Part shown: piece after piece, positions 1 to 64,000 of the stretch | How positions within the stretch are numbered: the stretch's first letter is position 1 | How the letters are laid out: each line of letters starts with the position of its first letter | Source of the DNA: Chloroflexus aggregans DSM 9485 | Lineage (GTDB): Bacteria; Chloroflexota; Chloroflexia; Chloroflexales; Chloroflexaceae | Length of the DNA stretch: 64,000 bases | Direction: 5' to 3' | Assembly (NCBI RefSeq): GCF_000021945.1 | Contig: NC_011831.1 | Span: forward strand, 2,555,353-2,619,352 | Program-made: the position numbers and the translations under genes | Notes under the pieces: generated by a model | Databases searched by the model: none | Seen by the model: the letters and a program-made list of their open reading frames with translations, nothing else | What the model was told of the DNA's origin: nothing

Positions 1-521
1 TCACGGCCAGTTGGGGCATGTACGGCCCGGCGTATGAGTTGATGGAACACACGCCGGTACCCGGCCGTGAAGAGTACATCGACAACGAGAAGTACGAAAT
101 TCGGTACTGGAATCTTGATGCGCCGCACAGTCTGCGTGGCTTCATCGCGCAACTCAATCGAATTCGGCGCAACCACCCGGCCCTCCACCGCAACGACACC
201 CTACGCTTTCATCGCGTTGATATTGATTTTCACGAGCACGAGTGGTTGCTGGCCTACAGTAAGACCTCGCTCGACGGGCAAGATATTATTCTGGTAGTGG
301 TTAATCTCGACCCGGATCACACCCATCGAGGTTGGGTACAGGTACCGGTAGCCGATTGGAACCTTACCAACATCTATCAGGCCCATGACCTGTTAACCGA
401 CGCTCGCTATCAGTGGTCGGGCGAATTTAACTATGTCGAACTTAGTCCGGCAGCTCCGGTGCATATTTTCCGCATTCGCCGCCTCCGCCGCGACGAGCGA
501 GGGTTTGAGTACTTTGCCTGA
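1..521 (+). CDS. glgE: Alpha-1,4-glucan:maltose-1-phosphate maltosyltransferase, 3' part
   Basis: This is the C-terminal part (about 173 codons, open from base 3) of a GlgE-type GH13_3 enzyme; the 5' end lies outside the window. GlgE transfers maltosyl units from maltose-1-phosphate to the end of an alpha-1,4-glucan in the cytoplasm. The visible sequence has the family signature downstream of the catalytic barrel: YGPAYEL, then PGREEYIDNEKYEIR, then a segment ending in LNRIRRNHPAL, followed by a beta-sandwich domain with the VVNLDPDH stretch. The next gene is a trehalose synthase-maltokinase fusion that makes its substrate, which supports the call. The catalytic residues are not in the window, so activity cannot be judged. 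Confidence 0.9.
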   Translation, partial: TASWGMYGPAYELMEHTPVPGREEYIDNEKYEIRYWNLDAPHSLRGFIAQLNRIRRNHPALHRNDTLRFHRVDIDFHEHEWLLAYSKTSLDGQDIILVVVNLDPDHTHRGWVQVPVADWNLTNIYQAHDLLTDARYQWSGEFNYVELSPAAPVHIFRIRRLRRDERGFEYFA

Positions 522-726
522 CAACGTTCTCAGTTCGGTGAACGGGAAGTGGCAAGCCGCACAAGGTGCGGCTTCTGGCGTCTCTGCTAGAAGGTCGTAC
601 AACCCAAGAGCGCTTTCGAGGGCCGGCAAGCTACGCACCGGCCGAGAACAATGCTTAGCATACGCATCCGGGGGATAACCGACGGCTACGCCACCGATCT
701 TGACCTGTTTGAAAGAGGAAACCTGT

Positions 727-3700
727 ATGCCCCGCACACGGCCTGCCAAGACACCGACGATTATCGCCGATGATCCACTCTGGTACAAAGACGCCATCAT
801 CTACGAGGTGCATGTCCGCGCGTTCTGCGATAGCAACGGTGACGGTATCGGCGATTTTCCCGGTCTGACCAGCAAACTCGATTATTTGCAGGATCTCGGC
901 GTCACAGCAATCTGGTTGCTCCCCTTTTATCCCTCACCGCTGCGTGATGACGGGTACGATATTGCCGACTATACCAACATTCACCCCAATTACGGCACCT
1001 TATCCGATTTCAAGGTCTTCATACGCGAAGCGCATCGGCGCGGTGTGCGCGTCATTACCGAGTTAGTCTGTAACCACACCTCGGATCAACATCCGTGGTT
1101 TCAACGCGCCCGCCGCGCGAAACCCGGTTCGTCGGCACGTAATTTTTATGTGTGGTCGGATACCCCCGACCGCTATAAAGACGCACGGATTATTTTTAAA
1201 GATTTCGAGACAAGCAACTGGACGTGGGACCCGGTGGCCCAAGCCTACTATTGGCACCGTTTTTATAGCCATCAGCCCGATCTGAACTTTGAGAACCCGG
1301 CGGTACAACGCGCCGTGTTTAAAGCGATGGAGTTTTGGCTCGATCTCGGTGTTGACGGTATGCGGCTCGATGCCATCCCCTATCTCTACGAAGCCGAAGG
1401 TACCAATTGTGAGAATCTGCCCGAAACCCATGCGTTTCTCAAGCGCCTACGCCGGCATATGGATGAAAAATACCACGGCCGTATGTTTCTGGCCGAAGCC
1501 AATCAATGGCCGGAAGATGCGGTGGCCTATTTCGGTGATGGCGATGAGTGCCACATGGCCTTTCACTTCCCGGTCATGCCACGCCTCTTTATGTCGGTTC
1601 ATCTCGAGGATCGCTACCCGATCATTGATATTATGCGGCAGACACCACCCATTCCTGAGAACTGCCAGTGGGCGATCTTCTTGCGCAACCACGATGAGTT
1701 GACGCTTGAGATGGTTACCGATGAAGAACGTGACTATATGTACCGGGTATACGCCCGCGATCCACAAGCCCGGATCAATCTCGGCATTCGTCGCCGACTC
1801 GCGCCGCTGCTCGGCAACCATCGCCGTAAAATCGAATTGATGAACGGTCTCCTCTTCTCATTACCCGGTACACCGGTGATCTACTACGGTGATGAGATCG
1901 GGATGGGTGACAATATTTACCTCGGTGATCGCAACGGGGTACGCACACCGATGCAATGGAGCGGCGACCGTAACGCCGGTTTCTCACGCGCGAATCCACA
2001 GCAGCTCTATTTGCCGGTCATTACCGATCCGGAATATCACTACGAGACGGTGAACGTCGAGACGCAGAGTGCAAATCAGCATTCACTCCTCTGGTGGACA
2101 AGACGGCTGATTGCACTGCGCAAGCGGTATTCGGCATTCGGACGCGGTACGCTCGAGTTTCTTTACCCCGAAAACCGCAAAGTGCTCTGCTTCTTACGCA
2201 AAACTGCCGATCAGATTTTACTCGCCGTCTTCAATCTGTCACGCTTTGTCCAAGGGGTCGAGATCGATCTCTCACCCTATCGGGGATTGATGCCGGTTGA
2301 GCTATTTGGGCAAGTAGAGTTTCCGCCTATCGGCGATCAGCCGTACTTTTTAACCCTCGGCCCGCACAGTTTCTACTGGTTTACCCTGACCCCACAGCGG
2401 GTTGAGGGGGTACGAGTCACGACGTCACCACCTGAAACTGAGCTAACCGAGATACCGGTTGATGCTATCGAGTGGGATGCGATCTTTTACGATGGTCGGC
2501 AAGTCCGTCTCGAACAGATTTTACCCGATTACCTCCGCTACCGACGCTGGTTTGGCGCCAAGACGCGCAAGATCAAGCAAGTAAACATCATCGAGTTTGC
2601 CCGCCTCGATTATGCCGGCGGCCCGGCCTACCTGACCTTACTGAACGTGCAGTATGTCGAGGGCCCCCCCGAGCTGTACATGCTGCCGATGGCTTACGTC
2701 GAGGGAGAGCGGGCCGATCAGATACTTGCCGATCAGCGGCATATGGTCATCGCCCGCCTGAGAGTTGGCCGCCGACCCGCAGCGGGTATTCTGTACGATC
2801 CGCTTGGTGAGCGTCGGTTTGCTTCGGCACTTCTCGAGTTGACGATCGGGCGACGGCGCCTGCGCGGCGAAGCGGGTGGGGAACTGGTCGGCGGGACAAC
2901 CCGTGCGCTGCGTAAACTGCTCACCGGCAGTGATGGTCTTGAACCGAGCTTGATGCGCGGTGAGCAGAGCAATTCATCGATCAACTTTGGCAGTCGCCTG
3001 ATTATGAAGCTCTTCCGCAAGATCGAACCGGGTCGTAATCCCGATCTCGAACTTGGGCGTTTCCTGACCGAAGAAGTCGGTTTTCCACACACACCGCCGG
3101 TAGCCGGCTTTATCGAATATCAGCGTGGTAAAGACGAACCATTGACCCTTGCGATTGTGCAGGGCTATGTTCAAAATGAAGGAGACGCCTTTGATTACGC
3201 CCTCGATGTGGTGCGCCGGTATTACGATACGATATTGACCCGCGCCGATCTGACACCACCGTCGGTGAAAGCCAGCGTCGCCGAGTTGGTTGCTGCGGCG
3301 TTCAACCCACCTGCTCCGCTTGCCGAAGAACTCATCGGCGGTTACCTCGAATCGGCACGGTTGCTTGGTCAACGTACCGCCGAGATGCATCGGGCATTGG
3401 CAAAAGGGAGCGGGCCGGCAATGGCGCCGGAACCCTTCTCAACCCTCTATCAGCGCTCGATCTACCAGAGTGTCCGCAGCCTGATCGGACGAACTCTGCA
3501 AGACCTGCGCAAACTATTGCCATCGTTACCACCGGCGGTGCGTCCGGCTGCCGAACAAGTTGCGCAGAGTGAAGAAGCGCTGCTCGCCCGCCTTCATCGC
3601 ATCACCGGGGACAAAATCGAGACGGTTCGCATCCGCATCCACGGTGATTACCATCTCGAACAGGTGCTCTTTACCGGTAAAGACTACATGATCATTGACT

Positions 3701-4086
3701 TCGAGGGTGAGCCACTCCGCCCGATCAGCGAGCGGCGGATCAAGCGCTCACCACTACGCGATGTCGCCGGGATGTTACGCTCATATCAGTATGCAGCTTA
3801 CGCTGTGCTCTTCAGCCGCAATGGCACGACAAACCATCACGAAGAGATCGAACGGCTGCAACAATGGGCCGACTTCTGGAGCTTTTGGGTCTGCGCTGCC
3901 TTCCTCGAAGGCTATCTATCTACGGCCCGCAATGAGCCGTTCATCCCCACCGACCGTGCTGACCTTGAAGCACTGCTCGAAACCTTCGTGATTGAGAAGG
4001 CTATCTATGAACTCAGTTACGAGATGAATAACCGACCCGATTGGCTACCGATCCCGATCAACGGCATTTTACGCCAATTGGAGTAA
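727..4086 (+). CDS. treS: Trehalose synthase fused to maltokinase
   Basis: This 1,119-residue fusion interconverts trehalose and maltose (TreS) and phosphorylates maltose to maltose-1-phosphate (Mak/Pep2) for GlgE. The N-terminal GH13_16 barrel (about 15-560) starts [15 protein letters not shown] and carries the catalytic triad D215 (GMRLDA), E257 (LAEANQWP) and D323 (RNHDE). The C-terminal kinase (about 590-1119) starts near [14 protein letters not shown] and has the aminoglycoside-phosphotransferase-like loop HGDYH (H972, D974) and the metal-binding D991 in IDFEGEP. The start at 727 is chosen because AGAGGA lies 7 bases upstream; an in-frame ATG at 700 lacks such a site. TreS-Mak fusions are known in bacteria with the GlgE pathway. 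The neighbours glgE and glgB fit the same pathway. Confidence 0.93.
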
Positions 4087-4107
4087 CCGTACCGTCGAAC
4101 AAGCTTT

Positions 4108-4125
4108 GGTACAATCAGTTGTACC
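4108..4125. promoter_or_regulatory. Perfect inverted repeat upstream of glgB
   Basis: GGTACAA-TCAG-TTGTACC is a perfect 7-base inverted repeat with a 4-base centre, in the 73-base gap between the treS fusion and glgB. It overlaps a TACAAT that could act as a -10 element (4110-4115), but I see no good -35. It could be an operator or a small RNA hairpin; nothing else here decides between them. Confidence 0.35.
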
Positions 4126-4159
4126 TCACTGTAACCATACTCTATGAGGGGAAAGATCC

Positions 4160-6193
4160 ATGAGTGAAGGTGAGCAAACCCGCCGCACCCGGCGTAAACA
4201 AGCAACACCGGTCACCGAAGCGACGGCACCGATGACCACAGCAGAGGTTGAACATACGACTACCGAAGGACCTGAACCGTCGGCAGCTACCACGGCGATG
4301 ATGAAGAGCATTCTGAGTGAGGATGACATTTATCTCTTCAATCAGGGCACCCACTACCGGCTCTACAACAAATTCGGCGCCCAGCCGGTGACGATTGAAG
4401 GCGTACCCGGTACCTATTTCGCAGTGTGGGCACCGAATGCTGAATACGTCGCCGTTATTGGCGACTGGAACAATTGGGACCCCGGCGCACATCCGCTGCG
4501 CCAGCGAGGCTTTTCCGGTGTGTGGGAAGGGTTCATTCCCCACATCGGCAAAGGCATGCGCTACAAATTCCATATTGCCTCACGCTATTATGGCTACCGC
4601 GAAGACAAGACCGATCCCTTTGGCAGCTATTTTGAAGTAGCACCGCAAACGGCGGCTATCATCTGGGATCGGGAGTATACGTGGTCGGATCAGCAGTGGA
4701 TGAGCGAACGCGGTCAGCGCCAGCGTCTCGATGCGCCGATCTCGATCTACGAGGTTCACCTCGGTTCATGGCGACGTAAGCCGGAGGAGGATAACCGCCC
4801 TCTCACCTACCGGGAACTGGCCCACGAACTGGTCGAGCATGTGAAAGCATGCGGCTTTACTCACGTGGAGCTGCTACCGGTGACCGAACACCCCTTCTAC
4901 GGCTCGTGGGGCTACCAATCGACCGGGATGTTCGCACCAACCAGCCGGTATGGTACCCCGCAAGATTTTATGTACTTTGTCGATTACCTGCACCAGCACG
5001 GTATTGGTGTGATCCTCGACTGGGTACCGAGCCACTTTCCAACCGATGGTCACGGACTGGCGTATTTCGACGGCACGCATCTCTACGAACACGCCGATCC
5101 GCGCAAAGGTTATCATCCCGACTGGGGGAGCTACATCTACAATTACGGTCGCAACGAGGTGCGTAGCTTTCTGATCAGTTCGGCCCTGTGCTGGCTCGAC
5201 AAGTTCCATATTGACGGTTTGCGCGTCGATGCCGTTGCCAGTATGCTCTATCTCGACTACTCGCGGCGACCCGGTGAGTGGATTCCGAATGAATACGGCG
5301 GTAATGAAAATCTGGAAGCGATTAGCTTCTTGCGTGAACTGAACACCCAAATCTACAAGTATTATCCCGACGTGCAAACCATTGCCGAAGAGAGCACAGC
5401 GTGGCCAATGGTTTCGCGCCCGGTCTATGTGGGTGGGTTAGGCTTTGGCTTCAAGTGGGATATGGGGTGGATGCACGACACACTGCAATACTTCCGCCGC
5501 GATCCCATCTACCGTCGCTTCCACCACAACGAGCTGACCTTCCGTGGCCTCTATATGTTTACCGAGAACTACGTACTCCCGCTCTCGCACGATGAAGTCG
5601 TTCACGGCAAGGGGTCGCTGCTCGATAAAATGGCCGGCGATGTTTGGCAGAAGTTCGCCAACTTACGCTTGCTCTACTCCTATATGTTTGCCCAACCCGG
5701 TAAGAAGCTGCTCTTCATGGGCGGTGAGTTTGGGCAATGGCGGGAATGGTCGCACGATACGAGCCTCGATTGGCATTTGCTGATGTTCCCTTCCCATCAA
5801 GGAATGCTTCGGCTCATCAGTGACCTCAACCGACTTTACCGCAGTGAACCGGCTTTGCACGAACTTGACTGTGATCCGAAGGGGTTCGAGTGGATTGACG
5901 CCAATGATGCCGATACCAGTGTGTATAGCTTTTTGCGCAAGAATCGGCACGGCGAGACGATTTTGGTGGTGCTGAATGCAACACCGGTAGTCCGCGAAGA
6001 CTACCGTGTCGGCGTACCGTTTGGTGGTTGGTGGCGAGAGTTACTGAACAGCGATTCGGAATACTATTGGGGGAGTGGGCAAGGAAATGCCGGTGGTGTG
6101 ATGGCTGAAGAACTACCATCGCATGGACGGCCATTCTCGTTGCGCTTGCGCTTACCGCCGTTGGGAGCGTTGTACTTCAAGCATAGCGGATAG
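4160..6193 (+). CDS. glgB: 1,4-alpha-glucan branching enzyme
   Basis: This 677-residue GH13_9 enzyme forms alpha-1,6 branches in glycogen-like glucan. The first 50 or so residues are a Thr/Ala/Glu-rich extension. A CBM48 module follows (about 70-165, with [21 protein letters not shown]), then the catalytic barrel with IYEVHLGSW, the nucleophile D357 in [10 protein letters not shown], the acid/base E410 in [10 protein letters not shown] and D478 in [12 protein letters not shown], then the all-beta C-terminal domain. The start is supported by GAGGGGAAAG just upstream. It lies 73 bases after the treS-mak fusion, on the same strand, and acts on the linear glucan made by GlgE. Confidence 0.95.
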
Positions 6194-6384
6194 GTGTCAG
6201 ATACGGACCACTGGATGGCGATAGGTTGGATACCATCTGACGTACAGACAAAGATCGGACCAGAGGGGAGGTTTCGCAGACGCACAAGAGCAGGAAGTTG
6301 GGGTTGGATACCTACGTTCATTGCTATCCGACTTCTTATCGATTCCACCATCTTGCAGCTTTGCGTCTTGATGTGGAAAGGCCT

Positions 6385-8163
6385 ATGTTCAATCTGCCAC
6401 AACCCGGTGCGGTTTACCGCAGTGATGGTACAACTGCCTTTACCTTATGGGCGCCAACTGCCGCGACCGTTGAACTGATCGTTCTTGATCCGAAACCCCG
6501 GACAGTGACGATGAAACCGATCGGTTATGACTGCTGGCACGTAGTCACGGAAGCGCCACCCGGCACACGCTACCGCTACCGACTCGATGGTCAGCGGGAG
6601 CGACCCGATCCGGCATCGCGCTGCCAACCCGAAGGCGTGCATGGCCCATCGGCAGTTGTAGATCATCACTTCGACTGGAGTGATGCGGCGTGGCGCGGCG
6701 TACCACTCACCGATCTTGTCATCTACGAGCTACACGTCGGCACCTTTACCCCAGAAGGAACCTTCACGGCCATCATCCCCCATTTACCGATACTCCGTGA
6801 CCTCGGCGTGACGGCTATCGAACTCATGCCGGTAGCCCACTTCCCCGGCCAACGTAATTGGGGCTACGATGGCGTCTACCTCTACGCTCCACACACGGTC
6901 TATGGTGGCGTCAAGGGTCTGAAGCAATTGGTCGATGCTGCCCATGCCCACGGCATCGCCGTCATCCTCGATGTGGTCTACAATCACTTTGGCCCCGAAG
7001 GTAACTATTTGTGGGACATCGCACCGCCGGCGTTTACCGATCGCTACCGCACACCGTGGGGATCGGCGATCAATTACGATGGTCCCGACAGTGATCTGGT
7101 CCGCTGGTTGATCATCGAGAACGCCCTGGAATGGCTGCGTGAGTATCATATTGACGGCCTGCGGCTCGATGCAACGCATGCGATCTTCGATGTATCGCCG
7201 TACCACGTGCTTGAAGAGTTAGCCGACCGGGTGCGCGAACAAGCGATCCGCCTCGGTCGTCCGGCGTATCTCTTCGCCGAGCATCCGCTCAACGATCCGC
7301 GCTTTGCCCGCCCTAAGGTCCTCGGCGGGTACGGTTTAAGCGGCATTTGGTCGGACGATTTTCATCATGCCCTGCATAGTTTTCTCACCGGTGAACAAAA
7401 CGGGTACTACGCAGGCTTCGGTAGTTTGGCACAGATAGCGACGGCAATCGAGCGTAGCTTTGTCTTTGCCGGTGAATATTCACCGCACGCCCGCCGTCGC
7501 TTTGGTCGCGATCCTTCCGAACTTGCACCCGAACAATTTGTGGTCTTTTTGCAAAACCACGACCAAGTCGGTAATCGTGCTATTGGTGACCGACTAGGGG
7601 CAACGTTGAGTGAAGCGCAATTACGAGTTGCTGCCGCGACGGTACTGCTCAGCCCGTATACACCGTTGATCTTCATGGGTGAGGAGTATAACGAGCCGGC
7701 GCCCTTTCAATATTTTACCGACCACAGTGACCCGGCACTGATTACCGGAGTACGCGAGGGCCGTAAACGTGAGTTTGCCTACTTCTTACGTCCCGGCCAG
7801 GAAGTGCCTGACCCACAAGATCCGACCACGTTTACCCGATCGAAACTCAATCACGCTTTACGCACGGTCGGCAGGCACGCGGCCCATCAGGCCTTTTACC
7901 GCGAACTGTTGCGGTTGCGGCGTGAGCTACCGGGGTTACGTCAACGGCCCCGTACCCGTGTGCAAGGTCAGACAATCGTGGTAGAATGGCCGCGCATCCG
8001 GCTACTGCTCAATTTCGGCCCGGATCCAATACGGATCGAACTGCCGGTAGCATCCTGGCAGATCCGGCTCGACAGTGGCGATCCGCCCGCAACAATCCTA
8101 GACGGCATGAGAGTCACGTGCAGCGGGTACAGTGCTGTGCTGCTAACCACACACAATGAGTAA
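6385..8163 (+). CDS. treZ: Malto-oligosyltrehalose trehalohydrolase
   Basis: TreZ (592 residues) releases trehalose from the malto-oligosyltrehalose made by TreY. It has an N-terminal CBM48-like domain (GAVYRSDGTTAFTLWAPTA), then a GH13_10 barrel with the family marker HVGTFTPEGTF, DVVYNHFGPEGNY, nucleophile D262 (GLRLDATHAI), acid/base E299 (LFAEHPLNDPR) and D393 (LQNHDQVGNRA). The frame is open back to 6298. I prefer the ATG at 6385 because the family usually begins just before the first domain and because GGAAAGG precedes it, though only 3 bases away; an in-frame GTG at 6373 is an alternative. The partner treY is two genes downstream, separated by a GH57 gene. Confidence 0.93.
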   Translation: MFNLPQPGAVYRSDGTTAFTLWAPTAATVELIVLDPKPRTVTMKPIGYDCWHVVTEAPPGTRYRYRLDGQRERPDPASRCQPEGVHGPSAVVDHHFDWSDAAWRGVPLTDLVIYELHVGTFTPEGTFTAIIPHLPILRDLGVTAIELMPVAHFPGQRNWGYDGVYLYAPHTVYGGVKGLKQLVDAAHAHGIAVILDVVYNHFGPEGNYLWDIAPPAFTDRYRTPWGSAINYDGPDSDLVRWLIIENALEWLREYHIDGLRLDATHAIFDVSPYHVLEELADRVREQAIRLGRPAYLFAEHPLNDPRFARPKVLGGYGLSGIWSDDFHHALHSFLTGEQNGYYAGFGSLAQIATAIERSFVFAGEYSPHARRRFGRDPSELAPEQFVVFLQNHDQVGNRAIGDRLGATLSEAQLRVAAATVLLSPYTPLIFMGEEYNEPAPFQYFTDHSDPALITGVREGRKREFAYFLRPGQEVPDPQDPTTFTRSKLNHALRTVGRHAAHQAFYRELLRLRRELPGLRQRPRTRVQGQTIVVEWPRIRLLLNFGPDPIRIELPVASWQIRLDSGDPPATILDGMRVTCSGYSAVLLTTHNE

Positions 8164-8285
8164 CACTCGCCACCTCAATCCCATCCGGTCAGTGAGTGAT
8201 CTCACCGTGTAGCGGCCGGCTACCGCAACTCCAATCTGTCGTGGAACACATATCTGTAGTCACATAACCTAACGGAGCGTTTACC

Positions 8286-10724
8286 ATGGCCGAGCGGCTG
8301 ATTTGTATTCACGGTCATTTCTACCAGCCGCCACGCGAAAATCCGTGGCTCGAGGCAGTCGAACAGCAAGACTCGGCGTACCCCTATCACGACTGGAACG
8401 AGCGGATTACAGCCGAGTGCTACGAGCAAAATGCTGCCTCGCGCATTCTTGATAGCCAAAACCAAATTATTCGCATTGTCAACAACTATAGTCGGATCAG
8501 TTTTAACTTTGGCCCCACCCTGCTAACGTGGTTAGCCGCTCACGCACCGCAGGTGTATCAAGCGATCCTGCAAGCCGATCAGGAAAGTCAACATTACTTC
8601 GGGGCCGGCTCGGCGATGGCACAGTGTTATAACCACATCATTATGCCACTCGCATCGCGCCGTGATAAGGTGACGCAAGTTATCTGGGGTATTCGCGACT
8701 TTGTCCATCGCTTTGGACGGGAACCCGAAGGTATGTGGCTTCCCGAAACGGCAGTTGATCTTGAGACGCTCGACATTATGGCCGAACACGGCATTAAGTT
8801 CACGATACTTGCGCCCACGCAAGCCAGTCACGTGCGTAAAATCGGCGAAATGATTTGGCATGATGTGAGCGGTGGGCGAATCGATCCGACGCAGCCGTAT
8901 CTGGTGAAATTGGCGAGTGGCCGAGCCATCACGGTCTTTTTCTACGATGGGCCGGTCTCGCGCGCGGTAGCGTTCGAGCGACTCCTTAGCAGTGGGGTTG
9001 GGTTTGCCAATCGGCTGGCCAGTATTTTTAACGACCAACGCTCGTGGCCGCAACTCGCTCATATTGCGACCGATGGTGAGACCTACGGCCATCACCATCG
9101 CCACGGCGATATGGCATTGGCGTATGCCTTACACTACATCGAAGAAACCGGTCTGGCGAAACTTACCAACTACGCAGCGTATCTACAACGCTACCGGCCA
9201 ACGCATGAAGTTCAGATCATCGAACGAACTTCGTGGAGTTGTGCGCACGGTGTCGGGCGCTGGTCAACCGATTGTGGTTGCAATACTGGCAGCAATCCTG
9301 GTTGGAATCAGGCATGGCGTGCGCCGCTACGCGCTGCCCTAGACTGGTTACGCGATACGATTGCGCCACGGTTCGAGGGTTATGCCCGCCGCCTGTTGCA
9401 CGATCCATGGGCAGCGCGTGATGATTACATCAGCGTCATTCTTGACCGTTCACCGGAAAACGTCGCCGCTTTTATCGGTCGGCATAGCCGTGGCCGGCTG
9501 GATGATCACCAGCGGATTGCAATCCTGAAGTTGATGGAACTGCAGCGCCACCTGATGCTGATGTATACCTCGTGTGGCTGGTTTTTCGATGATCTGAGCG
9601 GGATCGAGACGATACAGGTCATGATGTACGCCGGCCGGGCTATCCAACTGGCTCACGAACTGTTTGGTGAAGAGATCGAGGGTGAATTCCTCAATCGACT
9701 GGCACAAGCGCGCAGCAACCTTCCGTCACGGGGTAACGGACGCGATCTCTACGAACGGCACGTGCGTCCGGCGATGGTCGATCTGCGCAAAGTCGGTGCG
9801 CATTATGCAATGACTGCCCTCTTCAACGGAGTAGGTGAACACGAACAGATCTATGCCTATACCGTTGAGCGTGAAGATTACCATCTCTTGCTGGCGGGAA
9901 AATCGCGATTGGCACTTGGCCGCATTCGCATTATCTCCAACATCACCGGGGAATCCACACGCCTCAGCTTCGGCGTCTTACATCTCGGCGATCACAACAT
10001 ATCCGGTGGTGTCCGTGAATACCAGAACGAGCAGATATACCAGCAACTAATTGAAGAGTTGAGCGAACTCTTTCTGCGCGCCGATATACCCGGCGTCATT
10101 CGTATGGTCGACCGCAATTTTGGTCAAGAGCAATATTCACTCAAACTTCTCTTCGGCGACGAGCAGCGCCAGATCCTCAATCGCATTCTTACATCGAGTC
10201 TGGCTGAAGCCGAAGCTGCCTATCGCCAAATCTACGAAAATCACGCGCCGCTGATGCGCTTTCTCGCCAGCATGGGAATGCCGGTCCCGCGAGAATTTCA
10301 GATTGCAGCCGAATTTGCCATCAATACCGAATTGCGTCGCCTCTTTGAAACGGAACCTCTCGATTTTGACCGCATTAACAGCCTCTTGCGCGAAGCACAG
10401 CGGTCGGGGGTGACGCTCGATGCAGAAGGGCTTAGTTATGCACTGGCCCGTACCATTCGCAATATTAGCGAGAACTTCTATCAGAATCCGGAAGATCGCG
10501 CATTGCTGACTCAGCTCGATGCTGCGGTCGGCCTGGCGCGCAACCTCCCGTTCGAGGTTGATGTCTGGCATACGCAAAACGTGTATTACAAGTTGTTGCA
10601 AACCGTGTATCCGCAGATGGAAGCCGATACCCGTGCCGGATTTGCCGATGCTTATGCATGGATAAGGCTCTTCCGGTCATTGGGGACTAAATTGCGCTTC
10701 CGTCTGCCAGCAGGAGAGCCATGA
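8286..10724 (+). CDS. Glycoside hydrolase family 57 protein with DUF3536 domain
   Basis: This 812-residue cytoplasmic protein has an N-terminal GH57 (beta/alpha)7 domain and a C-terminal DUF3536-type region (from about 330). GH57 landmarks are present: ICIHGHFYQPPREN at the N-terminus, a WLPETAVD motif with E154 as the likely nucleophile, and TDGETYGHHHRHGD with D263 as the likely acid/base. GH57 members are alpha-amylases, 4-alpha-glucanotransferases, branching enzymes or amylopullulanases; the exact reaction of the DUF3536 subgroup is not something I can state. The gene lies between treZ and treY and its TGA overlaps the treY ATG by 4 bases, so translation is probably coupled. That placement suggests it trims or rearranges the glucan that TreY uses, which is an inference. 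Confidence 0.85.
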   Translation: MAERLICIHGHFYQPPRENPWLEAVEQQDSAYPYHDWNERITAECYEQNAASRILDSQNQIIRIVNNYSRISFNFGPTLLTWLAAHAPQVYQAILQADQESQHYFGAGSAMAQCYNHIIMPLASRRDKVTQVIWGIRDFVHRFGREPEGMWLPETAVDLETLDIMAEHGIKFTILAPTQASHVRKIGEMIWHDVSGGRIDPTQPYLVKLASGRAITVFFYDGPVSRAVAFERLLSSGVGFANRLASIFNDQRSWPQLAHIATDGETYGHHHRHGDMALAYALHYIEETGLAKLTNYAAYLQRYRPTHEVQIIERTSWSCAHGVGRWSTDCGCNTGSNPGWNQAWRAPLRAALDWLRDTIAPRFEGYARRLLHDPWAARDDYISVILDRSPENVAAFIGRHSRGRLDDHQRIAILKLMELQRHLMLMYTSCGWFFDDLSGIETIQVMMYAGRAIQLAHELFGEEIEGEFLNRLAQARSNLPSRGNGRDLYERHVRPAMVDLRKVGAHYAMTALFNGVGEHEQIYAYTVEREDYHLLLAGKSRLALGRIRIISNITGESTRLSFGVLHLGDHNISGGVREYQNEQIYQQLIEELSELFLRADIPGVIRMVDRNFGQEQYSLKLLFGDEQRQILNRILTSSLAEAEAAYRQIYENHAPLMRFLASMGMPVPREFQIAAEFAINTELRRLFETEPLDFDRINSLLREAQRSGVTLDAEGLSYALARTIRNISENFYQNPEDRALLTQLDAAVGLARNLPFEVDVWHTQNVYYKLLQTVYPQMEADTRAGFADAYAWIRLFRSLGTKLRFRLPAGEP

Positions 10725-13681
10725 TTGATGCAGAATTGCGTATTCCTCGTGCCACGTACCGCCTACAACTGAACGCCGATCTCACGTTTACCGATGTCGC
10801 CCGTTTGGTGCCTTACTTCGTTGATCTTGGAATCGGTGATCTCTACTTTTCACCGATCTTGACCCCGCGAGCCGGCAGTCGTCACGGCTACGATATTACC
10901 GATCATTCGCAAATCAACCCTGAACTCGGTGGCGAGGCCGGCTTCACCCAGCTTGCCGAGACCTTACGCGCCCATGAACTCGGTCTGATCCTTGATGTCG
11001 TACCCAACCACATGGGGATTGGCGATCCGCGGAACGTGTGGTGGCGCGATGTCCTGGAAAACGGGCCAAGCTCCATCTTTGCCCCGTACTTTGACATTGA
11101 CTGGGATCCGGTGCCGCCCGAATTGCACGGCAAAGTGCTGTTACCGGTGCTCGGTGATCAGTACGGGGTTATTCTCGAACGGGGTGAACTACGTTTGTAC
11201 TACGACGACGATGGCGGGTTCAGTCTGGGCTATTGGGAGCACCGGTTTCCGTTGAATCCGCGGAGCTACGCCGACATTCTGACGCAACGGCTTGATGATC
11301 TCCTGAGTAACCTCGGTAGCGATCACCCTGATGCGATTGAGTTGCAGAGTATCATCACTGCTATCGGTTACCTGCCTTCATGTCACGAGGTATCACCTGA
11401 ACGGATAATTGAGCGTAACCGCGAGAAAGAAGTGATTAAACGTCGGATTGCGACGCTGGTCGCGAATAGTGAACCGGTACGTCAGATGATCGCGCAAGCA
11501 CTGGCCGACTACAACGGTGATCCGTCCGATCCAAAAAGTTTTGACTTGCTTGATACGTTACTTGCCCGTCAATCGTACCGGTTGGCGTTCTGGCGGGTAG
11601 CAACCGAAGAGATTAACTACCGTCGCTTCTTTGACATCAACGATCTGGCCGCCATCCGCGTCGAACTTCCCGATGTCTTACAAGCTACGCATGATCTGAT
11701 CATGCGCTTGTTGGCCGAGGGGATTGCGACCGGCGCCCGCATCGACCACCCCGATGGCCTCTGGCAACCGGCCACCTATTTTCGTCAATTGCAAGAGAGT
11801 TACCTACGGTATGCCGCCGTATTCCGCTTTGGAGGGAGCGCACCTGCCGATCTCGATGAGCAGATCCGGCGACGACTCGCGCAGGCTGAGCGTGGTGAAC
11901 GGCCATGGCCGCTCTACGTAGTCGCCGAGAAGATTCTGAGCCACGGCGAACCGTTACCCTCGGATTGGGCCGTCGCCGGAACAACCGGCTACGATTTTCT
12001 GAACCAGATTGGGGGCGTCTTGATCGACCGCAGTAGCCAGCGCGCACTCAACCGACTGTATAGCCAATTTGCCGGGCCGCAGCCCACTTTCGCCAATCTG
12101 GTCAATAGCAAAAAGAAAGAGATCATGCTCGTCTCGCTCGCCAGTGAAGTCAACACGCTTAGTCATCTGCTTGACCGGCTGGCCGAACGCACGCGACGTT
12201 ACCGTGACTTCACCCTGAACAGCCTGACGTTTGCTATCCGCGAGGTGATTGCAGGGATGCCGGTGTACCGTACCTACATCAGCTCTGATGGTGTTGTGAG
12301 CCAACGTGATGAGCAGGCAATCCGCGTGGCGGTGCGCGAGGCAAAGCGACGTAACCCACGCACAGCGGCACAGATCTTCGACTTTATCGAGGATACATTG
12401 CTCTTGCGTAATCTTGACCACTTTGCGCCGGAGGTACGCGATGATGTGGTACGCTTCGTGATGAAGTTCCAGCAACTCAGTGGGCCGGTGATGGCGAAGG
12501 GCGTGGAAGATACAGCATTTTATGTCTACAATCGCCTGGTCGCATTGAATGAGGTAGGTGGCCATCCCGAACTTTTCGGCTGCGAAGTGAGTGAGCTACA
12601 CGCCGCCGCACAAGAACGGCAGCGCCACTGGCCGCACAGTATGGTCACCACTTCTACCCACGATACCAAGCGTAGCGAAGATGTGCGCGCGCGGATTAGT
12701 GTCCTTAGCGAATTGCCCGATGAATGGCACCGACACGTGATCCGCTGGAGCCGACTAAACACGGCTAAGCGCAGTACCATCGAGGGTGGGATGGCGCCGA
12801 GTCGTAATGATGAATACTTGCTCTATCAAACACTGGTCGGTACGTGGGAGTCGATGGATCAGCTTGAAACCTTTACCCAGCGGATCGCTGCCTACATGGA
12901 GAAGGCGACCCGTGAAGCTAAGGTGAATACGAGCTGGATCAACCCTAACGCCGATTATGATGCTGCCGTCCAACGTTTTGTACGAGGTATTCTTGATCCA
13001 CGTCGCTCGCGCCGTTTTCTCGATAGCCTCGATGCCTTCGCCCATCGGATCGCCTTTTTTGGACGGTGGAATAGTTTGACCCAGACGATTGTTCGTCTCA
13101 CCACACCGGGTGTGCCCGATCTTTACCAGGGATGCGAATTGTGGGATTTTAGTCTGGTTGATCCGGATAATCGGCGTCCGGTCGATTTTCAGCGTCGAGT
13201 AGCGCTCTTGGCCGATCTGCGTGCCCGACAGGCGGCCTGCGAGAAGGCTGCACTAGCCGATGAGCTGTTGGCGTCGGCGGCAGATGGACGGATCAAGCTC
13301 TACACGATTGCTACGGCGCTTGATCTCCGTCGCCAACGCCCCGAACTCTTCAGTGCCGGTGAGTATCTACCGCTGACGGCAAGTGGGCCTACTGCCGAAC
13401 ACGTGATCGCCTTTGCGCGTCGGCATCCGAGTGCCGGTGAAGCGATCACGGTTGCACCGCGGCTCACGGCACGCCTGAGTAACGGGCGTGAAGTGCCGCC
13501 GGTCGGTGCGCTGTGGGGCGAGACATGGTTGCCCTTGCCGCAGAGTACGCCGGGTAGCCGGTATCACAACCTTTTCACCGGCGAACGTCTCGTTGTGACC
13601 GAGTACTCGGCAGCGCCGGGGCTGGCCCTCGCCGAGATATTGCGGCGCTGGCCGATTGCCCTGTTGGTGCGTGAAGATTAG
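10721..13681 (+). CDS. treY: Malto-oligosyltrehalose synthase
   Basis: TreY (986 residues) converts the reducing-end maltose unit of a maltodextrin into a trehalosyl unit by intramolecular transglycosylation. It belongs to GH13_26. The N-terminus IPRATYRLQLNADLTF and the segment YFSPILTPRAGSRHGYD are diagnostic. Catalytic residues appear as D342 (ARIDHPDGLW), E403 (VVAEKIL) and D648 (TSTHDTKRSED). The long helical insertion normal for the family lies between about 180 and 330, and the total length is slightly above the more typical 700-950. The start overlaps the stop of the GH57 gene (ATGA) and is preceded by AGGAGAG. With treZ it completes a glucan-to-trehalose route. Confidence 0.94.
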   Translation: MIDAELRIPRATYRLQLNADLTFTDVARLVPYFVDLGIGDLYFSPILTPRAGSRHGYDITDHSQINPELGGEAGFTQLAETLRAHELGLILDVVPNHMGIGDPRNVWWRDVLENGPSSIFAPYFDIDWDPVPPELHGKVLLPVLGDQYGVILERGELRLYYDDDGGFSLGYWEHRFPLNPRSYADILTQRLDDLLSNLGSDHPDAIELQSIITAIGYLPSCHEVSPERIIERNREKEVIKRRIATLVANSEPVRQMIAQALADYNGDPSDPKSFDLLDTLLARQSYRLAFWRVATEEINYRRFFDINDLAAIRVELPDVLQATHDLIMRLLAEGIATGARIDHPDGLWQPATYFRQLQESYLRYAAVFRFGGSAPADLDEQIRRRLAQAERGERPWPLYVVAEKILSHGEPLPSDWAVAGTTGYDFLNQIGGVLIDRSSQRALNRLYSQFAGPQPTFANLVNSKKKEIMLVSLASEVNTLSHLLDRLAERTRRYRDFTLNSLTFAIREVIAGMPVYRTYISSDGVVSQRDEQAIRVAVREAKRRNPRTAAQIFDFIEDTLLLRNLDHFAPEVRDDVVRFVMKFQQLSGPVMAKGVEDTAFYVYNRLVALNEVGGHPELFGCEVSELHAAAQERQRHWPHSMVTTSTHDTKRSEDVRARISVLSELPDEWHRHVIRWSRLNTAKRSTIEGGMAPSRNDEYLLYQTLVGTWESMDQLETFTQRIAAYMEKATREAKVNTSWINPNADYDAAVQRFVRGILDPRRSRRFLDSLDAFAHRIAFFGRWNSLTQTIVRLTTPGVPDLYQGCELWDFSLVDPDNRRPVDFQRRVALLADLRARQAACEKAALADELLASAADGRIKLYTIATALDLRRQRPELFSAGEYLPLTASGPTAEHVIAFARRHPSAGEAITVAPRLTARLSNGREVPPVGALWGETWLPLPQSTPGSRYHNLFTGERLVVTEYSAAPGLALAEILRRWPIALLVRED

Positions 13682-13751
13682 ACGAACGGCGTGGTGGCAG
13701 CGATAACGCTGCACAAAGTCGTATCTACACTCATATCGGCTAAAACTTCTG

Positions 13752-13781
13752 TTTACCTTCATCGGCATTTTCGGCTATACT
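13752..13781 (+). promoter_or_regulatory. Candidate sigma70-type promoter of the 2-oxoacid dehydrogenase operon
   Basis: TTTACC (13752-13757), an 18-base spacer and TATACT (13776-13781) sit in the gap between treY and the E1alpha gene. The predicted leader of about 135 bases contains a stem-loop at 13862-13885. A short direct repeat (CACCTGAT twice) starts just after the -10. Confidence 0.5.
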
Positions 13782-13861
13782 ATTTATGGTCACCTGATCA
13801 CCTGATCGCCGTCGATGGGGACGGAACGTAAGCGTATGAGTGTGCGTCTTCGTTGTCGTGC

Positions 13862-13885
13862 CCCGCTACGGCGAGCCGTGGCGGG
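13862..13885 (+). promoter_or_regulatory. Leader stem-loop upstream of the E1alpha gene
   Basis: CCCGCTACGG-CGAG-CCGTGGCGGG folds into a 10-pair stem (one G-U) with a tetraloop, about 40 bases before the E1alpha start. No run of T follows, so it is not a classic terminator. It could affect mRNA stability or attenuation. Confidence 0.4.
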
Positions 13886-13923
13886 TATTTACTATTGGCG
13901 CATAGCTAGAGGGAGGGATTCCA

Positions 13924-14946
13924 ATGACCGTCTCGATCAATGAAATCAGCGCCAGTCCGAGCTTTGGACACGATCTACCGCCGCATACCCTTCGCGATAT
14001 GCTCCGGTACATGATGTTGGCCCGGGCACTCGATGAGCGTATGTGGGTGCTCAATCGAGCCGGAAAAGCGCCGTTCGTGATTAGTTGTCAGGGACATGAA
14101 GCTGCTCAGGTCGGTGCGGCGTTTGCCTTACAGCGGGGCAAAGATTTTATCCTGCCTTACTATCGTGGCTTGGCTACGGTGTTGGTGATGGGAATGACGC
14201 CGACGGAAGTGATGCTTGGTCTCTTTGCACGCGCCACCGATCCAAGCTCAGGTGGTCGCCAAATGCCGGCCCACTACGGATGTCGTCGTCTCAAAATCGT
14301 GACCCAATCGTCGCCGGTCGGCACGCAGATTGCGCATGCTGCGGGGATTGGTCTGGCCGAGAAGATCAAAGGTGGTGATGCGGTAGCGTGGGTATCGTTT
14401 GGTGAAGGGACCACCAGCCAGGGCGATTTTCACGAAGCGCTCAATTTGGCAGCCGTACACCGGCTGCCGGTCATTTTTCAATGCGAAAATAACGAATACG
14501 CGATTAGTGTTCACCAACGGCAGCAAATGGCTGTAGCTAGCGTTGCCGACCGTGGCCCAGCCTACGGTATTCCCGGTATTAGTGTCGATGGTACCGATGT
14601 GTTGGCCGTCTACGAAGTTACCCGCCGCGCCGTTGAGCGAGCCCGGCGTGGCGATGGTCCAACGTTGATCGAGGCCCGGGTGGTACGGATGACCGCGCAC
14701 TCGAGTGACGATAACGACCGCACCTATCGCCCGCCCCACGAACTAACGTTGGTGCGACACCAAGATCCGATCGTGCGTTTTATCGCCCAATTGCGTGAAC
14801 ACGGCATCTTGAGTGAAGCCGACGAGCAAGCGATGCGCACCGAAGTGGCCGAGATCGTTGATAAAGCGACGACAGAGGCGGACCAGGCGCCGATGCCCGA
14901 ACCGGAGACGCTGTACGATCACGTCTATGCCCCGACGCGATCGTAA
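13924..14946 (+). CDS. 2-oxoacid dehydrogenase E1 component, alpha subunit (branched-chain type)
   Basis: This 340-residue subunit carries the thiamine diphosphate (ThDP) binding fold of a heterotetrameric E1 that decarboxylates a 2-oxoacid and acylates the E2 lipoyl domain. The ThDP motif runs from GEGTTSQGD (G160) to CENNEYAIS. The segments GRQMPAHYG, VTQSSPVGTQIAHA and AHSSDDNDRTYR resemble branched-chain 2-oxoacid dehydrogenase alpha subunits more than pyruvate dehydrogenase ones. Substrate specificity cannot be settled from sequence by eye, so acetoin or pyruvate remain possible. A GGGAGGG stretch precedes the start. It is followed by the beta subunit and E2 on the same strand; no E3 is in the window. 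Confidence 0.88.
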   Translation: MTVSINEISASPSFGHDLPPHTLRDMLRYMMLARALDERMWVLNRAGKAPFVISCQGHEAAQVGAAFALQRGKDFILPYYRGLATVLVMGMTPTEVMLGLFARATDPSSGGRQMPAHYGCRRLKIVTQSSPVGTQIAHAAGIGLAEKIKGGDAVAWVSFGEGTTSQGDFHEALNLAAVHRLPVIFQCENNEYAISVHQRQQMAVASVADRGPAYGIPGISVDGTDVLAVYEVTRRAVERARRGDGPTLIEARVVRMTAHSSDDNDRTYRPPHELTLVRHQDPIVRFIAQLREHGILSEADEQAMRTEVAEIVDKATTEADQAPMPEPETLYDHVYAPTRS

Positions 14947-15058
14947 CGCAAAGGGCGCAAAGGGTGCAAAGGACGCAGAGAGTCAACGCAAAGGCGCAAA
15001 GGGCGCAAAGAGCGCTAACGCAAAGGCGCAGAGAGTCAACGCAAAAGCGCGATGAGCA
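14947..15058 (+). repeat. Low-complexity GCGCAAAG repeat array between E1alpha and E1beta
   Basis: Immediately after the E1alpha stop codon is a run of imperfect units of the form AACGCAAAGGCGCAAAG and GGACGCAGAGAGTC, repeated about four times with variation. The reverse complement of the same unit makes up parts of the array at 60114-60519, so this is an interspersed family and not a local slippage product. It lies inside an operon and encodes no convincing peptide. Confidence 0.8.
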
Positions 15059-15128
15059 CGAAGGTGCGAAGGTGTCGATGATTGACGAGCTTTGATGAGT
15101 GTACCTCTGCTTCGCTACGGAGGATGAG

Positions 15129-16112
15129 ATGCCTGAGATGAATCTACTCGAAGCGATTCGGCAGGGCCTCGATGAGGCGATGGCTGCCGATCCACGCGTT
15201 TTCATTTTCGGTGAAGATGTTGGGAAGCGCGGCGGTGTCTTCCGTGTTACCGAAGGGTTGTACGACAAATACGGACCGATGCGAGTGATCGATTCGCCAT
15301 TGGCCGAGAGTGTGATTGTCGGTGCGAGTATTGGCGCGGCACTGAATGATATGCTGCCGATCGCCGAGATCCAATTCGCCGACTTCATTGCCCCGGCGTT
15401 TAATCAGATTGTGCAAGAGGCAGCTCGTATCCACTACCGCTCGAACGGTGATTGGGAAGTGCCGCTGGTGATCCGTGTACCATACGGTGGCGGAATTCAC
15501 GGTGCGCTTTACCATAGTCAGAGTGTTGAGGCCTTCTTTGCCCACGTGCCCGGTCTTAAGGTGGTGACGCCTTCAACCCCCTATGACGCCAAGGGCTTGC
15601 TCAAGAGCGCCATCGCAGACCCGAACCCGGTGCTCTTCCTCGAACACAAGAAGACGTATCGCCTGATCAAGGGTTTTGTCCCGGAAGAGGATTATCGAGT
15701 GCCGATTGGTCCCGCCGACATCAAGCGGCCCGGTGAGGATGTATCGGTCTTTGCGTATGGTCTGATGCTGCATTACTGCCTCGAAGCTGCACAAACACTT
15801 GCCGCCGAAGGAGTGAGCGTTGAGGTTGTCGATCTGCGCACGCTGCGCCCGCTCGATACCGAGACGATTCTGGCCAGTGTACGGCGCACCGGTAAGGCAC
15901 TGATCGTCCACGAAGACAATCTGTTTGGCGGATTTGGCGGTGAGGTCGCGGCGATTATCGCTGAGCACGCCTTTGAATACCTCGATGGGCCGGTGATGCG
16001 GATCGGTGGACCCGATGTGCCGGCAATGCCGTTTGCTCATTCGCTAGAAACAGCGTTTATGCCGTCACCGACTTCAATTGCAGCGGCAATGCGCCGGCTC
16101 GCAGCCTATTGA
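15129..16112 (+). CDS. 2-oxoacid dehydrogenase E1 component, beta subunit
   Basis: This 327-residue transketolase-like subunit pairs with the E1alpha upstream. It starts with PEMNLLEAIRQGLDEAMAAD, followed by FGEDVGKRGGVFRVT, DSPLAESVIVGASIGAA and EIQFADFI, all typical of the family. HEDNLFGGFGGEVAA and GGPDVPAMPFA lie near the C-terminus. The frame is open from 15099, but the ATG at 15129 has GGAGG five bases upstream and gives the normal family N-terminus. It is separated from E1alpha by a repeat array of about 110 bases and precedes E2 by 47 bases. Confidence 0.93.
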   Translation: MPEMNLLEAIRQGLDEAMAADPRVFIFGEDVGKRGGVFRVTEGLYDKYGPMRVIDSPLAESVIVGASIGAALNDMLPIAEIQFADFIAPAFNQIVQEAARIHYRSNGDWEVPLVIRVPYGGGIHGALYHSQSVEAFFAHVPGLKVVTPSTPYDAKGLLKSAIADPNPVLFLEHKKTYRLIKGFVPEEDYRVPIGPADIKRPGEDVSVFAYGLMLHYCLEAAQTLAAEGVSVEVVDLRTLRPLDTETILASVRRTGKALIVHEDNLFGGFGGEVAAIIAEHAFEYLDGPVMRIGGPDVPAMPFAHSLETAFMPSPTSIAAAMRRLAAY

Positions 16113-16159
16113 GGCATGTACGTCAAGATACGCCCGTGACAGATAGCAGGTGAACTTCC

Positions 16160-17494
16160 ATGATCGACATCAAAATGCCCCAACTCGGCGAGAGCGTTAC
16201 CGAAGGTACTGTTGGCCGCTGGCTGAAACGGCCCGGCGAACCGGTCGCGAAATACGAACCGTTGTTGGAAGTAGTTACCGATAAGGTCGATACGGAGGTA
16301 CCGGCGCCTGAAGCTGGTGTTCTCCACGAGATTTTGGTTCCCGAAGGTGAGACGGTACGGGTGGGAACGGTGATCGCACGGCTCGCCCCGGCAGGAGCTG
16401 CGGTGAGCACGCCAACACCGGTGGCTGCGACGAGTGCTGTAGCAGTCTCCACGACCAGTGCCTCGGCAACCACCACGACAACGGTGGCTCCACCGGCCAG
16501 TGATGGGCGTAATACCTATCTCTCGCCGGTCGTAGCGCGGTTGCTCGCCGAACACAACCTTGATCCGGCGCAGATTCGCGGTACTGGACAAGGCGGGCGT
16601 ATTACCAAACAAGATGTTATGCGCTTCCTCGCCGAACGTGAACGCCAGGCGGTGAACGCGCCGGCTCCCACACCCGCGCCGGTCGCTGCTCCTACCCCGG
16701 CTCCCACACCCGCGCCGGTCGCTGCTCCTACCCCGATGCCTACACCCGCGCCGGTCGCTGCTCCTTCGCCGACGCCCGCGCCCACACCGGTTGAGATTCC
16801 TGCTGACGCTGAATTGGTGCCATTGACGCCAATGCGGCGCAGCATTGCCGAGCATATGGCTCGCTCGGTACGCACCTCGCCGCACGTCACAACTGTGATG
16901 GAGGCAGATTTGAGCCGCGTGCTCGCCCATCGAGCCGCTCATCAAGAAGCCTTTAATCGGCAAGGTGTGCGTCTCACGCTTACCCCATATTTCATCATTG
17001 CCGCTATTGCCGGACTACAAGCCGTACCGGTATTCAACGGCAGCTTCACCGAGCAAGGTATCATCCTACATCGCCGTATTAATGTGGGGATTGCAGTTGC
17101 GCTCAACGAAGGTCTATTGGTACCGGTCATTCCTGATGCTGACGAGAAGAATCTGCTCGGCCTGGCCCGTGCCGTCAACGATCTCGCCGAACGGGCACGT
17201 ACCAGGCGTTTGCGCCCAGAAGAAACACAAGGTGGTACGTTCACCATCACGAACCACGGGGTGACCGGTAGCCTGTTTGCAACGCCGATCATCAATCAGC
17301 CGCAGGCCGGTATTCTCGGTATCGGTGCAGTGGTCAAACGACCGGTCGTTATTTCCCAAAATGGGCTTGATGCCATCGCCATTCGTCCGCTCTGCTATCT
17401 CTCGTTTACCTTCGATCACCGGATTGCCGATGGCGCCACTGCCGACCGATTCCTCGCTACCGTTAAACAACGGCTCGAACAGTGGGAGAGTTAA
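16160..17494 (+). CDS. Dihydrolipoyl acyltransferase (E2) of a 2-oxoacid dehydrogenase complex
   Basis: This 444-residue E2 core protein moves acyl groups from E1 to CoA. Domains in order: one lipoyl domain (1-78) with the lipoylated K42 in TDKVD; an Ala/Ser/Thr linker; a peripheral-subunit-binding domain (about 118-155, LSPVVARLLAEHNLDPAQI); a second linker (about 165-215) built from a 12-residue Pro-Ala-Thr unit visible as near-exact 36-base repeats at 16668-16780; and the catalytic domain (about 220-444) with the active-site H420 and D424 in DHRIADG. The terminal YLSFTFDHRIADG motif is intact. It is the last gene of the operon; a stem-loop follows at 17513-17545. Confidence 0.93.
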   Translation: MIDIKMPQLGESVTEGTVGRWLKRPGEPVAKYEPLLEVVTDKVDTEVPAPEAGVLHEILVPEGETVRVGTVIARLAPAGAAVSTPTPVAATSAVAVSTTSASATTTTTVAPPASDGRNTYLSPVVARLLAEHNLDPAQIRGTGQGGRITKQDVMRFLAERERQAVNAPAPTPAPVAAPTPAPTPAPVAAPTPMPTPAPVAAPSPTPAPTPVEIPADAELVPLTPMRRSIAEHMARSVRTSPHVTTVMEADLSRVLAHRAAHQEAFNRQGVRLTLTPYFIIAAIAGLQAVPVFNGSFTEQGIILHRRINVGIAVALNEGLLVPVIPDADEKNLLGLARAVNDLAERARTRRLRPEETQGGTFTITNHGVTGSLFATPIINQPQAGILGIGAVVKRPVVISQNGLDAIAIRPLCYLSFTFDHRIADGATADRFLATVKQRLEQWES

Positions 17495-17508
17495 GGTTGG
17501 ATCGATAG

Positions 17509-17548
17509 GCACCGAGGAAGGTAGAGAATACGCTCACCTTCCTCGTGC
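17509..17548 (+). terminator. Stem-loop after E2, possible terminator
   Basis: CGAGGAAGGT (17513-17522) pairs with ACCTTCCTCG (17536-17545) across a 13-base loop, and the stem extends by GCA/TGC with a one-base bulge. It starts 15 bases after the E2 stop codon. No T-tract follows, so termination efficiency is uncertain. Confidence 0.5.
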
Positions 17549-17784
17549 TTACCCGGTCGGCAAAACGATCACGTTTCGATCCCGTCACGTTTCGATTCCG
17601 TTTCGCATACTCTTGTAGGTCTTTGGATGACCTCAATAACTCTACGCATAGATAAAAATAACCCCACTGCAAAAACGACCAGACAACAGCACTCCGAAAA
17701 CCCTCCTCACAATCGGCCCACTGGGGTAAACATACAGTACATCCACCTGCTGAGGAGACGACCTGCCCGAAGCGCTTCACAAGC

Positions 17785-18318
17785 GGCGTGAGCATTCCTG
17801 AGCGGCGACCTGCGACAAGAATGCTGCGTCCGTCTGGACAAAGCGCCTTCGCCGTGCTCTCCCGCGACCTGCCTTCACGCCCCACGGTGCCCGTGAACGT
17901 TCTGGTGGCGCTGACGTTTCTCACGGCAGCCCACGGCTGGACGGATGAAGCAATGCTGGGAGCACGGTTCACGACGGCAGCCACGCACAGCAAACGAGCG
18001 ACACCCCGGCGGACTGCCGTTGCCTCCGAAGGATGTGACCGTTATCCGTGGCGCGCACGATGGCCGCGCCAACCCCGGCTACGCGGCGATGATGTGCTGC
18101 GCTGCACCGACAACGACCGGCGCCTGGCCCGCCGACGGCAGCGCATGCAACAGGCGACCGGGCAGCCCACACCCTGCGAACAACCGTCGCAGCCACCGAG
18201 GGCAGCGTCACCCGTCCCGGCAGGACCCCTTCCCGTGCGCGGCCTGTTCCAGACGACTTGGCTGGTCATTGGTGCCACCACCGTGAGCCATATCCGGCGG
18301 CTGCTCCGTTCTTGGTGA
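17785..18318 (+). pseudogene. Decayed transposase remnant
   Basis: The open frame from GTG 17788 contains RMLRPSGQSAF and SRPTVPVNVLVALTFLTAAHGWTDEAML, which matches the N-terminal DUF772-like part of IS1182/IS5-type transposases. After that the frame turns into Arg- and Pro-rich sequence with no family resemblance, until TTWLVIGATTVSHIRRLL near the end, which looks like the C-terminal helix of the same kind of transposase. I read this as a transposase that lost its catalytic middle by deletion and frameshift. The segment is clearly richer in GC than the sequence on its right (18470-18715). No terminal inverted repeats were found by eye. Confidence 0.45.
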
Positions 18319-18715
18319 GAACAGAACATGGAGCGCAACAGCAGACGAACTCAGCAAGGGAACGCACGCACGAGCGGTTGCAAACGGCGTTGTTGTTTAT
18401 TGTGCCTTACCTTGGTGCGGGTGTTTCGGCTGCACCACCCGGCGGCAAGTCCGATGTTCGGATGTAAAGTTCAGCTTGTTGCAGCGGAAGTAAAACCTAA
18501 ATTTTCGCTATCTTCATCAAACAACACATTCCAATGATAAAAAGAGAAAAACGTTAGCACGACATGACCGATCTATTAAGGACAACATCGTGATCATGTA
18601 CGGATCGCGCTTGTTTTTACCTGAGATAATTCAACAGGCTACAACGTAGTAGACAGTCGCAATTAAGCGTGTTATATTCAGAGACAAACTTGGGCCATGT
18701 GCTGAGTATACCGGC
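18319..18715. other. Intergenic sequence, no supported gene
   Basis: Short overlapping frames occur but none looks like a protein. The first 150 bases are GC-rich like the transposase remnant, then composition drops sharply to AT-rich. A TATATT at 18673-18678 could be a -10 for the next gene, but I see no matching -35. Confidence 0.5.
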
Positions 18716-20005
18716 ATGCAAGAGATTGTCATTCCCTTTCAGATTGTGATCGGCGCCCTCACGCCACAAGGCTACCCGTTGCGTGCCCTGTGCGGCGAGC
18801 GCACGGTCGAAGCGACGATGACCCCACCAGTGCTGACGGCATCCCCGGCAGAGATGGGCGTTGAGTTGGGCAACATGCTACTGCAAGCACCCATTCGGAG
18901 CCTGCTTATTGAAGCTGCCCGCGAAGCTATCGAACAGGGCGCACGGATGCAGATGCGGCTGGTCATCGAAGCTCCAGAATTAGTAACCCTCCCGTGGGAA
19001 TGGATAGCACTGCATAAAGGCGAACAGCATTGGCAACCGGCTCTTCGCGAAGATTACACACTTGTGCGAATGAGCACCCGTGCCATCCGGCCATTACCAC
19101 CTCGTCGGGTAAGTGGGCCGCTACGGCTCTTGATCGCGGTTGCACGCGGTTATGAAGCAACCGCCGATACATTAGGCGAGGCACTGATCGAACCTGTTCG
19201 GGCCGGTCTGTTGGTGGTAGACCGATTACGTGACGCAACGGCTGATGAGGTGGTAGCGGAGTTGGCCGCCGAGCCACGCCATATGTTGCATATCATCGGC
19301 GACATCGAACAGCCGCTACGGCAAGCCCCTCGGCTCCGCTTGGGCCGTGCGGTAAATGCCAACGAACTGGCCGAGCTGCTGGTAAGCCTCGATGATCTCC
19401 GGTTGATCACAGTAGCCGGAACGCCATCTGAGGCTTGTACCATCTTTGCCGCCAATCTCCACGCCGCCGACGGTCGGGCCGTGGCCGCATTACCCAACAT
19501 AAACCCAACTGCCCAAGCCCACTGGAGTACCGCCTTTTATCAAGCACTGGCCAGTGGTGAACCGGTTGATATTGCGATGACGAGTGGCCGCACGGCGTTG
19601 ATGAATGCTGCCGAACCTTGGGGCGCACCGCAGCTTTACCTCGCGCCCGGTGGCGAACAGCTCTTTCGCCCCGGCGAACCGCCGATTGCACCGGTCCCAT
19701 CGGAAGCAATCCGTCCCCTTCGTCAACCTGCAGTGCCGTTACGCCGACCACGCTTCACTCCTACCGAAACGGAGGTCGGTACACCAACGCGCCGACTACA
19801 CACCTTGAGGCGCCGGTTTCATCTCCAACCACAAGTGATTGCCCTGATTATTGCCGGTTTGGTCCTGATCCTCTTGGTCAGCCAGGTGATCAACGTGCCG
19901 GGAAGTAACGTGCTCCCGACCCCGGTGGCTACGCCCACTCCACCACTATTGCTCGATCCAGTGCGGATTCCGGTGCCAACCCTCTTCCCAACACCGGCAC
20001 CGTAA
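18716..20005 (+). CDS. CHAT-like protein with C-terminal membrane anchor
   Basis: This 429-residue protein has the layout of a CHAT (caspase-like) domain: an N-terminal beta-rich part with VTLPWEWIAL (usual form LPWE), then a Rossmann-like core with LRLLIAVARG, MLHIIGDIE, LRLITVAGTPSEA and TAFYQALASGEPVDIA. The normal catalytic His (usually in a GHG motif) and the Cys strand (usually NAC) are not recognisable at the expected places, so it is probably not a protease. A linker of about 50 residues leads to a single membrane segment (about 374-392) and a Pro/Thr-rich tail of about 35 residues. Whether the domain faces the cytoplasm is inferred from the lack of a signal peptide. No clear ribosome site is seen. 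Kynureninase follows 94 bases later on the same strand. Confidence 0.6.
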   Translation: MQEIVIPFQIVIGALTPQGYPLRALCGERTVEATMTPPVLTASPAEMGVELGNMLLQAPIRSLLIEAAREAIEQGARMQMRLVIEAPELVTLPWEWIALHKGEQHWQPALREDYTLVRMSTRAIRPLPPRRVSGPLRLLIAVARGYEATADTLGEALIEPVRAGLLVVDRLRDATADEVVAELAAEPRHMLHIIGDIEQPLRQAPRLRLGRAVNANELAELLVSLDDLRLITVAGTPSEACTIFAANLHAADGRAVAALPNINPTAQAHWSTAFYQALASGEPVDIAMTSGRTALMNAAEPWGAPQLYLAPGGEQLFRPGEPPIAPVPSEAIRPLRQPAVPLRRPRFTPTETEVGTPTRRLHTLRRRFHLQPQVIALIIAGLVLILLVSQVINVPGSNVLPTPVATPTPPLLLDPVRIPVPTLFPTPAP

Positions 20006-20099
20006 GTGGTGTGATGGGTGTCATTGCATGCAACCACAACTCCTGCTTAGGGGAAGCTATCGGCATCTACCGGTACTGTTGTGGGAGAAAGGAACAGAG

Positions 20100-21368
20100 A
20101 TGACGACTCCAACCGACGCGACATACGCCGATCAGCTCGACGCTACCGACGATCTGGCCGGCTTTCGCCAAGCGTTCGTCAATGATGATCCGCATTTGAT
20201 CTATCTCGACGGCAACTCATTGGGGCGGTTGCCACGAGCGACAACCGATCTAGCCGCCGATCTGGTGCGCCGCCAATGGGGTAGTCGTTTGATTCGCGGC
20301 TGGAATGAGGGGTGGTTTGATCTACCCGAACGGATCGGAGCTAAGATTGCCCGCCTCATCGGCGCCGACCCCGACGAAGTGATTGTTGCCGATAGCACCT
20401 CGGTCAACCTGTTCAAACTGATCATCGCTGCGCTGCGTGCTCGCCCCGGCCGCGAACGTATCATCAGCGATGATCTCAATTTTCCTTCCGATCTCTACAT
20501 CATCCAAGGTGCGATTGACATGCTTGGCGCCGGACACGAAATTGCACTCGCCTATTCGAGTGATGGTATTCACGGTCCGGTCGAGACCATCCTAGGGCTA
20601 CTCGATCAAACGACTGCGCTCCTTACCCTATCGCACGTAACCTTTAAGAGTGGCTTTCTATACGACATCAACGCACTCACGGCTGCGGCGCATGCCGTCG
20701 GAGCTTTGACCATCTGGGATTTGAGCCACTCGGTAGGGGTGGTGCCCATTCATCTTAAGGAGAGCGGTGCCGATATGGCGGTAGGCTGCTGTTACAAATA
20801 CCTCAACGGCGGGCCGGGTGCACCGGCGTTTCTCTACATTCGCCGCGACCTCCAAGAGCAATTGGTCAACCCTATCGCCGGCTGGATGGGGCAACGCAAT
20901 CTGTTCGACTTTGATCTCGCCTACCAACCGGCTCCCGGACTACGTCAGTTTCTGACCGGCACACCGCCGGTAGTTTCGCTGGCGTTGATCGAACCGGGCG
21001 TAGATTTGTTACTGGCCGCCGGTATAGAGCGACTGCGGGCCAAATCGGTTGCACAGACCGAATACTTGATCGAGCTGTGGCAACAGCGGCTGGCTCCGCT
21101 CGGGTACACGCTCAACTCACCACGCGACCCGGCCCGGCGCGGTTCGCATATCTCGCTTGGTCACCCAGAGGGGCTTGGCATCGATTTAGCGCTGATCAAC
21201 GAACTAGGGGTACTGCCCGACTTCCGTACTCCCGATAACATCCGGCTTGGGATTGCTCCGCTGTACACCAGCTTCCGCGACATTCACACTGCGGTTGAGC
21301 GGTTGGCCCAAGCTGTCACCGAGCAGCGGTATCTCAAATACCGCGATCATCGCCCAACCGTAACGTAG
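20100..21368 (+). CDS. kynU: Kynureninase
   Basis: This PLP-dependent fold-type I enzyme (422 residues) cleaves kynurenine to anthranilate and alanine. Family motifs are IYLDGNSLGRLPR near the N-terminus, ADSTSVNLFKL, LSHVTFKSGFLYD, WDLSHSVGVVP and the Schiff-base lysine K233 in CCYKYLNGGPGAPAF; RLGIAPLYTSF closes the protein. The frame is open from 20028, but the ATG at 20100 has AAAGGAA at good spacing and matches the family length. No other kynurenine pathway gene is nearby; the product anthranilate is shared with tryptophan biosynthesis (trpE at 55 kb), though no link is shown. An intrinsic terminator follows. Confidence 0.93.
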   Translation: MTTPTDATYADQLDATDDLAGFRQAFVNDDPHLIYLDGNSLGRLPRATTDLAADLVRRQWGSRLIRGWNEGWFDLPERIGAKIARLIGADPDEVIVADSTSVNLFKLIIAALRARPGRERIISDDLNFPSDLYIIQGAIDMLGAGHEIALAYSSDGIHGPVETILGLLDQTTALLTLSHVTFKSGFLYDINALTAAAHAVGALTIWDLSHSVGVVPIHLKESGADMAVGCCYKYLNGGPGAPAFLYIRRDLQEQLVNPIAGWMGQRNLFDFDLAYQPAPGLRQFLTGTPPVVSLALIEPGVDLLLAAGIERLRAKSVAQTEYLIELWQQRLAPLGYTLNSPRDPARRGSHISLGHPEGLGIDLALINELGVLPDFRTPDNIRLGIAPLYTSFRDIHTAVERLAQAVTEQRYLKYRDHRPTVT

Positions 21369-21385
21369 GGGTGATCCGATGAAAC

Positions 21386-21409
21386 AAGGCGGGACTCACC
21401 CCGCCTTTT
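21386..21409. terminator. Intrinsic terminator after kynU, possibly bidirectional
   Basis: AAGGCGGG-ACTCAC-CCCGCCTT followed by TT, 17 bases after the kynureninase stop. The convergent hypothetical gene on the - strand ends at 21439, so the hairpin may serve both sides. Confidence 0.75.
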
Positions 21410-21438
21410 CCCCAGGCAGAGCTGAAGCTACACCACAC

Positions 21439-21912
21439 TTATCGGCGGTTATAATGGTCCAGCAACTCAACCTGCTGATCGGCCTGTCTGTTGCTGGTGT
21501 GAGTTTCGATGTATAAACCATTTGATAATCTTCGCGGAGCAAAAAATGGTGTTCCGTCTTGATGTACCGGTTCATCATTAACCAGATAGCGTATGTGTCC
21601 GGTTTCGATTTTCGTTGAACGGTCGATGCGTCCCTCACGAATGGCGCGTTCAGCAGCCGCAACTAATTTTTCAGCAACCGTTCCACCCGCTCTTCTAACC
21701 ATCTCAATTGTTCCACCTGTCCCGGTTACCCAAGTTGGTCTACCTGTCTCGGCTATCCCATCTGTTTCACCTGTCTCATCTGCCTCGTTCATCTGCCAAA
21801 ACTTCCGCCATCGATTCCGTAACCATGCTTCAACTTCATGATCAGGAATTTCGATAGGAGGAAAGACATGCATATGTTTTAATTGATCCTTAATAATGTC
21901 AGGAAAACCCAC
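21439..21912 (-). CDS. Hypothetical protein, probably a 5'-truncated fragment
   Basis: This is a 157-codon frame from a GTG at 21912 with no ribosome site. The frame is open upstream to a stop at 21985 and the extra residues (CALAYIPVACLEVLSRKSRT) look protein-like, which suggests the true start has been lost. The middle (about 40-70) is Glu/Thr/Gly-rich and comes from imperfect repeats of a GAGACAGGT-like unit (about 21715-21795). The C-terminal part ends in FFAPRRLSNGLYIETHTS. I do not recognise the family. It lies downstream of a broken restriction-like gene on the same strand and may be part of the same decayed locus. Confidence 0.4.
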   Translation of the reverse strand: MGFPDIIKDQLKHMHVFPPIEIPDHEVEAWLRNRWRKFWQMNEADETGETDGIAETGRPTWVTGTGGTIEMVRRAGGTVAEKLVAAAERAIREGRIDRSTKIETGHIRYLVNDEPVHQDGTPFFAPRRLSNGLYIETHTSNRQADQQVELLDHYNRR

Positions 21913-22013
21913 ATAAATGGTTCTGGATTTTCTAGAAAGGACTTCTAGGCAAGCGACAGGTATATACGCGAGCGCACAAAATCGTTAATCTTGACAATGT
22001 TTTTACGATCAAT

Positions 22014-22475
22014 TCATCTCAAAAACTCAACAATCTTATCATTATCATCTTCTATACTGAAACTCCATAGTACTTCACATTGAAATATCGACTTTTCTCT
22101 AACACCGCCTGCTAGTATCGATTGTCTACCATTTGTTAGTAAGTACAACTTCACCTGATCATTTTGAGTACAGCGCTTTAATAGATTAAGCACCAACGCT
22201 TCTGTGACATCTTGCTGACTATTCCGCACATCAATGGCTAATAAACTCACCCCATCAACCTTGAGAAGGTAGTCAGGACCGCTGTTATTGATGTTGAATT
22301 CCGGGTAAACCTCACCGGGATCATCAGTGTCCCATCCAAGAGCCCGCAACAAGGGTAATACAAAATTCTCCCGCACAGCATTTTCGTTACTTTCAAACAG
22401 TTCTTCGTACTGTTCAAACCGAACTTTGGCTTTTTACAAAGCTTTTATCAAGTCATAATCTGTCTCTGGAAGCAT
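22014..22475 (-). pseudogene. Restriction-enzyme R-subunit N-terminal-like gene with an in-frame stop
   Basis: Reading from ATG 22475 (GAAGGG just upstream) gives 13 codons, then TAA at 22436-22434, then 139 more sense codons in the same frame to the stop at 22014. The continuous product contains VRFEQYEELFES, FVLPLLRALGWDTDDPGEVYPEF and PDYLLKVDGVSLLAIDVRN. This resembles the HsdR_N-type nuclease domain of type I and related restriction enzymes, where a GWD..DP..V..E stretch precedes the D-(E/D)XK core; here the core reads D-x(n)-IDVRN, so the catalytic Lys looks lost. The frame is also open upstream of 22475 as far as the end of the methyltransferase gene, so the original start may be further up. 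No HsdM, HsdS or helicase part is present. Confidence 0.55.
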
Positions 22476-22575
22476 AGACCCTTCACAGCAAAACTTAGTA
22501 ATGATGTCATTAATTATACACCGTTCAATCTCTCCGGCAAAAAGCAATTTATGCGCTTCAAAAGAGAATTTCCAT

Positions 22576-23301
22576 TCATCCTTTCACCGCCCGAATGCAT
22601 AGAAATCCCGGTTCGCGAATCAATTCAGCGTAGTGTTTGAGATCGTTCTCGGCAAATTCGGGAGTGGGCAATGGTTCAAGCACATAATCGATCCGAAAGC
22701 CGGCATAGATCAGCGGGTTAAACACTTCGCTTAGTGGTCGGCGGTATGAAGGCATATTCACGGTGATACCGAAACCGTGCCACGGTGTCACAACCTGCTC
22801 AATAGCAAAATAGTTGGCCGATTCGCGGTGCTGGCTGAATTTGGTCTGCGGATGTTCAATCGAGAAGATGAAAACACCGCTGTGCCGTAGCAGAAGATAG
22901 AACTCGGTGAATACCTGCTCCCAATCCCGCACATAATCGAGTACCAACGGACTGATTACGAGATCGAACGATGCGGTGGGTAGGAATGTGAGTGGTTGGC
23001 CAAGGTCGGCTTGTAGAACTTGCGCACGGTTTTGGAGCCGTTGGTGTGCCAGTTGTACCATCTTGGGATTGGCATCGATTGCTATCACCTCTGCACCACG
23101 GTCGAGCAGTAGTTCGCTGTAGACCCCCGGCCCACAACCGGCATCGAGAACGCGCTTGCCGCGCACATCAGGTAGTAGTGAGAGCATTGCCGGACGTTCG
23201 TAGTAAGCGTTGTGTGGTTTGGTGAGCACTTGTTCGGCGTACCGTTCGGCTAACAGATCATACGCTTGTTGAGCAATCGGGTCTGGAGGTGTCTGATTCA
23301 T
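22576..23301 (-). CDS. Class I SAM-dependent methyltransferase
   Basis: This 241-residue protein has the Rossmann-like methyltransferase fold. Motif I is VLDAGCGPGVYSELL (about residues 52-66), followed by EVIAIDANPKMVQLA with the acidic residue that binds the ribose, and by SFDLVISPLVLDYV (motif IV region). A loop with FSIEHPQTKF resembles the UbiE/Tam-type small-molecule methyltransferases; the substrate is unknown. The start at 23301 is chosen because AAAGGGAA lies six bases upstream; the frame is open further, to 23421, without support. It seems to stand alone, with about 500 bases of empty sequence upstream. Confidence 0.82.
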   Translation of the reverse strand: MNQTPPDPIAQQAYDLLAERYAEQVLTKPHNAYYERPAMLSLLPDVRGKRVLDAGCGPGVYSELLLDRGAEVIAIDANPKMVQLAHQRLQNRAQVLQADLGQPLTFLPTASFDLVISPLVLDYVRDWEQVFTEFYLLLRHSGVFIFSIEHPQTKFSQHRESANYFAIEQVVTPWHGFGITVNMPSYRRPLSEVFNPLIYAGFRIDYVLEPLPTPEFAENDLKHYAELIREPGFLCIRAVKG

Positions 23302-23819
23302 AGACGTTCCCTTTTTGTGTTTGCTGCACCGGCGTTCTGACTCCAGATCGGGCACGCACACAGCCGTGACATGCCAAATGCCGGCAGACGATAAAAAGCG
23401 CAAGAGTTGATCAAAAACCAAAACCGGTTGGGTAGAGTTACCATTAATAACCCGAACAACGCCGTGATCTCTGTCGAAGTAAACGACTGAATGGCGTGAT
23501 CGGCGGCAAAGGCGGTCCGCTCACGCTAGCGGAGCGTATGTACGATTCTGCGACTCTAGTAACGAAATCCAGCGACAATGCACACATGTCAAACGAGCGT
23601 AAGGGGTTTGCGTCAGACACCAGCACCCTTAGTAAAGGTGGCAGCCATAACGAGAAACGTGATAATGATCTGCGGGGACATAGTCAGATTTTTACCAGTA
23701 TACCCTATTCTTAGCAGCCACACGATGGCATGCGGCATAATAACTGCCACACCTCACACCGCGGACGGCATGCTACACGATCCTATCGCTCGTGCATCGT
23801 CCAACCAGCTCACACCCGG
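23302..23819. other. Intergenic stretch without a supported gene
   Basis: About 520 bases between the methyltransferase start and the end of the Crp/Fnr gene. Only short frames without family resemblance or ribosome sites occur (for example 23496-23714 on the + strand). The methyltransferase promoter must be here, but I see no convincing -35/-10 pair. Confidence 0.5.
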
Positions 23820-24509
23820 TCACACTCGGAACTGCGGGTCGCAGCGTTGGCGCAGCCCTGTCACATGCCGCACCACAATCTGACCACGACTACTACTGAT
23901 CAAGCCATCGTCGTTAAAATCGGCCAAAATCCGGCTCACTACTTCACGCGAAGTGCCTAGCTCGGCGGCAATCTGCTGGTGCGTCGCACTAACCGTCGGC
24001 GGATCGCCTTGGGCATGCCGTAACAAGAACTCAGCTAACCGTACATCAACGCGACGGAAGGCAATCTCATCAACAATAGCCATCACCGTCGCCAATCGGT
24101 GCGAGAGCAACTGGAACACGTAATCACGCCACTCCCGGTAATGGTCGATCCATTCACGAAACGTCGCCTGATCGACCACAAACGCTGCTGCGTCGTGCTC
24201 TACCACTGCAATCGCCGGGAAGTTACGCTGACTCAACACGCAACTGGTTGTGAGAATGCAACTCTCGCCGCGCCCAAAACGGTAGAGAGTGATCTCGCGT
24301 CCGGTTTCACCGATTTTGAACACCCGTACCTGCCCACCGGCCAACACGGCAAAGACGTTACATTCATCGCCTTCGGCAAAGATAGTGGCGCCGGCCGGCA
24401 GCCGCAAGAGGGTCGCCTGCACGGTGAAATCGCGCGCAATTGCCGCCGTCGGATCACGTAAAAAGGGTAAGATGTCGCCGGCAAGCTGTAGTTCGTGCGG
24501 TTGGAGCAT
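23820..24509 (-). CDS. Crp/Fnr-family transcriptional regulator
   Basis: This 229-residue regulator has an N-terminal cyclic-nucleotide-binding-like beta barrel (about 15-125, with LPAGATIFAEGDECNVFAVLAGG), a long dimer helix, and a C-terminal winged helix-turn-helix (about 150-215) with the recognition region GTSREVVSRIL. The barrel contains GESCILTTSCVLS; this pair of cysteines is shared by many Crp/Fnr members and is not the N-terminal four-Cys cluster of true Fnr, so I do not claim an Fe-S cluster. The start at 24509 has GAGGAG four bases upstream; the frame continues to 24596 without support. It lies downstream of the carotenoid-type oxidoreductase gene, separated by a perfect hairpin. 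Target genes are unknown. Confidence 0.88.
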   Translation of the reverse strand: MLQPHELQLAGDILPFLRDPTAAIARDFTVQATLLRLPAGATIFAEGDECNVFAVLAGGQVRVFKIGETGREITLYRFGRGESCILTTSCVLSQRNFPAIAVVEHDAAAFVVDQATFREWIDHYREWRDYVFQLLSHRLATVMAIVDEIAFRRVDVRLAEFLLRHAQGDPPTVSATHQQIAAELGTSREVVSRILADFNDDGLISSSRGQIVVRHVTGLRQRCDPQFRV

Positions 24510-24583
24510 ACGGCTCCTCGCATTCCAGAAGTGTGGTGGGAAGTGTACCACCTGACCGAGACGATACGCGCCCATCTCCCAAT

Positions 24584-24617
24584 CCGTGAGGAGCACTGTA
24601 TAGTGTGCTCCTCACGG
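24584..24617. terminator. Perfect 13-base-pair hairpin between oxidoreductase and regulator genes
   Basis: CCGTGAGGAGCAC and its exact complement flank an 8-base loop TGTATAGT. It lies 15 bases after the stop of the oxidoreductase gene (- strand) and 75 bases before the Crp/Fnr start. It most likely ends the oxidoreductase transcript, but neither strand has a T-tract after the stem, so an mRNA-processing or operator role is possible. Confidence 0.55.
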
Positions 24618-24632
24618 CTACCTACCTCGGTA

Positions 24633-26297
24633 CTAGCCGAGCCGCAAGAGCTTTCGCCCGGCCAACACGGCTCCGGCAGCCAATGCCCCTGCCCCCAACG
24701 CGATAGGCCCCCAACGACGTGTACGAGTATCGGCCAATACCACCCGTGCCGTATTGTAGCCACTCGCACCAAACACGCCACCACCCGGATGGGTGCTTGC
24801 GCCGGTCAGGTACAGGCCTTTGATCGGCGTGCGGTAGCCGGCCAACTCTGGCAAAGGTCGGAAGAAGAACATCTGATCAAAACTCATCTCGACGTGCATC
24901 ACGTTACCACGCAACAGCCCAATGCGCCGCTCCAGATCGAGTGGCGTCTGGATAAAACGGTCGATAATCTTGCCGCGCATATTGGGGGCATACCGATAGA
25001 GTACCTCGAGGATCGAATCGGCGACCGACTCACGAATATCATCCCAATGGCGATTACCGCTCAGTTGATAGGGAAAATATTGCGCCCATAAAAAGACCGT
25101 ATGCTTACCAGGCGGTGCAACGTCGGGATCAATGGCCGAGAAGGTCATCGCAATCACCGCCGGATCGCGACTCGGTTCACCGCGGAGGTAGTCTTCGTAA
25201 GCCCGCCGCACATAGTTCATACTCGGACTGAGCAACTGAAGGCCGTGATGGCTCTCGTGTGGACGACCATAGCTACGGGCTGCACTATAATCGGGCAACT
25301 CTTCGGCAGCACAGCGCACCGTCATCCCAAAACCGTTACCGATCCGAATGTGATGCAGCCGCCGAACCAGTTCGGCACTAAGGTGTTCGGGACCGACCAA
25401 TTGCAGGAATGTCGTCAACACGTGGGCATTTGAAACGACAATCGGCGCTGAATAGCGTTGGCCATCAGCCGTCTCCACCCCCTGCACCTTGCCGTTATTG
25501 ACGATAATCCGGCGTACCGGCGCATCAAGGACAACCTCGCCACCCATGGCCTTGAGTGAGCGGGCCATCGCTTGCGTCAGCATTCCCGATCCACCCCTTG
25601 GATGTTTCGCACCACTGTAGTGCAACATCGCGTGCCAACCGAAGAAATCGCCGGCACCGATTTCGTCCGGTGGTGGACCGCTCTGCGCCGCCAGCCACGT
25701 CATCGCAGCCCGCATCGCCTCACTCTCAAACGTCTCCTCGATCAGTTGCGCATAACTGGTGAAGAGACGGCGGGTGACTTCGAGCACTTTCTGCTCGGAT
25801 CTCGGCAGACACGGAATACTGGAAGCAACCTTGCCAAACAAGCGCGTGACCGACGGTGGGTTTAAGAACACGTCAAATACGGCTTCATTCAGTGGTGTCC
25901 AGAAGTCGAGAAAGCGGCGGTACGCCTCCGCATCGCGTGGACTGACGGTGGCAATACTCTGACATGTACGTTCGACATCGCGGTAGAAGTAGATCGCGCC
26001 ACTCCCGTCAGGGAGGGGGTAGAAGGCGTAGGGATCCATGTCGATGTATTCAAGCCCATACCGTTCAAGTTCGAGGTCGCGCACAATGGGGGTGAGATGA
26101 ATCATGATATGGGCTGATGAACCGACATCGATCTTGTAGCCGGGGATCACTTCTTCAGTGCAGACGGCTCCCCCAACGATAGGCCGACGTTCGAGCACCA
26201 GGACGCGCTTACCGGCCTTCGCAAGGTAGCCGGCGCAAGTCAGCCCGTTGTGCCCACCGCCGACCACAATCACGTCATAATCGGTTGATGATGGCAT
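24633..26297 (-). CDS. FAD-dependent carotenoid oxidoreductase (CrtO/phytoene-desaturase-like)
   Basis: This 554-residue flavoprotein belongs to the CrtI/CrtO amine-oxidase-like superfamily. The N-terminal dinucleotide-binding motif is VVGGGHNGLTCAGYLAKAGK, followed by VLERRPIVGGA; the C-terminal FAD motif is KGLYLTGASTHPGGGV. The GHNGL form is typical of CrtO-type beta-carotene ketolases and of PYROXD2-like proteins and differs from classic CrtI. Chloroflexus makes keto-carotenoids, so a ketolase is plausible, but the substrate is not proved by sequence. The last 25 residues form a short hydrophobic Gly/Ala segment that may touch the membrane. The start is supported by AGAGGAG five bases upstream. 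Confidence 0.8.
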   Translation of the reverse strand: MPSSTDYDVIVVGGGHNGLTCAGYLAKAGKRVLVLERRPIVGGAVCTEEVIPGYKIDVGSSAHIMIHLTPIVRDLELERYGLEYIDMDPYAFYPLPDGSGAIYFYRDVERTCQSIATVSPRDAEAYRRFLDFWTPLNEAVFDVFLNPPSVTRLFGKVASSIPCLPRSEQKVLEVTRRLFTSYAQLIEETFESEAMRAAMTWLAAQSGPPPDEIGAGDFFGWHAMLHYSGAKHPRGGSGMLTQAMARSLKAMGGEVVLDAPVRRIIVNNGKVQGVETADGQRYSAPIVVSNAHVLTTFLQLVGPEHLSAELVRRLHHIRIGNGFGMTVRCAAEELPDYSAARSYGRPHESHHGLQLLSPSMNYVRRAYEDYLRGEPSRDPAVIAMTFSAIDPDVAPPGKHTVFLWAQYFPYQLSGNRHWDDIRESVADSILEVLYRYAPNMRGKIIDRFIQTPLDLERRIGLLRGNVMHVEMSFDQMFFFRPLPELAGYRTPIKGLYLTGASTHPGGGVFGASGYNTARVVLADTRTRRWGPIALGAGALAAGAVLAGRKLLRLG

Positions 26298-26423
26298 AGT
26301 CTCCTCTAAGCTTTATACTGGTCACATTTGTAGTATACCGTCAGATGGGTGAAAGATGGTAGGGGAGAAAGGTTCGAGAAAGTATCTCCATCGCCGGTTC
26401 CATCATGGTCGGCAAGAGCGGTC

Positions 26424-28952
26424 TTATCGTCGCACACGATAGATCACGACTTCATCCTGAGCAAAGACCTGCTCACCCACCTGAGCTAGTGCGGCCAGAC
26501 GGTCGGCCGGATAACGTTCACGTTCGAGAGCACCAATGTAGATATAGTCGATCCGGTACTGTTCGATGAGAGCCTGAATGCGCGCCAGATCGCCACTACG
26601 GTAGATGGTATCGACTGCGAGACAACGCGGGCCGAGTTCGGCCAGTGCCGCCGCGTCACCACCGCGCCACTGCATTTCGTGTCCTACCCATCCCAGCACG
26701 GTAGCATACCCACTCGCTGCGGCCACACCACCGAATCCCTGCCAGTTGTACGAGCCGCCACAACGCGGCGTTTCACTGCCAGACGCGACGGCTGCCTCGT
26801 TTTCGAGAGCCACAGCTTCGAGCACCACACTACCTGCCGGAGCATAGCGCCGCAACCACGAGATCGATGCCGCACCGGCTGCGGTCTGCTCGCGCGGGGT
26901 GTAGCCGTTGAGACCGATCCATGGCCCACGCCCAATATCGCGTACCACGAGCAACGGGTAGATGCTGGCCCCCACCAAGAGCACAGCCCCACACAAACTG
27001 ACGACAACAGCCGCAAACCGTCGCCCCCCGACCGCTCCACCCCACATCCACCACAATCCAACCGGCGCAAGGATGCCCCAGAGGAGCCAAACCTGATAAT
27101 AGAACTTGAAAACGGTATTCATGCGGGCCGATAGACCCTCAAACACATCGCGGATGTAGATAATCTCCACCCCGAAGAGAATGGCACACCCCAAAGCAGC
27201 GATTAGCAGACCGACCCGTACCCCCGTTTCGGCCGCAACAAGAGCACGTTGGCCAAAGACCCAGACCAACCCGGCCAGCGCTATGAGTGGAAAGCCGATC
27301 AGGAGACCGATGACTAACAAGATCACCGGCAACCACGACCACCAACGCGCTTGTGATGAGTCGGATAACGCAACATGATACGCCGGCCGGTACAGATAAC
27401 TACCGGCGATAACCGGTAATCCCATCAGACCAAAGATGATCACGAAGCTGTGCCAACCACTCCGTTCACCCAGATACACACCGATCACACTCGTGAGCCG
27501 ACTGAGAATTGGTACATCCAGCCACGGTGTCGCTCCTCCGACCGGTGAACGAAATGTGAGATGAAAGGGGAGAAAGAGCGCAAACGCCAGCACAGTAATG
27601 ATCACCGCTTCGCGCAACCATGCCCGCCACCCAACGGTGGTACCGACCTGATAGGACATCAACGCCAAACCACCCAAGTAGAGCAACAGATAGGTCGGCA
27701 GATCCCAACTGTTGATAGCGTACAGACTACCGAGAATAATCCCGTGGAGTATCCGCATCAACCAGCCAGCACGACCGGTGGGAAAGAGTGCAGCAACCGA
27801 AGTTACACTATGAGCACTCGCCACCGACGCCTCACCTGCATCAGTATCCGATCTGCTGCCGGGCATATGGCTTGGTGGTGTCGCCACTACCGCCAGCACG
27901 AGGCCAATCGCCAGTGTTGCAAAGGGCAACGCCATCACGTGCGGGTGCATATCACCGAGACGAAAACTGAAAAAAGGGAATTCGGTGATCGTATAGCGTC
28001 GCTCGCGCCGTGGTGGATCACCGGCAACACGGTACCCATCCCACAGTGAACGCGACGGCCACCACCAGTTAAAGTCGTTCCATTTATCGGCACGCCGCCA
28101 ACCGTCAATTATGCCAAAGTCGTGCGGTGCCGTTTGGAGCGGGTATGGCAAGGTGATAAAATCTTCGCCCCGCAGCGCTTGGCCCAATGCTGCGAGGAGT
28201 TGACGATCATCGAGCGCAACCGCACGCTCGTCGCCGGTGAGAACCTGGATCGCACCGGATTGATTACCGGCAACCAAGATGATAACCGCACCAAGCATCC
28301 CCAACACACCACGAATGATCGGTCGTGGTGGATGATTGAGGAGACGGAGCAGTTCGTCAATAATGCCGAAAGCGCCTTGGGCCGTCATTGCAGCCAGGAG
28401 CGCAAGCGACAGGTTGTAGGCAGTCGCCGGCGGCAACCCACTCAACATCGCCGGGATGGACATCAGAAGGTAGCCGAAGTAATAGTAGTTAATGCTGTAG
28501 CCGGCTAACCATGGATCGTGGGGCGGAAATAGGCCACTCCGTTGGATGGCGTTGAAGAAGGCAAAATCCATCGGACGCTCGGTGCCCCACGGGGTCGGAT
28601 CGTGCCCTCGTAACCAGACCACACCAAGTAAGGCCGCGAGAAAGATCGCTTCACCGGCCAGCCATTGCCAAACCGGAGGACGACGATAGTGCTGTCGCCA
28701 AAGCCAAAACCAACCACCACCACCGATCAGCAAACAACAAATCACGATCAGTAGTAGCTCGAAGCGGCCAAGGCCCAGCATCGCCAGTAACCACGTGACA
28801 AAGCCCGTCAGCAGGAGACCAAGTGGACGGGCTAAAGCAATTCCGAGTGCAGGTACATAGCGAAACAGGCGATAGGCCACCGGCCAGCCGATCAGGGCAA
28901 AGAGCTGGGCTATCCCCCACCAAACAACCACCTCGCCGGCAACGCCAATCAT
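26424..28952 (-). CDS. DUF2298 (Chlor_Arch_YYY) membrane protein
   Basis: This 842-residue polytopic membrane protein has one YYY-type domain. Landmarks are DPWLAGYSINYYYFGYLLMS (about residues 145-165), an EFPFFSFRLGDMHPHVMALP loop with a D-x-H-x-H pattern, and RMNTVFKFYYQVWLLW before the last helices; the C-terminal 140 residues form a soluble domain ending in YIYIGALERERYP. The family is known from Chloroflexi and archaea and is thought to be GT-C-like, but its reaction is unknown to me. The ATG overlaps the stop of the 2,501-residue upstream gene by 4 bases (ATGA), so the two are translated together. It is a third copy of a domain present twice in that neighbour. Confidence 0.85.
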   Translation of the reverse strand: MIGVAGEVVVWWGIAQLFALIGWPVAYRLFRYVPALGIALARPLGLLLTGFVTWLLAMLGLGRFELLLIVICCLLIGGGGWFWLWRQHYRRPPVWQWLAGEAIFLAALLGVVWLRGHDPTPWGTERPMDFAFFNAIQRSGLFPPHDPWLAGYSINYYYFGYLLMSIPAMLSGLPPATAYNLSLALLAAMTAQGAFGIIDELLRLLNHPPRPIIRGVLGMLGAVIILVAGNQSGAIQVLTGDERAVALDDRQLLAALGQALRGEDFITLPYPLQTAPHDFGIIDGWRRADKWNDFNWWWPSRSLWDGYRVAGDPPRRERRYTITEFPFFSFRLGDMHPHVMALPFATLAIGLVLAVVATPPSHMPGSRSDTDAGEASVASAHSVTSVAALFPTGRAGWLMRILHGIILGSLYAINSWDLPTYLLLYLGGLALMSYQVGTTVGWRAWLREAVIITVLAFALFLPFHLTFRSPVGGATPWLDVPILSRLTSVIGVYLGERSGWHSFVIIFGLMGLPVIAGSYLYRPAYHVALSDSSQARWWSWLPVILLVIGLLIGFPLIALAGLVWVFGQRALVAAETGVRVGLLIAALGCAILFGVEIIYIRDVFEGLSARMNTVFKFYYQVWLLWGILAPVGLWWMWGGAVGGRRFAAVVVSLCGAVLLVGASIYPLLVVRDIGRGPWIGLNGYTPREQTAAGAASISWLRRYAPAGSVVLEAVALENEAAVASGSETPRCGGSYNWQGFGGVAAASGYATVLGWVGHEMQWRGGDAAALAELGPRCLAVDTIYRSGDLARIQALIEQYRIDYIYIGALERERYPADRLAALAQVGEQVFAQDEVVIYRVRR

Positions 28953-31900
28953 GGCTGCCCCCCTTCGAGGTTGCGCAGCATCACCGTTGCTTCCCCAGCC
29001 CAGCGTCCATCAGGGGCCAACTGCAAATAGCGCTGTAGCGCATCTCTGGCGAGGACGGGCTGGTTGCGGAGCATGAACAGGCGGGCAAGCTGAAAATACG
29101 GATCAGGTAAGGCCGGATCAATGCTCATCGCCTGCCCTAGGGCAATCTCAGCCTTATCGAGCCGCCCCCAATCGATCAACGCTGTCGCTAATTTGTTGTA
29201 GTTGCCGGCAGTGGGACTAGCCTGTACCGCTGCCAGATACGCTTTCTCTGCTTCGTCATACCGCCCAAGATCGGCCAAGATGTCACCCCACAGATGATGT
29301 AAACCGACATCACTGGGGTTGGCCGCAGCAGCCGTCGCCAACACCTGCGCCGCCTCACTCAGCCGTCCTTGTTGGCGATACACATCGGCTAAACCAAAGG
29401 CAAGAGAACCATTGGTCGGATCGGCAGCAACGGCAGCCTCTAACTCGGACACATCCACCGATGGTTCGTTAGGAGGTGGTGGCGGTGGTACCGGCTGCAC
29501 CACCGACGTCGTCTCGGCACGCAACAGACGGTAACTGTCGGGCAAGCCGGTTACGGCATAGATCGCTACCCCATCTTGTTCGTACACCGGTCGTAAATAG
29601 CGATCGCGCAACGCTGCGAACTTGGTCATGCCTTGAGGATAGAAGGCATGCTCAACTCCACCAACATAGACATAATCAACGTTGTAACGGGCGAGAATCC
29701 GCAACGCTGTTTCCGGGTCACTCGTGGTGTAGAAGGTTTCAATATCGCGAACCCGCCGACCGGTGACGACCGGATCACGCTGTTCGTCGGCGTGCAACGC
29801 ACTGATGACCGTTGGCAGGCCGGTGGCGGCAGCAACCCGAATACCATAGGCACGGTAGAACCAGAGGCTCGATTGAACAATGACCGGTGTTCCAACAATC
29901 TGCTGGTTGAGCCAGCGGATCGCCGCCGCATCACCGCTGAGATCGACCTGCACCATCGAAGTATCCGGCGCACAGCCGCCAAACGCATTGCAGTCGTAGG
30001 TGAAAGTAGCGTGCTGCATAAAAGCCATCCCATCGAGCGTCAGACCGGTCGTGACCGGGAAGCGGGTGACAATCCGCGAAGGAATGGCAACCGGGAGATA
30101 GCTCGCTGCCATCAGCGCCGGTATCGCCAAGATGGTCAACATCGCCGCACGGGCCGGTTGACCACCGCGCCGGTTCAACCACTGCAACAGTCTTGGTAAG
30201 AGGCCGGCAGCCGCAAGGCTGAGTAACACCCAAATATGCAACCCAAATTTAAAAACCGTGTTCATGCGATACCAATCGCTGCCGTCGAGATGGTCACGGA
30301 TATAGACGATCTCAACCCCCAACGATACGGCCCACGCTAACCAGGCAAGGAGGAGAGCATACCATGCCGGCGCCCCGGTAGCCCGTCGCACCAACAGCAC
30401 ACTGGTGAGACTAAGAATAACGAGGAGGATAAAACGCAAAGCCAGCTCTGGCAATGCCGCACCGACAATCAGAACTACCCCTATCCCGCTCAACAACAAT
30501 GCCCATGCACGCCCCGGTAGGAAGCGCTGCCAGCGTTTTACGGCTGCTCCGCAGACCACCGGCACAATGATTACGAGTGGCAGACCATACAGCAGGAAGT
30601 AAGCAAATGGTAGTGTGGCGTGCGTCGTTACCAGGCCAATCCCACGAACCATTGGCCAGTAACGGTCGAAGAAGGGAGCGAAGAGCAAGAGCGACCCGAC
30701 ACCTAACCCAATAGCTTTGACCATCGCCGACGTGAGTGCCGGCCAGCGCCATCCATGCCATCGCACCGCACCGGCAATAATCGCTATCCCTGATAGCAAG
30801 CTGTAGGTCGGAAAATCCCACGAATTGGTCGCCGCTAGCGTGCCCAGGGTCAGTGCCGTCAGCATCCAGAGTGAACGAGACTGTATATGGTGTCGCTCGA
30901 TCAGTCGCCATGCACACCCAATCGCCAACAACGAGAGAGGAAGGGTGATGAGATGCGGATGGAGATCGGCATAGAGAAAACTGAAGAGCGGAAACTCATT
31001 GATAGTGTACGGAATGACTCGACTAGGCCCGACAAACCAATCCCCAAGGAGTTCAGCATTACCGCTCAGCAGCAGACGCAAACCACTGACACCTTGCGAC
31101 CAGCCTGCGGCAAGTATCGCTGTCAGATTACCGGCCAACCCGATCAACGCTAACGCGACAATCCCATACCGTCGCCGACCACCTAATTGTTGCCCTAGCT
31201 CATAGGCCCCCGCCAACAGTATGCCAAAGAGTGTAGCCAGCGCTAGATTAAAGCCAATCGCCGAATCGAGACCGAGTATCTTGATCGGCAGCGACATCAG
31301 GTAGAGACCGTAGTAATAATAGTTGATGTACCCATTGCTGTAGAACGGATCGTAGGGTGGCATCACCGGACTACGCAGGATCGCATTGAGGAACCCTTGC
31401 TCCATCGGTTTCTCGCCACCCCAAACCGGATGCCACAGGTCGGGATTAAGCGCACGGATCAACGTCATCGCCGCAAACCCGGCGAGAAAGATCAGTTCAG
31501 CGGGCACGATCGCTCGCCATGCAGCACGATGAGGCCGAATACCACGCCCCCAGAGCGCAAGGTTAAGGCCGACCATCGCGGCCAAACCACCGATCAGCCC
31601 CACCGTATCGTAGCGCCATATGCCAAGGCTCGTCGGTAGCCAGATCGCATAGCCGAGCATAATCAACCCGACCGGACGCGCCCACGCCAAACCATACCGG
31701 CCTAGTGCCGTGTATGCCGGCAATGCCCCCAGGCCGGCGATTACGTACCACACCAGTAGCCATGCCACAACCGCCAACCACTGCTGTTCGTTCAACAACG
31801 CATTCCAACCCAATCGCCCAACAGCCGGCAACTCTTGAACCGGTTGGGCTAATTCTAGGGCCGGTGTGGTACGTTTGCTCGGCGGGCGAATCGGTAGATC

Positions 31901-34900
31901 GTTGGTCAGCATCCGTGGTTGACCCGGCGAACGCACGCGATACAGCACGCTCTCGCCCTGTTGGAAGGCAAGGATCAAGTCGCCACGTGCGGCGAGCGCA
32001 GCAAATTTGGCCAGTCCTTCAGCGCTGTACAGTTGTCGCTCGACCCCACCGATATAGACGTACTCAACTCCATAACGACGCAGGGCATCCAGTGCGGTAT
32101 CGGGATCGGGTGTGTTATAAATGGTTGCAATCGTCTGCTGCCGATGTGTAATGACCGGTCCGGCATTCACGGCACTCCGCTGCTGAATCTGGTGCCATTC
32201 CCAACCGAGAATGGTGGGTAAACCGGTGAAGGTTGCAATTCGTCCGGCCCACTGGTACGAAGGTTGGTGTGCTTCGAGGATAATCGGCGTTCCACGCGCG
32301 TTGCGCCGGAGCCAATCAATGACGGCAGCATCTTCATCGAGTGAGTACGCCGGACCGTTACGTGCAGCGGTGATATTGGCAAAAAAAGCCATACCGTCGA
32401 GGGTATGCGGCGCGTCGCGATCCCAGCGATCGGCAAGACGAGCAGGGGTAGCAGTAAGCGGGTAGACCAACCCGGCAGCTAGCAGCAGACCCACCCCAGC
32501 ACGCAATGACCAACACCATTGATGCGCCAACCGTGCTGTCGCCGCCCACAACCATGGCATTGCCGCTGCGGTAGCTAATGCTAATAGCATCCATGCATGG
32601 AGACCGAATTTGAAGACGGTATTCATCCGGCCCACATCGCCGCGTACCACGACGACCTCAACCAACACCCATAACCCGATCCCGCCGAGTGCCCACAGTG
32701 CAGGTATCAGAACGGTGAAAGGCCACTGCCGCATCCGCCAGAGTAACCAGATAGATACGACCAGTAGGCCAACCAACGGAACAATGGCCGGTACGTTAAA
32801 CACTAGTGCGATCAAGAAAACCGCCAACAAGCTTGCTACGATTAGTAAGGAGATTCCGCGCCGCCACGTCCACAACCCGATCACGATCAACCAGATCGCC
32901 AACCAATGACCGCCGATCTGTACAAGCTGACTCGTTGTCGTTCGTTCGGCAGCGAGGATTGCCGCTAGTAAGGTAGCACCCGCGCCACGCCACACCTCGA
33001 TCCCACTCGAGTCGGTCGCAAAGTTGGCAATAAATGGAGCAAAGAGTAGATTCCCGATGAGTGCCGGTGCTACACCAACTCCTAGTGCGACTAAGACCGT
33101 CGCCGGCCATCCCCAACCGGCACGCCGTTGGTGGCGTGCGGTCGCCACCGCCAACAACAAACCGGCCACCCCAACAAACGTCGGGTAATCCCACGTATTG
33201 GTGGCACGGATCGCACCGGCAACCAAACCCAACCACCCTATCAACCACCAATGAGTGGCTCCACCTGTACGCACCCACGCCAGCCCCAAGCCTAACGCAG
33301 CCAGGCTGAGTGGCATCACGATCATATGTGCGTGCAGATCGGCAAAGAGGAAGGTAAAAAACGGAAACTCGTTAATTGTCCCCGGAGTAATGCGTGTCGC
33401 ATCCCAGAAAGCCCACTCCAGCCGACCCTTCGCTGCCTGTTTGGCAGCATACCCACTCAGGAACCAACCGGCTTGGGCCAGATTACCGAGCAACAACATC
33501 AATCCCGGTGCAAGCACACCGGCCACTACGGCAGTACGTTCACGCCGGAGTTGCGGGAGACGCGGAGCGAGGAGATTATAGACGACGCCAAATGCACCGA
33601 ATGCGGTTAGGGCAAAGATTGTGGCTACAGCGAGATTATAGCCAACTGCCGGGGCGACCCCGCTGAGATGGATCAAGGCCCCAACGAGCACAAACCCAAA
33701 ATAGTAATAATTAATGTAGCCACCAGCGTGCCACGGGTCGAGAGGAGGAAACGCCGCACTGCGCAAGACGGCGTTCAGATAAGCGAAATCCATCGGCTTT
33801 TCCCCACCACGGGCCGGATGCCACAGATCGGGGTTGAACCAACGCAACGTCACGCCGAGCAGCAGAAAGCCGATGAAGAGCGTCTCGGCTATCAGCAGCG
33901 CCGGCAAACGCTCTTGCCAAATACGACGCAAGGTGTAACGTGCGCGCCAACCGACAACTGCACCTATCCCCAACAACCCTATACCTATCGTCCACAAGGT
34001 AACAGGGGCAAAGGGCGCAAGCTGCAAGCTGCCGGCCAGCCATGCCAGATACGCAACCAGGAGCAAGCCACTAATCTTAGCAAGGGTGAAGCCGCGATCG
34101 GGTAACCGGTGTAGGTGTGGTCCGATCAGGGCGAAAACGGCCAAACCAAGCGCCTCGATCCAGAACACCCAGAGCAATGGCGCAAACGGATTGGTACCCA
34201 GCCAAGACCACCAATCGCCACCGGCTGCATAACGTGGCCAAACACTATCGGTCAAGCGCAGCGCCGTCGGATTGCGATCGGCAATCTGGAGCGGTGATTT
34301 ATAGACTTCCCCCCACTCAACCTCAGCCGTAATCAATTGCTCGGCTCGCTCGCGGCTATAGAGCGGTGTTTTGCGAAAGATCAACACACGGGGATGATCG
34401 TAGACGGTGAACGCCTCTTCGGCCATCCAGTCGGGCAACCGAATCCCGAGCACGGTCGGGTAGGAGGTGATTTCTGCGACTAATTCAAAGCCGAGTTCAC
34501 CGGTAAACAGGCTATGGTAATACCGCATGAGCGCCGGGTAGCGCATACGCAAGCGCGACGTGCTATCGTAAACCCGGTTACTCGTGAGGGTGATATAATC
34601 GGCACGGTCGAGTTGATCGAGCAAACCAGGCTCACCGCCTTGACCGACATACTTAGCCGGTTCGTCTTCGGCATACGGTGATGAGTCGATTCCAAAGAAG
34701 GTAATCCCCCACGCCGCATTGGCGGTAGCTTGGAGCGGCAGCGGATCATCCCAACGTTCCGAGATCACAAAACTTCCGGGCGGGGCGTGTTCGGCCAACC
34801 AACGAGCCGCTTGTACCCGCGAATGAGGCACCGTATAGATACGGGAGAAGGCATAAGCCCAAAGCGCAGTCGCAATCAATACCACCGGCAAAGCCCAGCG

Positions 34901-36454
34901 CGCTGCCCAAGCTAACCCACGGCCGGCAACCACTGCCCACGAACGTAACGACGCTACGGCTTTCGTCGCGCGCCGACGCCCCCAGCGCCCTAGCACGACC
35001 AGCGCCCACGCCCCCAGCACGGTCAGCGCACCGTAGATCGGTAATAGATAGCGCATCGTGATGGCAAACTGGCTACCCTGCCAACCGAAGTAGAAGGCAA
35101 CCCACACCCATAGCACCCATGCCGGATGCCACGGACGCCCGATCTGTGCCGATGGATGCACGGCCCACTGCCACCCGCCGCGCCGAACATAACGCCCGGC
35201 AAAGAGCAACCAGCCCCCCCACGCCGCTAATCCCAACGGCAGACCCATTCCCCAAAGCACCATATTTTGCCACGGGAACAGGTAAGCTGGCCGTCCTACC
35301 CACTGCTGCCCGGGGGGGAAATCATACTCGCCGGTTACCAATGCGCGCACTGTGATCAGATTTTCGCGAAAGCGTGGATCAAGTCGAATATCAAAAAATC
35401 CGGCACCATCCAAGATCGATGGGCTATCGATAAGCGGTGAATCGGGTCGTGAACCGATAAACGCATCAGGCGCTAAGCCTCGAAACGTTAGTACTGTAGC
35501 AATCCCGGCAACGACGAGCAACCACATCTCACGTTGCCAGAAACGATCAAACAGCGCGTGCCAACGTTGCCCCCGCAACGCACGCTGTGCCGCGATGAAC
35601 GCTGCGACAATCGCCAAACCACCGATCGTCGCCATGGTTATCCGGTTCGCCGTTGCCGCGCCGATACTCATCCCCAACGCGACATACACACCGACACCGC
35701 CACCCTGTGCCGCACGTACCGTCCAATACAGCGCCAGTAAGCAGAAAAACGTCGAAAAAGCCGGATCAACGAAAAAGTGGCTCTGCTGAATATGCATGAC
35801 CGTCAGCGCCGTCAACAGGGCGGCGAGCAAACCGATGCGCCGACCAAACAGCCGTCTGCCGATCAAGTAGACGAGCACCACACTACCGAGATCAAACACG
35901 ACGGCTAAGGCACGGCCGATCTTTACAATCTCACTATAGGTGGTTAAATTGACGCCATCAGGATTAAGCCACCAGAGTAGCGGCAGGAAGCGCGGCCAGT
36001 TCCGTTCAGGGTTTGCCACCGGCGGCCCGTAATCGGTTCGCCGTTCTTGTGGCGCTGTCGGATCGGCGCCAAGTCGTGGCGGACCTTCAATGGAGGGTAC
36101 CTGGGCCGGCAACACCTCGGCAGGCGTCAGCATGACAGCAACTACCCGCGTCAGCATAATCGGCAGCGGCCCATAGACATAGAGCGGAAATTGTTCGTAA
36201 TTACGTGGGTTAAGCGGTGAACGGCTTGAGTCGTAGAATTCACCGAGATCACTCGGCAGACGGACGGTCGAGGCAACGTAGGTAAAAAAGCGCTCGTCAG
36301 GATGCTGACCGGTACCGCTATCCCAATCAAAAAGGTTGAGAGTACGGAAGTAGAGTGCCAACAGTAAAATGGCCGCCAGCCCAAGGCGGACGACCCATAC
36401 AGCGGAGCGATTGAGAGCCTGTCGCACGGTGGTTCTCACAAGATGTATTGCCAA
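28949..36454 (-). CDS. Giant membrane protein: PMT-like + two DUF2298 (YYY) domains + TPRs
   Basis: This 2,501-residue frame has no internal stop. Parts in order: residues 1-770, a GT-C/PMT-like multi-helix domain with DWDSGTGQHPDERFFTYV near the N-terminus; about 790-1470, YYY domain 1 with GGYINYYYFGF near 913, FADLHAHMIVMPLS and RMNTVFKFGLHAW; about 1510-2300, YYY domain 2 with NGYINYYYYGL near 1708, YADLHPHLITLPLS and RMNTVFKFGLHIW; then a Pro-rich spacer and four or so TPR units (about 2336-2495). Each YYY domain ends with a YVYIGGVE-type soluble segment. The start given is a TTG without a ribosome site; a GTG at 36439 is an alternative. It probably makes or modifies a surface glycan or lipid-linked sugar, judged only from the GT-C-like fold. 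Confidence 0.82.
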   Translation of the reverse strand: MAIHLVRTTVRQALNRSAVWVVRLGLAAILLLALYFRTLNLFDWDSGTGQHPDERFFTYVASTVRLPSDLGEFYDSSRSPLNPRNYEQFPLYVYGPLPIMLTRVVAVMLTPAEVLPAQVPSIEGPPRLGADPTAPQERRTDYGPPVANPERNWPRFLPLLWWLNPDGVNLTTYSEIVKIGRALAVVFDLGSVVLVYLIGRRLFGRRIGLLAALLTALTVMHIQQSHFFVDPAFSTFFCLLALYWTVRAAQGGGVGVYVALGMSIGAATANRITMATIGGLAIVAAFIAAQRALRGQRWHALFDRFWQREMWLLVVAGIATVLTFRGLAPDAFIGSRPDSPLIDSPSILDGAGFFDIRLDPRFRENLITVRALVTGEYDFPPGQQWVGRPAYLFPWQNMVLWGMGLPLGLAAWGGWLLFAGRYVRRGGWQWAVHPSAQIGRPWHPAWVLWVWVAFYFGWQGSQFAITMRYLLPIYGALTVLGAWALVVLGRWGRRRATKAVASLRSWAVVAGRGLAWAARWALPVVLIATALWAYAFSRIYTVPHSRVQAARWLAEHAPPGSFVISERWDDPLPLQATANAAWGITFFGIDSSPYAEDEPAKYVGQGGEPGLLDQLDRADYITLTSNRVYDSTSRLRMRYPALMRYYHSLFTGELGFELVAEITSYPTVLGIRLPDWMAEEAFTVYDHPRVLIFRKTPLYSRERAEQLITAEVEWGEVYKSPLQIADRNPTALRLTDSVWPRYAAGGDWWSWLGTNPFAPLLWVFWIEALGLAVFALIGPHLHRLPDRGFTLAKISGLLLVAYLAWLAGSLQLAPFAPVTLWTIGIGLLGIGAVVGWRARYTLRRIWQERLPALLIAETLFIGFLLLGVTLRWFNPDLWHPARGGEKPMDFAYLNAVLRSAAFPPLDPWHAGGYINYYYFGFVLVGALIHLSGVAPAVGYNLAVATIFALTAFGAFGVVYNLLAPRLPQLRRERTAVVAGVLAPGLMLLLGNLAQAGWFLSGYAAKQAAKGRLEWAFWDATRITPGTINEFPFFTFLFADLHAHMIVMPLSLAALGLGLAWVRTGGATHWWLIGWLGLVAGAIRATNTWDYPTFVGVAGLLLAVATARHQRRAGWGWPATVLVALGVGVAPALIGNLLFAPFIANFATDSSGIEVWRGAGATLLAAILAAERTTTSQLVQIGGHWLAIWLIVIGLWTWRRGISLLIVASLLAVFLIALVFNVPAIVPLVGLLVVSIWLLWRMRQWPFTVLIPALWALGGIGLWVLVEVVVVRGDVGRMNTVFKFGLHAWMLLALATAAAMPWLWAATARLAHQWCWSLRAGVGLLLAAGLVYPLTATPARLADRWDRDAPHTLDGMAFFANITAARNGPAYSLDEDAAVIDWLRRNARGTPIILEAHQPSYQWAGRIATFTGLPTILGWEWHQIQQRSAVNAGPVITHRQQTIATIYNTPDPDTALDALRRYGVEYVYIGGVERQLYSAEGLAKFAALAARGDLILAFQQGESVLYRVRSPGQPRMLTNDLPIRPPSKRTTPALELAQPVQELPAVGRLGWNALLNEQQWLAVVAWLLVWYVIAGLGALPAYTALGRYGLAWARPVGLIMLGYAIWLPTSLGIWRYDTVGLIGGLAAMVGLNLALWGRGIRPHRAAWRAIVPAELIFLAGFAAMTLIRALNPDLWHPVWGGEKPMEQGFLNAILRSPVMPPYDPFYSNGYINYYYYGLYLMSLPIKILGLDSAIGFNLALATLFGILLAGAYELGQQLGGRRRYGIVALALIGLAGNLTAILAAGWSQGVSGLRLLLSGNAELLGDWFVGPSRVIPYTINEFPLFSFLYADLHPHLITLPLSLLAIGCAWRLIERHHIQSRSLWMLTALTLGTLAATNSWDFPTYSLLSGIAIIAGAVRWHGWRWPALTSAMVKAIGLGVGSLLLFAPFFDRYWPMVRGIGLVTTHATLPFAYFLLYGLPLVIIVPVVCGAAVKRWQRFLPGRAWALLLSGIGVVLIVGAALPELALRFILLVILSLTSVLLVRRATGAPAWYALLLAWLAWAVSLGVEIVYIRDHLDGSDWYRMNTVFKFGLHIWVLLSLAAAGLLPRLLQWLNRRGGQPARAAMLTILAIPALMAASYLPVAIPSRIVTRFPVTTGLTLDGMAFMQHATFTYDCNAFGGCAPDTSMVQVDLSGDAAAIRWLNQQIVGTPVIVQSSLWFYRAYGIRVAAATGLPTVISALHADEQRDPVVTGRRVRDIETFYTTSDPETALRILARYNVDYVYVGGVEHAFYPQGMTKFAALRDRYLRPVYEQDGVAIYAVTGLPDSYRLLRAETTSVVQPVPPPPPPNEPSVDVSELEAAVAADPTNGSLAFGLADVYRQQGRLSEAAQVLATAAAANPSDVGLHHLWGDILADLGRYDEAEKAYLAAVQASPTAGNYNKLATALIDWGRLDKAEIALGQAMSIDPALPDPYFQLARLFMLRNQPVLARDALQRYLQLAPDGRWAGEATVMLRNLEGGQP

Positions 36455-36469
36455 TACGATAACGGCGTA

Positions 36470-36481
36470 CAGTGTACACTG
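36470..36481. promoter_or_regulatory. 12-base perfect palindrome in the leader of the giant membrane protein gene
   Basis: CAGTGTACACTG is a perfect palindrome 16 bases upstream of the chosen start and about 37 bases downstream of a TATAAT on the - strand (36523-36518). That TATAAT lacks a good -35 at normal spacing. The palindrome may be an operator. Confidence 0.35.
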
Positions 36482-36518
36482 CGCACACTACAGTACCGAT
36501 ACGATTTATGCGTTGGCA

Positions 36519-36785
36519 TTATACACCGGTATCGGCCAATACGGCTACTAAGGCACTAATCTGCTGAAGAGTAACGCCGTGCCAGCACCGTCCACCGGGC
36601 TGCAGCAGCAGATTCGGCCCGATCTGACAGTGATCTTGGCAGCCGCTGCTGATACATTCAACCCGATCAAGCAATCCATGTTGCCAGAGGGCCTGTTCGA
36701 GCGCCATACGCAGCTCTGCCGCACCACGACTGCGGCAATTGGGACCCATACACAAATAGAGGCGAACCATCACCGTCTCATCCAT
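36519..36785 (-). CDS. Small thioredoxin-like [2Fe-2S] ferredoxin
   Basis: This protein of 88 residues has the pattern of the thioredoxin-fold [2Fe-2S] ferredoxins (also found as the NuoE C-terminal domain): CMGPNC near the N-terminus, RGAAELRMALEQAL, then SGCQDHCQIGPNLLLQPGG and a closing Trp/Tyr-x-Gly-Val segment. The four cysteines that bind the cluster (C-x4-C and C-x3-C) are present. An ATG five codons further in (36770) is also possible. It starts 77 bases after the end of korB on the same strand, so it may be the electron acceptor of that oxidoreductase; this is an inference from position. Confidence 0.75.
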   Translation of the reverse strand: MDETVMVRLYLCMGPNCRSRGAAELRMALEQALWQHGLLDRVECISSGCQDHCQIGPNLLLQPGGRCWHGVTLQQISALVAVLADTGV

Positions 36786-36862
36786 GTACAATAAACAAAG
36801 GACAGGTTGGGGATACGCTACCACCAACCCGTCCCGGCTGTGATCGCCACTTCCAGATCGTC

Positions 36863-37711
36863 TCACACCCGAAAACGGTTCAGATATGCCTGTGTATCAA
36901 ACGGCTTGGGAGTCGGACCAGGTAACGACTCAAGTGGCGGACGGCGGTAGAAAATACCGAGCGGTAACCGATCACTTTCGACCGCGTAATGCATTGCCGC
37001 GTCGAGATCGGACGGATCATGGTCTGCCGGTAAGTTATACACCAGCTCTTTATAAAGTTTGTAGGTATCGTAAAACGTAACACACGGGCTAAGGACGTGA
37101 ATAAAGGCAAAACCACGATGTTCAAGACCGGCCTTGATCAATTCGGCCAACTGTTTGGGCTGACTCGAAAAGCCGCGCGCAACAAACGACGCGCCACTCG
37201 CCAGGACAATCGCCAGCGGGTGCAAGGGTTGCGCCGACTGACCATACGGCGTGCTCTTCGTCACGTGACCACGCGGCGACGTCGGCGATGTCTGACCTTT
37301 CGTTAAACCATAGATTGCGTTATCCATCACGATTACGGTAATATCGAGATCGCGACGCGCAGCATGAGGTAAGTGACCCAACCCAATACTGAAAAAGTCA
37401 CCATCACCCCCAACCGCCATTACCGTCAGGTCGGGACGTGCGGTCTTCAAGCCAACCGCCGCCGGCAAAGCCCGGCCATGCACAGTATGCAAACCATACG
37501 CCTGCAAAAATCCCGGTAAACGCGAACTACAACCGATACCGGAGACAACTGCCAAATCTTTCGGATTGATCTGGAGTGCAACAAGCGCTTGCTGAATTGC
37601 GGCTAACACCCCAAAATCACCGCAACCCGGACACCAGATCGGCTTGAGATCGCTACGGTAATCGGCAGCTTTGAACACAACAGGCGTAGAAGTGATTGGT
37701 ACGGTAGTCAT
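36863..37711 (-). CDS. korB: 2-oxoacid:ferredoxin oxidoreductase, beta subunit
   Basis: This 282-residue subunit binds thiamine diphosphate and a [4Fe-4S] cluster. WCPGCGDFGVLAAI gives two cluster cysteines, GIGCSSRLPGF a third, and VLSPCVTFYDTY the fourth. The ThDP/Mg motif is GGDGDFFSIGLGH with MDNAIYGLTKGQTSPTS downstream. It pairs with the gamma-alpha fusion encoded 23 bases upstream. The enzyme couples oxidation of a 2-oxoacid (2-oxoglutarate or pyruvate) with ferredoxin reduction, or the reverse. The two-subunit form with this beta subunit is often called 2-oxoglutarate synthase, but specificity is not fixed by sequence alone. Confidence 0.92.
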   Translation of the reverse strand: MTTVPITSTPVVFKAADYRSDLKPIWCPGCGDFGVLAAIQQALVALQINPKDLAVVSGIGCSSRLPGFLQAYGLHTVHGRALPAAVGLKTARPDLTVMAVGGDGDFFSIGLGHLPHAARRDLDITVIVMDNAIYGLTKGQTSPTSPRGHVTKSTPYGQSAQPLHPLAIVLASGASFVARGFSSQPKQLAELIKAGLEHRGFAFIHVLSPCVTFYDTYKLYKELVYNLPADHDPSDLDAAMHYAVESDRLPLGIFYRRPPLESLPGPTPKPFDTQAYLNRFRV

Positions 37712-37734
37712 AGAACAACCTATCCTGGAAAATA

Positions 37735-39471
37735 CTATGCCAAAGTCGGCTCGGTCAACCCGGCAAGTGCGTGAATTTGGCGAAGAATCTCGAGTCGTGA
37801 GAAGGGCATACCGGCGTACTTCGTCATCGAATACACCGTAATACCCAGTTCGGCTTGCAACAGCTTCGCAAACTGACCCTGGAAATTGACCTCCGGCACC
37901 AGTACGATCTCAACCTGATCGAGAAACTCGCGAATGGCATCAACAGGCAGCGGCGAGAGCATCTGCACCTGTAACATCGCCACCGGTACATCCTCTTGGC
38001 CGGCCAGATAGACTGCCCCTCGACACGGACCGGCGGTTGTTCCCCAACAAATGATGCCCACCTTTGCCCGTTCGGCACCAAAGCGACGAACATACTCTCG
38101 CGAATGCAGCAACGGCGCCAACTTACCCCATCGCTTCTCGGTCATCCGCATGTGATTGAGCGGTGTGTAATCGGGATTACCAAATTCGTTATGCTCAAGA
38201 CCGGTAGCTGTGTATTGCGCATAGGCAACGCCAGGAGTAACCATCGGCGAGATGAGATTCGCCGTCAACTCATAGCGACGGTACTGCTTGGGAGCTAACG
38301 CCCTGTTGGGACGCAGACGGTTAATGCGCGGGTATTTACTCAGATCGAACGGCTCAACCGTTTCGGTGCGGAACGAGAGTGAATAGTCGCTCAACACAAT
38401 TACCGGTGACTGATACTGCTCGGCCAGATTAAAGGCCCATACCGTCAGATGAAAACACTCGGCAACACTCGCCGGCGCCAGCACAATGCGCGGACTATCA
38501 CCGTGACCACCGTGTAGGGCAATGTTCAAGTCTGACTGCTCCATTTTGGTGGGCAAACCGGTACTCGGCCCACCGCGTTGAGCATCAACAATGACGACGG
38601 GAATTTCGGTCATACTGGCATAGCCTATCGCCTCGCTCATCAGCGACAACCCAGGCCCCGAGGTCGCAGTCATGGCTCGCTTACCTCCATACGATGCCCC
38701 GATACAGGCCATAATCGCAGCGATTTCATCTTCGGCCTGGAGATAACCGCCACCAATTTGGGGAAGGATCGCGGCCATACCTTCCATAATGTCCGAAGCG
38801 GGCGTGATCGGATAGCCGGCAAAGAACTCAACCCCGGCGTGGAGAGCACCGGCGATAATTGCCTGATTGCCGGTCATCGCATAACACTCGTGTTCGGCCG
38901 TCGCTTCCATCCAAAACGAATCGCGCTTCTCAAGTTGATGTGCATATTCAATACCGGCGCGGAGGGCTGCGAGATTTGTTTCAAGCAGATCGACCTTCTT
39001 GCCCAATTTCGCTCGTACAATATCTTCCAACTTCGTTAACCCTAAACCGAACAAAGCCGCCACAACCCCAAGTGCTACAACATTTTTGCCACGCCGATTC
39101 CCGGTCTCTTGGGCAATCTTTCCGATGGGTACCGGATACGCGACGCCGGTAAACTCACTCGGTAAGGAAAAATCTTCGGGATCGTAGAGGAGAACAGCGT
39201 TGGGGGCTAGATCGGCATGATGCAGATCCCATGCCTCACGGTTAAACGCGAAGAGAATATCAACAGCATCACCCATCGAGCGCACGGGACTGTTCGAGGC
39301 ACGCACCTGAAACATTACCGGTCCCCCTTTGATTTCAGCCGGTGTGGTGCGGAATGTGAAGACATGGAGTCCCGAACGGGCAGCCGCTTGGGCCAGCATC
39401 TCACCGGTCGCACTGCTACCGTCGCCACTTTCGCCGGCGACACGGATGACAATATCTTCTTTGACGATCAT
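37735..39471 (-). CDS. korA: 2-oxoacid:ferredoxin oxidoreductase, alpha subunit (gamma-alpha fusion)
   Basis: This 578-residue protein fuses the gamma domain (1-190, starting DIVIRVAGESGDGSSATGEM and KGGPVMFQVR) to the alpha domain (about 200-578, with MTGNQAIIAGALHAGVEFF, YPITPASDIMEGMA, ATSGPGLSLMSEAIGYA and QRGGPSTGLPTKMEQ). The YPITP and GPSTG motifs are hallmarks of the family. The start at 39471 is preferred because GCGAGG precedes it at six bases; an upstream ATG at 39561 lies before the predicted transcription start. A promoter with TTGCAC and TATGAT is visible upstream, so korA-korB and perhaps the ferredoxin form one unit. No 2-oxoacid carboxylase or other pathway gene adjoins. Confidence 0.92.
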   Translation of the reverse strand: MIVKEDIVIRVAGESGDGSSATGEMLAQAAARSGLHVFTFRTTPAEIKGGPVMFQVRASNSPVRSMGDAVDILFAFNREAWDLHHADLAPNAVLLYDPEDFSLPSEFTGVAYPVPIGKIAQETGNRRGKNVVALGVVAALFGLGLTKLEDIVRAKLGKKVDLLETNLAALRAGIEYAHQLEKRDSFWMEATAEHECYAMTGNQAIIAGALHAGVEFFAGYPITPASDIMEGMAAILPQIGGGYLQAEDEIAAIMACIGASYGGKRAMTATSGPGLSLMSEAIGYASMTEIPVVIVDAQRGGPSTGLPTKMEQSDLNIALHGGHGDSPRIVLAPASVAECFHLTVWAFNLAEQYQSPVIVLSDYSLSFRTETVEPFDLSKYPRINRLRPNRALAPKQYRRYELTANLISPMVTPGVAYAQYTATGLEHNEFGNPDYTPLNHMRMTEKRWGKLAPLLHSREYVRRFGAERAKVGIICWGTTAGPCRGAVYLAGQEDVPVAMLQVQMLSPLPVDAIREFLDQVEIVLVPEVNFQGQFAKLLQAELGITVYSMTKYAGMPFSRLEILRQIHALAGLTEPTLA

Positions 39472-39540
39472 AGCAACCTCGCTATAGGCTGATGCTGTGC
39501 GCCAGGGTGGACGCAGCAGGTGCAAAGGATTGTTAACGTT

Positions 39541-39569
39541 ATCATAGCACTGTGGACTCACCGGTGCAA
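39541..39569 (-). promoter_or_regulatory. Candidate promoter of korAB
   Basis: On the - strand TTGCAC (39569-39564), a 17-base spacer and TATGAT (39546-39541) lie about 70 bases upstream of the korA start. The remaining gap to the next gene (39570-39748) holds nothing I can support. Confidence 0.6.
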
Positions 39570-39748
39570 TGCCCTTTTATTTGTGATTAACCGTGCGATT
39601 TTTGTGCAAAGATATTGCGTAATCACATACTGATACGACAATAGTAAGTACATCAATACTTGAGTAAAGACGAAGAATCTCGGTGGGTACTGTGAGCGGG
39701 GAACACTCTCGCCAGACGAGGTACATACATACGACAAGGCAAGCCAGA

Positions 39749-42700
39749 CTAGCGATTCCCCCACACCTCAACCGGCACGCCTGTATACTCACCACTCCAG
39801 ATGCGTGTCCGACACGTATCGCGTAACAAGCGCTTCCACAGTTGGGCGTGTTGGAAGATCTCTTCGTCGTTGGCAAAGAATTGGAAGACAGTACGCGCGG
39901 CAATCAGTATCAGTTTGTGGCGTGCCCGGCTGAGGGCGACGTTGAGCCGGCGCGGATCGAGCAGGAAGCCGCCGGAGACACGGAGATAGTTGGGATCGCT
40001 CTCGGTTGCCGAGACGATGATCACGTCGCGTTCATCACCTTGAAACCGTTCAACGGTATCAACCGTCGCACCATCGTGCTCGATCAACAGTTGCTGCATC
40101 AGGTTAGGTAATTGCTCACGGAGCACCAGCCGCTGTGCCCGATGCGGCACGACAATACCAATACCGCTACTCGCATCGAGACGGAGCTGACCAACCAGCG
40201 TCTCGATCAAGGGATGAATGAGCTGGGCCTCGAACAGGTTTACGTCTTGGCTTTGTGCTTCATCATGCACAATAACGACAAGCGGGTGTGCCGGATCGAG
40301 CGCAGCCGCAATGAGCTGATTGTCTGTATTAACTGCCGGTATGGTGGTCTTCCGCCGTGAAAAGTAGGGTATCCCGTCTTGCTCGTAAATCGCTCGACGC
40401 AAGAAGTCGGCAAGGTCACGGTGTAATCGAAAACTTTCGACCAGTTTGACCATCGGCGGTGGCACATCGAGGGCCAGTAGGGTCTCGAACAGTGAAGCGT
40501 AGACACGGTACGATTGGAAGGTACGTCGCCGTTCATTCTGCCATTCATGCTGCACAATTGGCGGCATCTGGCGATGATCACCGACGACAATAACCCGACC
40601 ATCAAGACGGAGAGCCAATGCCGCCATACACGCTTCGGGTAAGTTCATTTGTGACGCTTCGTCGAGCACCAACAGATCGGCGAATGGTTCGTTATGATAA
40701 CGCTGCTCGCGGCGTAAGAGTGTTGAGACGGCAAATGGCGTTGCTGCGACAAAACAAGCCGGGACAGCGGTGATCGGGTCAATCGCATCAACAACCTGGA
40801 TCGCTGACGGCAGATCATCGGTATTCTTGGGACGTACTCGAAATAGCGGTACCCTTAAGAGGCGCTCATCGAAGTATGCAGCGAAGAGAGCGGGAGATTG
40901 CGCAGAGATCTCGGCCAGCCTGGCTTGTACTTCAGCTATCTTCCGCAAGAGTACATCGGTGGCAGCGTGTGTCTTGCAACTGAGTAGCACCCGGCAAGGC
41001 CGCTCAGCAGCTACCATGCCTTGCATCCGAGCAAGCAGGGCAAAGGCCGAGGTGTAGCTCTTTCCGGTACCGGGTGGACCTTGCACCAGTAACGTAGGGG
41101 CATCGCCGTAGTTGGCGATATATTCCATCTGATACGCATCGAAACCGTGCAGCAGCCCGGCGTCGGCCAATGCCCGCAATCCCTCAACAAAGCGTGCCTG
41201 GCCATCCAAGACCGATGGCGATAGTGTGACACAGATCTGCTGAGGGTCGGTGAGACGCAGGTACAGGGCGTTTGCCGCTCCCTGTTGCAATTCCTGCACC
41301 ACCTCCATACAGCGTTGACCATAGATATCGTTGGGATCGGCTTCGATGGTGTAGCATACACCATCTTGCGGCCACTGCCACCGAGCCGGAAAGGTAAACC
41401 GACGATCACCGTTACGGTAACGAACGTCGGGTTTGAGCACAACAAATCCATTTTGGTTAAGTTCGATGAGGGTAGCCCGTGGTTGAAAAAGCAGTTGACG
41501 GGCAGTTGTCGTGAACGGCGTTTGTTGATCGGTCGGTAACCGCTCATCGACACTCCAACGCGGCGCCAAGATTACCTTATCACCGGGTGAGAGGCCGGTC
41601 AGGCGCAAGGCCGTTTCGAGATCGCATTCAACACCTTCGAGATCGATCCGAAAGCGTAACGGTATCTCAGGGATCGGCAATGGCTCGGTCGCTTTGCGTT
41701 GCTCGGCATCCAACTGCGCTCTGCGTCGTCCACCGGTTAATTCGAGACGCAACGCCTGGCGTCGCTCATTCTCGGCAAGCACGTTCAATAAAGGAGGGTC
41801 TTGATCGGCTGCCACATAGCGCACAATCAGACTCACACCGGCCAGCACCCGTTGTTCAGGCGGCGGTAAATGTTGTCGGCCCCACGTTACTAAGGCCACA
41901 TAGCGCTCGATCAGCAGGAACTCGGCCAACGCATGGGCGAGGGTATGAGCTTGACACCGGTAATCGGCCAGACACGTCAGATCAAACGATGGCTTTACTG
42001 TTCGTTCGTTATGTGGCAAGCGCTGCACTAAAAACTCATAGGCAGTGAGTCGTTTGGCGACAAAGCCGATCAGATCCTTCGGTTCTACTCTGCGGTAATC
42101 AACCAGATCGTCATTGCCACGATCGGGCGGCGATGGCAGAGCTTTCCATGCTGCGTAGGCATATTCAAGCGGTATTTGGTTATTAAACCGCACACGGCGG
42201 GTATACCAACCCAAATCTCTATCATTGCCCAGATCGTCGAACATGCGCCGGTAAAAGAGTCGGCGATATTCACCCCACTCAAACCCATGCAAGCGAGCTA
42301 GCCGTGCCAACGAATCGTGAGCCAGTGGGTCGTTGCGAAATCGGCGCCATTCGTCGAGCAACACCGTCACCATCGGTGCTTCAAAGCCGGCGCTTTGCGC
42401 CGCTAAGTCGTACAGTGGCGTTGCACCGAAGAGGTGCGGATGGCGGGACAGTCCATCGAGAAGGGTTTGCAGACAAAACCCGTCAGGCACAACGAGATGG
42501 ATCGGCGCTTGCCATGCACCATTGCTATCAGGAACGGCTACCTCATGAATAGCTTGCAATAGCGCGGTAAGCCACCTTTCCAACAGACGCGCTTCATCCT
42601 CAACAGTTTGTAGTGGCTGAGCAGGGAATTCGATCACTTCGCGCCGACTGTACGGTTGACCTTGGGAATGCCCCACGACCAACGCCCCCACCATTACCAG

Positions 42701-43954
42701 CATTCCCTGCGTATGATCATAGAGTGTGTCGAGATAAACGGCGATCAGGTTCGGATGGAGATCGGTGCTGACTGCCGGGAAAGAACCGTACCCCGTGTAG
42801 GGCAGATAGCTGACCGCAGAAAGTCGATCGCCACGCCAGCGCCGGTAAGTGCGGGCCCGATGGATCAATTCATTAAGACGCGGAGCAAGCGTAGGATGGC
42901 GCAAGATCGACTTCATTCGAGGGAGGTGTGATGGTGGGGTGGCTAAATCCCCCTCCTCCGACAACTCTTTAAGGAGGGCAAGTTGGGTTGCGGTAACAAT
43001 ACCGTGGCTGCGCAGAGCCGACTTCTCCGGTTCGGTAAGTGATGGAATGAGCGAAAGATCGTCGTGATCGGCAGCCCAGCGCATACAAATCTCGTTGTAG
43101 AGACAACCATCGCACTTGGCCGTCAGATGAAACGGCACCTCGGCAAAAGGTGCGCTCGCTGTTGTATGCAGAATTGAAGTAGGCCCATCCAGCAGCGTTG
43201 CAATCTCGGCCAGATACGGTGTCGGATCGGCGATCAGCTCAAGCTGGGCAAGCGTGACACCTAACAGATCAAAGGCCTGCTGTTGTTCTTGTACGATCCG
43301 GCGTCGTTGGGCGGGTGTCTGCGCGGGCGAAAGTAACTCACCCCGATAGAGCACACCGATCTGAACAGTCTTGAGTGCTATATCGGCAGCGCCGGTTATC
43401 TGCTGTAACAAGGTGTAATAACAGGCCAACTGTAGGCGATGCTCGATCTTGGCTGTTGCCGAACTCTTCGCATCAACGATCAAGGCATGCGCATCACCGT
43501 CCCGATCACGGCGCAACAGGAGCAGATCGACATCACCGCTCATCGGCCAGCCGTAGAGTTGGGCAGCGAGACGAGGTTGAAACAGAACTTGGGCTGTCTC
43601 AGGAGCTAATTGACACAACTGCTCAATGACAATGTGATTATGGTCGGTAGTCGTAAAGGCCGGATCTCCGTGTTGCCGGCGCTGAGCGCAATGAATAGCG
43701 TGAGAAAAACGGGCGATGACCTGCGCCTCAACCGTCTGTTCAAACTGCCGACCGGCAATGGTCAGCATCGGTGGAATAGGATGAAGCGCAATACCAAAGC
43801 GTGGCAGCCAGGCCAACCCTTTGCGCCGCTCGTGAAGGCGCAGTCGTAGATAGCGCCGGCACTGTTCGAGCCGCAGATACTGAGCCAAATCGGTTGGCGA
43901 AATCGGCTGCAACTGCGCTGAGTCAACCGGTAGCGGCGACAGGAGATCGTCCAT
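39749..43954 (-). CDS. Dna2-like nuclease-helicase with Fe-S cysteines
   Basis: This 1,401-residue protein joins an N-terminal RecB/Cas4-like PD-(D/E)XK nuclease to a C-terminal superfamily 1 (Upf1/Dna2 type) helicase. The nuclease core shows GDVDLLLL, then D161-x-K163 in IVDAKSSATAKIEHRLQLACYY. Four cysteines that would hold a [4Fe-4S] cluster are C32 and C281/C284/C289 (KCDGCLYNEIC). Helicase motifs: Walker A GPPGTGKS (K965), Walker B VLDEASQ (D1098), VVGDHRQMPPI, TVERFQGDERDVII and NVALSRARHKLI. The long middle (about 320-930) has no motif I know. The ATG at 43954 is four bases after the stop of the upstream gene; an ATG at 43975 that overlaps that gene is an alternative. It probably processes DNA ends or flaps; a defence role is possible but not shown. 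Confidence 0.8.
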   Translation of the reverse strand: MDDLLSPLPVDSAQLQPISPTDLAQYLRLEQCRRYLRLRLHERRKGLAWLPRFGIALHPIPPMLTIAGRQFEQTVEAQVIARFSHAIHCAQRRQHGDPAFTTTDHNHIVIEQLCQLAPETAQVLFQPRLAAQLYGWPMSGDVDLLLLRRDRDGDAHALIVDAKSSATAKIEHRLQLACYYTLLQQITGAADIALKTVQIGVLYRGELLSPAQTPAQRRRIVQEQQQAFDLLGVTLAQLELIADPTPYLAEIATLLDGPTSILHTTASAPFAEVPFHLTAKCDGCLYNEICMRWAADHDDLSLIPSLTEPEKSALRSHGIVTATQLALLKELSEEGDLATPPSHLPRMKSILRHPTLAPRLNELIHRARTYRRWRGDRLSAVSYLPYTGYGSFPAVSTDLHPNLIAVYLDTLYDHTQGMLVMVGALVVGHSQGQPYSRREVIEFPAQPLQTVEDEARLLERWLTALLQAIHEVAVPDSNGAWQAPIHLVVPDGFCLQTLLDGLSRHPHLFGATPLYDLAAQSAGFEAPMVTVLLDEWRRFRNDPLAHDSLARLARLHGFEWGEYRRLFYRRMFDDLGNDRDLGWYTRRVRFNNQIPLEYAYAAWKALPSPPDRGNDDLVDYRRVEPKDLIGFVAKRLTAYEFLVQRLPHNERTVKPSFDLTCLADYRCQAHTLAHALAEFLLIERYVALVTWGRQHLPPPEQRVLAGVSLIVRYVAADQDPPLLNVLAENERRQALRLELTGGRRRAQLDAEQRKATEPLPIPEIPLRFRIDLEGVECDLETALRLTGLSPGDKVILAPRWSVDERLPTDQQTPFTTTARQLLFQPRATLIELNQNGFVVLKPDVRYRNGDRRFTFPARWQWPQDGVCYTIEADPNDIYGQRCMEVVQELQQGAANALYLRLTDPQQICVTLSPSVLDGQARFVEGLRALADAGLLHGFDAYQMEYIANYGDAPTLLVQGPPGTGKSYTSAFALLARMQGMVAAERPCRVLLSCKTHAATDVLLRKIAEVQARLAEISAQSPALFAAYFDERLLRVPLFRVRPKNTDDLPSAIQVVDAIDPITAVPACFVAATPFAVSTLLRREQRYHNEPFADLLVLDEASQMNLPEACMAALALRLDGRVIVVGDHRQMPPIVQHEWQNERRRTFQSYRVYASLFETLLALDVPPPMVKLVESFRLHRDLADFLRRAIYEQDGIPYFSRRKTTIPAVNTDNQLIAAALDPAHPLVVIVHDEAQSQDVNLFEAQLIHPLIETLVGQLRLDASSGIGIVVPHRAQRLVLREQLPNLMQQLLIEHDGATVDTVERFQGDERDVIIVSATESDPNYLRVSGGFLLDPRRLNVALSRARHKLILIAARTVFQFFANDEEIFQHAQLWKRLLRDTCRTRIWSGEYTGVPVEVWGNR

Positions 43955-43958
43955 GGTC

Positions 43959-44462
43959 TCACGCCGTCGGTTCATCGAACACCCCCGGTTCTGGCTTCGG
44001 TTCGATCCGATTGCGTAACATCCGCTCAAACGCCCCGACCTGGCGTGGCCCAATAGCACGTGCTGAAATCAGCAACACTTGCCCATTCAGCAACTGAAGC
44101 TCGTACACGCCGGCAAGCTTACGCCAAGACCGTACCTTCGACCATGGGATCTCGCTCCGTCCGCTGCGTGCGCTAACGATCAGCGCCTCACGACCAAGCT
44201 CGTAGCGCGTGGGTTGGTACACCGGTAAATCGCGGTTCTGGCTCTGGCGATGGATCGTTATCCATCCGACGATGATATAGACCAGAAATGGGATCCATCC
44301 ACCGAGCAACGCCGGTGCTTGCGGTGTATTCGGATCGTAGATCACAAAAGCAGTGAGAACAGCCGCAACAAAGGCAAACACGTAGAAGATAGGTCGGCGA
44401 AAATAGCGACTTAGCGCATGACGTGTGAACTCTTTTTGGCTAATTGTGCTTTCGATAATCAT
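43959..44462 (-). CDS. YcxB-like membrane protein
   Basis: This 167-residue protein starts with a short cytoplasmic stretch, then two membrane segments (about 25-43 and 52-70), then a soluble beta-rich domain with RYELGREALIVSARSGRSEIPWSKVRSW, the pattern of YcxB-like proteins (two helices followed by a PH-like domain). Function is unknown for the family. It lies 12 bases after the HATPase gene and 4 bases before the nuclease-helicase gene, so the three are likely co-transcribed. No ribosome site precedes the ATG. Confidence is good for a real gene and moderate for the family name. Confidence 0.7.
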   Translation of the reverse strand: MIIESTISQKEFTRHALSRYFRRPIFYVFAFVAAVLTAFVIYDPNTPQAPALLGGWIPFLVYIIVGWITIHRQSQNRDLPVYQPTRYELGREALIVSARSGRSEIPWSKVRSWRKLAGVYELQLLNGQVLLISARAIGPRQVGAFERMLRNRIEPKPEPGVFDEPTA

Positions 44463-44474
44463 ACATGTGTAGAC

Positions 44475-44888
44475 TTAGAATGCGTTCCACTTGACCAACG
44501 TCAGTTCATTTCCACCGTAAGACAATTCTCGATAGTATAAATCGTCGAGCAAATGGCGTGACAAAAACAGACCTAATCCACCGGCTCGCTGTTGACCACG
44601 CCCGATCAGATTACGTGGCAACGGCACATTCAGCGGGTTAAACGCAGGGGCAGCGTCACGAATCCGCACATACAATGCCCTATTCTCGCTCCAAACATCG
44701 ATCCAAATCGGGCCACTGTGATCATGATAGCCGTAAGTAATCGTGTTTGCGATCAGCTCGTTAGCCGCATAGACCACATCATCAATACACTCACGGCGAG
44801 CACCAATGGAGCTAGCCGCATCAATTATAGAACGCCGGATCTGCTTGAGGGTACGAAGGTCGGCGTTGAACGAGAATGATGCGGACAT
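44475..44888 (-). CDS. RsbW-type anti-sigma factor / serine kinase-like ATPase
   Basis: This 137-residue protein is a stand-alone GHKL (HATPase_c) domain of the RsbW/SpoIIAB class, which bind sigma factors or phosphorylate STAS anti-anti-sigma proteins. The N box is AANELIANTITYGY (N43, E44, N48), the next ATP-lid box is IRDAAPAFNP (D78), and the G2 region is AGGLGLFLSRHLLDDLYY, ending in GGNELTLVKW. The start has GGAG at six bases. No sigma factor, STAS partner or PP2C phosphatase lies beside it, so its partner is unknown. It heads an apparent operon with the YcxB-like and nuclease-helicase genes, which is an unusual grouping. Confidence 0.8.
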   Translation of the reverse strand: MSASFSFNADLRTLKQIRRSIIDAASSIGARRECIDDVVYAANELIANTITYGYHDHSGPIWIDVWSENRALYVRIRDAAPAFNPLNVPLPRNLIGRGQQRAGGLGLFLSRHLLDDLYYRELSYGGNELTLVKWNAF

Positions 44889-45032
44889 ACTTACTCCGGT
44901 AATTTAGGGGGCAATATAACAAGAATACCGTTCATGATACCATAGGCACTGACACTTCACGAAGTAGCGACCGCTTGACCGTTGGTCACCGTCATATGTA
45001 TTCGTTTTCACCGATACGCCGGTACACCTGAG

Positions 45033-46997
45033 TTATGGTGACGTCTCGGCAAGTCGAATAATCCGCGGTGCAATGGTGAGGGTCAAGATATCGGTGATCG
45101 GCAGTTCTTGTCCCGTTGCATCGTAGATAGCTCGCGGTGGCGCCGGCAACACAAACGTTCGTTCTTTGCCATCGCTGCTCCACACCACGATCACATCACC
45201 GCTCGGCGTGCGAAAACGATAACCCTCCAAACCGGTATCATCCACTGCACGCACATACCGTGCCTCACCAAGTTGCTGACGCAAAAACCGGAAAGCCCGA
45301 AACGCCGGTTGCGGCTGCTGCCGATCATCGAGCAAGCCACCCTCTTGCCAGCCGGGCCCGTTGAGCGTATACCAATGCGACATCAGCAGATCGGCAGCCA
45401 ACGTGCGGGCATACAGCCGCGCTACTGCATCGGCCTTTGCCTCCTCGAAACCGTTGGGCCGGCAATTCGGCGAGCTACGGTAACAGAGCAACGCCCCTTC
45501 GTTCATGATCACCGGCTTAGCGTAGCCATAATGAGCAAGCACCGACCGCAGGTAAACAAGTTTACCCAGCGTTGCACCACCTCCATCAGCCCACGCCGGA
45601 TGCTCACGGTCAGGATCGCGATGAACGGCAAAGTACGCGTAAGCGTGATACGCCAGAATATCGAAGTAATCACCACCCCCGGCGCGCAGCACCCCTTCAA
45701 AGAAGCGTCCAGCATTACATGGTTCATTATTGCGAACGGCATGATCCGGTGAGCATGCGAGCAGTAAACCACCAAAAATCACCTGTGCCTGCGGATCGGC
45801 AGCTTTGATCGCCGGATAGGCCACTTTAAGCATTGCGGCGTAGGCAGCACCACCGTAATTATCGGGATCGCTTTCATCGCCCCAACAACCAAACGGCGCA
45901 TCACTACCAACAAGCTGAAACGGGGCATCAGGTTCATTGCCCAATTCCCAAAACTTGACATTGTACGGTGGCCGGCTGTAGCGTGTCACAAGTTCGGTAA
46001 GAAAAACGGCGAACTCAGGCAGCGCATCTGACCGGATCGAACCACATGCTGAACGAGACTGGGCCTGCGCCCACGTCGGTGTACCACGCACAATGACCAT
46101 CGGTACAGCACCGCTTGCGCTAATCAGGCGCAACTCGGTCTCAACCTCCTGCAACGCTGCCCAATTACGCACCCCACGGTTCGGCTCGACCTCATCCCAG
46201 CGAATGCCGTTGTAGCGCACCCAATCAGCTCCCAGTTCGGCCAACTGCGTGGCGGTAGCGGCGACCATACCGCGATTGATCTCGACGCCGAACACCGACC
46301 GCCCGGCCCGCAGATCGGGCAATGGCTGTGGTGAGGTATATAACTCACGCCCCAACAGCCCCAGTAACACCCGCGAATGAGCCGGATTTTGTGGATGCCA
46401 TTCGAAACGGGCCCGCTCGAACCACTGGGTCAACACCAGATCGCCATTTGCATTCCGTTCCATCTGCGGCGCGGTGAGGGGATAGCCAAACAACGCCAGT
46501 GATTGGGCATAACGGCTAAGACCGGGAATGCGCAGACCATTATTCTGCCAATAGGTGCGAAACCCATTGCCCGGCTCTTGATCACACACATTATGACCGG
46601 TCTCTGGAAACCACAAGCAACCGGGTTGCGGGCCGGGGTCGGGTGGGTCGGCAAACAGATCACGACCGGCCCGCGCCAACGCCTCGGCTCCCATGCGCCC
46701 GATCTGGATGCGATAGGCCGGCGGGTTGGCCGGATGCAATTCCAAGCGGTTTCGTTCTGTCCATTGGACGGTTAAGGTACGGCCTTCATCGCCAACAAAC
46801 TGTTCCAGCGGACTGATCGGGTAACCAAACACCGGCAAACCACCATTGTCACGCCAGTAGGTAGCGAACGATGGGTGCAGACAATTATCGATCAACGGCA
46901 CATCGGGAAAACAGATTGGCGTGGCTGATTGAGCAGTTACCGGTGATGCCCAAGCAAGCAGGGACATGATGACGCTCAACAAGATGATGAGTTGCAT
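45033..46997 (-). CDS. Secreted clan GH-A glycoside hydrolase (GH39-like) with N-terminal repeats
   Basis: This 654-residue protein has a signal peptide (about 1-23, hydrophobic core then PVTAQS). Residues 25-260 hold two copies of a repeat with the pattern C-F/W-P...F..YW..NGGL..FGYP(I/L)(S/T), common in exported proteins of this phylum. The (beta/alpha)8 domain follows from about 265 (RSVFGVEINRGMV), with the acid/base E355 in WELGNEPD and the nucleophile E500 in VIMNEGALL, as in GH39/GH5-like enzymes. A small C-terminal beta domain ends the protein. The start at 46997 is chosen over the ATG two codons upstream because of GGAA spacing. The substrate is unknown. It follows a GT-C-type membrane protein gene by 63 bases. 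Confidence 0.72.
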   Translation of the reverse strand: MQLIILLSVIMSLLAWASPVTAQSATPICFPDVPLIDNCLHPSFATYWRDNGGLPVFGYPISPLEQFVGDEGRTLTVQWTERNRLELHPANPPAYRIQIGRMGAEALARAGRDLFADPPDPGPQPGCLWFPETGHNVCDQEPGNGFRTYWQNNGLRIPGLSRYAQSLALFGYPLTAPQMERNANGDLVLTQWFERARFEWHPQNPAHSRVLLGLLGRELYTSPQPLPDLRAGRSVFGVEINRGMVAATATQLAELGADWVRYNGIRWDEVEPNRGVRNWAALQEVETELRLISASGAVPMVIVRGTPTWAQAQSRSACGSIRSDALPEFAVFLTELVTRYSRPPYNVKFWELGNEPDAPFQLVGSDAPFGCWGDESDPDNYGGAAYAAMLKVAYPAIKAADPQAQVIFGGLLLACSPDHAVRNNEPCNAGRFFEGVLRAGGGDYFDILAYHAYAYFAVHRDPDREHPAWADGGGATLGKLVYLRSVLAHYGYAKPVIMNEGALLCYRSSPNCRPNGFEEAKADAVARLYARTLAADLLMSHWYTLNGPGWQEGGLLDDRQQPQPAFRAFRFLRQQLGEARYVRAVDDTGLEGYRFRTPSGDVIVVWSSDGKERTFVLPAPPRAIYDATGQELPITDILTLTIAPRIIRLAETSP

Positions 46998-47060
46998 TGA
47001 CATTTCCGGTGCGATGTAAATACGCCAAAGTAGGGTACCAGGTATCGGCACAGGTTTATC

Positions 47061-48521
47061 TTACCAACGACATTGGTAGATCGTCAATGGTTGTGGATAG
47101 CGCGGATCGGGGATAGTGGCAACAACCGGACAACGTTCGACCAGATCGGGGCGATGGCTCAGTAACGGCAAAGCCTGTTCTTGCCATACCAGATAATCGG
47201 GATGATAGAACTCAAGTGCGTAAGAGGCCGCAGCGACAAAACCACCCGTTCCCAACTGAGCGGCTATATCTGGCTGTAACAAACCGGCAATATCGACCAT
47301 TGGGCGTTGCGCATAATAGCCGATGATCCCTATTTCAAGTGCTGCAACGCGCGCATCCGGTGGTGTATGCGCAGCTAACCATTCACCGGCAGCACGATAG
47401 ACTGTCAACCGCGGATCGATTTGTTGGCCAATTCGATAGACGGCACCGCTGAACCATGCGATAGTAACACCTACCAGAACAATTAATCCGATAGTTGCTA
47501 GTCTTTGACCGCCGAATCGCTGCAACCAATCGATCACCGTTTGCACACCCAAACCAAAAGCTGGCGCCAGACCGATTAAAAGCGGAGCAACGTACCAAAA
47601 GTAGCCGGCAACGTGCAAAACGGTGTACGCCAGCCCGTATAAAACCGCCCACCCAATCGGAAATAACCAATACGGCGTGCGAATCGTTGCGACGAGACCA
47701 AGACCGGCCAATCCGAAGACCGCCTGATACAACGGCTGGCGAAGATACTCCGACAACGTAACCCACAATCGATCACCAAAATCGTAAAAGCCGGGGATGA
47801 GTGCCTGTTGCTGTTTGGCATACAGCGTTACCGGAAGCGGTATACCGTAGACCATCCATGCCAAACCAAGACCAGCGGCAACAATAATGATCCAGAGCAG
47901 CGCCGCTTTCCACGGCCAACGCTGCCACTGACGCCAAGCACCACCGGATACGACCATCATGAGCAGTGCTACCGGCCCGGCCAGCACACCATCGGGCCGC
48001 AGCCATACCGAGACGCCTAAGAGAAAACCGGTCAACCACTGCCGGCCTTGCGCCGCACAGACAAAACTCCATAACGTCAATGCCATTGCCGGCATCGTTT
48101 CACTGCCCACAGTCGTTAACGGAAGGGGAAAGAACACGTAAAGCAGGGCAGCCATTATCCCGGCGAGTTGGTTACCCCACCGGTCACCGAGATACCACAA
48201 CGCCAACCCACCGGAGGCATGACTCAAACAACCCACGAGGTTAGCAACAAGGGGTACAGGCCAACCCCAGAACGCTACCGGTGCCAGGATTAGCCCAAAG
48301 AGTGGTGTCGTAGTACTTAGTGTTGCAGTACCGGGATTGTAGACAAAGCCATAACCGGCGGACAGATTGGCTGCGTAACGGTAGGTGATGTACGGATCAT
48401 CGTAGCCGCGTCGGAATAAGACCGCGAATAAGCCTAATCCGACGATCATTGCCGCTACCCAAGCCAAGTATGGCTCCCTCACCGTGCTACCTAGCCGGAT
48501 AATGGTTTGTTTGATTTTCAC
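47061..48521 (-). CDS. GT-C-type polytopic membrane protein (mannosyltransferase-like)
   Basis: This 486-residue protein has about ten membrane segments. The first loop contains RRGYDDPYITYRYAANLSAG, with the DD pair and Tyr-rich context found in GT-C glycosyltransferases related to ArnT and PMT; the loop GSETMPAMAL and the segment VWLRPDGVLAGP further in fit this family. The C-terminal soluble part (about 375-486) ends with YPQPLTIYQCRW. It probably transfers a sugar from a polyprenyl-phosphate donor on the outer face of the membrane; donor and acceptor are unknown. It is divergent from the first SulP gene and upstream of a secreted glycosidase. Confidence 0.7.
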   Translation of the reverse strand: MKIKQTIIRLGSTVREPYLAWVAAMIVGLGLFAVLFRRGYDDPYITYRYAANLSAGYGFVYNPGTATLSTTTPLFGLILAPVAFWGWPVPLVANLVGCLSHASGGLALWYLGDRWGNQLAGIMAALLYVFFPLPLTTVGSETMPAMALTLWSFVCAAQGRQWLTGFLLGVSVWLRPDGVLAGPVALLMMVVSGGAWRQWQRWPWKAALLWIIIVAAGLGLAWMVYGIPLPVTLYAKQQQALIPGFYDFGDRLWVTLSEYLRQPLYQAVFGLAGLGLVATIRTPYWLFPIGWAVLYGLAYTVLHVAGYFWYVAPLLIGLAPAFGLGVQTVIDWLQRFGGQRLATIGLIVLVGVTIAWFSGAVYRIGQQIDPRLTVYRAAGEWLAAHTPPDARVAALEIGIIGYYAQRPMVDIAGLLQPDIAAQLGTGGFVAAASYALEFYHPDYLVWQEQALPLLSHRPDLVERCPVVATIPDPRYPQPLTIYQCRW

Positions 48522-48551
48522 AGTTTACCAACCTATACGTGTGCAATCCCT

Positions 48552-48580
48552 GCGACAAACACGAAAAATAGCGTTATGAT
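48552..48580 (+). promoter_or_regulatory. Candidate promoter of the first SulP gene
   Basis: GCGACA (48552-48557), 17 bases, TATGAT (48575-48580). The -10 overlaps an inverted repeat at 48568-48588. A second possible -10 (CATAAT, 48589-48594) lies just downstream. Confidence 0.45.
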
Positions 48581-48588
48581 AAGGCTAG
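48568..48588. promoter_or_regulatory. Inverted repeat (operator candidate) upstream of the first SulP gene
   Basis: ATAGCGTTA-TGA-TAAGGCTAG is a 9-3-9 inverted repeat with 7 of 9 positions paired. It matches the perfect repeat in front of the second SulP gene (50970-50990) and lies over the -10 region. Confidence 0.55.
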
Positions 48589-48669
48589 CATAATTTTGGT
48601 AGACACCGCTCAGCATTGACGAGCACGACGTGCGTGCCACATTGCTAACAAAGCAAGACACTGATAACC

Positions 48670-50781
48670 ATGCTTTCCTTTGGACACTCGGTCGCTCAGC
48701 TCTTCACCCGACCGGTCAGACTGGTTCGCAGCTTCACCCCCGAAACCCTGCGTGCCGACTTTCTTGCCGGATTGACCGTCGGATTGGTCCTGTTACCGCA
48801 ATCGCTTGCCTTCGCGCTATTAGGTGGTTTACCACCCATTACCGGCTTGTATACTGCATTGACCGCTACTATTGTCGGTGCATTGTGGGGGTCGTCAAGT
48901 CATCTCAATAGTGGACCAACAAACACAGCGGCCATTATCACTTTATCGGTTCTAGCTCCGGTTGTCCGCATCGACAGCCCGGAGTTTGTCACGGCAGCGA
49001 GTTTGGTTGCGGTAATGGCCGGTATTATCCGGGTTATCATGGGTATTGCTCGCCTTGGCATCTTGGTCAATTTTGTCTCTGATGCGGTATCGGTGGGATT
49101 TACCGCCGGCGCTGGTATTTTGATACTTTCAAATCAAATCGGCCCATTGTTACGCATCGATCTCCCACCCGGTGCCGATCCCATTACGACGGTTACCGAA
49201 ACAGCTCGTCACCTTGATGCCATTCACTGGCCTTCGTTAGCGGTAGGAGTGGCTACGATTGGCATCATTTTGTTTTCACCACGCATCACCCGCAAAATAC
49301 CGTCCGTCTTGATTAGTATCGTGATCGTTTCACCGATCGTCTGGTTCCTCAATCTCAAAGCGCAGGGTGTGCGAGTAATGGGACCGGTACCACCGGGTTT
49401 TCCACCGCTGGCCCAGTTACCGATCTTCGATCTAGATCTGATCAGCCATCTGTTGAATGGCGCGTTGGCACTAGCTATTATCGGCTCGGTAGAGGCAGTT
49501 GCAATTGCACGAGCAATTGCCGGCTATACCGGTGAGCGTATTGACAGCAACCAAGAGTTTGTCGGACAGGGGTTGGCCAACATCGCCTCTGGCATCTTTT
49601 CAGGAATGCCATGCTCAAGTTCGTTCAATCGCTCGGCATTGGCCTATCAGTCGGGAGGCCAAACGGCTCTTACCGGGGTTGTATCCGGGATAACAGTTTT
49701 TCTGGCAACCACCGTCCTCGGTCCGTTACTGGCCGAAGTCCCGCGGGCGGCATTGGCCGGCGCATTGGCGGTGACCGCTTGGAGTATGGTTGACCGCCGG
49801 AATATGGCGCGGATTTGGCGCGGGTCACGCAGTGAGGCAGCTATTATGATCATCACGCTCGTCCTCACCCTGACCCTCCCCCTCCAATTCGCCATCCTCA
49901 CCGGTGTGCTGATGTCGCTCGGCTATTACCTCCTCCGTACCGCTACCCCGCGCATTGAAGCCGTCGTCCCCGACACAGCGTTCCGCCATTGGGACCCCGC
50001 CCACGGCCGTCCCACCTGCCCTCAGCTCCTCGTCGTCGACCTCCAAGGCGACCTCTACTTCGGCGCCGCCAGCCACGTCGAAGAAGCCTTGCTCCGCCTC
50101 CTCGACCAGCACCGCACTGTCCGCTACCTGCTCCTCCGAATGCACAGCGTCAATCACTGCGATGTCAGCGGCATTCGTGCCCTCGAAACCATCCGCCGCA
50201 CCCTCCGCGTCCGCGGTGGCGACCTCTACTTCGTCCGTGTGCGTGCCGGCGTGATGTATCGGATGCAGATCAGCGGCTTTTATGAGCAACTCGGCCCCGA
50301 ACGCTTCCTCGATGAAGATACCGCCATCGAGTTCCTCTTCCACCGCGTCCTCGACCCCGCCGTCTGCATCTACGAATGCGACCGCCGCGTCTTCCGCGAA
50401 TGCCAAGCATTGCCCAAACAGACGCTGCCCGGCCACTTGACCATCCCGCTGCTCGACGGCAAGCTGCCGGCCCAGATCAATGCCCGCGCCTTGTGGGAAG
50501 CATTGCATAGCCCGCAACCGCCGGCGGTCATCGACGTGCGTGAACCGCGCGAGTTTCAGCGCGGCCATATTCCCGGTGCGCGCAACATCCCGCTCTCGCG
50601 GCTGCTCAGCGAGCGTGATACCGTGCCGGCGGGGCCGGTCGTGCTGGTCTGTCGTAGCGGAAGGCGCAGCTTACGGGCAGCAGCGTTGCTGGTTGAACGC
50701 ACCCCCCCGCCGCAGGTGCTGGAGGGCGGGATGCTCGCGTGGGAAGCCGCCAACCTGCTCGAAGCCGTTGAGCAGGCGTGA
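48670..50781 (+). CDS. SulP-family anion transporter with STAS and rhodanese domains (copy 1)
   Basis: This 703-residue inner-membrane protein has three parts. A SulP transporter domain (about 25-430) opens with DFLAGLTVGLVLLPQSLAFA and has GGLPPITGLYTA and the FSGMPCSSSFNRSAL loop. A STAS domain (about 455-560) includes LQGDLYFGAASHVEEALL and NHCDVSGIRALE. A C-terminal rhodanese domain (about 600-700) has VIDVREPREFQRGHIPGARN and the active-site C661 in VCRSGRRS. It likely carries sulfate or another oxyanion; a rhodanese tail suggests a link to sulfur chemistry. A second copy follows 241 bases downstream. From 49834 to beyond the stop it is almost identical to that copy, while the first 390 codons have diverged. 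No ribosome site is obvious. Confidence 0.88.
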   Translation: MLSFGHSVAQLFTRPVRLVRSFTPETLRADFLAGLTVGLVLLPQSLAFALLGGLPPITGLYTALTATIVGALWGSSSHLNSGPTNTAAIITLSVLAPVVRIDSPEFVTAASLVAVMAGIIRVIMGIARLGILVNFVSDAVSVGFTAGAGILILSNQIGPLLRIDLPPGADPITTVTETARHLDAIHWPSLAVGVATIGIILFSPRITRKIPSVLISIVIVSPIVWFLNLKAQGVRVMGPVPPGFPPLAQLPIFDLDLISHLLNGALALAIIGSVEAVAIARAIAGYTGERIDSNQEFVGQGLANIASGIFSGMPCSSSFNRSALAYQSGGQTALTGVVSGITVFLATTVLGPLLAEVPRAALAGALAVTAWSMVDRRNMARIWRGSRSEAAIMIITLVLTLTLPLQFAILTGVLMSLGYYLLRTATPRIEAVVPDTAFRHWDPAHGRPTCPQLLVVDLQGDLYFGAASHVEEALLRLLDQHRTVRYLLLRMHSVNHCDVSGIRALETIRRTLRVRGGDLYFVRVRAGVMYRMQISGFYEQLGPERFLDEDTAIEFLFHRVLDPAVCIYECDRRVFRECQALPKQTLPGHLTIPLLDGKLPAQINARALWEALHSPQPPAVIDVREPREFQRGHIPGARNIPLSRLLSERDTVPAGPVVLVCRSGRRSLRAAALLVERTPPPQVLEGGMLAWEAANLLEAVEQA

Positions 50782-50785
50782 AACG
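49834..50785 (+). repeat. Direct repeat, copy A (3' part of first SulP gene)
   Basis: About 952 bases that match 52187-53138 at a constant offset of 2,353. By eye I found one difference, A at 50502 against G at 52855. The match begins inside the codons for EAAIM and ends 4 bases after the stop codon. The segment is richer in C-ending codons than the rest of the gene. Confidence 0.9.
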
Positions 50786-50963
50786 GAAGCTCACCTTACA
50801 CATTTTGTCAAGTGGGAGAATGGGCTTACGAAACGACCCTTACGGAAGAAGAGAAGCGTCGATGGATTCAGCGATAGCCTACTTTTTCAGTACTATAGAT
50901 CGATATTCGATAACAAGAATCGATAAAATACATAACCGAAACCCTCTTCTTTTGCAGCAACAT

Positions 50964-50993
50964 TCGACAATAGCGTTACAATAACGCTATGAT
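50964..50993 (+). promoter_or_regulatory. Candidate promoter of the second SulP gene
   Basis: TCGACA (50964-50969), 18 bases, TATGAT (50988-50993). The whole spacer is filled by the inverted repeat at 50970-50990. Confidence 0.5.
50970..50990. promoter_or_regulatory. Perfect inverted repeat (operator candidate) upstream of the second SulP gene
   Basis: ATAGCGTTA-CAA-TAACGCTAT is a perfect 9-3-9 inverted repeat between the -35 and -10 elements. The same half-site occurs upstream of copy 1, so a shared regulator is likely. I do not know which family binds this sequence. Confidence 0.65.
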
Positions 50994-51022
50994 CCTAGAA
51001 TTCATGGAAGTTCTGACAAGGT

Positions 51023-53134
51023 ATGAGTGATTACCTGCGTTCAGTCATAACTCTCTTTGCCCAACCGATCCGGCTTATCCGCACGTACCCTATTGATGCG
51101 TTGCGCGCTGACTTCTTTGCCGGACTCACAGTTGGTCTCGTCTTGTTGCCACAATCGCTTGCCTTTGCAATTTTGGGTGGGTTACCGCCAATTGTTGGGC
51201 TGTACAGCGCCATGACGGCAACCATCATCGGTGCATTGTGGGGTTCATCAAGTCACGTGAACGGTGGTCCAAGCACGACCAGCGCGATCTTGACCCTCTC
51301 TGTGCTCCTCCCGATTGCACCGATTGGTAGCGCCGAGTTTGTCACCGCAGCCAGTATGATCGCGGTGATAGCCGGGATCATTCGCTTAATCATGGGAATA
51401 GCGCGCCTTGGCATGCTGGTAACCTTTATTTCGGATGCCGTAGCTGTGGGATTTACTGCCGGCTCGGGTCTGTTGATTCTGTTCAACCAATTTGGCCCAA
51501 TCACCAAACTCTCTATCTCACCTGGCGCCAGCATTCCAACGATCGTCCAAGAAACGGTCACCCAACTAACGGAAATCCATTGGCCCTCACTCATTATCGG
51601 TGCCTCTACGATTGCTCTTATCTATCTCCTCCCCTATATCACACGCGCTGTGCCGGCAGCCCTGCTCAGTATGATAATTGTCACAATCGTGACTACATTC
51701 CTCAACATCGAACAATACGGAGTGCGCTTAATCGGTGATATCCCACCAGGTTTTCCACCACTGGCCCAATTGCCCTGGTTTGATATTGGTTTGATCGGCC
51801 AGTTGTTAAACGGCGCGCTTGCTTTGGCAATCATTGGTTTAGTAGAGGCAGTCGCGATTGCACGGGCTATTGCCAGTTACACCGGCCAGCGGATTGATAG
51901 CAACCAAGAGTTTGTTGGGCAGGGATTGGCCAACATCGTTTCTGGCCTCTTCTCAGGGATGCCGTGTTCTGGTTCGTTCAACCGTTCAGCACTGGCTTAT
52001 CAAGCCGGTGGTAAAACTGCACTCACCGCCGTAATTTCTGGCCTTACTGCACTGGCAGGAACGGCGATCTTGAGTCAAGTATTAGCGATTATTCCCCGAC
52101 CGGCTATTGCCGGAACACTGATGGTCGCAGCACTTGGTATGGTCGACCGGCGTGGTATGGCGCGGGTTTGGCGCGGGTCACGGGGCGAGGCAGCTATTAT
52201 GATCATCACGCTCGTCCTCACCCTGACCCTCCCCCTCCAATTCGCCATCCTCACCGGTGTGCTGATGTCGCTCGGCTATTACCTCCTCCGTACCGCTACC
52301 CCGCGCATTGAAGCCGTCGTCCCCGACACAGCGTTCCGCCATTGGGACCCCGCCCACGGCCGTCCCACCTGCCCTCAGCTCCTCGTCGTCGACCTCCAAG
52401 GCGACCTCTACTTCGGCGCCGCCAGCCACGTCGAAGAAGCCTTGCTCCGCCTCCTCGACCAGCACCGCACTGTCCGCTACCTGCTCCTCCGAATGCACAG
52501 CGTCAATCACTGCGATGTCAGCGGCATTCGTGCCCTCGAAACCATCCGCCGCACCCTCCGCGTCCGCGGTGGCGACCTCTACTTCGTCCGTGTGCGTGCC
52601 GGCGTGATGTATCGGATGCAGATCAGCGGCTTTTATGAGCAACTCGGCCCCGAACGCTTCCTCGATGAAGATACCGCCATCGAGTTCCTCTTCCACCGCG
52701 TCCTCGACCCCGCCGTCTGCATCTACGAATGCGACCGCCGCGTCTTCCGCGAATGCCAAGCATTGCCCAAACAGACGCTGCCCGGCCACTTGACCATCCC
52801 GCTGCTCGACGGCAAGCTGCCGGCCCAGATCAATGCCCGCGCCTTGTGGGAAGCGTTGCATAGCCCGCAACCGCCGGCGGTCATCGACGTGCGTGAACCG
52901 CGCGAGTTTCAGCGCGGCCATATTCCCGGTGCGCGCAACATCCCGCTCTCGCGGCTGCTCAGCGAGCGTGATACCGTGCCGGCGGGGCCGGTCGTGCTGG
53001 TCTGTCGTAGCGGAAGGCGCAGCTTACGGGCAGCAGCGTTGCTGGTTGAACGCACCCCCCCGCCGCAGGTGCTGGAGGGCGGGATGCTCGCGTGGGAAGC
53101 CGCCAACCTGCTCGAAGCCGTTGAGCAGGCGTGA
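51023..53134 (+). CDS. SulP-family anion transporter with STAS and rhodanese domains (copy 2)
   Basis: This second 703-residue transporter has the same three parts as its upstream neighbour: SulP membrane domain (DFFAGLTVGLVLLPQSLAFA, GGLPPIVGLYSA, FSGMPCSGSFNRSAL), STAS, and rhodanese with C661. The first 390 residues are clearly related to copy 1 but differ at many positions; the last 310 or so residues are identical. The two membrane domains may therefore have different substrates or affinities with the same regulatory and sulfur-transferase tail. A short AAGG lies immediately before the ATG. It has its own promoter-like sequence with a perfect inverted repeat, so it need not depend on copy 1. 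Confidence 0.88.
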   Translation: MSDYLRSVITLFAQPIRLIRTYPIDALRADFFAGLTVGLVLLPQSLAFAILGGLPPIVGLYSAMTATIIGALWGSSSHVNGGPSTTSAILTLSVLLPIAPIGSAEFVTAASMIAVIAGIIRLIMGIARLGMLVTFISDAVAVGFTAGSGLLILFNQFGPITKLSISPGASIPTIVQETVTQLTEIHWPSLIIGASTIALIYLLPYITRAVPAALLSMIIVTIVTTFLNIEQYGVRLIGDIPPGFPPLAQLPWFDIGLIGQLLNGALALAIIGLVEAVAIARAIASYTGQRIDSNQEFVGQGLANIVSGLFSGMPCSGSFNRSALAYQAGGKTALTAVISGLTALAGTAILSQVLAIIPRPAIAGTLMVAALGMVDRRGMARVWRGSRGEAAIMIITLVLTLTLPLQFAILTGVLMSLGYYLLRTATPRIEAVVPDTAFRHWDPAHGRPTCPQLLVVDLQGDLYFGAASHVEEALLRLLDQHRTVRYLLLRMHSVNHCDVSGIRALETIRRTLRVRGGDLYFVRVRAGVMYRMQISGFYEQLGPERFLDEDTAIEFLFHRVLDPAVCIYECDRRVFRECQALPKQTLPGHLTIPLLDGKLPAQINARALWEALHSPQPPAVIDVREPREFQRGHIPGARNIPLSRLLSERDTVPAGPVVLVCRSGRRSLRAAALLVERTPPPQVLEGGMLAWEAANLLEAVEQA

Positions 53135-53138
53135 AACG
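52187..53138 (+). repeat. Direct repeat, copy B (3' part of second SulP gene)
   Basis: Partner of 49834-50785. The sharp left edge inside the coding region and the right edge just after the stop codon are what a recent gene-conversion tract would leave. Confidence 0.9.
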
Positions 53139-53235
53139 TAAAACTTGCATAGATCGTCAATCTTGCTGATCGCGTATATCATTGCAACAAAGGCACATAC
53201 CTGTAACGTGATTGAAACGCTTCGAGAGTGCAACT

Positions 53236-54216
53236 ATGGATATTCCCCAACCACAACGACTTGGGCCAAACACCGGTCTCGATCTCGTGCGCGCGACCGA
53301 GGCAGCAGCCATTGCAGCAGCCCGCTTGATGGGGCGAGGTGAAATTGAAGAGGCCGACCGGGCTGCAGCCACAGCGATGGCCGCAGCACTGGCCAACCTC
53401 GATCTCGACGGACGACTCGCGATGGGTGAAGAAGTGCGAGAAACAGTGAGTACGCCACTCCCTGCAGGAGCGCGAGTTGGTAACGGGAATGGCCCACCGG
53501 CCGACCTAATCGTCGATCCAGTTGATGGACGTCGCCAGTTAGCTCAGGGACGGGCAGGGGCAGTTTCGTTTGCTGCGGTTACCAATCGAGGGGCGCTCTG
53601 GGCACCACATCCGGCGGCATACATGGACAAAATTGTGGTAGGGCCGGAAGTTGCTCCCTACATGGTGCCGGAATGCCTCGACGCACCGGCCGGATGGACG
53701 TTAGCGCTCGTCGCTCGCGCTACCCGGCGCACCGTGCGCGATCTGGTCGTCTTTGTCCTTGATCGTCCACGACACACTCACCTCATCGCAGAAATCCGAG
53801 CCGCCGGCGCACGGGTAATGTTGGCCGATGATGGCGATATTTATGGAGCTTTACTCGCGGCTATGCCGGGCACCAATGTTGATATTCTGATGGGCATTGG
53901 TGGCGCGCCAGAGGGTGTGTTAGCGGCCTGCGCGATCAAGTCATTGGGCGGCGCAATGCTCGCACGACTTGCCCCGCAGAGTGAAGCCGAGCGCGAGGCA
54001 ATCACACGTGCCGGCCTTGACACGAAGCGTATCTTGACCTGTGACGATATTGTGAGCAGTAACCAGATCTTCTTCGTGGCCACCGGAATTACCGATAGCA
54101 TCCTGTTGCGCGGCGTGCGACTAGCCGGTGATCGGGCCGAAACGAATTCACTGATTTTGCGGAGTGAAACGCGCACCCGCCGTCTGATCTTCGCCGAGCA
54201 TTTGTTGTCCCCCTAA
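53236..54216 (+). CDS. glpX: Class II fructose-1,6-bisphosphatase
   Basis: This 326-residue GlpX-type enzyme removes the 1-phosphate of fructose-1,6-bisphosphate in gluconeogenesis. The protein opens with GLDLVRATEAAAIAAARLMGRG and has the metal-site motif IVDPVDGRRQLAQGR, GIGGAPEGVLAACAIKSLGG and a final FFVATGITDSILLRGVR. The usual second metal motif (GEGEIDEAP) appears changed to MGEEVRETV, so the subgroup differs from E. coli GlpX. The ATG at 53236 gives the family N-terminus; the frame is open from 53212. It starts 101 bases after the second SulP gene, with no shared function apparent, and ends before a stem-loop at 54260-54282. Confidence 0.88.
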   Translation: MDIPQPQRLGPNTGLDLVRATEAAAIAAARLMGRGEIEEADRAAATAMAAALANLDLDGRLAMGEEVRETVSTPLPAGARVGNGNGPPADLIVDPVDGRRQLAQGRAGAVSFAAVTNRGALWAPHPAAYMDKIVVGPEVAPYMVPECLDAPAGWTLALVARATRRTVRDLVVFVLDRPRHTHLIAEIRAAGARVMLADDGDIYGALLAAMPGTNVDILMGIGGAPEGVLAACAIKSLGGAMLARLAPQSEAEREAITRAGLDTKRILTCDDIVSSNQIFFVATGITDSILLRGVRLAGDRAETNSLILRSETRTRRLIFAEHLLSP

Positions 54217-54259
54217 ACAAACCCTGGCATCGCCCGACGTGGTATCGCGAACAACACCG

Positions 54260-54282
54260 GCCTTCTCCATGGGGGAGAAGGC
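54260..54282 (+). terminator. Stem-loop after glpX
   Basis: GCCTTCTCC-ATGGG-GGAGAAGGC, a 9-pair stem with a 5-base loop, 43 bases after the glpX stop. Only a weak T-rich stretch follows. Confidence 0.55.
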
Positions 54283-54376
54283 TGCATTGTAATCAGGCAC
54301 TGTTACGCTGAATTGATGTTGTCTGGACCTGACGACGGCATATTATCTAACAAACAACGGCGAATTACCAACCAAT

Positions 54377-54405
54377 TTGCATGATCGGTGAGATTGTGCT
54401 ATAAT
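54377..54405 (+). promoter_or_regulatory. Promoter of tRNA-Arg
   Basis: TTGCAT (54377-54382), 17 bases, TATAAT (54400-54405), a near-consensus sigma70-type promoter ending 19 bases before the mature tRNA. Confidence 0.75.
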
Positions 54406-54424
54406 CCCACAGTGAACTGAATAC

Positions 54425-54501
54425 GACCCCGTAGCTCAGTGGATTAGAGCGTTTCCCTGCGGAGGAAAAGGTCGCGCGTTCGAATCGCGCCGGGGTCGCC
54501 A
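54425..54501 (+). tRNA. tRNA-Arg, anticodon GCG
   Basis: A full cloverleaf of 77 bases can be drawn: acceptor GACCCCG/CGGGGTC, D stem GCTC/GAGC, anticodon stem TTTCC/GGAAA with loop CTGCGGA, T stem GCGCG/CGCGC with loop TTCGAAT. The discriminator is G and CCA is encoded. The anticodon GCG reads the CGC and CGU arginine codons. It has its own promoter and a terminator 3 bases downstream. Confidence 0.95.
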
Positions 54502-54503
54502 AT

Positions 54504-54526
54504 CAACCCGCCTACTCGGCGGGTTG
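54504..54526 (+). terminator. Terminator of the tRNA-Arg gene
   Basis: CAACCCGCC-TACTC-GGCGGGTTG begins 3 bases after the tRNA CCA and is followed by a short T-rich stretch. Confidence 0.75.
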
Positions 54527-54642
54527 TTCATTAGCAAAAGCGGTTGCCGAGAAGCGTTTACAATCATCGTTGCTGCGCTAGGGGGACGATGTGCCGTCCC
54601 CCCAACATTGCTGCTACTATTAAGACTGCATGTATTCTCAGA

Positions 54643-55161
54643 TCATCCCTCCGGCAACAACACTCCCTCAAGTGCCAATAGCGCCCGCTTCCGTTCGATA
54701 CCCCAGCGAAACCCGTGCAGCTTCCCGTCAGCACCCAGTGCGCGATGGCATGGCACCACTATCGCCAACGGATTCGTGGCGCACGCCCGCCCCACCGCCC
54801 GGGCCGCCGTGATCGGCAGTCCAAGGTCGCGAGCAAGTTGGCCGTAGGTACGAGTACTGCCTCGTGGAATAGCCTGTAACGCCCGCCAGACCCGCTGCTG
54901 AAACGAGGTTCCCGCTGACAGATCGAGCGGCAACGGCGGCAAATCGGTCTCGTTGCGTAAGTAGGCAGTGATTGCCGCTGCCGCAGCGAGTGGCTCATCG
55001 CCTACGTGGATCGACGCAGCGGAGAAGGTTGTGCGAAGTGCCGCTACCAGCGACGAATCATCGTCGCCGAGACAGACGGCGGCGAGACCGTGCTGAGTCG
55101 TGGCGACGAGCAAGCGCCCTAAAGGACTAGCAGTGAGCGTGATCGTAAGCGCGGGCTGCAT
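54643..55161 (-). CDS. ogt: Methylated-DNA--protein-cysteine S-methyltransferase
   Basis: This 172-residue protein repairs O6-alkylguanine by transferring the alkyl group to its own cysteine. The acceptor C138 lies in VVPCHRAL; the helix-turn-helix arm is TYGQLARDLGLPITAARAVGRACATNP, with the arginine finger; SFQQRVWRALQAIPRG precedes it. The N-terminal domain (1-80) is the usual ribonuclease H-like fold of Ogt. The ATG overlaps the trpE stop by one base (TGATG) and has AGGA five bases upstream, so it is translated after trpE. A GTG one codon earlier is possible. Pairing with trpE seems to be only an operon arrangement. Confidence 0.93.
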   Translation of the reverse strand: MQPALTITLTASPLGRLLVATTQHGLAAVCLGDDDSSLVAALRTTFSAASIHVGDEPLAAAAAITAYLRNETDLPPLPLDLSAGTSFQQRVWRALQAIPRGSTRTYGQLARDLGLPITAARAVGRACATNPLAIVVPCHRALGADGKLHGFRWGIERKRALLALEGVLLPEG

Positions 55162-56672
55162 CACAATCCTGCCTGCAATTCTTCAGCCAGATCAATCGCG
55201 CGTAACGAGGCTGCTGCTTTATTACAACTCTCATTAAACTCGTATTCGGGCGTGCTATCGGCAACTACCCCGGCAGCAGCTTGGGCATAGGCAACCCCAT
55301 CTTTGACGATCAGGGTACGCAGCGCAATGCATGTGTCGAGATCACCGTTGAAGCCAAGATGCCCAACTGCGCCGGCATAGATACCACGCTGCTCACCTTC
55401 GAGTTCGGCGATAATCTCCATCGAGCGAATCTTGGGCGCACCGGTGACGGTACCGGCAGGAAAACAGGCCCGTAAGGCATCGATCGACTTGAGATCGGCC
55501 CGGAGTTTACCGACCACTTCTGACACAATATGCTGGACGTGACTGTATTTCTCGATGGTCATAAAGACCGGCACGTGTACCGTTCCCGGTTCGCTGATCC
55601 GCCCTATATCGTTACGCCCCAAATCGACCAACATCAAATGCTCGGCGCGTTCCTTTTCGTCGGCCAGCAACTCGGCGGCCAGTCGTTCATCTTCGGCGGC
55701 ATCGCGTCCACGCCAGCGCGTCCCTGCAATCGGGCGGGTCGTGACGTTACCATCGCGCACCTGTACCAGCATTTCAGGTGAGGCGCCGACCAAATCGCCT
55801 TCGCCGGTGCGGATGTAGAACATATACGGCGAAGGGTTGATGGTGCGGAGCGCGCGATAGATGGTGAAGCTGTCGGCGCTCGTTGCCTTGCTGAAGCGCT
55901 GCGAAATCTGTACCTGAAAGATGTCACCGGCCATAATATACTCTTTCGCCCGCAACACTGCCGCCTTGAACTCGGCTTCAGTACGGTTCGAGACGACCGG
56001 ATTGGGCACGGTACGCGCCGGCGTACTGTGCGGTTCGTAATTGCGCAGGCTAAAGCCGATAGTCGGAGGCAATGGCTTTTGCAGCCGGGCTATCAGTGTT
56101 TCGATGCGGGTAACGGCTCGCTGATATTCAGCCGCTAAATCCTCGACATCGAGATGGACGTGCGAGATAACGATCATCTTGTGGCGGACGTGATCGAAGG
56201 CGAGAAGCGTATCAACAAACATCCACCAGCTATCAGGCATATCGTAGGGACGCACCGACGGCACCGGCAGGCGTTCAAAATAGCGGGCCGCTTCGTAGCT
56301 GAGATAGCCAACCGCACCACCAACAAAGATCGGCAAATTGGGCAGACGGATCGGGCGATAGGCGTTAAGATAGCTCTCAAGCACGATCAACGGATCGCTG
56401 TAGGAAAGAGTCTGCTTGTAGCCCCCATGTGTCGCTTGCGCCACACCGTCGTGCATGCGCAGAACCATATACGGATCGCTCCCGATAAATGAATAACGAC
56501 CGATATTCTGCCCTCCGGTCACACTTTCGAGCAGAAAGCCGAGACCGTTCTGCGCGATCTTGAGATAGGCCGAGACCGGCGTTTCAAGGTCGGCCATAAT
56601 CTCACGGTAGATCGGGCAGAGATTGCCCTGCCGGCGTAATTCATACATCTGGTCAAGGGTTGGATAATACAT
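55161..56672 (-). CDS. trpE: Anthranilate synthase component I
   Basis: This 503-residue chorismate-binding enzyme makes anthranilate with the glutamine amidotransferase TrpG, which is not in the window. The N-terminal domain has FLLESVTGGQNIGRYSFIG, containing the LLES region involved in tryptophan feedback. The catalytic domain has IMAGDIFQVQISQRF, MFYIRTGEGDLVGASPEMLV, PIAGTRWRG, DLGRNDIGRI and FPAGTVTGAPKIRSMEII, all intact. AAGAGG lies seven bases before the ATG. It follows trpS by 84 bases that contain a long hairpin and is followed by ogt with one base of overlap. Confidence 0.95.
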   Translation of the reverse strand: MYYPTLDQMYELRRQGNLCPIYREIMADLETPVSAYLKIAQNGLGFLLESVTGGQNIGRYSFIGSDPYMVLRMHDGVAQATHGGYKQTLSYSDPLIVLESYLNAYRPIRLPNLPIFVGGAVGYLSYEAARYFERLPVPSVRPYDMPDSWWMFVDTLLAFDHVRHKMIVISHVHLDVEDLAAEYQRAVTRIETLIARLQKPLPPTIGFSLRNYEPHSTPARTVPNPVVSNRTEAEFKAAVLRAKEYIMAGDIFQVQISQRFSKATSADSFTIYRALRTINPSPYMFYIRTGEGDLVGASPEMLVQVRDGNVTTRPIAGTRWRGRDAAEDERLAAELLADEKERAEHLMLVDLGRNDIGRISEPGTVHVPVFMTIEKYSHVQHIVSEVVGKLRADLKSIDALRACFPAGTVTGAPKIRSMEIIAELEGEQRGIYAGAVGHLGFNGDLDTCIALRTLIVKDGVAYAQAAAGVVADSTPEYEFNESCNKAAASLRAIDLAEELQAGL

Positions 56673-56699
56673 GTAATACCTCTTATTGGGCTGTCCACA

Positions 56700-56750
56700 C
56701 CATGGCGGCGCACAGCCGTTGCCATATCACGACTGTGCGCCGCGCCATGG
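56700..56750 (-). promoter_or_regulatory. Long hairpin between trpS and trpE
   Basis: CCATGGCGGCGCACAG (56700-56715) pairs with CTGTGCGCCGC-GC-CATGG (56733-56750) with a two-base bulge, around a 17-base loop. It fills most of the 84-base gap. No T-tract and no Trp-rich leader peptide are visible, so a classic attenuator is not supported; it may be a terminator for trpS or an mRNA-stability element. Confidence 0.55.
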
Positions 56751-56756
56751 CCAGCA

Positions 56757-57767
56757 TTATTTCCGGTCATTCGGCAACACAAAACCCACCCGTTCAAGGA
56801 TCAGGGTCATCTTGGGTTCGGCGACGGCACGCGCCTGTTCGGCGCCAATCGCTAAAATGCGATCTAGCTCTGCCGGATCGTCCATCAACTGATAGTACCG
56901 CTCACGAATGGGCCGAAGCGACTCGATCACAACCTCGGCCAATTCACTTTTTAGTGCGCCATACCCTTTGCCGGCAAAATGTGCCTCGATCTCAGGCCGA
57001 CTTTTTCCGGTAAGTAACTCGTAGATTTGCAAGAGATTGTTGACACCGGCGCGATCTGGATCATCGCTGAAGCGGATTTCGTTGTACGAGTCGGTAACGG
57101 CGCGCTTGATCGCCCAGCGAATCTCGTCGGGTTCATCGACGATCCGAATAGCATGACCGCGAGTGGTATCCGATTTGCTCATCTTGGACGTCGGATCGTT
57201 CAAGCCCATAATGCGGGCTCCGCTCTCACGGATGACCGGCTCAGGAATGACAAAGGTCTCGCCGTAGAGGTAGTTGAACCGCTGTGCCAGATCGCGGGTC
57301 AGCTCGATATGTTGCTTCTGATCTTCGCCGACCGGCACCTCATCGGCGTCATAGAGCAAAATATCGGCGGCCATCAGCACCGGATAGGTGAGCAGACCGG
57401 TCATCACACTCTCTTGCTTTTGGGCTTTGGTTTTGTATTGGGTCATGCGTTCGAGCCAGCCAAGTGGCGTGAGGCAACTAAAGACCCACGCACACTCAGC
57501 ATGGGCGCGCACATGACTCTGTACAAAGAGCGTCGTCTGTTGTGGATCGATACCGCAAGCCAGCAACAGCGCAGCTAATTCACGGGTTTGCCGGTGCAAT
57601 GCCGCCGGTTCCTGCGGCACGGTAATCGCGTGCAAGTCAACGATGCAGATAAAGTTGGTCTTCTGACCTTGCCCGGCAACCCACTGCTGAATCGCACCGA
57701 GATAGTTACCGATATGGAGGTTGCCCGATGGCTGAATCCCAGAAAAGACTCGTGGTTTGCGGTTCAT
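56757..57767 (-). CDS. trpS: Tryptophanyl-tRNA synthetase
   Basis: This 336-residue class I synthetase charges tRNA-Trp. The HIGH motif is PSGNLHIGNY (H18-N21) and the KMSKS loop is TSKMSKSDTT (about residue 195), with DILLYDADEVPVGEDQKQHIELTRDLA typical of bacterial TrpRS between them. The ATG at 57767 has AGAGG seven bases upstream and gives the normal N-terminus; another ATG two codons earlier is too close to that site. A promoter-like pair lies just upstream. It is followed on the same strand by trpE. Confidence 0.95.
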   Translation of the reverse strand: MNRKPRVFSGIQPSGNLHIGNYLGAIQQWVAGQGQKTNFICIVDLHAITVPQEPAALHRQTRELAALLLACGIDPQQTTLFVQSHVRAHAECAWVFSCLTPLGWLERMTQYKTKAQKQESVMTGLLTYPVLMAADILLYDADEVPVGEDQKQHIELTRDLAQRFNYLYGETFVIPEPVIRESGARIMGLNDPTSKMSKSDTTRGHAIRIVDEPDEIRWAIKRAVTDSYNEIRFSDDPDRAGVNNLLQIYELLTGKSRPEIEAHFAGKGYGALKSELAEVVIESLRPIRERYYQLMDDPAELDRILAIGAEQARAVAEPKMTLILERVGFVLPNDRK

Positions 57768-57796
57768 ACGCATGCCTCTTGTCGATGATTATCGAA

Positions 57797-57825
57797 ATTA
57801 CAGAGTAAATACGCTGGATAGACAA
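57797..57825 (-). promoter_or_regulatory. Candidate promoter of trpS
   Basis: On the - strand TTGTCT (57825-57820), 17 bases, TGTAAT (57802-57797), 30 bases before the trpS ATG. The short leader leaves no room for a T-box. The rest of the divergent gap up to 58129 holds only a TATACT (58085-58090, + strand) that may be the -10 of the next gene. Confidence 0.5.
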
Positions 57826-58129
57826 CTCCGCCAGGCAAATCGAGGTTTACCTCATATGCACGTCACCAAAAGACGCCAAGATATTGTCCACTTTGAGGAT
57901 GGTGGATCGACCATTGACAGGTTCTTCGCGCTAACACGCTGCTCATACTACTTATAGATGACAGCAGTCTGCTCATAGCGATTTCCTTTCGATAGTAACA
58001 GAGCAGGTCTACCATCCGTTACCCTCTTGCCGGTTGTGCTGCTCGATCAGAAGTGCGGCAAACTATATCTTTCGCCAACAATGCTATACTATGAGTGTCG
58101 TTGCCGTGTATCAGCATGTCAGGTTATCA

Positions 58130-60079
58130 ATGAAGCATTTGTTCCTTTTGATAGCTTTGATCGGGCTGCTAAGCAACCTGAGCACACCAACAACGCCGGC
58201 TTTGGCCGAAACACCTGCGACATTCATCAGTCTCAACCCCATCGTTCAACCACTGACGCCCACACCGGTCGTAGCGCGCATAAGCGGCTACAATGGCCCA
58301 GCCTCTCTGATCATATTCGACGGTCGCGGGCGCTTCGCCGGCGTCTTCAACCTGACCATTGTCAACGGTGAAGGTTGGGGCGAAGTGATACCGCGCGGCG
58401 CACTGGGCAACCATTGGGCTGCGCTCTTCACTACCGATGGGCAGATGGTCGCCAATGGTACCATCTATCGCCTTGATGCGGAAACCACGCTGCGCACCGG
58501 TATTGATAGCTATGATCGGTTGTACCCAACCGTGCGCCGGTTTATGGCTGCTGACCGGCTGAGCTATCAGCTCGACGGGCAGGAGATAGTCGGCTACCGC
58601 TCGCCCGACAGTCCGCTGCTCTGGTTGCGCGATCACTACTATCAAAATCGTGCTTTTCGCTATTTCGAGACCGATCTGCGTTCGTTGCCGGAGGCATTTG
58701 CACGTGCGCAAGCCCCTGACGGTAGTCTGCCCGATTTCGTCGCCCGCCCGGAGTGGGCTATTCCTGCGTTTCGGACCCCGGTCGAAGCCGATGTGGAATA
58801 TCTCTTTGTGCAACTGATCTACGAGGCGTGGCAAGTCACCGGCGATACCGAATGGATGCTGCGCATGTTGCCGGCTGCACAGCGCGCCATTGACTACACA
58901 CTGCGCGATCCGCTGCGCTGGGAACCGACATTGGGGCTGGTCAAACGCCCGTTCACTATCGACACGTGGGATTACGAGTACGGCCCGGCGATGGTCAACC
59001 CGAACACCGGCGAACTGGGACCGCGCCACTGGATCGATGAACAGACCAGGTGGGGCATTTTTCACGGCGATAACACCGGTTTGGCGGCAGCACTCAATGC
59101 ATTGGCGCTGATGGAGGAGGCCGCCGGGCAAGCCGATCTGGCCGCTGTGCGCCGCGTGATCGCCGCCGATCTGATGACGCGCCTCAATGCGCTGAGTTGG
59201 AATGGCCGCTTCTACACCCATCATGTCAAGCTTATCCCCTATGATGTGCCCGGCGTTGATGAAGCCGAGCAGTTGAGCCTCTCGAACGCGATCGCGCTGA
59301 ACCGCGGTATCTTGACCGAAACGCAAGGCCGGGCCATTGTGGCCGAATATTTGCGTCGGTTGAACGATCCCCGTCGGATCGCTTTTGCCGAATGGTACAG
59401 CATTGATCCTCCATTTCCGGTAGGCGCATTCGATATGAACGGTCGTCTCGGCGAGCGACCGGGAGAGTACGCCAACGGTGGCATTATGCCGTTAGTCGGT
59501 GGTGAGCTTGCCCGCGGTGCATTCCGTTACGGCTACGAAGCCTACGGCTTCAACATTTTGCAACGGTACATTAACCTAATCGAGCGCACCGGCGCGAGCT
59601 ACCTCTGGTACTACCCAACGGGTGGGATTGCACCGGCCAACGAGTTCTTACCCACCGATGGCTGGGGGGCCAGCGCAATGCTCGGTGCGTTGATCGAAGG
59701 CGCTGCCGGCATTGAAGACCGGCACATCGCCTTCAACACTGTCACTATCTCGCCACGCTGGTCAGCCGATCCGGTTTACACGATCCACGATGTCTACGCA
59801 GTAGCTCGCTACGCCGCCGGCGATGGGTATGTCGCATACCGGTGGCAACTGACACCGGCCACCGACAACCAACCGAGCCAGATCAACCTCACCGCTACCG
59901 GCAACGGCGACAGCTTCCGCTTGCGTCTGCTTGTACCGGCAGGTATGACACCACAAACCGTACACCTCAACGGCGCGCCCATCCCGTTACAGATCGAGCA
60001 AGTTGGTTCTAGCCGGTACGTCACAATCACCGCTGCCGGGCCGATTATCACCGTCACAGTGACGCTAGCGCGAGGGTAG
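58130..60079 (+). CDS. Secreted six-hairpin (alpha/alpha)6 glycosidase-like protein
   Basis: This 649-residue protein begins with a signal peptide (KHLFLLIALIGLLSNLS, cleavage near ALAETP). Residues 40-130 form a small beta domain. The helical barrel runs from about 145 to 560, with SPLLWLRDHYYQNRAF, APDGSLPDF, EADVEYLFVQLIYEAWQVTGD, FTIDTWDYEYGP, FHGDNTGLAAAL and YANGGIMPLVGGELARGAF; such segments occur in glucoamylase- and rhamnosidase-like six-hairpin enzymes. A C-terminal beta domain has VHLNGAPIPLQIE. Candidate acidic catalytic residues lie in WLRDHY and EYANGG, but I cannot assign the family number or substrate. The ATG at 58130 is chosen because the signal peptide starts there. Confidence 0.72.
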   Translation: MKHLFLLIALIGLLSNLSTPTTPALAETPATFISLNPIVQPLTPTPVVARISGYNGPASLIIFDGRGRFAGVFNLTIVNGEGWGEVIPRGALGNHWAALFTTDGQMVANGTIYRLDAETTLRTGIDSYDRLYPTVRRFMAADRLSYQLDGQEIVGYRSPDSPLLWLRDHYYQNRAFRYFETDLRSLPEAFARAQAPDGSLPDFVARPEWAIPAFRTPVEADVEYLFVQLIYEAWQVTGDTEWMLRMLPAAQRAIDYTLRDPLRWEPTLGLVKRPFTIDTWDYEYGPAMVNPNTGELGPRHWIDEQTRWGIFHGDNTGLAAALNALALMEEAAGQADLAAVRRVIAADLMTRLNALSWNGRFYTHHVKLIPYDVPGVDEAEQLSLSNAIALNRGILTETQGRAIVAEYLRRLNDPRRIAFAEWYSIDPPFPVGAFDMNGRLGERPGEYANGGIMPLVGGELARGAFRYGYEAYGFNILQRYINLIERTGASYLWYYPTGGIAPANEFLPTDGWGASAMLGALIEGAAGIEDRHIAFNTVTISPRWSADPVYTIHDVYAVARYAAGDGYVAYRWQLTPATDNQPSQINLTATGNGDSFRLRLLVPAGMTPQTVHLNGAPIPLQIEQVGSSRYVTITAAGPIITVTVTLARG

Positions 60080-60113
60080 GATCGCATTGGGTCAGGGCGT
60101 CGAGGCACCACGA

Positions 60114-60519
60114 GCCCTTCGTGAGGAAACGGCGTGCCGTACCCCTACGGATGGCGTTCTGTGCGTTAACCGCTTCGCGCCTTTGCGCCCTCTGCGCAGC
60201 ATCTTTGCCCTTCGCGAGGGCACGGCGGTGCCGTGCCCCTACAGCCCTTCGTGAGGACACGGCGTGCCGTACCCCTACGGATGGCGTTCTGTGCGTTAAC
60301 CGCTTCGCGCCTTTGCACCCTCTGCACTTTTGCGTTAACCGCTTCGCGCCTTTGCGCCCTCTGCGCAGCATCTTTGCCCTTCGCGAGGGCACGGCGGTGC
60401 CGTGCCCCTACAGCCCTTCGTGAGGAAACGGCGTGCCGTACCCCTACGGATAGCGTTCTGTGCGTTAACCTCTTTGCCCCCTCTGCGTTCTTTGCGTCAG
60501 CATCTTTGCGTTAGAGTCG
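60114..60519. repeat. Three-copy tandem array of GC-rich palindromic repeats
   Basis: Units begin at 60114, 60244 and 60413 with GCCCTTCGTGAGGA and run 130, 169 and about 107 bases. Each starts with CCCTTCGTGAGG, then ACGGCGTGCCGTACCCCTACGG, then GCGTTAACC-type sequence and CTTTGCGCCCTCTGCG. The first two end with GGGCACGGC-GGT-GCCGTGCCC, a perfect 9-pair hairpin. Copy 2 is longer because its GCGTTAACCGCTTCGCGCC part is doubled. The GCGCAAAG part is the reverse complement of the array at 14947-15058. No protein is encoded. Confidence 0.85.
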
Positions 60520-60528
60520 TTAGATTCC

Positions 60529-61890
60529 CTACGCCCCTACCGACGGCAACCCGGCCAATGCCATCGCCACCTCGGCGTCCGAATACTCGTAATCGCGCAA
60601 CTTACCGGCCTGATAATCCATATAGGCCTGCAAATCAAAATGGCCATGGCCACACAGATTAAACAAGATAACTTCGCTCTTCCCCTCTTCCTTGCAGCGG
60701 AGCGCCTCACGAATAACCCCGGCGATAGCGTGGTTAGCCTCAGGTGCGGGCAAAATACCCTCAGTACGGGCAAATTGGACACCGGCAGCGAATGTCTCAA
60801 GCTGCTGAATGGCAATCGCCTCGATAACCCCAAGCTCAAGCAAATGGCTCACCAACGGAGCCATACCGTGGTAACGCAAACCACCGGCGTGGATACCGGG
60901 CGGCACAAAGGTGCTCCCAAGCGTATGCATCTTCATTAACGGCGTCAAGTGAGCCGTATCACCGAAATCGTAAGCATACTTCCCTTTAGTCAGCGACGGG
61001 CAAGCCGCCGGCTCAACTGCCACCACCCGTAATGGCCGCTCACCGCGCAGCTTCGCCCCGATAAAGGGGAAGGCGATACCGGCAAAATTCGAGCCGCCGC
61101 CGGTACAACCGACCACCACGTCGGGATAATCACCGGCCATCTCCATCTGGATCATTGCCTCTTGACCAATCACCGTCTGATGGAGCAGGACGTGATTAAG
61201 TACACTGCCGAGCGCATACCGGGTATCATCGCGCTGGGCCGCCACTTCGACCGCCTCTGAAATAGCGATACCAAGACTGCCGGTACTATCGGGATGCTCG
61301 GCCAAAATAGCCCGTCCGGCTGCCGTCTCGGTGCTTGGGCTGGCGATCACGCGCGCACCATAGGTCTCCATCAGCGCCCGACGGTAAGGCTTCTGATTGT
61401 AGCTGACTTTGACCATAAACACCTCGACCTCAAGGCCGAACAGCGCACCGGCGAAGGCGAGCGACGAACCCCACTGACCGGCGCCGGTTTCGGTAACCAA
61501 CCGCCGCACACCCTCGATCTTGTTGTAGTAAGCCTGTGCTACTGCCGTATTCGGTTTGTGGCTTCCGGCCGGACTGACACCCTCGTACTTGTAATAGATG
61601 CGAGCCGGCGTATCAAGCGCACGTTCGAGCCGACGCGCACGGAAGAGAGGCGTGGGCCGCCACTGGCGATAGATAGCACGCACCTCTTCAGGAATGGGAA
61701 TCGTGCGCTCAGTACTCACCTCTTGCTTGATCAGCTCCATCGGAAAAAGCGGGGCCAGATCGGCGGGGCCAATGGGCTGACCGGTGGCCGGATGTAACGG
61801 TGGTGGCGGCAGAGAAGGAAGATCGGCGGCGATGTTATACCACGATTCCGGCAGGCGATCTTCGCTGAGCAGATACTTGACGGTTTCCAC
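60529..61890 (-). CDS. trpB2: Tryptophan synthase beta-like protein, TrpB2 type
   Basis: This PLP-dependent enzyme (453 residues) joins indole and serine to form tryptophan. The PLP lysine is K112 in [27 protein letters not shown] and [16 protein letters not shown] bind the cofactor phosphate. The N-terminus [21 protein letters not shown] and the long form place it in the TrpB2 group, which often acts without TrpA. The start is a GTG at 61890 because AAGGAG lies eight bases upstream (61904-61899); the frame is open to 62034, but that region is the T-box leader. No trpA or trpB1 is in the window. A T-box with a tryptophan specifier controls it. Confidence 0.93.
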
Positions 61891-61928
61891 AGACACCTCT
61901 CCTTGCAGCAATACACCAAATAACCAAT

Positions 61929-61959
61929 AAAAAAAGCTCTCGACCAAATTGGTCGAGAG
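61929..61959 (-). terminator. T-box intrinsic terminator
   Basis: CTCTCGACC-AATTT-GGTCGAGAG followed by C and seven T on the - strand, 39 bases before the trpB2 start. It is the switching element of the T-box. Confidence 0.92.
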
Positions 61960-62225
61960 ACGGAATAAACCGCGGTGCCACTCTCGTTCGCCGCAGCTCA
62001 CGCAAACGGCGCACTCTGCAGGTGCTGTCGGCAAGGCCGCTCCACACCTAGCGCTCTGATAACGGTGGCGTCTCCGGCAGCGACTACTGCGGGAAAACCC
62101 GGTTCGCCGTGCGACTCACAGGCCCATTCACAAGCGCCGAACTCGCCGATCTCGCACCATCACCGGCTCGCTGGACTGTCGCCACGCTTGTTACTCTTCC
62201 TGATCAACGTCGGTTATTCTGATGT
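61929..62225 (-). ncRNA. T-box riboswitch, tryptophan-specific, leader of trpB2
   Basis: The leader (- strand) has Stem I features: GGAAGAGTAA near 62200, then CAGCGAGCCGGTGATGG and GTGCGAGATCGG, which fit the distal AG bulge and loop. The specifier loop segment GTGAATGGGCC places TGG (Trp) at 62126-62124. The conserved T-box AGAGTGGCACCGCGG lies at 61984-61970. The terminator hairpin follows. Uncharged tRNA-Trp should stabilise the antiterminator and switch trpB2 on. Confidence 0.9.
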
Positions 62226-62231
62226 GGGGAA

Positions 62232-62260
62232 AGTATACCACCCTCGATTGTCGGTGTCAA
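62232..62260 (-). promoter_or_regulatory. Promoter of the T-box/trpB2 unit
   Basis: TTGACA (62260-62255), 17 bases, TATACT (62237-62232): a near-perfect sigma70-type promoter that places the transcript start near 62225. Confidence 0.85.
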
Positions 62261-62407
62261 TACAACGTCATGCTACATCGAACAAGAACGCGATTGTACG
62301 TTTACCCTGTGGATTCCGGTGACGAATGGCGATTTAGACGCCGATCGCACAATCTAGCTGCTATAATGGAAAAAGCTTCGATTTTATTTTAGAGAAAGGT
62401 ACGAGTA

Positions 62408-62606
62408 ATGACAACTTCCCCTAGCCCACCTGATAAGCTGGTCTATCCGGCTCAGATCAGCCGAGAGTAGCTCTTTGATCTCTACAATAACGCCTACTTC
62501 GAGGTAGAACTCGACAACGATGGCGACGTATGCATCCGACAAGGGTTTCGCGTGTGGGTCTTTCCAATCCGCAATGGGGAACAGATCCGGCTTGTAAACT
62601 ACCGCA
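62408..62606 (+). pseudogene. YbjN-like gene, nonsense-mutated and cut by an IS element
   Basis: From ATG 62408 (AAAGGTACGAG upstream) the frame reads LVYPAQISRE, then TAG at 62468-62470 (codon 21, one base from CAG), then LFDLYNNAYFEVELDND, GFRVWVFPIRNGEQIRL and VNY. This is the N-terminal part of a YbjN-type domain. The similarity stops at about 62600, where the end of the IS605-type element begins. A TATAAT at 62362-62367 may be its -10. The gene is therefore broken twice. Confidence 0.65.
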
Positions 62607-62618
62607 CGCCTAAAGGCG
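62607..62618 (-). repeat. Subterminal hairpin at the element's right end
   Basis: CGCC-TAAA-GGCG overlaps the tnpB stop codon (TAG, 62612-62610). Hairpins like this mark the right end of IS605-type elements and the 3' part of the TnpB guide RNA scaffold. Confidence 0.55.
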
Positions 62619-63722
62619 GCGGCTTTGCTCCGGCGCGACAGACGCATCTGTCTCCGAGCAGTACGGCCGGTTTACAGCGGCCCGGCGAGCAATATTGCCC
62701 GCCGCGATCACATCCGCCGGGCCAGCAAACCCGCAGGATGTGCAGACAAAGGAAGCCTGCGTCCTCCGGTTCTCTTTCGCGCAATGCCCGCATGCGGGGC
62801 AGGTGCGCGAGGTGTTTCGAGGGTCTACGAAGTGAACGGGAATGCCTTTCAACGCAGCCTTATAGACGATAAACGCCTTGAGCTGCGCGAAAGACCAGGA
62901 ATGGAGTGGTGCGCGCTGAGACCGGCGAGCCTTCATCCGCGTGCGCATATGCGTGAGGTTTTCAAGCGCAATCGCCCGCTTCGTGCATTCGGCCTTCGCA
63001 ACAATCCATTTGGAGATGCAGTGGTTGACGTGTCTGGCAAAGCGGCGCTCTTGCCCGGCCAATGTCCGCAAGCGACGGCGACGGCCGAGCGTGCCGATCT
63101 GCTGCAATGTGCTCCTGAGCCGCCGATGCCGATAGCGCACGGTGTTGATGGCCGTTCCGCTGGAGGTCACACCGTCGCTATCGGCGGCGATGGTAGCCAC
63201 GCCCACATCGATTCCGAGCACACCGTCAACGTCTTGCGGTTCGGCCTCCTTCACATCGCACGTCACCAGCAGATGCCAGTTGCCGCGATGGGAGATCAGA
63301 TCGCGCTCACCCTGCCGTGCGGCGAGCAAGGCGCGCTGTCGTTCGCCGCAAACGAACGGGATTGCTTGCCGTCCGTCGAGGGTCCAGATCGAGACAAGCG
63401 AGTCGGGCATGGCGAACGAGAGTATGCGATCATCGTCGGCAACCGCGCCGTAGGGGCGAAACGACCGTTGCACCTTCCGATCCAGTTTGTACGCATCCGC
63501 GACGTTGGCAATCCAGCGCACGGCGAGTTGCGCGGTACGTCCGAACGTCGCGCGCACATCCCGATACACCAGCGTGTGACGGGCAAACTGGCGGAATGTC
63601 CGGGTCGAGAAGGCGATACGGCTGATGTAGTCGCACGCCGCATTGGCCGTCTCAAGCGAGCGCTTGCGTGCATCGGCTTGTTCAGGCGTGGGCAGCAGGT
63701 TCAGTTGAACGGTCAGTTTCAT
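62610..63722 (-). CDS. tnpB: RNA-guided transposon nuclease TnpB
   Basis: TnpB (370 residues from the ATG at 63722) is the RuvC-type nuclease of IS605 elements and an ancestor-like relative of Cas12. The catalytic residues are all visible: D172 in LGIDVGVATIA, E254 in AIALENLTHMR and D337 in GPADVIAAGNIA. The zinc site is C308/C311 (CPAC) and C327/C330 (CTSC). The N-terminal wedge begins MKLTVQLNLLPTPEQ, as in many family members. No stop separates it from the tnpA frame upstream, so one 452-codon frame covers both within the window. It ends in the right-end hairpin. Confidence 0.88.
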   Translation of the reverse strand: MKLTVQLNLLPTPEQADARKRSLETANAACDYISRIAFSTRTFRQFARHTLVYRDVRATFGRTAQLAVRWIANVADAYKLDRKVQRSFRPYGAVADDDRILSFAMPDSLVSIWTLDGRQAIPFVCGERQRALLAARQGERDLISHRGNWHLLVTCDVKEAEPQDVDGVLGIDVGVATIAADSDGVTSSGTAINTVRYRHRRLRSTLQQIGTLGRRRRLRTLAGQERRFARHVNHCISKWIVAKAECTKRAIALENLTHMRTRMKARRSQRAPLHSWSFAQLKAFIVYKAALKGIPVHFVDPRNTSRTCPACGHCAKENRRTQASFVCTSCGFAGPADVIAAGNIARRAAVNRPYCSETDASVAPEQSRRL

Positions 63723-64000
63723 CTCGCTGCGCTTCTGTTGCTCGATGTAGTGTTGAATCGTTTCCGCCGAGACGACCCCGGCGCTGCCGACATAGGACGA
63801 ACGACTCCACTGATTGACAATGTGGTGCGGCGCGTGCGTCGGCGGCGATGTCACGAACAGGTGAACGTGATCGGGCTGGACCTCAAGCGCCACAACTTCA
63901 AGATGCAACTCCGCTGCGCGTTCGTGGATCAGCATCCGCAAGCGGTCGGCAACCGCGCCTGTCAACACCTTACGCCGGTATTTCGGACACCGGACGAAGT
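63723..64000 (-). pseudogene. TnpA (HUH/Y1 transposase), apparently deleted inside and fused to TnpB
   Basis: The frame continues from the window edge as FVRCPKYRRKVLTGAVADRL, then the HUH motif in VQPDHVHLFV and APHHIVNQ. It then jumps to WSRSSYVGSAGVVS and ETIQHYIEQQ, where the catalytic Tyr and the Gln four residues on are kept. In intact family members about 25-30 residues normally lie between IVNQ and WSRS; they are missing here, without a frameshift. The frame then runs straight into the TnpB start. The protein is probably inactive. Confidence 0.7.

Follow-up and report, generated by a model that had tools for sequence, protein, structure and literature searches.

A conserved giant membrane protein of Chloroflexus aggregans joins modules of predicted GT-C fold to a TPR tail

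Described GT-C systems and the fusion gene

Which described systems come closest to a protein that joins GT-C-like membrane modules to TPRs? PMC7801869 outlines the TMTC enzymes as having one N-terminal membrane region, with GT-C helices, and behind it TPRs that lie on the non-cytoplasmic side. Among the GT66 enzymes (STT3/AglB/PglB), the account of AfAglB in PMC8342417 gives Asp47, Asp161 and His163 as the metal ligands. The YYY/DUF2298 family is without an assigned function although it is widespread in its phylum and class, and Pfam labels PF10060 uncharacterized. A literature search found two papers that name DUF2298 but no assayed enzyme of the family and no paper that names its accessions, in agreement with an earlier note on this DNA, which had stated that no function was known for DUF2298 proteins. 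The double-YYY-plus-TPR layout itself is, we presume, already given in the NCBIfam documentation. We also take AglS of Haloferax to be a possible characterised YYY relative; the literature search found no link for it, and a search for tandem GT-C fusions found nothing relevant.

The locus described here lies in a window of 64,000 nucleotides, the whole stretch of Chloroflexus aggregans DSM 9485 DNA that was analysed. A single gene encodes a PMT-like module (N), two YYY modules (A and B) and a TPR tail (Table 1), with about 43 transmembrane helices by count and three predicted GT-C active sites. Like TMTC1-4, the fusion has GT-C helices and then TPRs, which the helix count would place on the outer side; unlike them, it has more than one membrane region ahead of the TPRs. 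DUF1736 is not listed for the fusion by Pfam, and we know of no YYY domain in TMTC enzymes.

The earlier note had described one frame linking these parts, without giving a strand, and a third YYY gene coupled to it by a 4-base overlap. Both descriptions hold. The frame is open on the minus strand, the plus strand across the same interval has many stops, and the next gene encodes a third YYY (E 3.5e-209). The start may be a GTG at codon 6 (window 36439) instead of the TTG: the matches of six genus relatives to the fusion begin at residue 3-6, and in 3/6 of them the earliest start codon is at residue 6.

Could the gene be a frame error or a chance join of adjacent genes, as the earlier note had allowed? 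The great length of the frame and its TTG start would fit such an origin. However, the six genus relatives align with almost the whole fusion at 78-83% identity, and their frames of 2501-2534 codons are open, with no internal stop. Frames of similar length in six close relatives therefore exclude a frame error, and we regard this explanation as extremely improbable. A chance long frame is ruled out by the domain scores and the conservation. GC by codon position is uniform along the frame. Of the 21 places in the window's order, two (L064 and L067) have a split or shifted frame. The giant membrane protein is real and conserved.

Table 1. Features of the fusion gene and the adjoining YYY gene (window positions)
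Feature	Position	Strand	Remark
Fusion gene: PMT-like GT-C module, two YYY/DUF2298 modules and TPR tail	28949..36454	-	2,501 codons from TTG
N module, residues about 1-755	34190..36454	-	PMT/STT3-like GT-C (predicted); invariant HPDE in first outer loop, invariant R468-Y469
HPDE motif, proposed catalytic acid of N module	36293..36304	-	each residue in 44/44 aligned sequences
YYY module A, residues about 760-1508	31931..34177	-	three extra helices, 13-helix GT-C core, outer C-terminal domain (predicted)
GGEKPMD, module A	33788..33808	-	Glu in 64/65 YYY sequences, Asp in the remaining one
ADLHAH, module A	33326..33343	-	Asp-x-His at fourth core helix; AglB comparison
RMNTVFKF, module A	32606..32629	-	Arg 65/65, Lys 64/65
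YYY module B, residues about 1576-2310	29525..31729	-	GGEKPME, ADLHPH and RMNTVFKF retained
TPR tail, residues about 2336-2482, behind proline-rich linker	29009..29449	-	probably outer side
Overlap of fusion gene and next YYY gene, 4 bases (ATGA)	28949..28952	-	
Third YYY gene, 842 aa	26424..28952	-	GTERPMD, GDMHPH and RMNTVFKF retained

Pfam finds two separate DUF2298 regions in the fusion (whole-protein E 6.1e-249) and places the TPRs in the tail, and NCBIfam places Chlor_Arch_YYY in two stretches. The three YYY copies at the locus are far over the curated cut-offs: TIGR03662 gives 1384.3 bits for the fusion and 697.1 for the next gene (cut-off 300.25), and PF10060 gives 827.3 and 411.2 (cut-off 27.8). 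The NYYY motif is found at residues 915-918 and 1711-1714 of the fusion and at residues 155-158 of the next gene.

Predicted fold and conserved residues of the modules

The suggestion that the membrane modules are GT-C-like is borne out by structure prediction for the two that were modelled, N and YYY-A, with PMT among the matches. The top fold match of the N model (AlphaFold, pLDDT 92.0, pTM 0.92) is Pmt2 (6p25_B; VIA-align Z 28.1, 410 residues aligned, 4.2 A), and the 50 structural matches listed are all GT-C proteins or a GPI-transamidase subunit, which we take to be GT-C-like. At the level of sequence, the N profile finds Pmt1 (1.9e-5) and STT3A (2.7e-5) in the PDB. When only the first 752 residues are scanned, PMT_2 (PF13231) is found at 38 bits, over a cut-off of 26.1; in the Pfam scan of the full-length fusion, PMT_2 is not among the families given. 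Like Pmt1/2/4 (GT39), the N module carries Asp and Glu side by side in outer loop 1 (D53 and E54, both in 44/44 sequences, with the loop set from the model). It differs from these enzymes in matching PMT_2, with PF02366 and the MIR domain not listed by Pfam, and in being joined to YYY modules.

The model of YYY-A (AlphaFold, pLDDT 91.0, pTM 0.93) was compared with solved structures in the same way. VIA-align matches it to yeast STT3 (8agc; Z 17.2, 492 aligned, 7.7 A), CeDPY19 (7zlh; Z 14.7, 492 aligned, 7.5 A), AftA (8if8; Z 14.2, 498 aligned, 5.0 A) and the C-terminal domain of AglB-S2 (3vu0; Z 9.7, 120 aligned, 2.6 A). Rows 1-46 of the structural matches, with Z from 17.2 to 8.1, are GT-C proteins, the AglB domain or the GPI-transamidase subunit, and the first unrelated row has Z 7.3. 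Among helical membrane proteins a middling Z can be reached by chance, and the longer alignments have an rmsd of 5-8 A. Foldseek gives modest TM-scores, 0.31-0.43 of query length, for its six matches at E <= 0.001. AftA shares the GT-C fold and aligns from YYY-A residue 35, including extra helices ahead of the core, but identity across this alignment is about 14%.

Searched against the sequences of solved structures, the YYY profile finds nothing better than E 0.37; triosephosphate isomerase rows in that search were taken as chance. When the YYY and N profiles are compared, the match takes in just the C-terminal domain and the final helices of the core (probability 60.6%). Together the models point to GT-C glycosyltransferases for the N module and the first YYY, whereas Pfam has PF10060 as uncharacterized. 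A fold alone shows no activity, and the GT-C activity of the modules is what we infer from it. In the derived topology, loops under 60 residues hold Lys/Arg at 5 in 37 on the inner side versus 9 in 129 on the outer, which is a weak charge bias; by this topology and the helix count, the TPRs of the fusion would lie outside the cytoplasm.

Conserved residues of the YYY modules fall at GT-C active-site places, as judged by helix order. Across 65 YYY sequences, E145 is present in 64, D299 in 63, H301 and R536 in all, and K542 in 64; in the fusion, the module A residues are E885, D1039/H1041 and R1276/K1282. E145 is in outer loop 1, as assigned from the models, and the Asp-x-His matches the place of the second DXD-type motif of AglB, again by helix order. 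The motifs are present in all three copies here, are retained with few exceptions in the paralogue classes, and also persist in a relative from Lachnospiraceae that is 26-29% identical.

Are the YYY modules therefore members of GT66? They resemble STT3/AglB/PglB in predicted fold and outer C-terminal domain. An Asp-x-His at the fourth helix of the core is comparable to that of AfAglB, and a late helix carries Arg/Lys on its outer side, a further likeness. By contrast, W-W-D-x-G is found in 0/65 YYY sequences and in neither window protein. Pfam lists the STT3 profile PF02516 for neither the fusion nor the next gene; the one PF02516 match in the genome is under the cut-off and away from the fusion. 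A canonical oligosaccharyltransferase was rejected because WWDYG is absent. A YYY look-alike of the AglB TIXE motif (TINE/TITE) was set aside as well: it lies in the second outer loop, and the motif of AglB, where PMC8342417 describes it, in EL5.

A proposed role outside the membrane

How might these modules act together? It is likely that the fusion belongs to an extracytoplasmic, lipid-carrier-dependent complex of several GT-C modules in the cytoplasmic membrane, dedicated to surface glycans; the protein probably makes sugar coats outside the cell. A substrate may move between the modules and the TPR tail may recruit partners, as the earlier note had suggested. The N module would be a PMT-like transferase. 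The YYY/DUF2298 modules would form a GT-C transferase family of their own, each with 13 core helices, three extra helices ahead of them and an outer C-terminal domain. Judging from the fold class, the active sites would face outward and take sugars from polyprenyl-phosphate carriers. In the candidate YYY site, the Glu of outer loop 1 would join the Asp-x-His of the fourth core helix and the Arg/Lys within or ahead of the twelfth; if AglB-like, the site would hold a divalent metal and the carrier phosphate. A YYY module is predicted to start and end outside, so it could be added to another GT-C protein with the topology unchanged, which would explain GT-C/YYY fusions. With its outer TPR tail, the fusion probably keeps an acceptor, either protein or glycan, close to the active sites in the manner of TMTC enzymes, and the product would most likely be a surface glycan or glycoprotein coat.

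A bolder and rather doubtful extension is that YYY/DUF2298 is an unrecognised, metal-dependent, AglB-like GT-C family core to much of the Chloroflexota envelope. The three sites on the chain and a fourth from the next gene would then act sequentially on a TPR-held acceptor, as a covalent glycan assembly line on the outer side of the membrane. It is unusual for one chain to have three apparently intact GT-C active sites, and such a protein could show how membrane glycosyltransferases cooperate. With DUF2298 placed among GT-C proteins and its conserved residues named, the role becomes directly testable.

Relatives and their gene neighbourhoods

DUF2298 is found in 204/301 sampled genomes of the phylum, and the YYY domain in all 61 sampled genomes of the class; 2/14 control genomes, both archaea and one of them Haloferax volcanii, also have DUF2298. 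In a genome scan, the best 80 of 555 confirmed relatives carry Chloroflexota-type names apart from one labelled Singulisphaera, with no archaeal title among these 80. One archaeal plasmid match covers 26% of the query, at a place with no annotated gene.

The full fusion is seen solely in the window's order (60 scored places, 21 in the order and 39 outside). Outside the order the arrangement is N-YYY / YYY at 22/39 places, N-YYY alone at 9/39 and a lone YYY at 7/39, and the second YYY either has its own gene or is missing from the stretch. Do relatives thus have the modules as separate, unlinked genes, which the earlier note had named as evidence against its proposal? This is so in part: there are the lone YYY genes, and in some genomes, such as G192 and G013, the two genes are on different contigs. 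However, N and YYY are fused at 31/39 places outside the order, and in 40/40 pairs sharing one stretch the separate YYY gene lies downstream of the fused gene on the same strand.

The same arrangements would fit a non-catalytic role for the second YYY and the TPRs as an order-specific addition, the working unit being N-YYY with a separate YYY. Against this, the second YYY of the fusion keeps E145, H301, R536 and K542 in 20/20 sequences of the window's order and has therefore not decayed, so such an explanation seems unlikely. In the tree, the position of module B with respect to module A had weak support (0.72-0.82) and was left out of the argument.

Relatives outside the order have a glycan neighbourhood, with another GT-C gene near 33/40 YYY loci versus 1/40 arbitrary regions. 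When the genome's unlinked Agl23-like pair was used as the query, a relative was found at 25/40 of these loci and at 0/40 arbitrary regions. Might the YYY modules be GT-C-derived flippases or scramblases of lipid carriers, with the N module alone a transferase? TIGR03663-like genes often adjoin YYY outside the window's order, and the NCBIfam name of TIGR03663 is 'flippase activity-associated protein Agl23'. Purified Haloarcula Agl23 moved lipid-linked oligosaccharide in liposomes, as outlined in PMC11182771. This Agl23 may belong to TIGR03663, whose matches above the cut-off in the present genome are at 4.23 Mb. However, NCBIfam lists TIGR03663 for neither the fusion nor the next gene. The conserved acids, His and basic residues of YYY also lie on the side of GT-C catalysis and are not obviously needed for flipping, which makes flippases a distinctly improbable reading.

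The neighbours of the Lachnospiraceae YYY gene are GT2, O-antigen ligase and sugar-nucleotide genes, and it runs on the strand opposite to the surrounding glycan genes. This setting bears on a special case of the transferase complex proposed above, namely a wall-polysaccharide assembly line like mycobacterial Emb/Aft, with no protein acceptor and with the TPRs as a scaffold. The O-antigen ligase and sugar-nucleotide genes would fit it, as would AftA, one of the longest structural matches for YYY and the one with the top TM-score of the six Foldseek matches. However, STT3 and PMT matches equal or outscore AftA, no polymer is known as a product, and the TPR tail is reminiscent of GT-C enzymes whose acceptors are proteins, such as TMTC as outlined in PMC7801869. 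A literature search for a link to Chloroflexus wall polysaccharide found nothing usable. We consider this special case possible without favouring it.

The surface-glycan role raised in the earlier note thus fits the neighbourhoods in relatives, but the window's own order lacks a glycan neighbourhood, with another GT-C gene at 1/20 loci. Here, the neighbours are pyruvate:ferredoxin oxidoreductase and CrtO-like genes. Elsewhere, non-glycan genes also occur as neighbours, among them cytidylate kinase and a sensor-kinase-like cluster, each at 20 loci.

The fusion gene and its distribution in Chloroflexota

The earlier note had described one long frame joining a PMT-like module (N), two YYY modules and a TPR tail, followed across a 4-base overlap by a third YYY. 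Both descriptions hold. The plus strand across the frame is riddled with stops, Pfam and NCBIfam recognise two DUF2298/Chlor_Arch_YYY stretches and TPRs, and the first 752 residues scanned alone match PMT_2 (38 bits; cut-off 26.1). The three YYY copies, A and B of the fusion and C of the next gene, share 37-40% pairwise identity and are the only three DUF2298 matches in the source genome (one contig, 4,684,931 bases). The fusion frame has GTG at codons 6 and 10. Since matches of six close relatives begin at residue 3-6, and the frame's first start codon corresponds to residue 6 in three of the six, GTG at codon 6 rather than TTG is possibly the true start.

Might a frame error have joined two genes? 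Six genus relatives match almost the whole length of the fusion, at 78-83% identity, with open frames of 2501-2534 codons and zero internal stops, which excludes this; a seventh (G301) has only partial matches among the matches listed. By eye, the small frame 64 bases upstream of the fusion resembles a thioredoxin-like 2Fe-2S ferredoxin.

Coordinates of features in the window and in related or unlinked loci (L-numbers)
Feature	Location	Strand	Description
Fusion gene	28949-36454	minus	open frame, 2,501 codons from TTG
Third YYY gene	26424-28952	minus	next after the fusion, coupled via ATGA overlap
Small frame	36519-36770	minus	about 83 aa
Sulfate permease frame	48670-50781		703 aa
Tandem frame	51023-53134		703 aa
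Glycosidase-like and PMT_2-type genes	45033-48521		same strand; 672-aa glycosidase-like protein
Agl23-like pair, source genome	L238:5510-11474		two adjacent genes
Split or shifted fusion frames	L064:4084-12280
Split or shifted fusion frames	L067:6894-15482
Second N-module-like protein	L070:15254-19024		1257 aa, no YYY

How widely is this layout shared? DUF2298 was matched in 204 of 301 sampled genomes of the phylum (201 over the cut-off), in 138 of the 217 better genomes within that sample and in all 61 genomes sampled from the class. Architectures were surveyed at 60 places of at most 20 kb, hand-picked from the phylum listing, using profiles from alignments A1 and A2; a gene absent from a stretch may sit elsewhere, as in G192 and G013, which carry the fused and separate gene on different contigs. 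In the window's order, N-Y-Y-TPR followed by Y (Y, YYY) was found at 18 of 21 places including the window, and N-Y-Y-TPR alone on its contig at one; in two related genomes the fusion is split into several frames (L064) or loses its frame ahead of the TPRs (L067), through sequencing error or decay. Outside the order, the 39 scored places (L078 was left out) carry N-Y then a separate Y (22), N-Y (9), Y alone (7) or two Y genes (1). In the places scored, the full fusion is restricted to one order. The possibility that relatives have the modules as separate genes is partly borne out: outside the order the second YYY is a separate gene or lies outside the stretch, in some genomes on a different contig, but N and Y are fused at 31 of the 39. 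A fused and a separate gene share a stretch in 40 pairs. In all 40 the separate YYY has the same orientation as the fused gene and lies downstream of it, no more than 150 bases away in 29; nine pairs overlap by 4 bases. Further DUF2298 copies lie elsewhere in several genomes of the order.

A tree of 120 domains parts fused from standalone YYYs (support 0.996), so the standalone YYY is an ancient paralogue of the fused copies. Within the order, module A and module B make up one clade each (support 1.0), and the relation between the two is weakly supported. One related genome encodes a second N-module-like protein a few kilobases from the fusion (L070).

Fold, topology and conserved residues of the modules

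Against solved sequences, the N profile matches Pmt1 (E 1.9e-5) and STT3A (E 2.7e-5), and the YYY profile finds no match (best E 0.37). AlphaFold models of N (pLDDT 92.0, pTM 0.92) and YYY-A (pLDDT 91.0, pTM 0.93) were compared with known structures. Nearest to N is Pmt2 (Z 28.1, 410 residues, 4.2 A). For YYY-A, Foldseek gave six matches at E <= 0.001, to DPY19 (three), AglB (two) and AftA (one); their TM-scores, relative to the query, are 0.31-0.43. The first 46 VIA-align rows (Z 17.2 to 8.1) comprise GT-C enzymes, an AglB domain and the GPI-transamidase subunit, which is GT-C-like; the first unrelated row stands at Z 7.3. The C-terminal domain of YYY aligns with that of AglB-S2 (Z 9.7, 120 residues, 2.6 A). 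The GT-C-like character proposed earlier thus stands for N and YYY-A, the two modules modelled, and B and C, given their identity to A, would share its fold.

The YYY model has three helices, a 13-helix core and a terminal globular domain (helices assigned by hand), and the module is therefore predicted to start and end on the same, outer side. Such ends would fit the addition of a YYY on the outer side, where N or another YYY ends, and would put the TPR tail outside the cytoplasm. Loops shorter than 60 residues show a weak charge bias that agrees with this topology, Lys/Arg making up 5 of 37 inner versus 9 of 129 outer residues. The fusion chain would cross the membrane about 43 times (11 helices in N, 16 in each YYY).

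Among 65 YYY sequences, D166, H301, R536 and N538 occur in all, E145 (Asp in the other), H303 and K542 in 64, and D299 in 63. By the helix order of the model, assigned by hand, these residues map to outer loop 1, to the beginning of core helix 4, and to core helix 12 or the stretch directly ahead of it. In A. fulgidus AglB, Asp47 from the first DXD motif binds the metal together with Asp161 and His163 from the second motif, an Asp-His-His, and Arg426 lies near the phosphate site (PMC8342417). The Asp-x-His spacing of that second motif is the same as in the Asp-Leu/Met-His of YYY, and by this analogy YYY may use a metal. A profile alignment sets K542 of YYY opposite R468 of N (E 8.3e-5, probability 60.6%). 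The YYY motifs are present in all three window copies and, with few exceptions, in the paralogue classes; a Lachnospiraceae relative at 26-29% identity retains GTEKFMD, NYYY, GDLHAH, NYWD and RANTTFK. HPDE is present in each of the 44 aligned N sequences, and all of them have an acidic residue at position 230 or 231.

Gene neighbourhood and proposed role

Genes beside YYY in 141 stretches were clustered, some genomes counting twice, with labels from one representative per cluster. The clusters include a methyltransferase, PMT_2-like and TIGR03663-like GT-C proteins, GT4, a flippase-like protein and an epimerase, and also, of non-glycan type, a sensor-kinase-like protein and cytidylate kinase. 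With profiles partly built from the tested places, a further GT-C gene (PMT_2- or TIGR03663-like) was found at 33 of 40 places outside the order, versus 1 of 20 in it and 1 of 40 arbitrary control regions, which came from 21 of the same genomes and included 10 from genomes of the order. Profiles from other loci only, a few of them in the same genome as a tested one, gave 30 (GTC2), 25 (Agl23) and 13 (GTC1) of 40 outside the order, GTC2 and Agl23 recognising overlapping sets, against 0, 0 and 1 both of 40 controls and of 20 places in the order. The source genome's unlinked Agl23-like pair as query gave 25/40, 0/40 and 0/20, respectively.

The YYY gene of the Lachnospiraceae relative lies amid GT2, aminotransferase, glucosyltransferase, O-antigen ligase and sugar-epimerase genes, which are on the opposite strand. 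The fusion's own neighbours encode pyruvate:ferredoxin oxidoreductase subunits and a CrtO-like oxidoreductase, and the glycan link therefore comes via relatives, not the window locus. In the source genome PMT_2 has 20 matches, 16 of which exceed the cut-off, and Wzy_C has eight, seven of which do; no STT3 match over the cut-off was found there. The second gene of its Agl23-like (TIGR03663) pair, far from the fusion, carries NHL repeats, and by eye nearby genes resemble bacteriochlorophyll synthesis.

The best-supported reading is a GT-C complex for surface glycans that faces outwards and depends on a lipid carrier; its modules might conceivably act in sequence. Known GT-C enzymes decorate bacterial glycans outside the cytoplasm, using polyprenyl-phosphate sugars (PMC11127046). 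TMTC enzymes are GT-C enzymes whose TPRs are lumenal (PMC7801869); by analogy, the TPR tail of the fusion, predicted to lie outside the cytoplasm, would probably hold the acceptor.

What is new here is the assignment of a GT-C fold on the basis of models, the comparison of YYY motifs with AglB, the finding that among the scored places one order alone has the full fusion, and the neighbourhood counts. The layout itself is known, since NCBIfam documentation reportedly describes proteins that combine two YYY copies with TPRs and an additional N-terminal region; it is also said to place TIGR03663 genes near YYY. In the literature searched, no paper names TIGR03662, TIGR03663, PF10060, COG5427 or Chlor_Arch_YYY; two name DUF2298, one of them in a gene table (PMC8756737).

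Elsewhere in the window, a protein that by eye is a secreted glycosidase-like one (no Pfam match at E 0.001) is encoded next to a PMT_2-type membrane protein, possibly a small glycan pair. Two tandem frames of equal length differ at 407 of 2112 bases, and the first encodes a sulfate permease that carries STAS and rhodanese domains.
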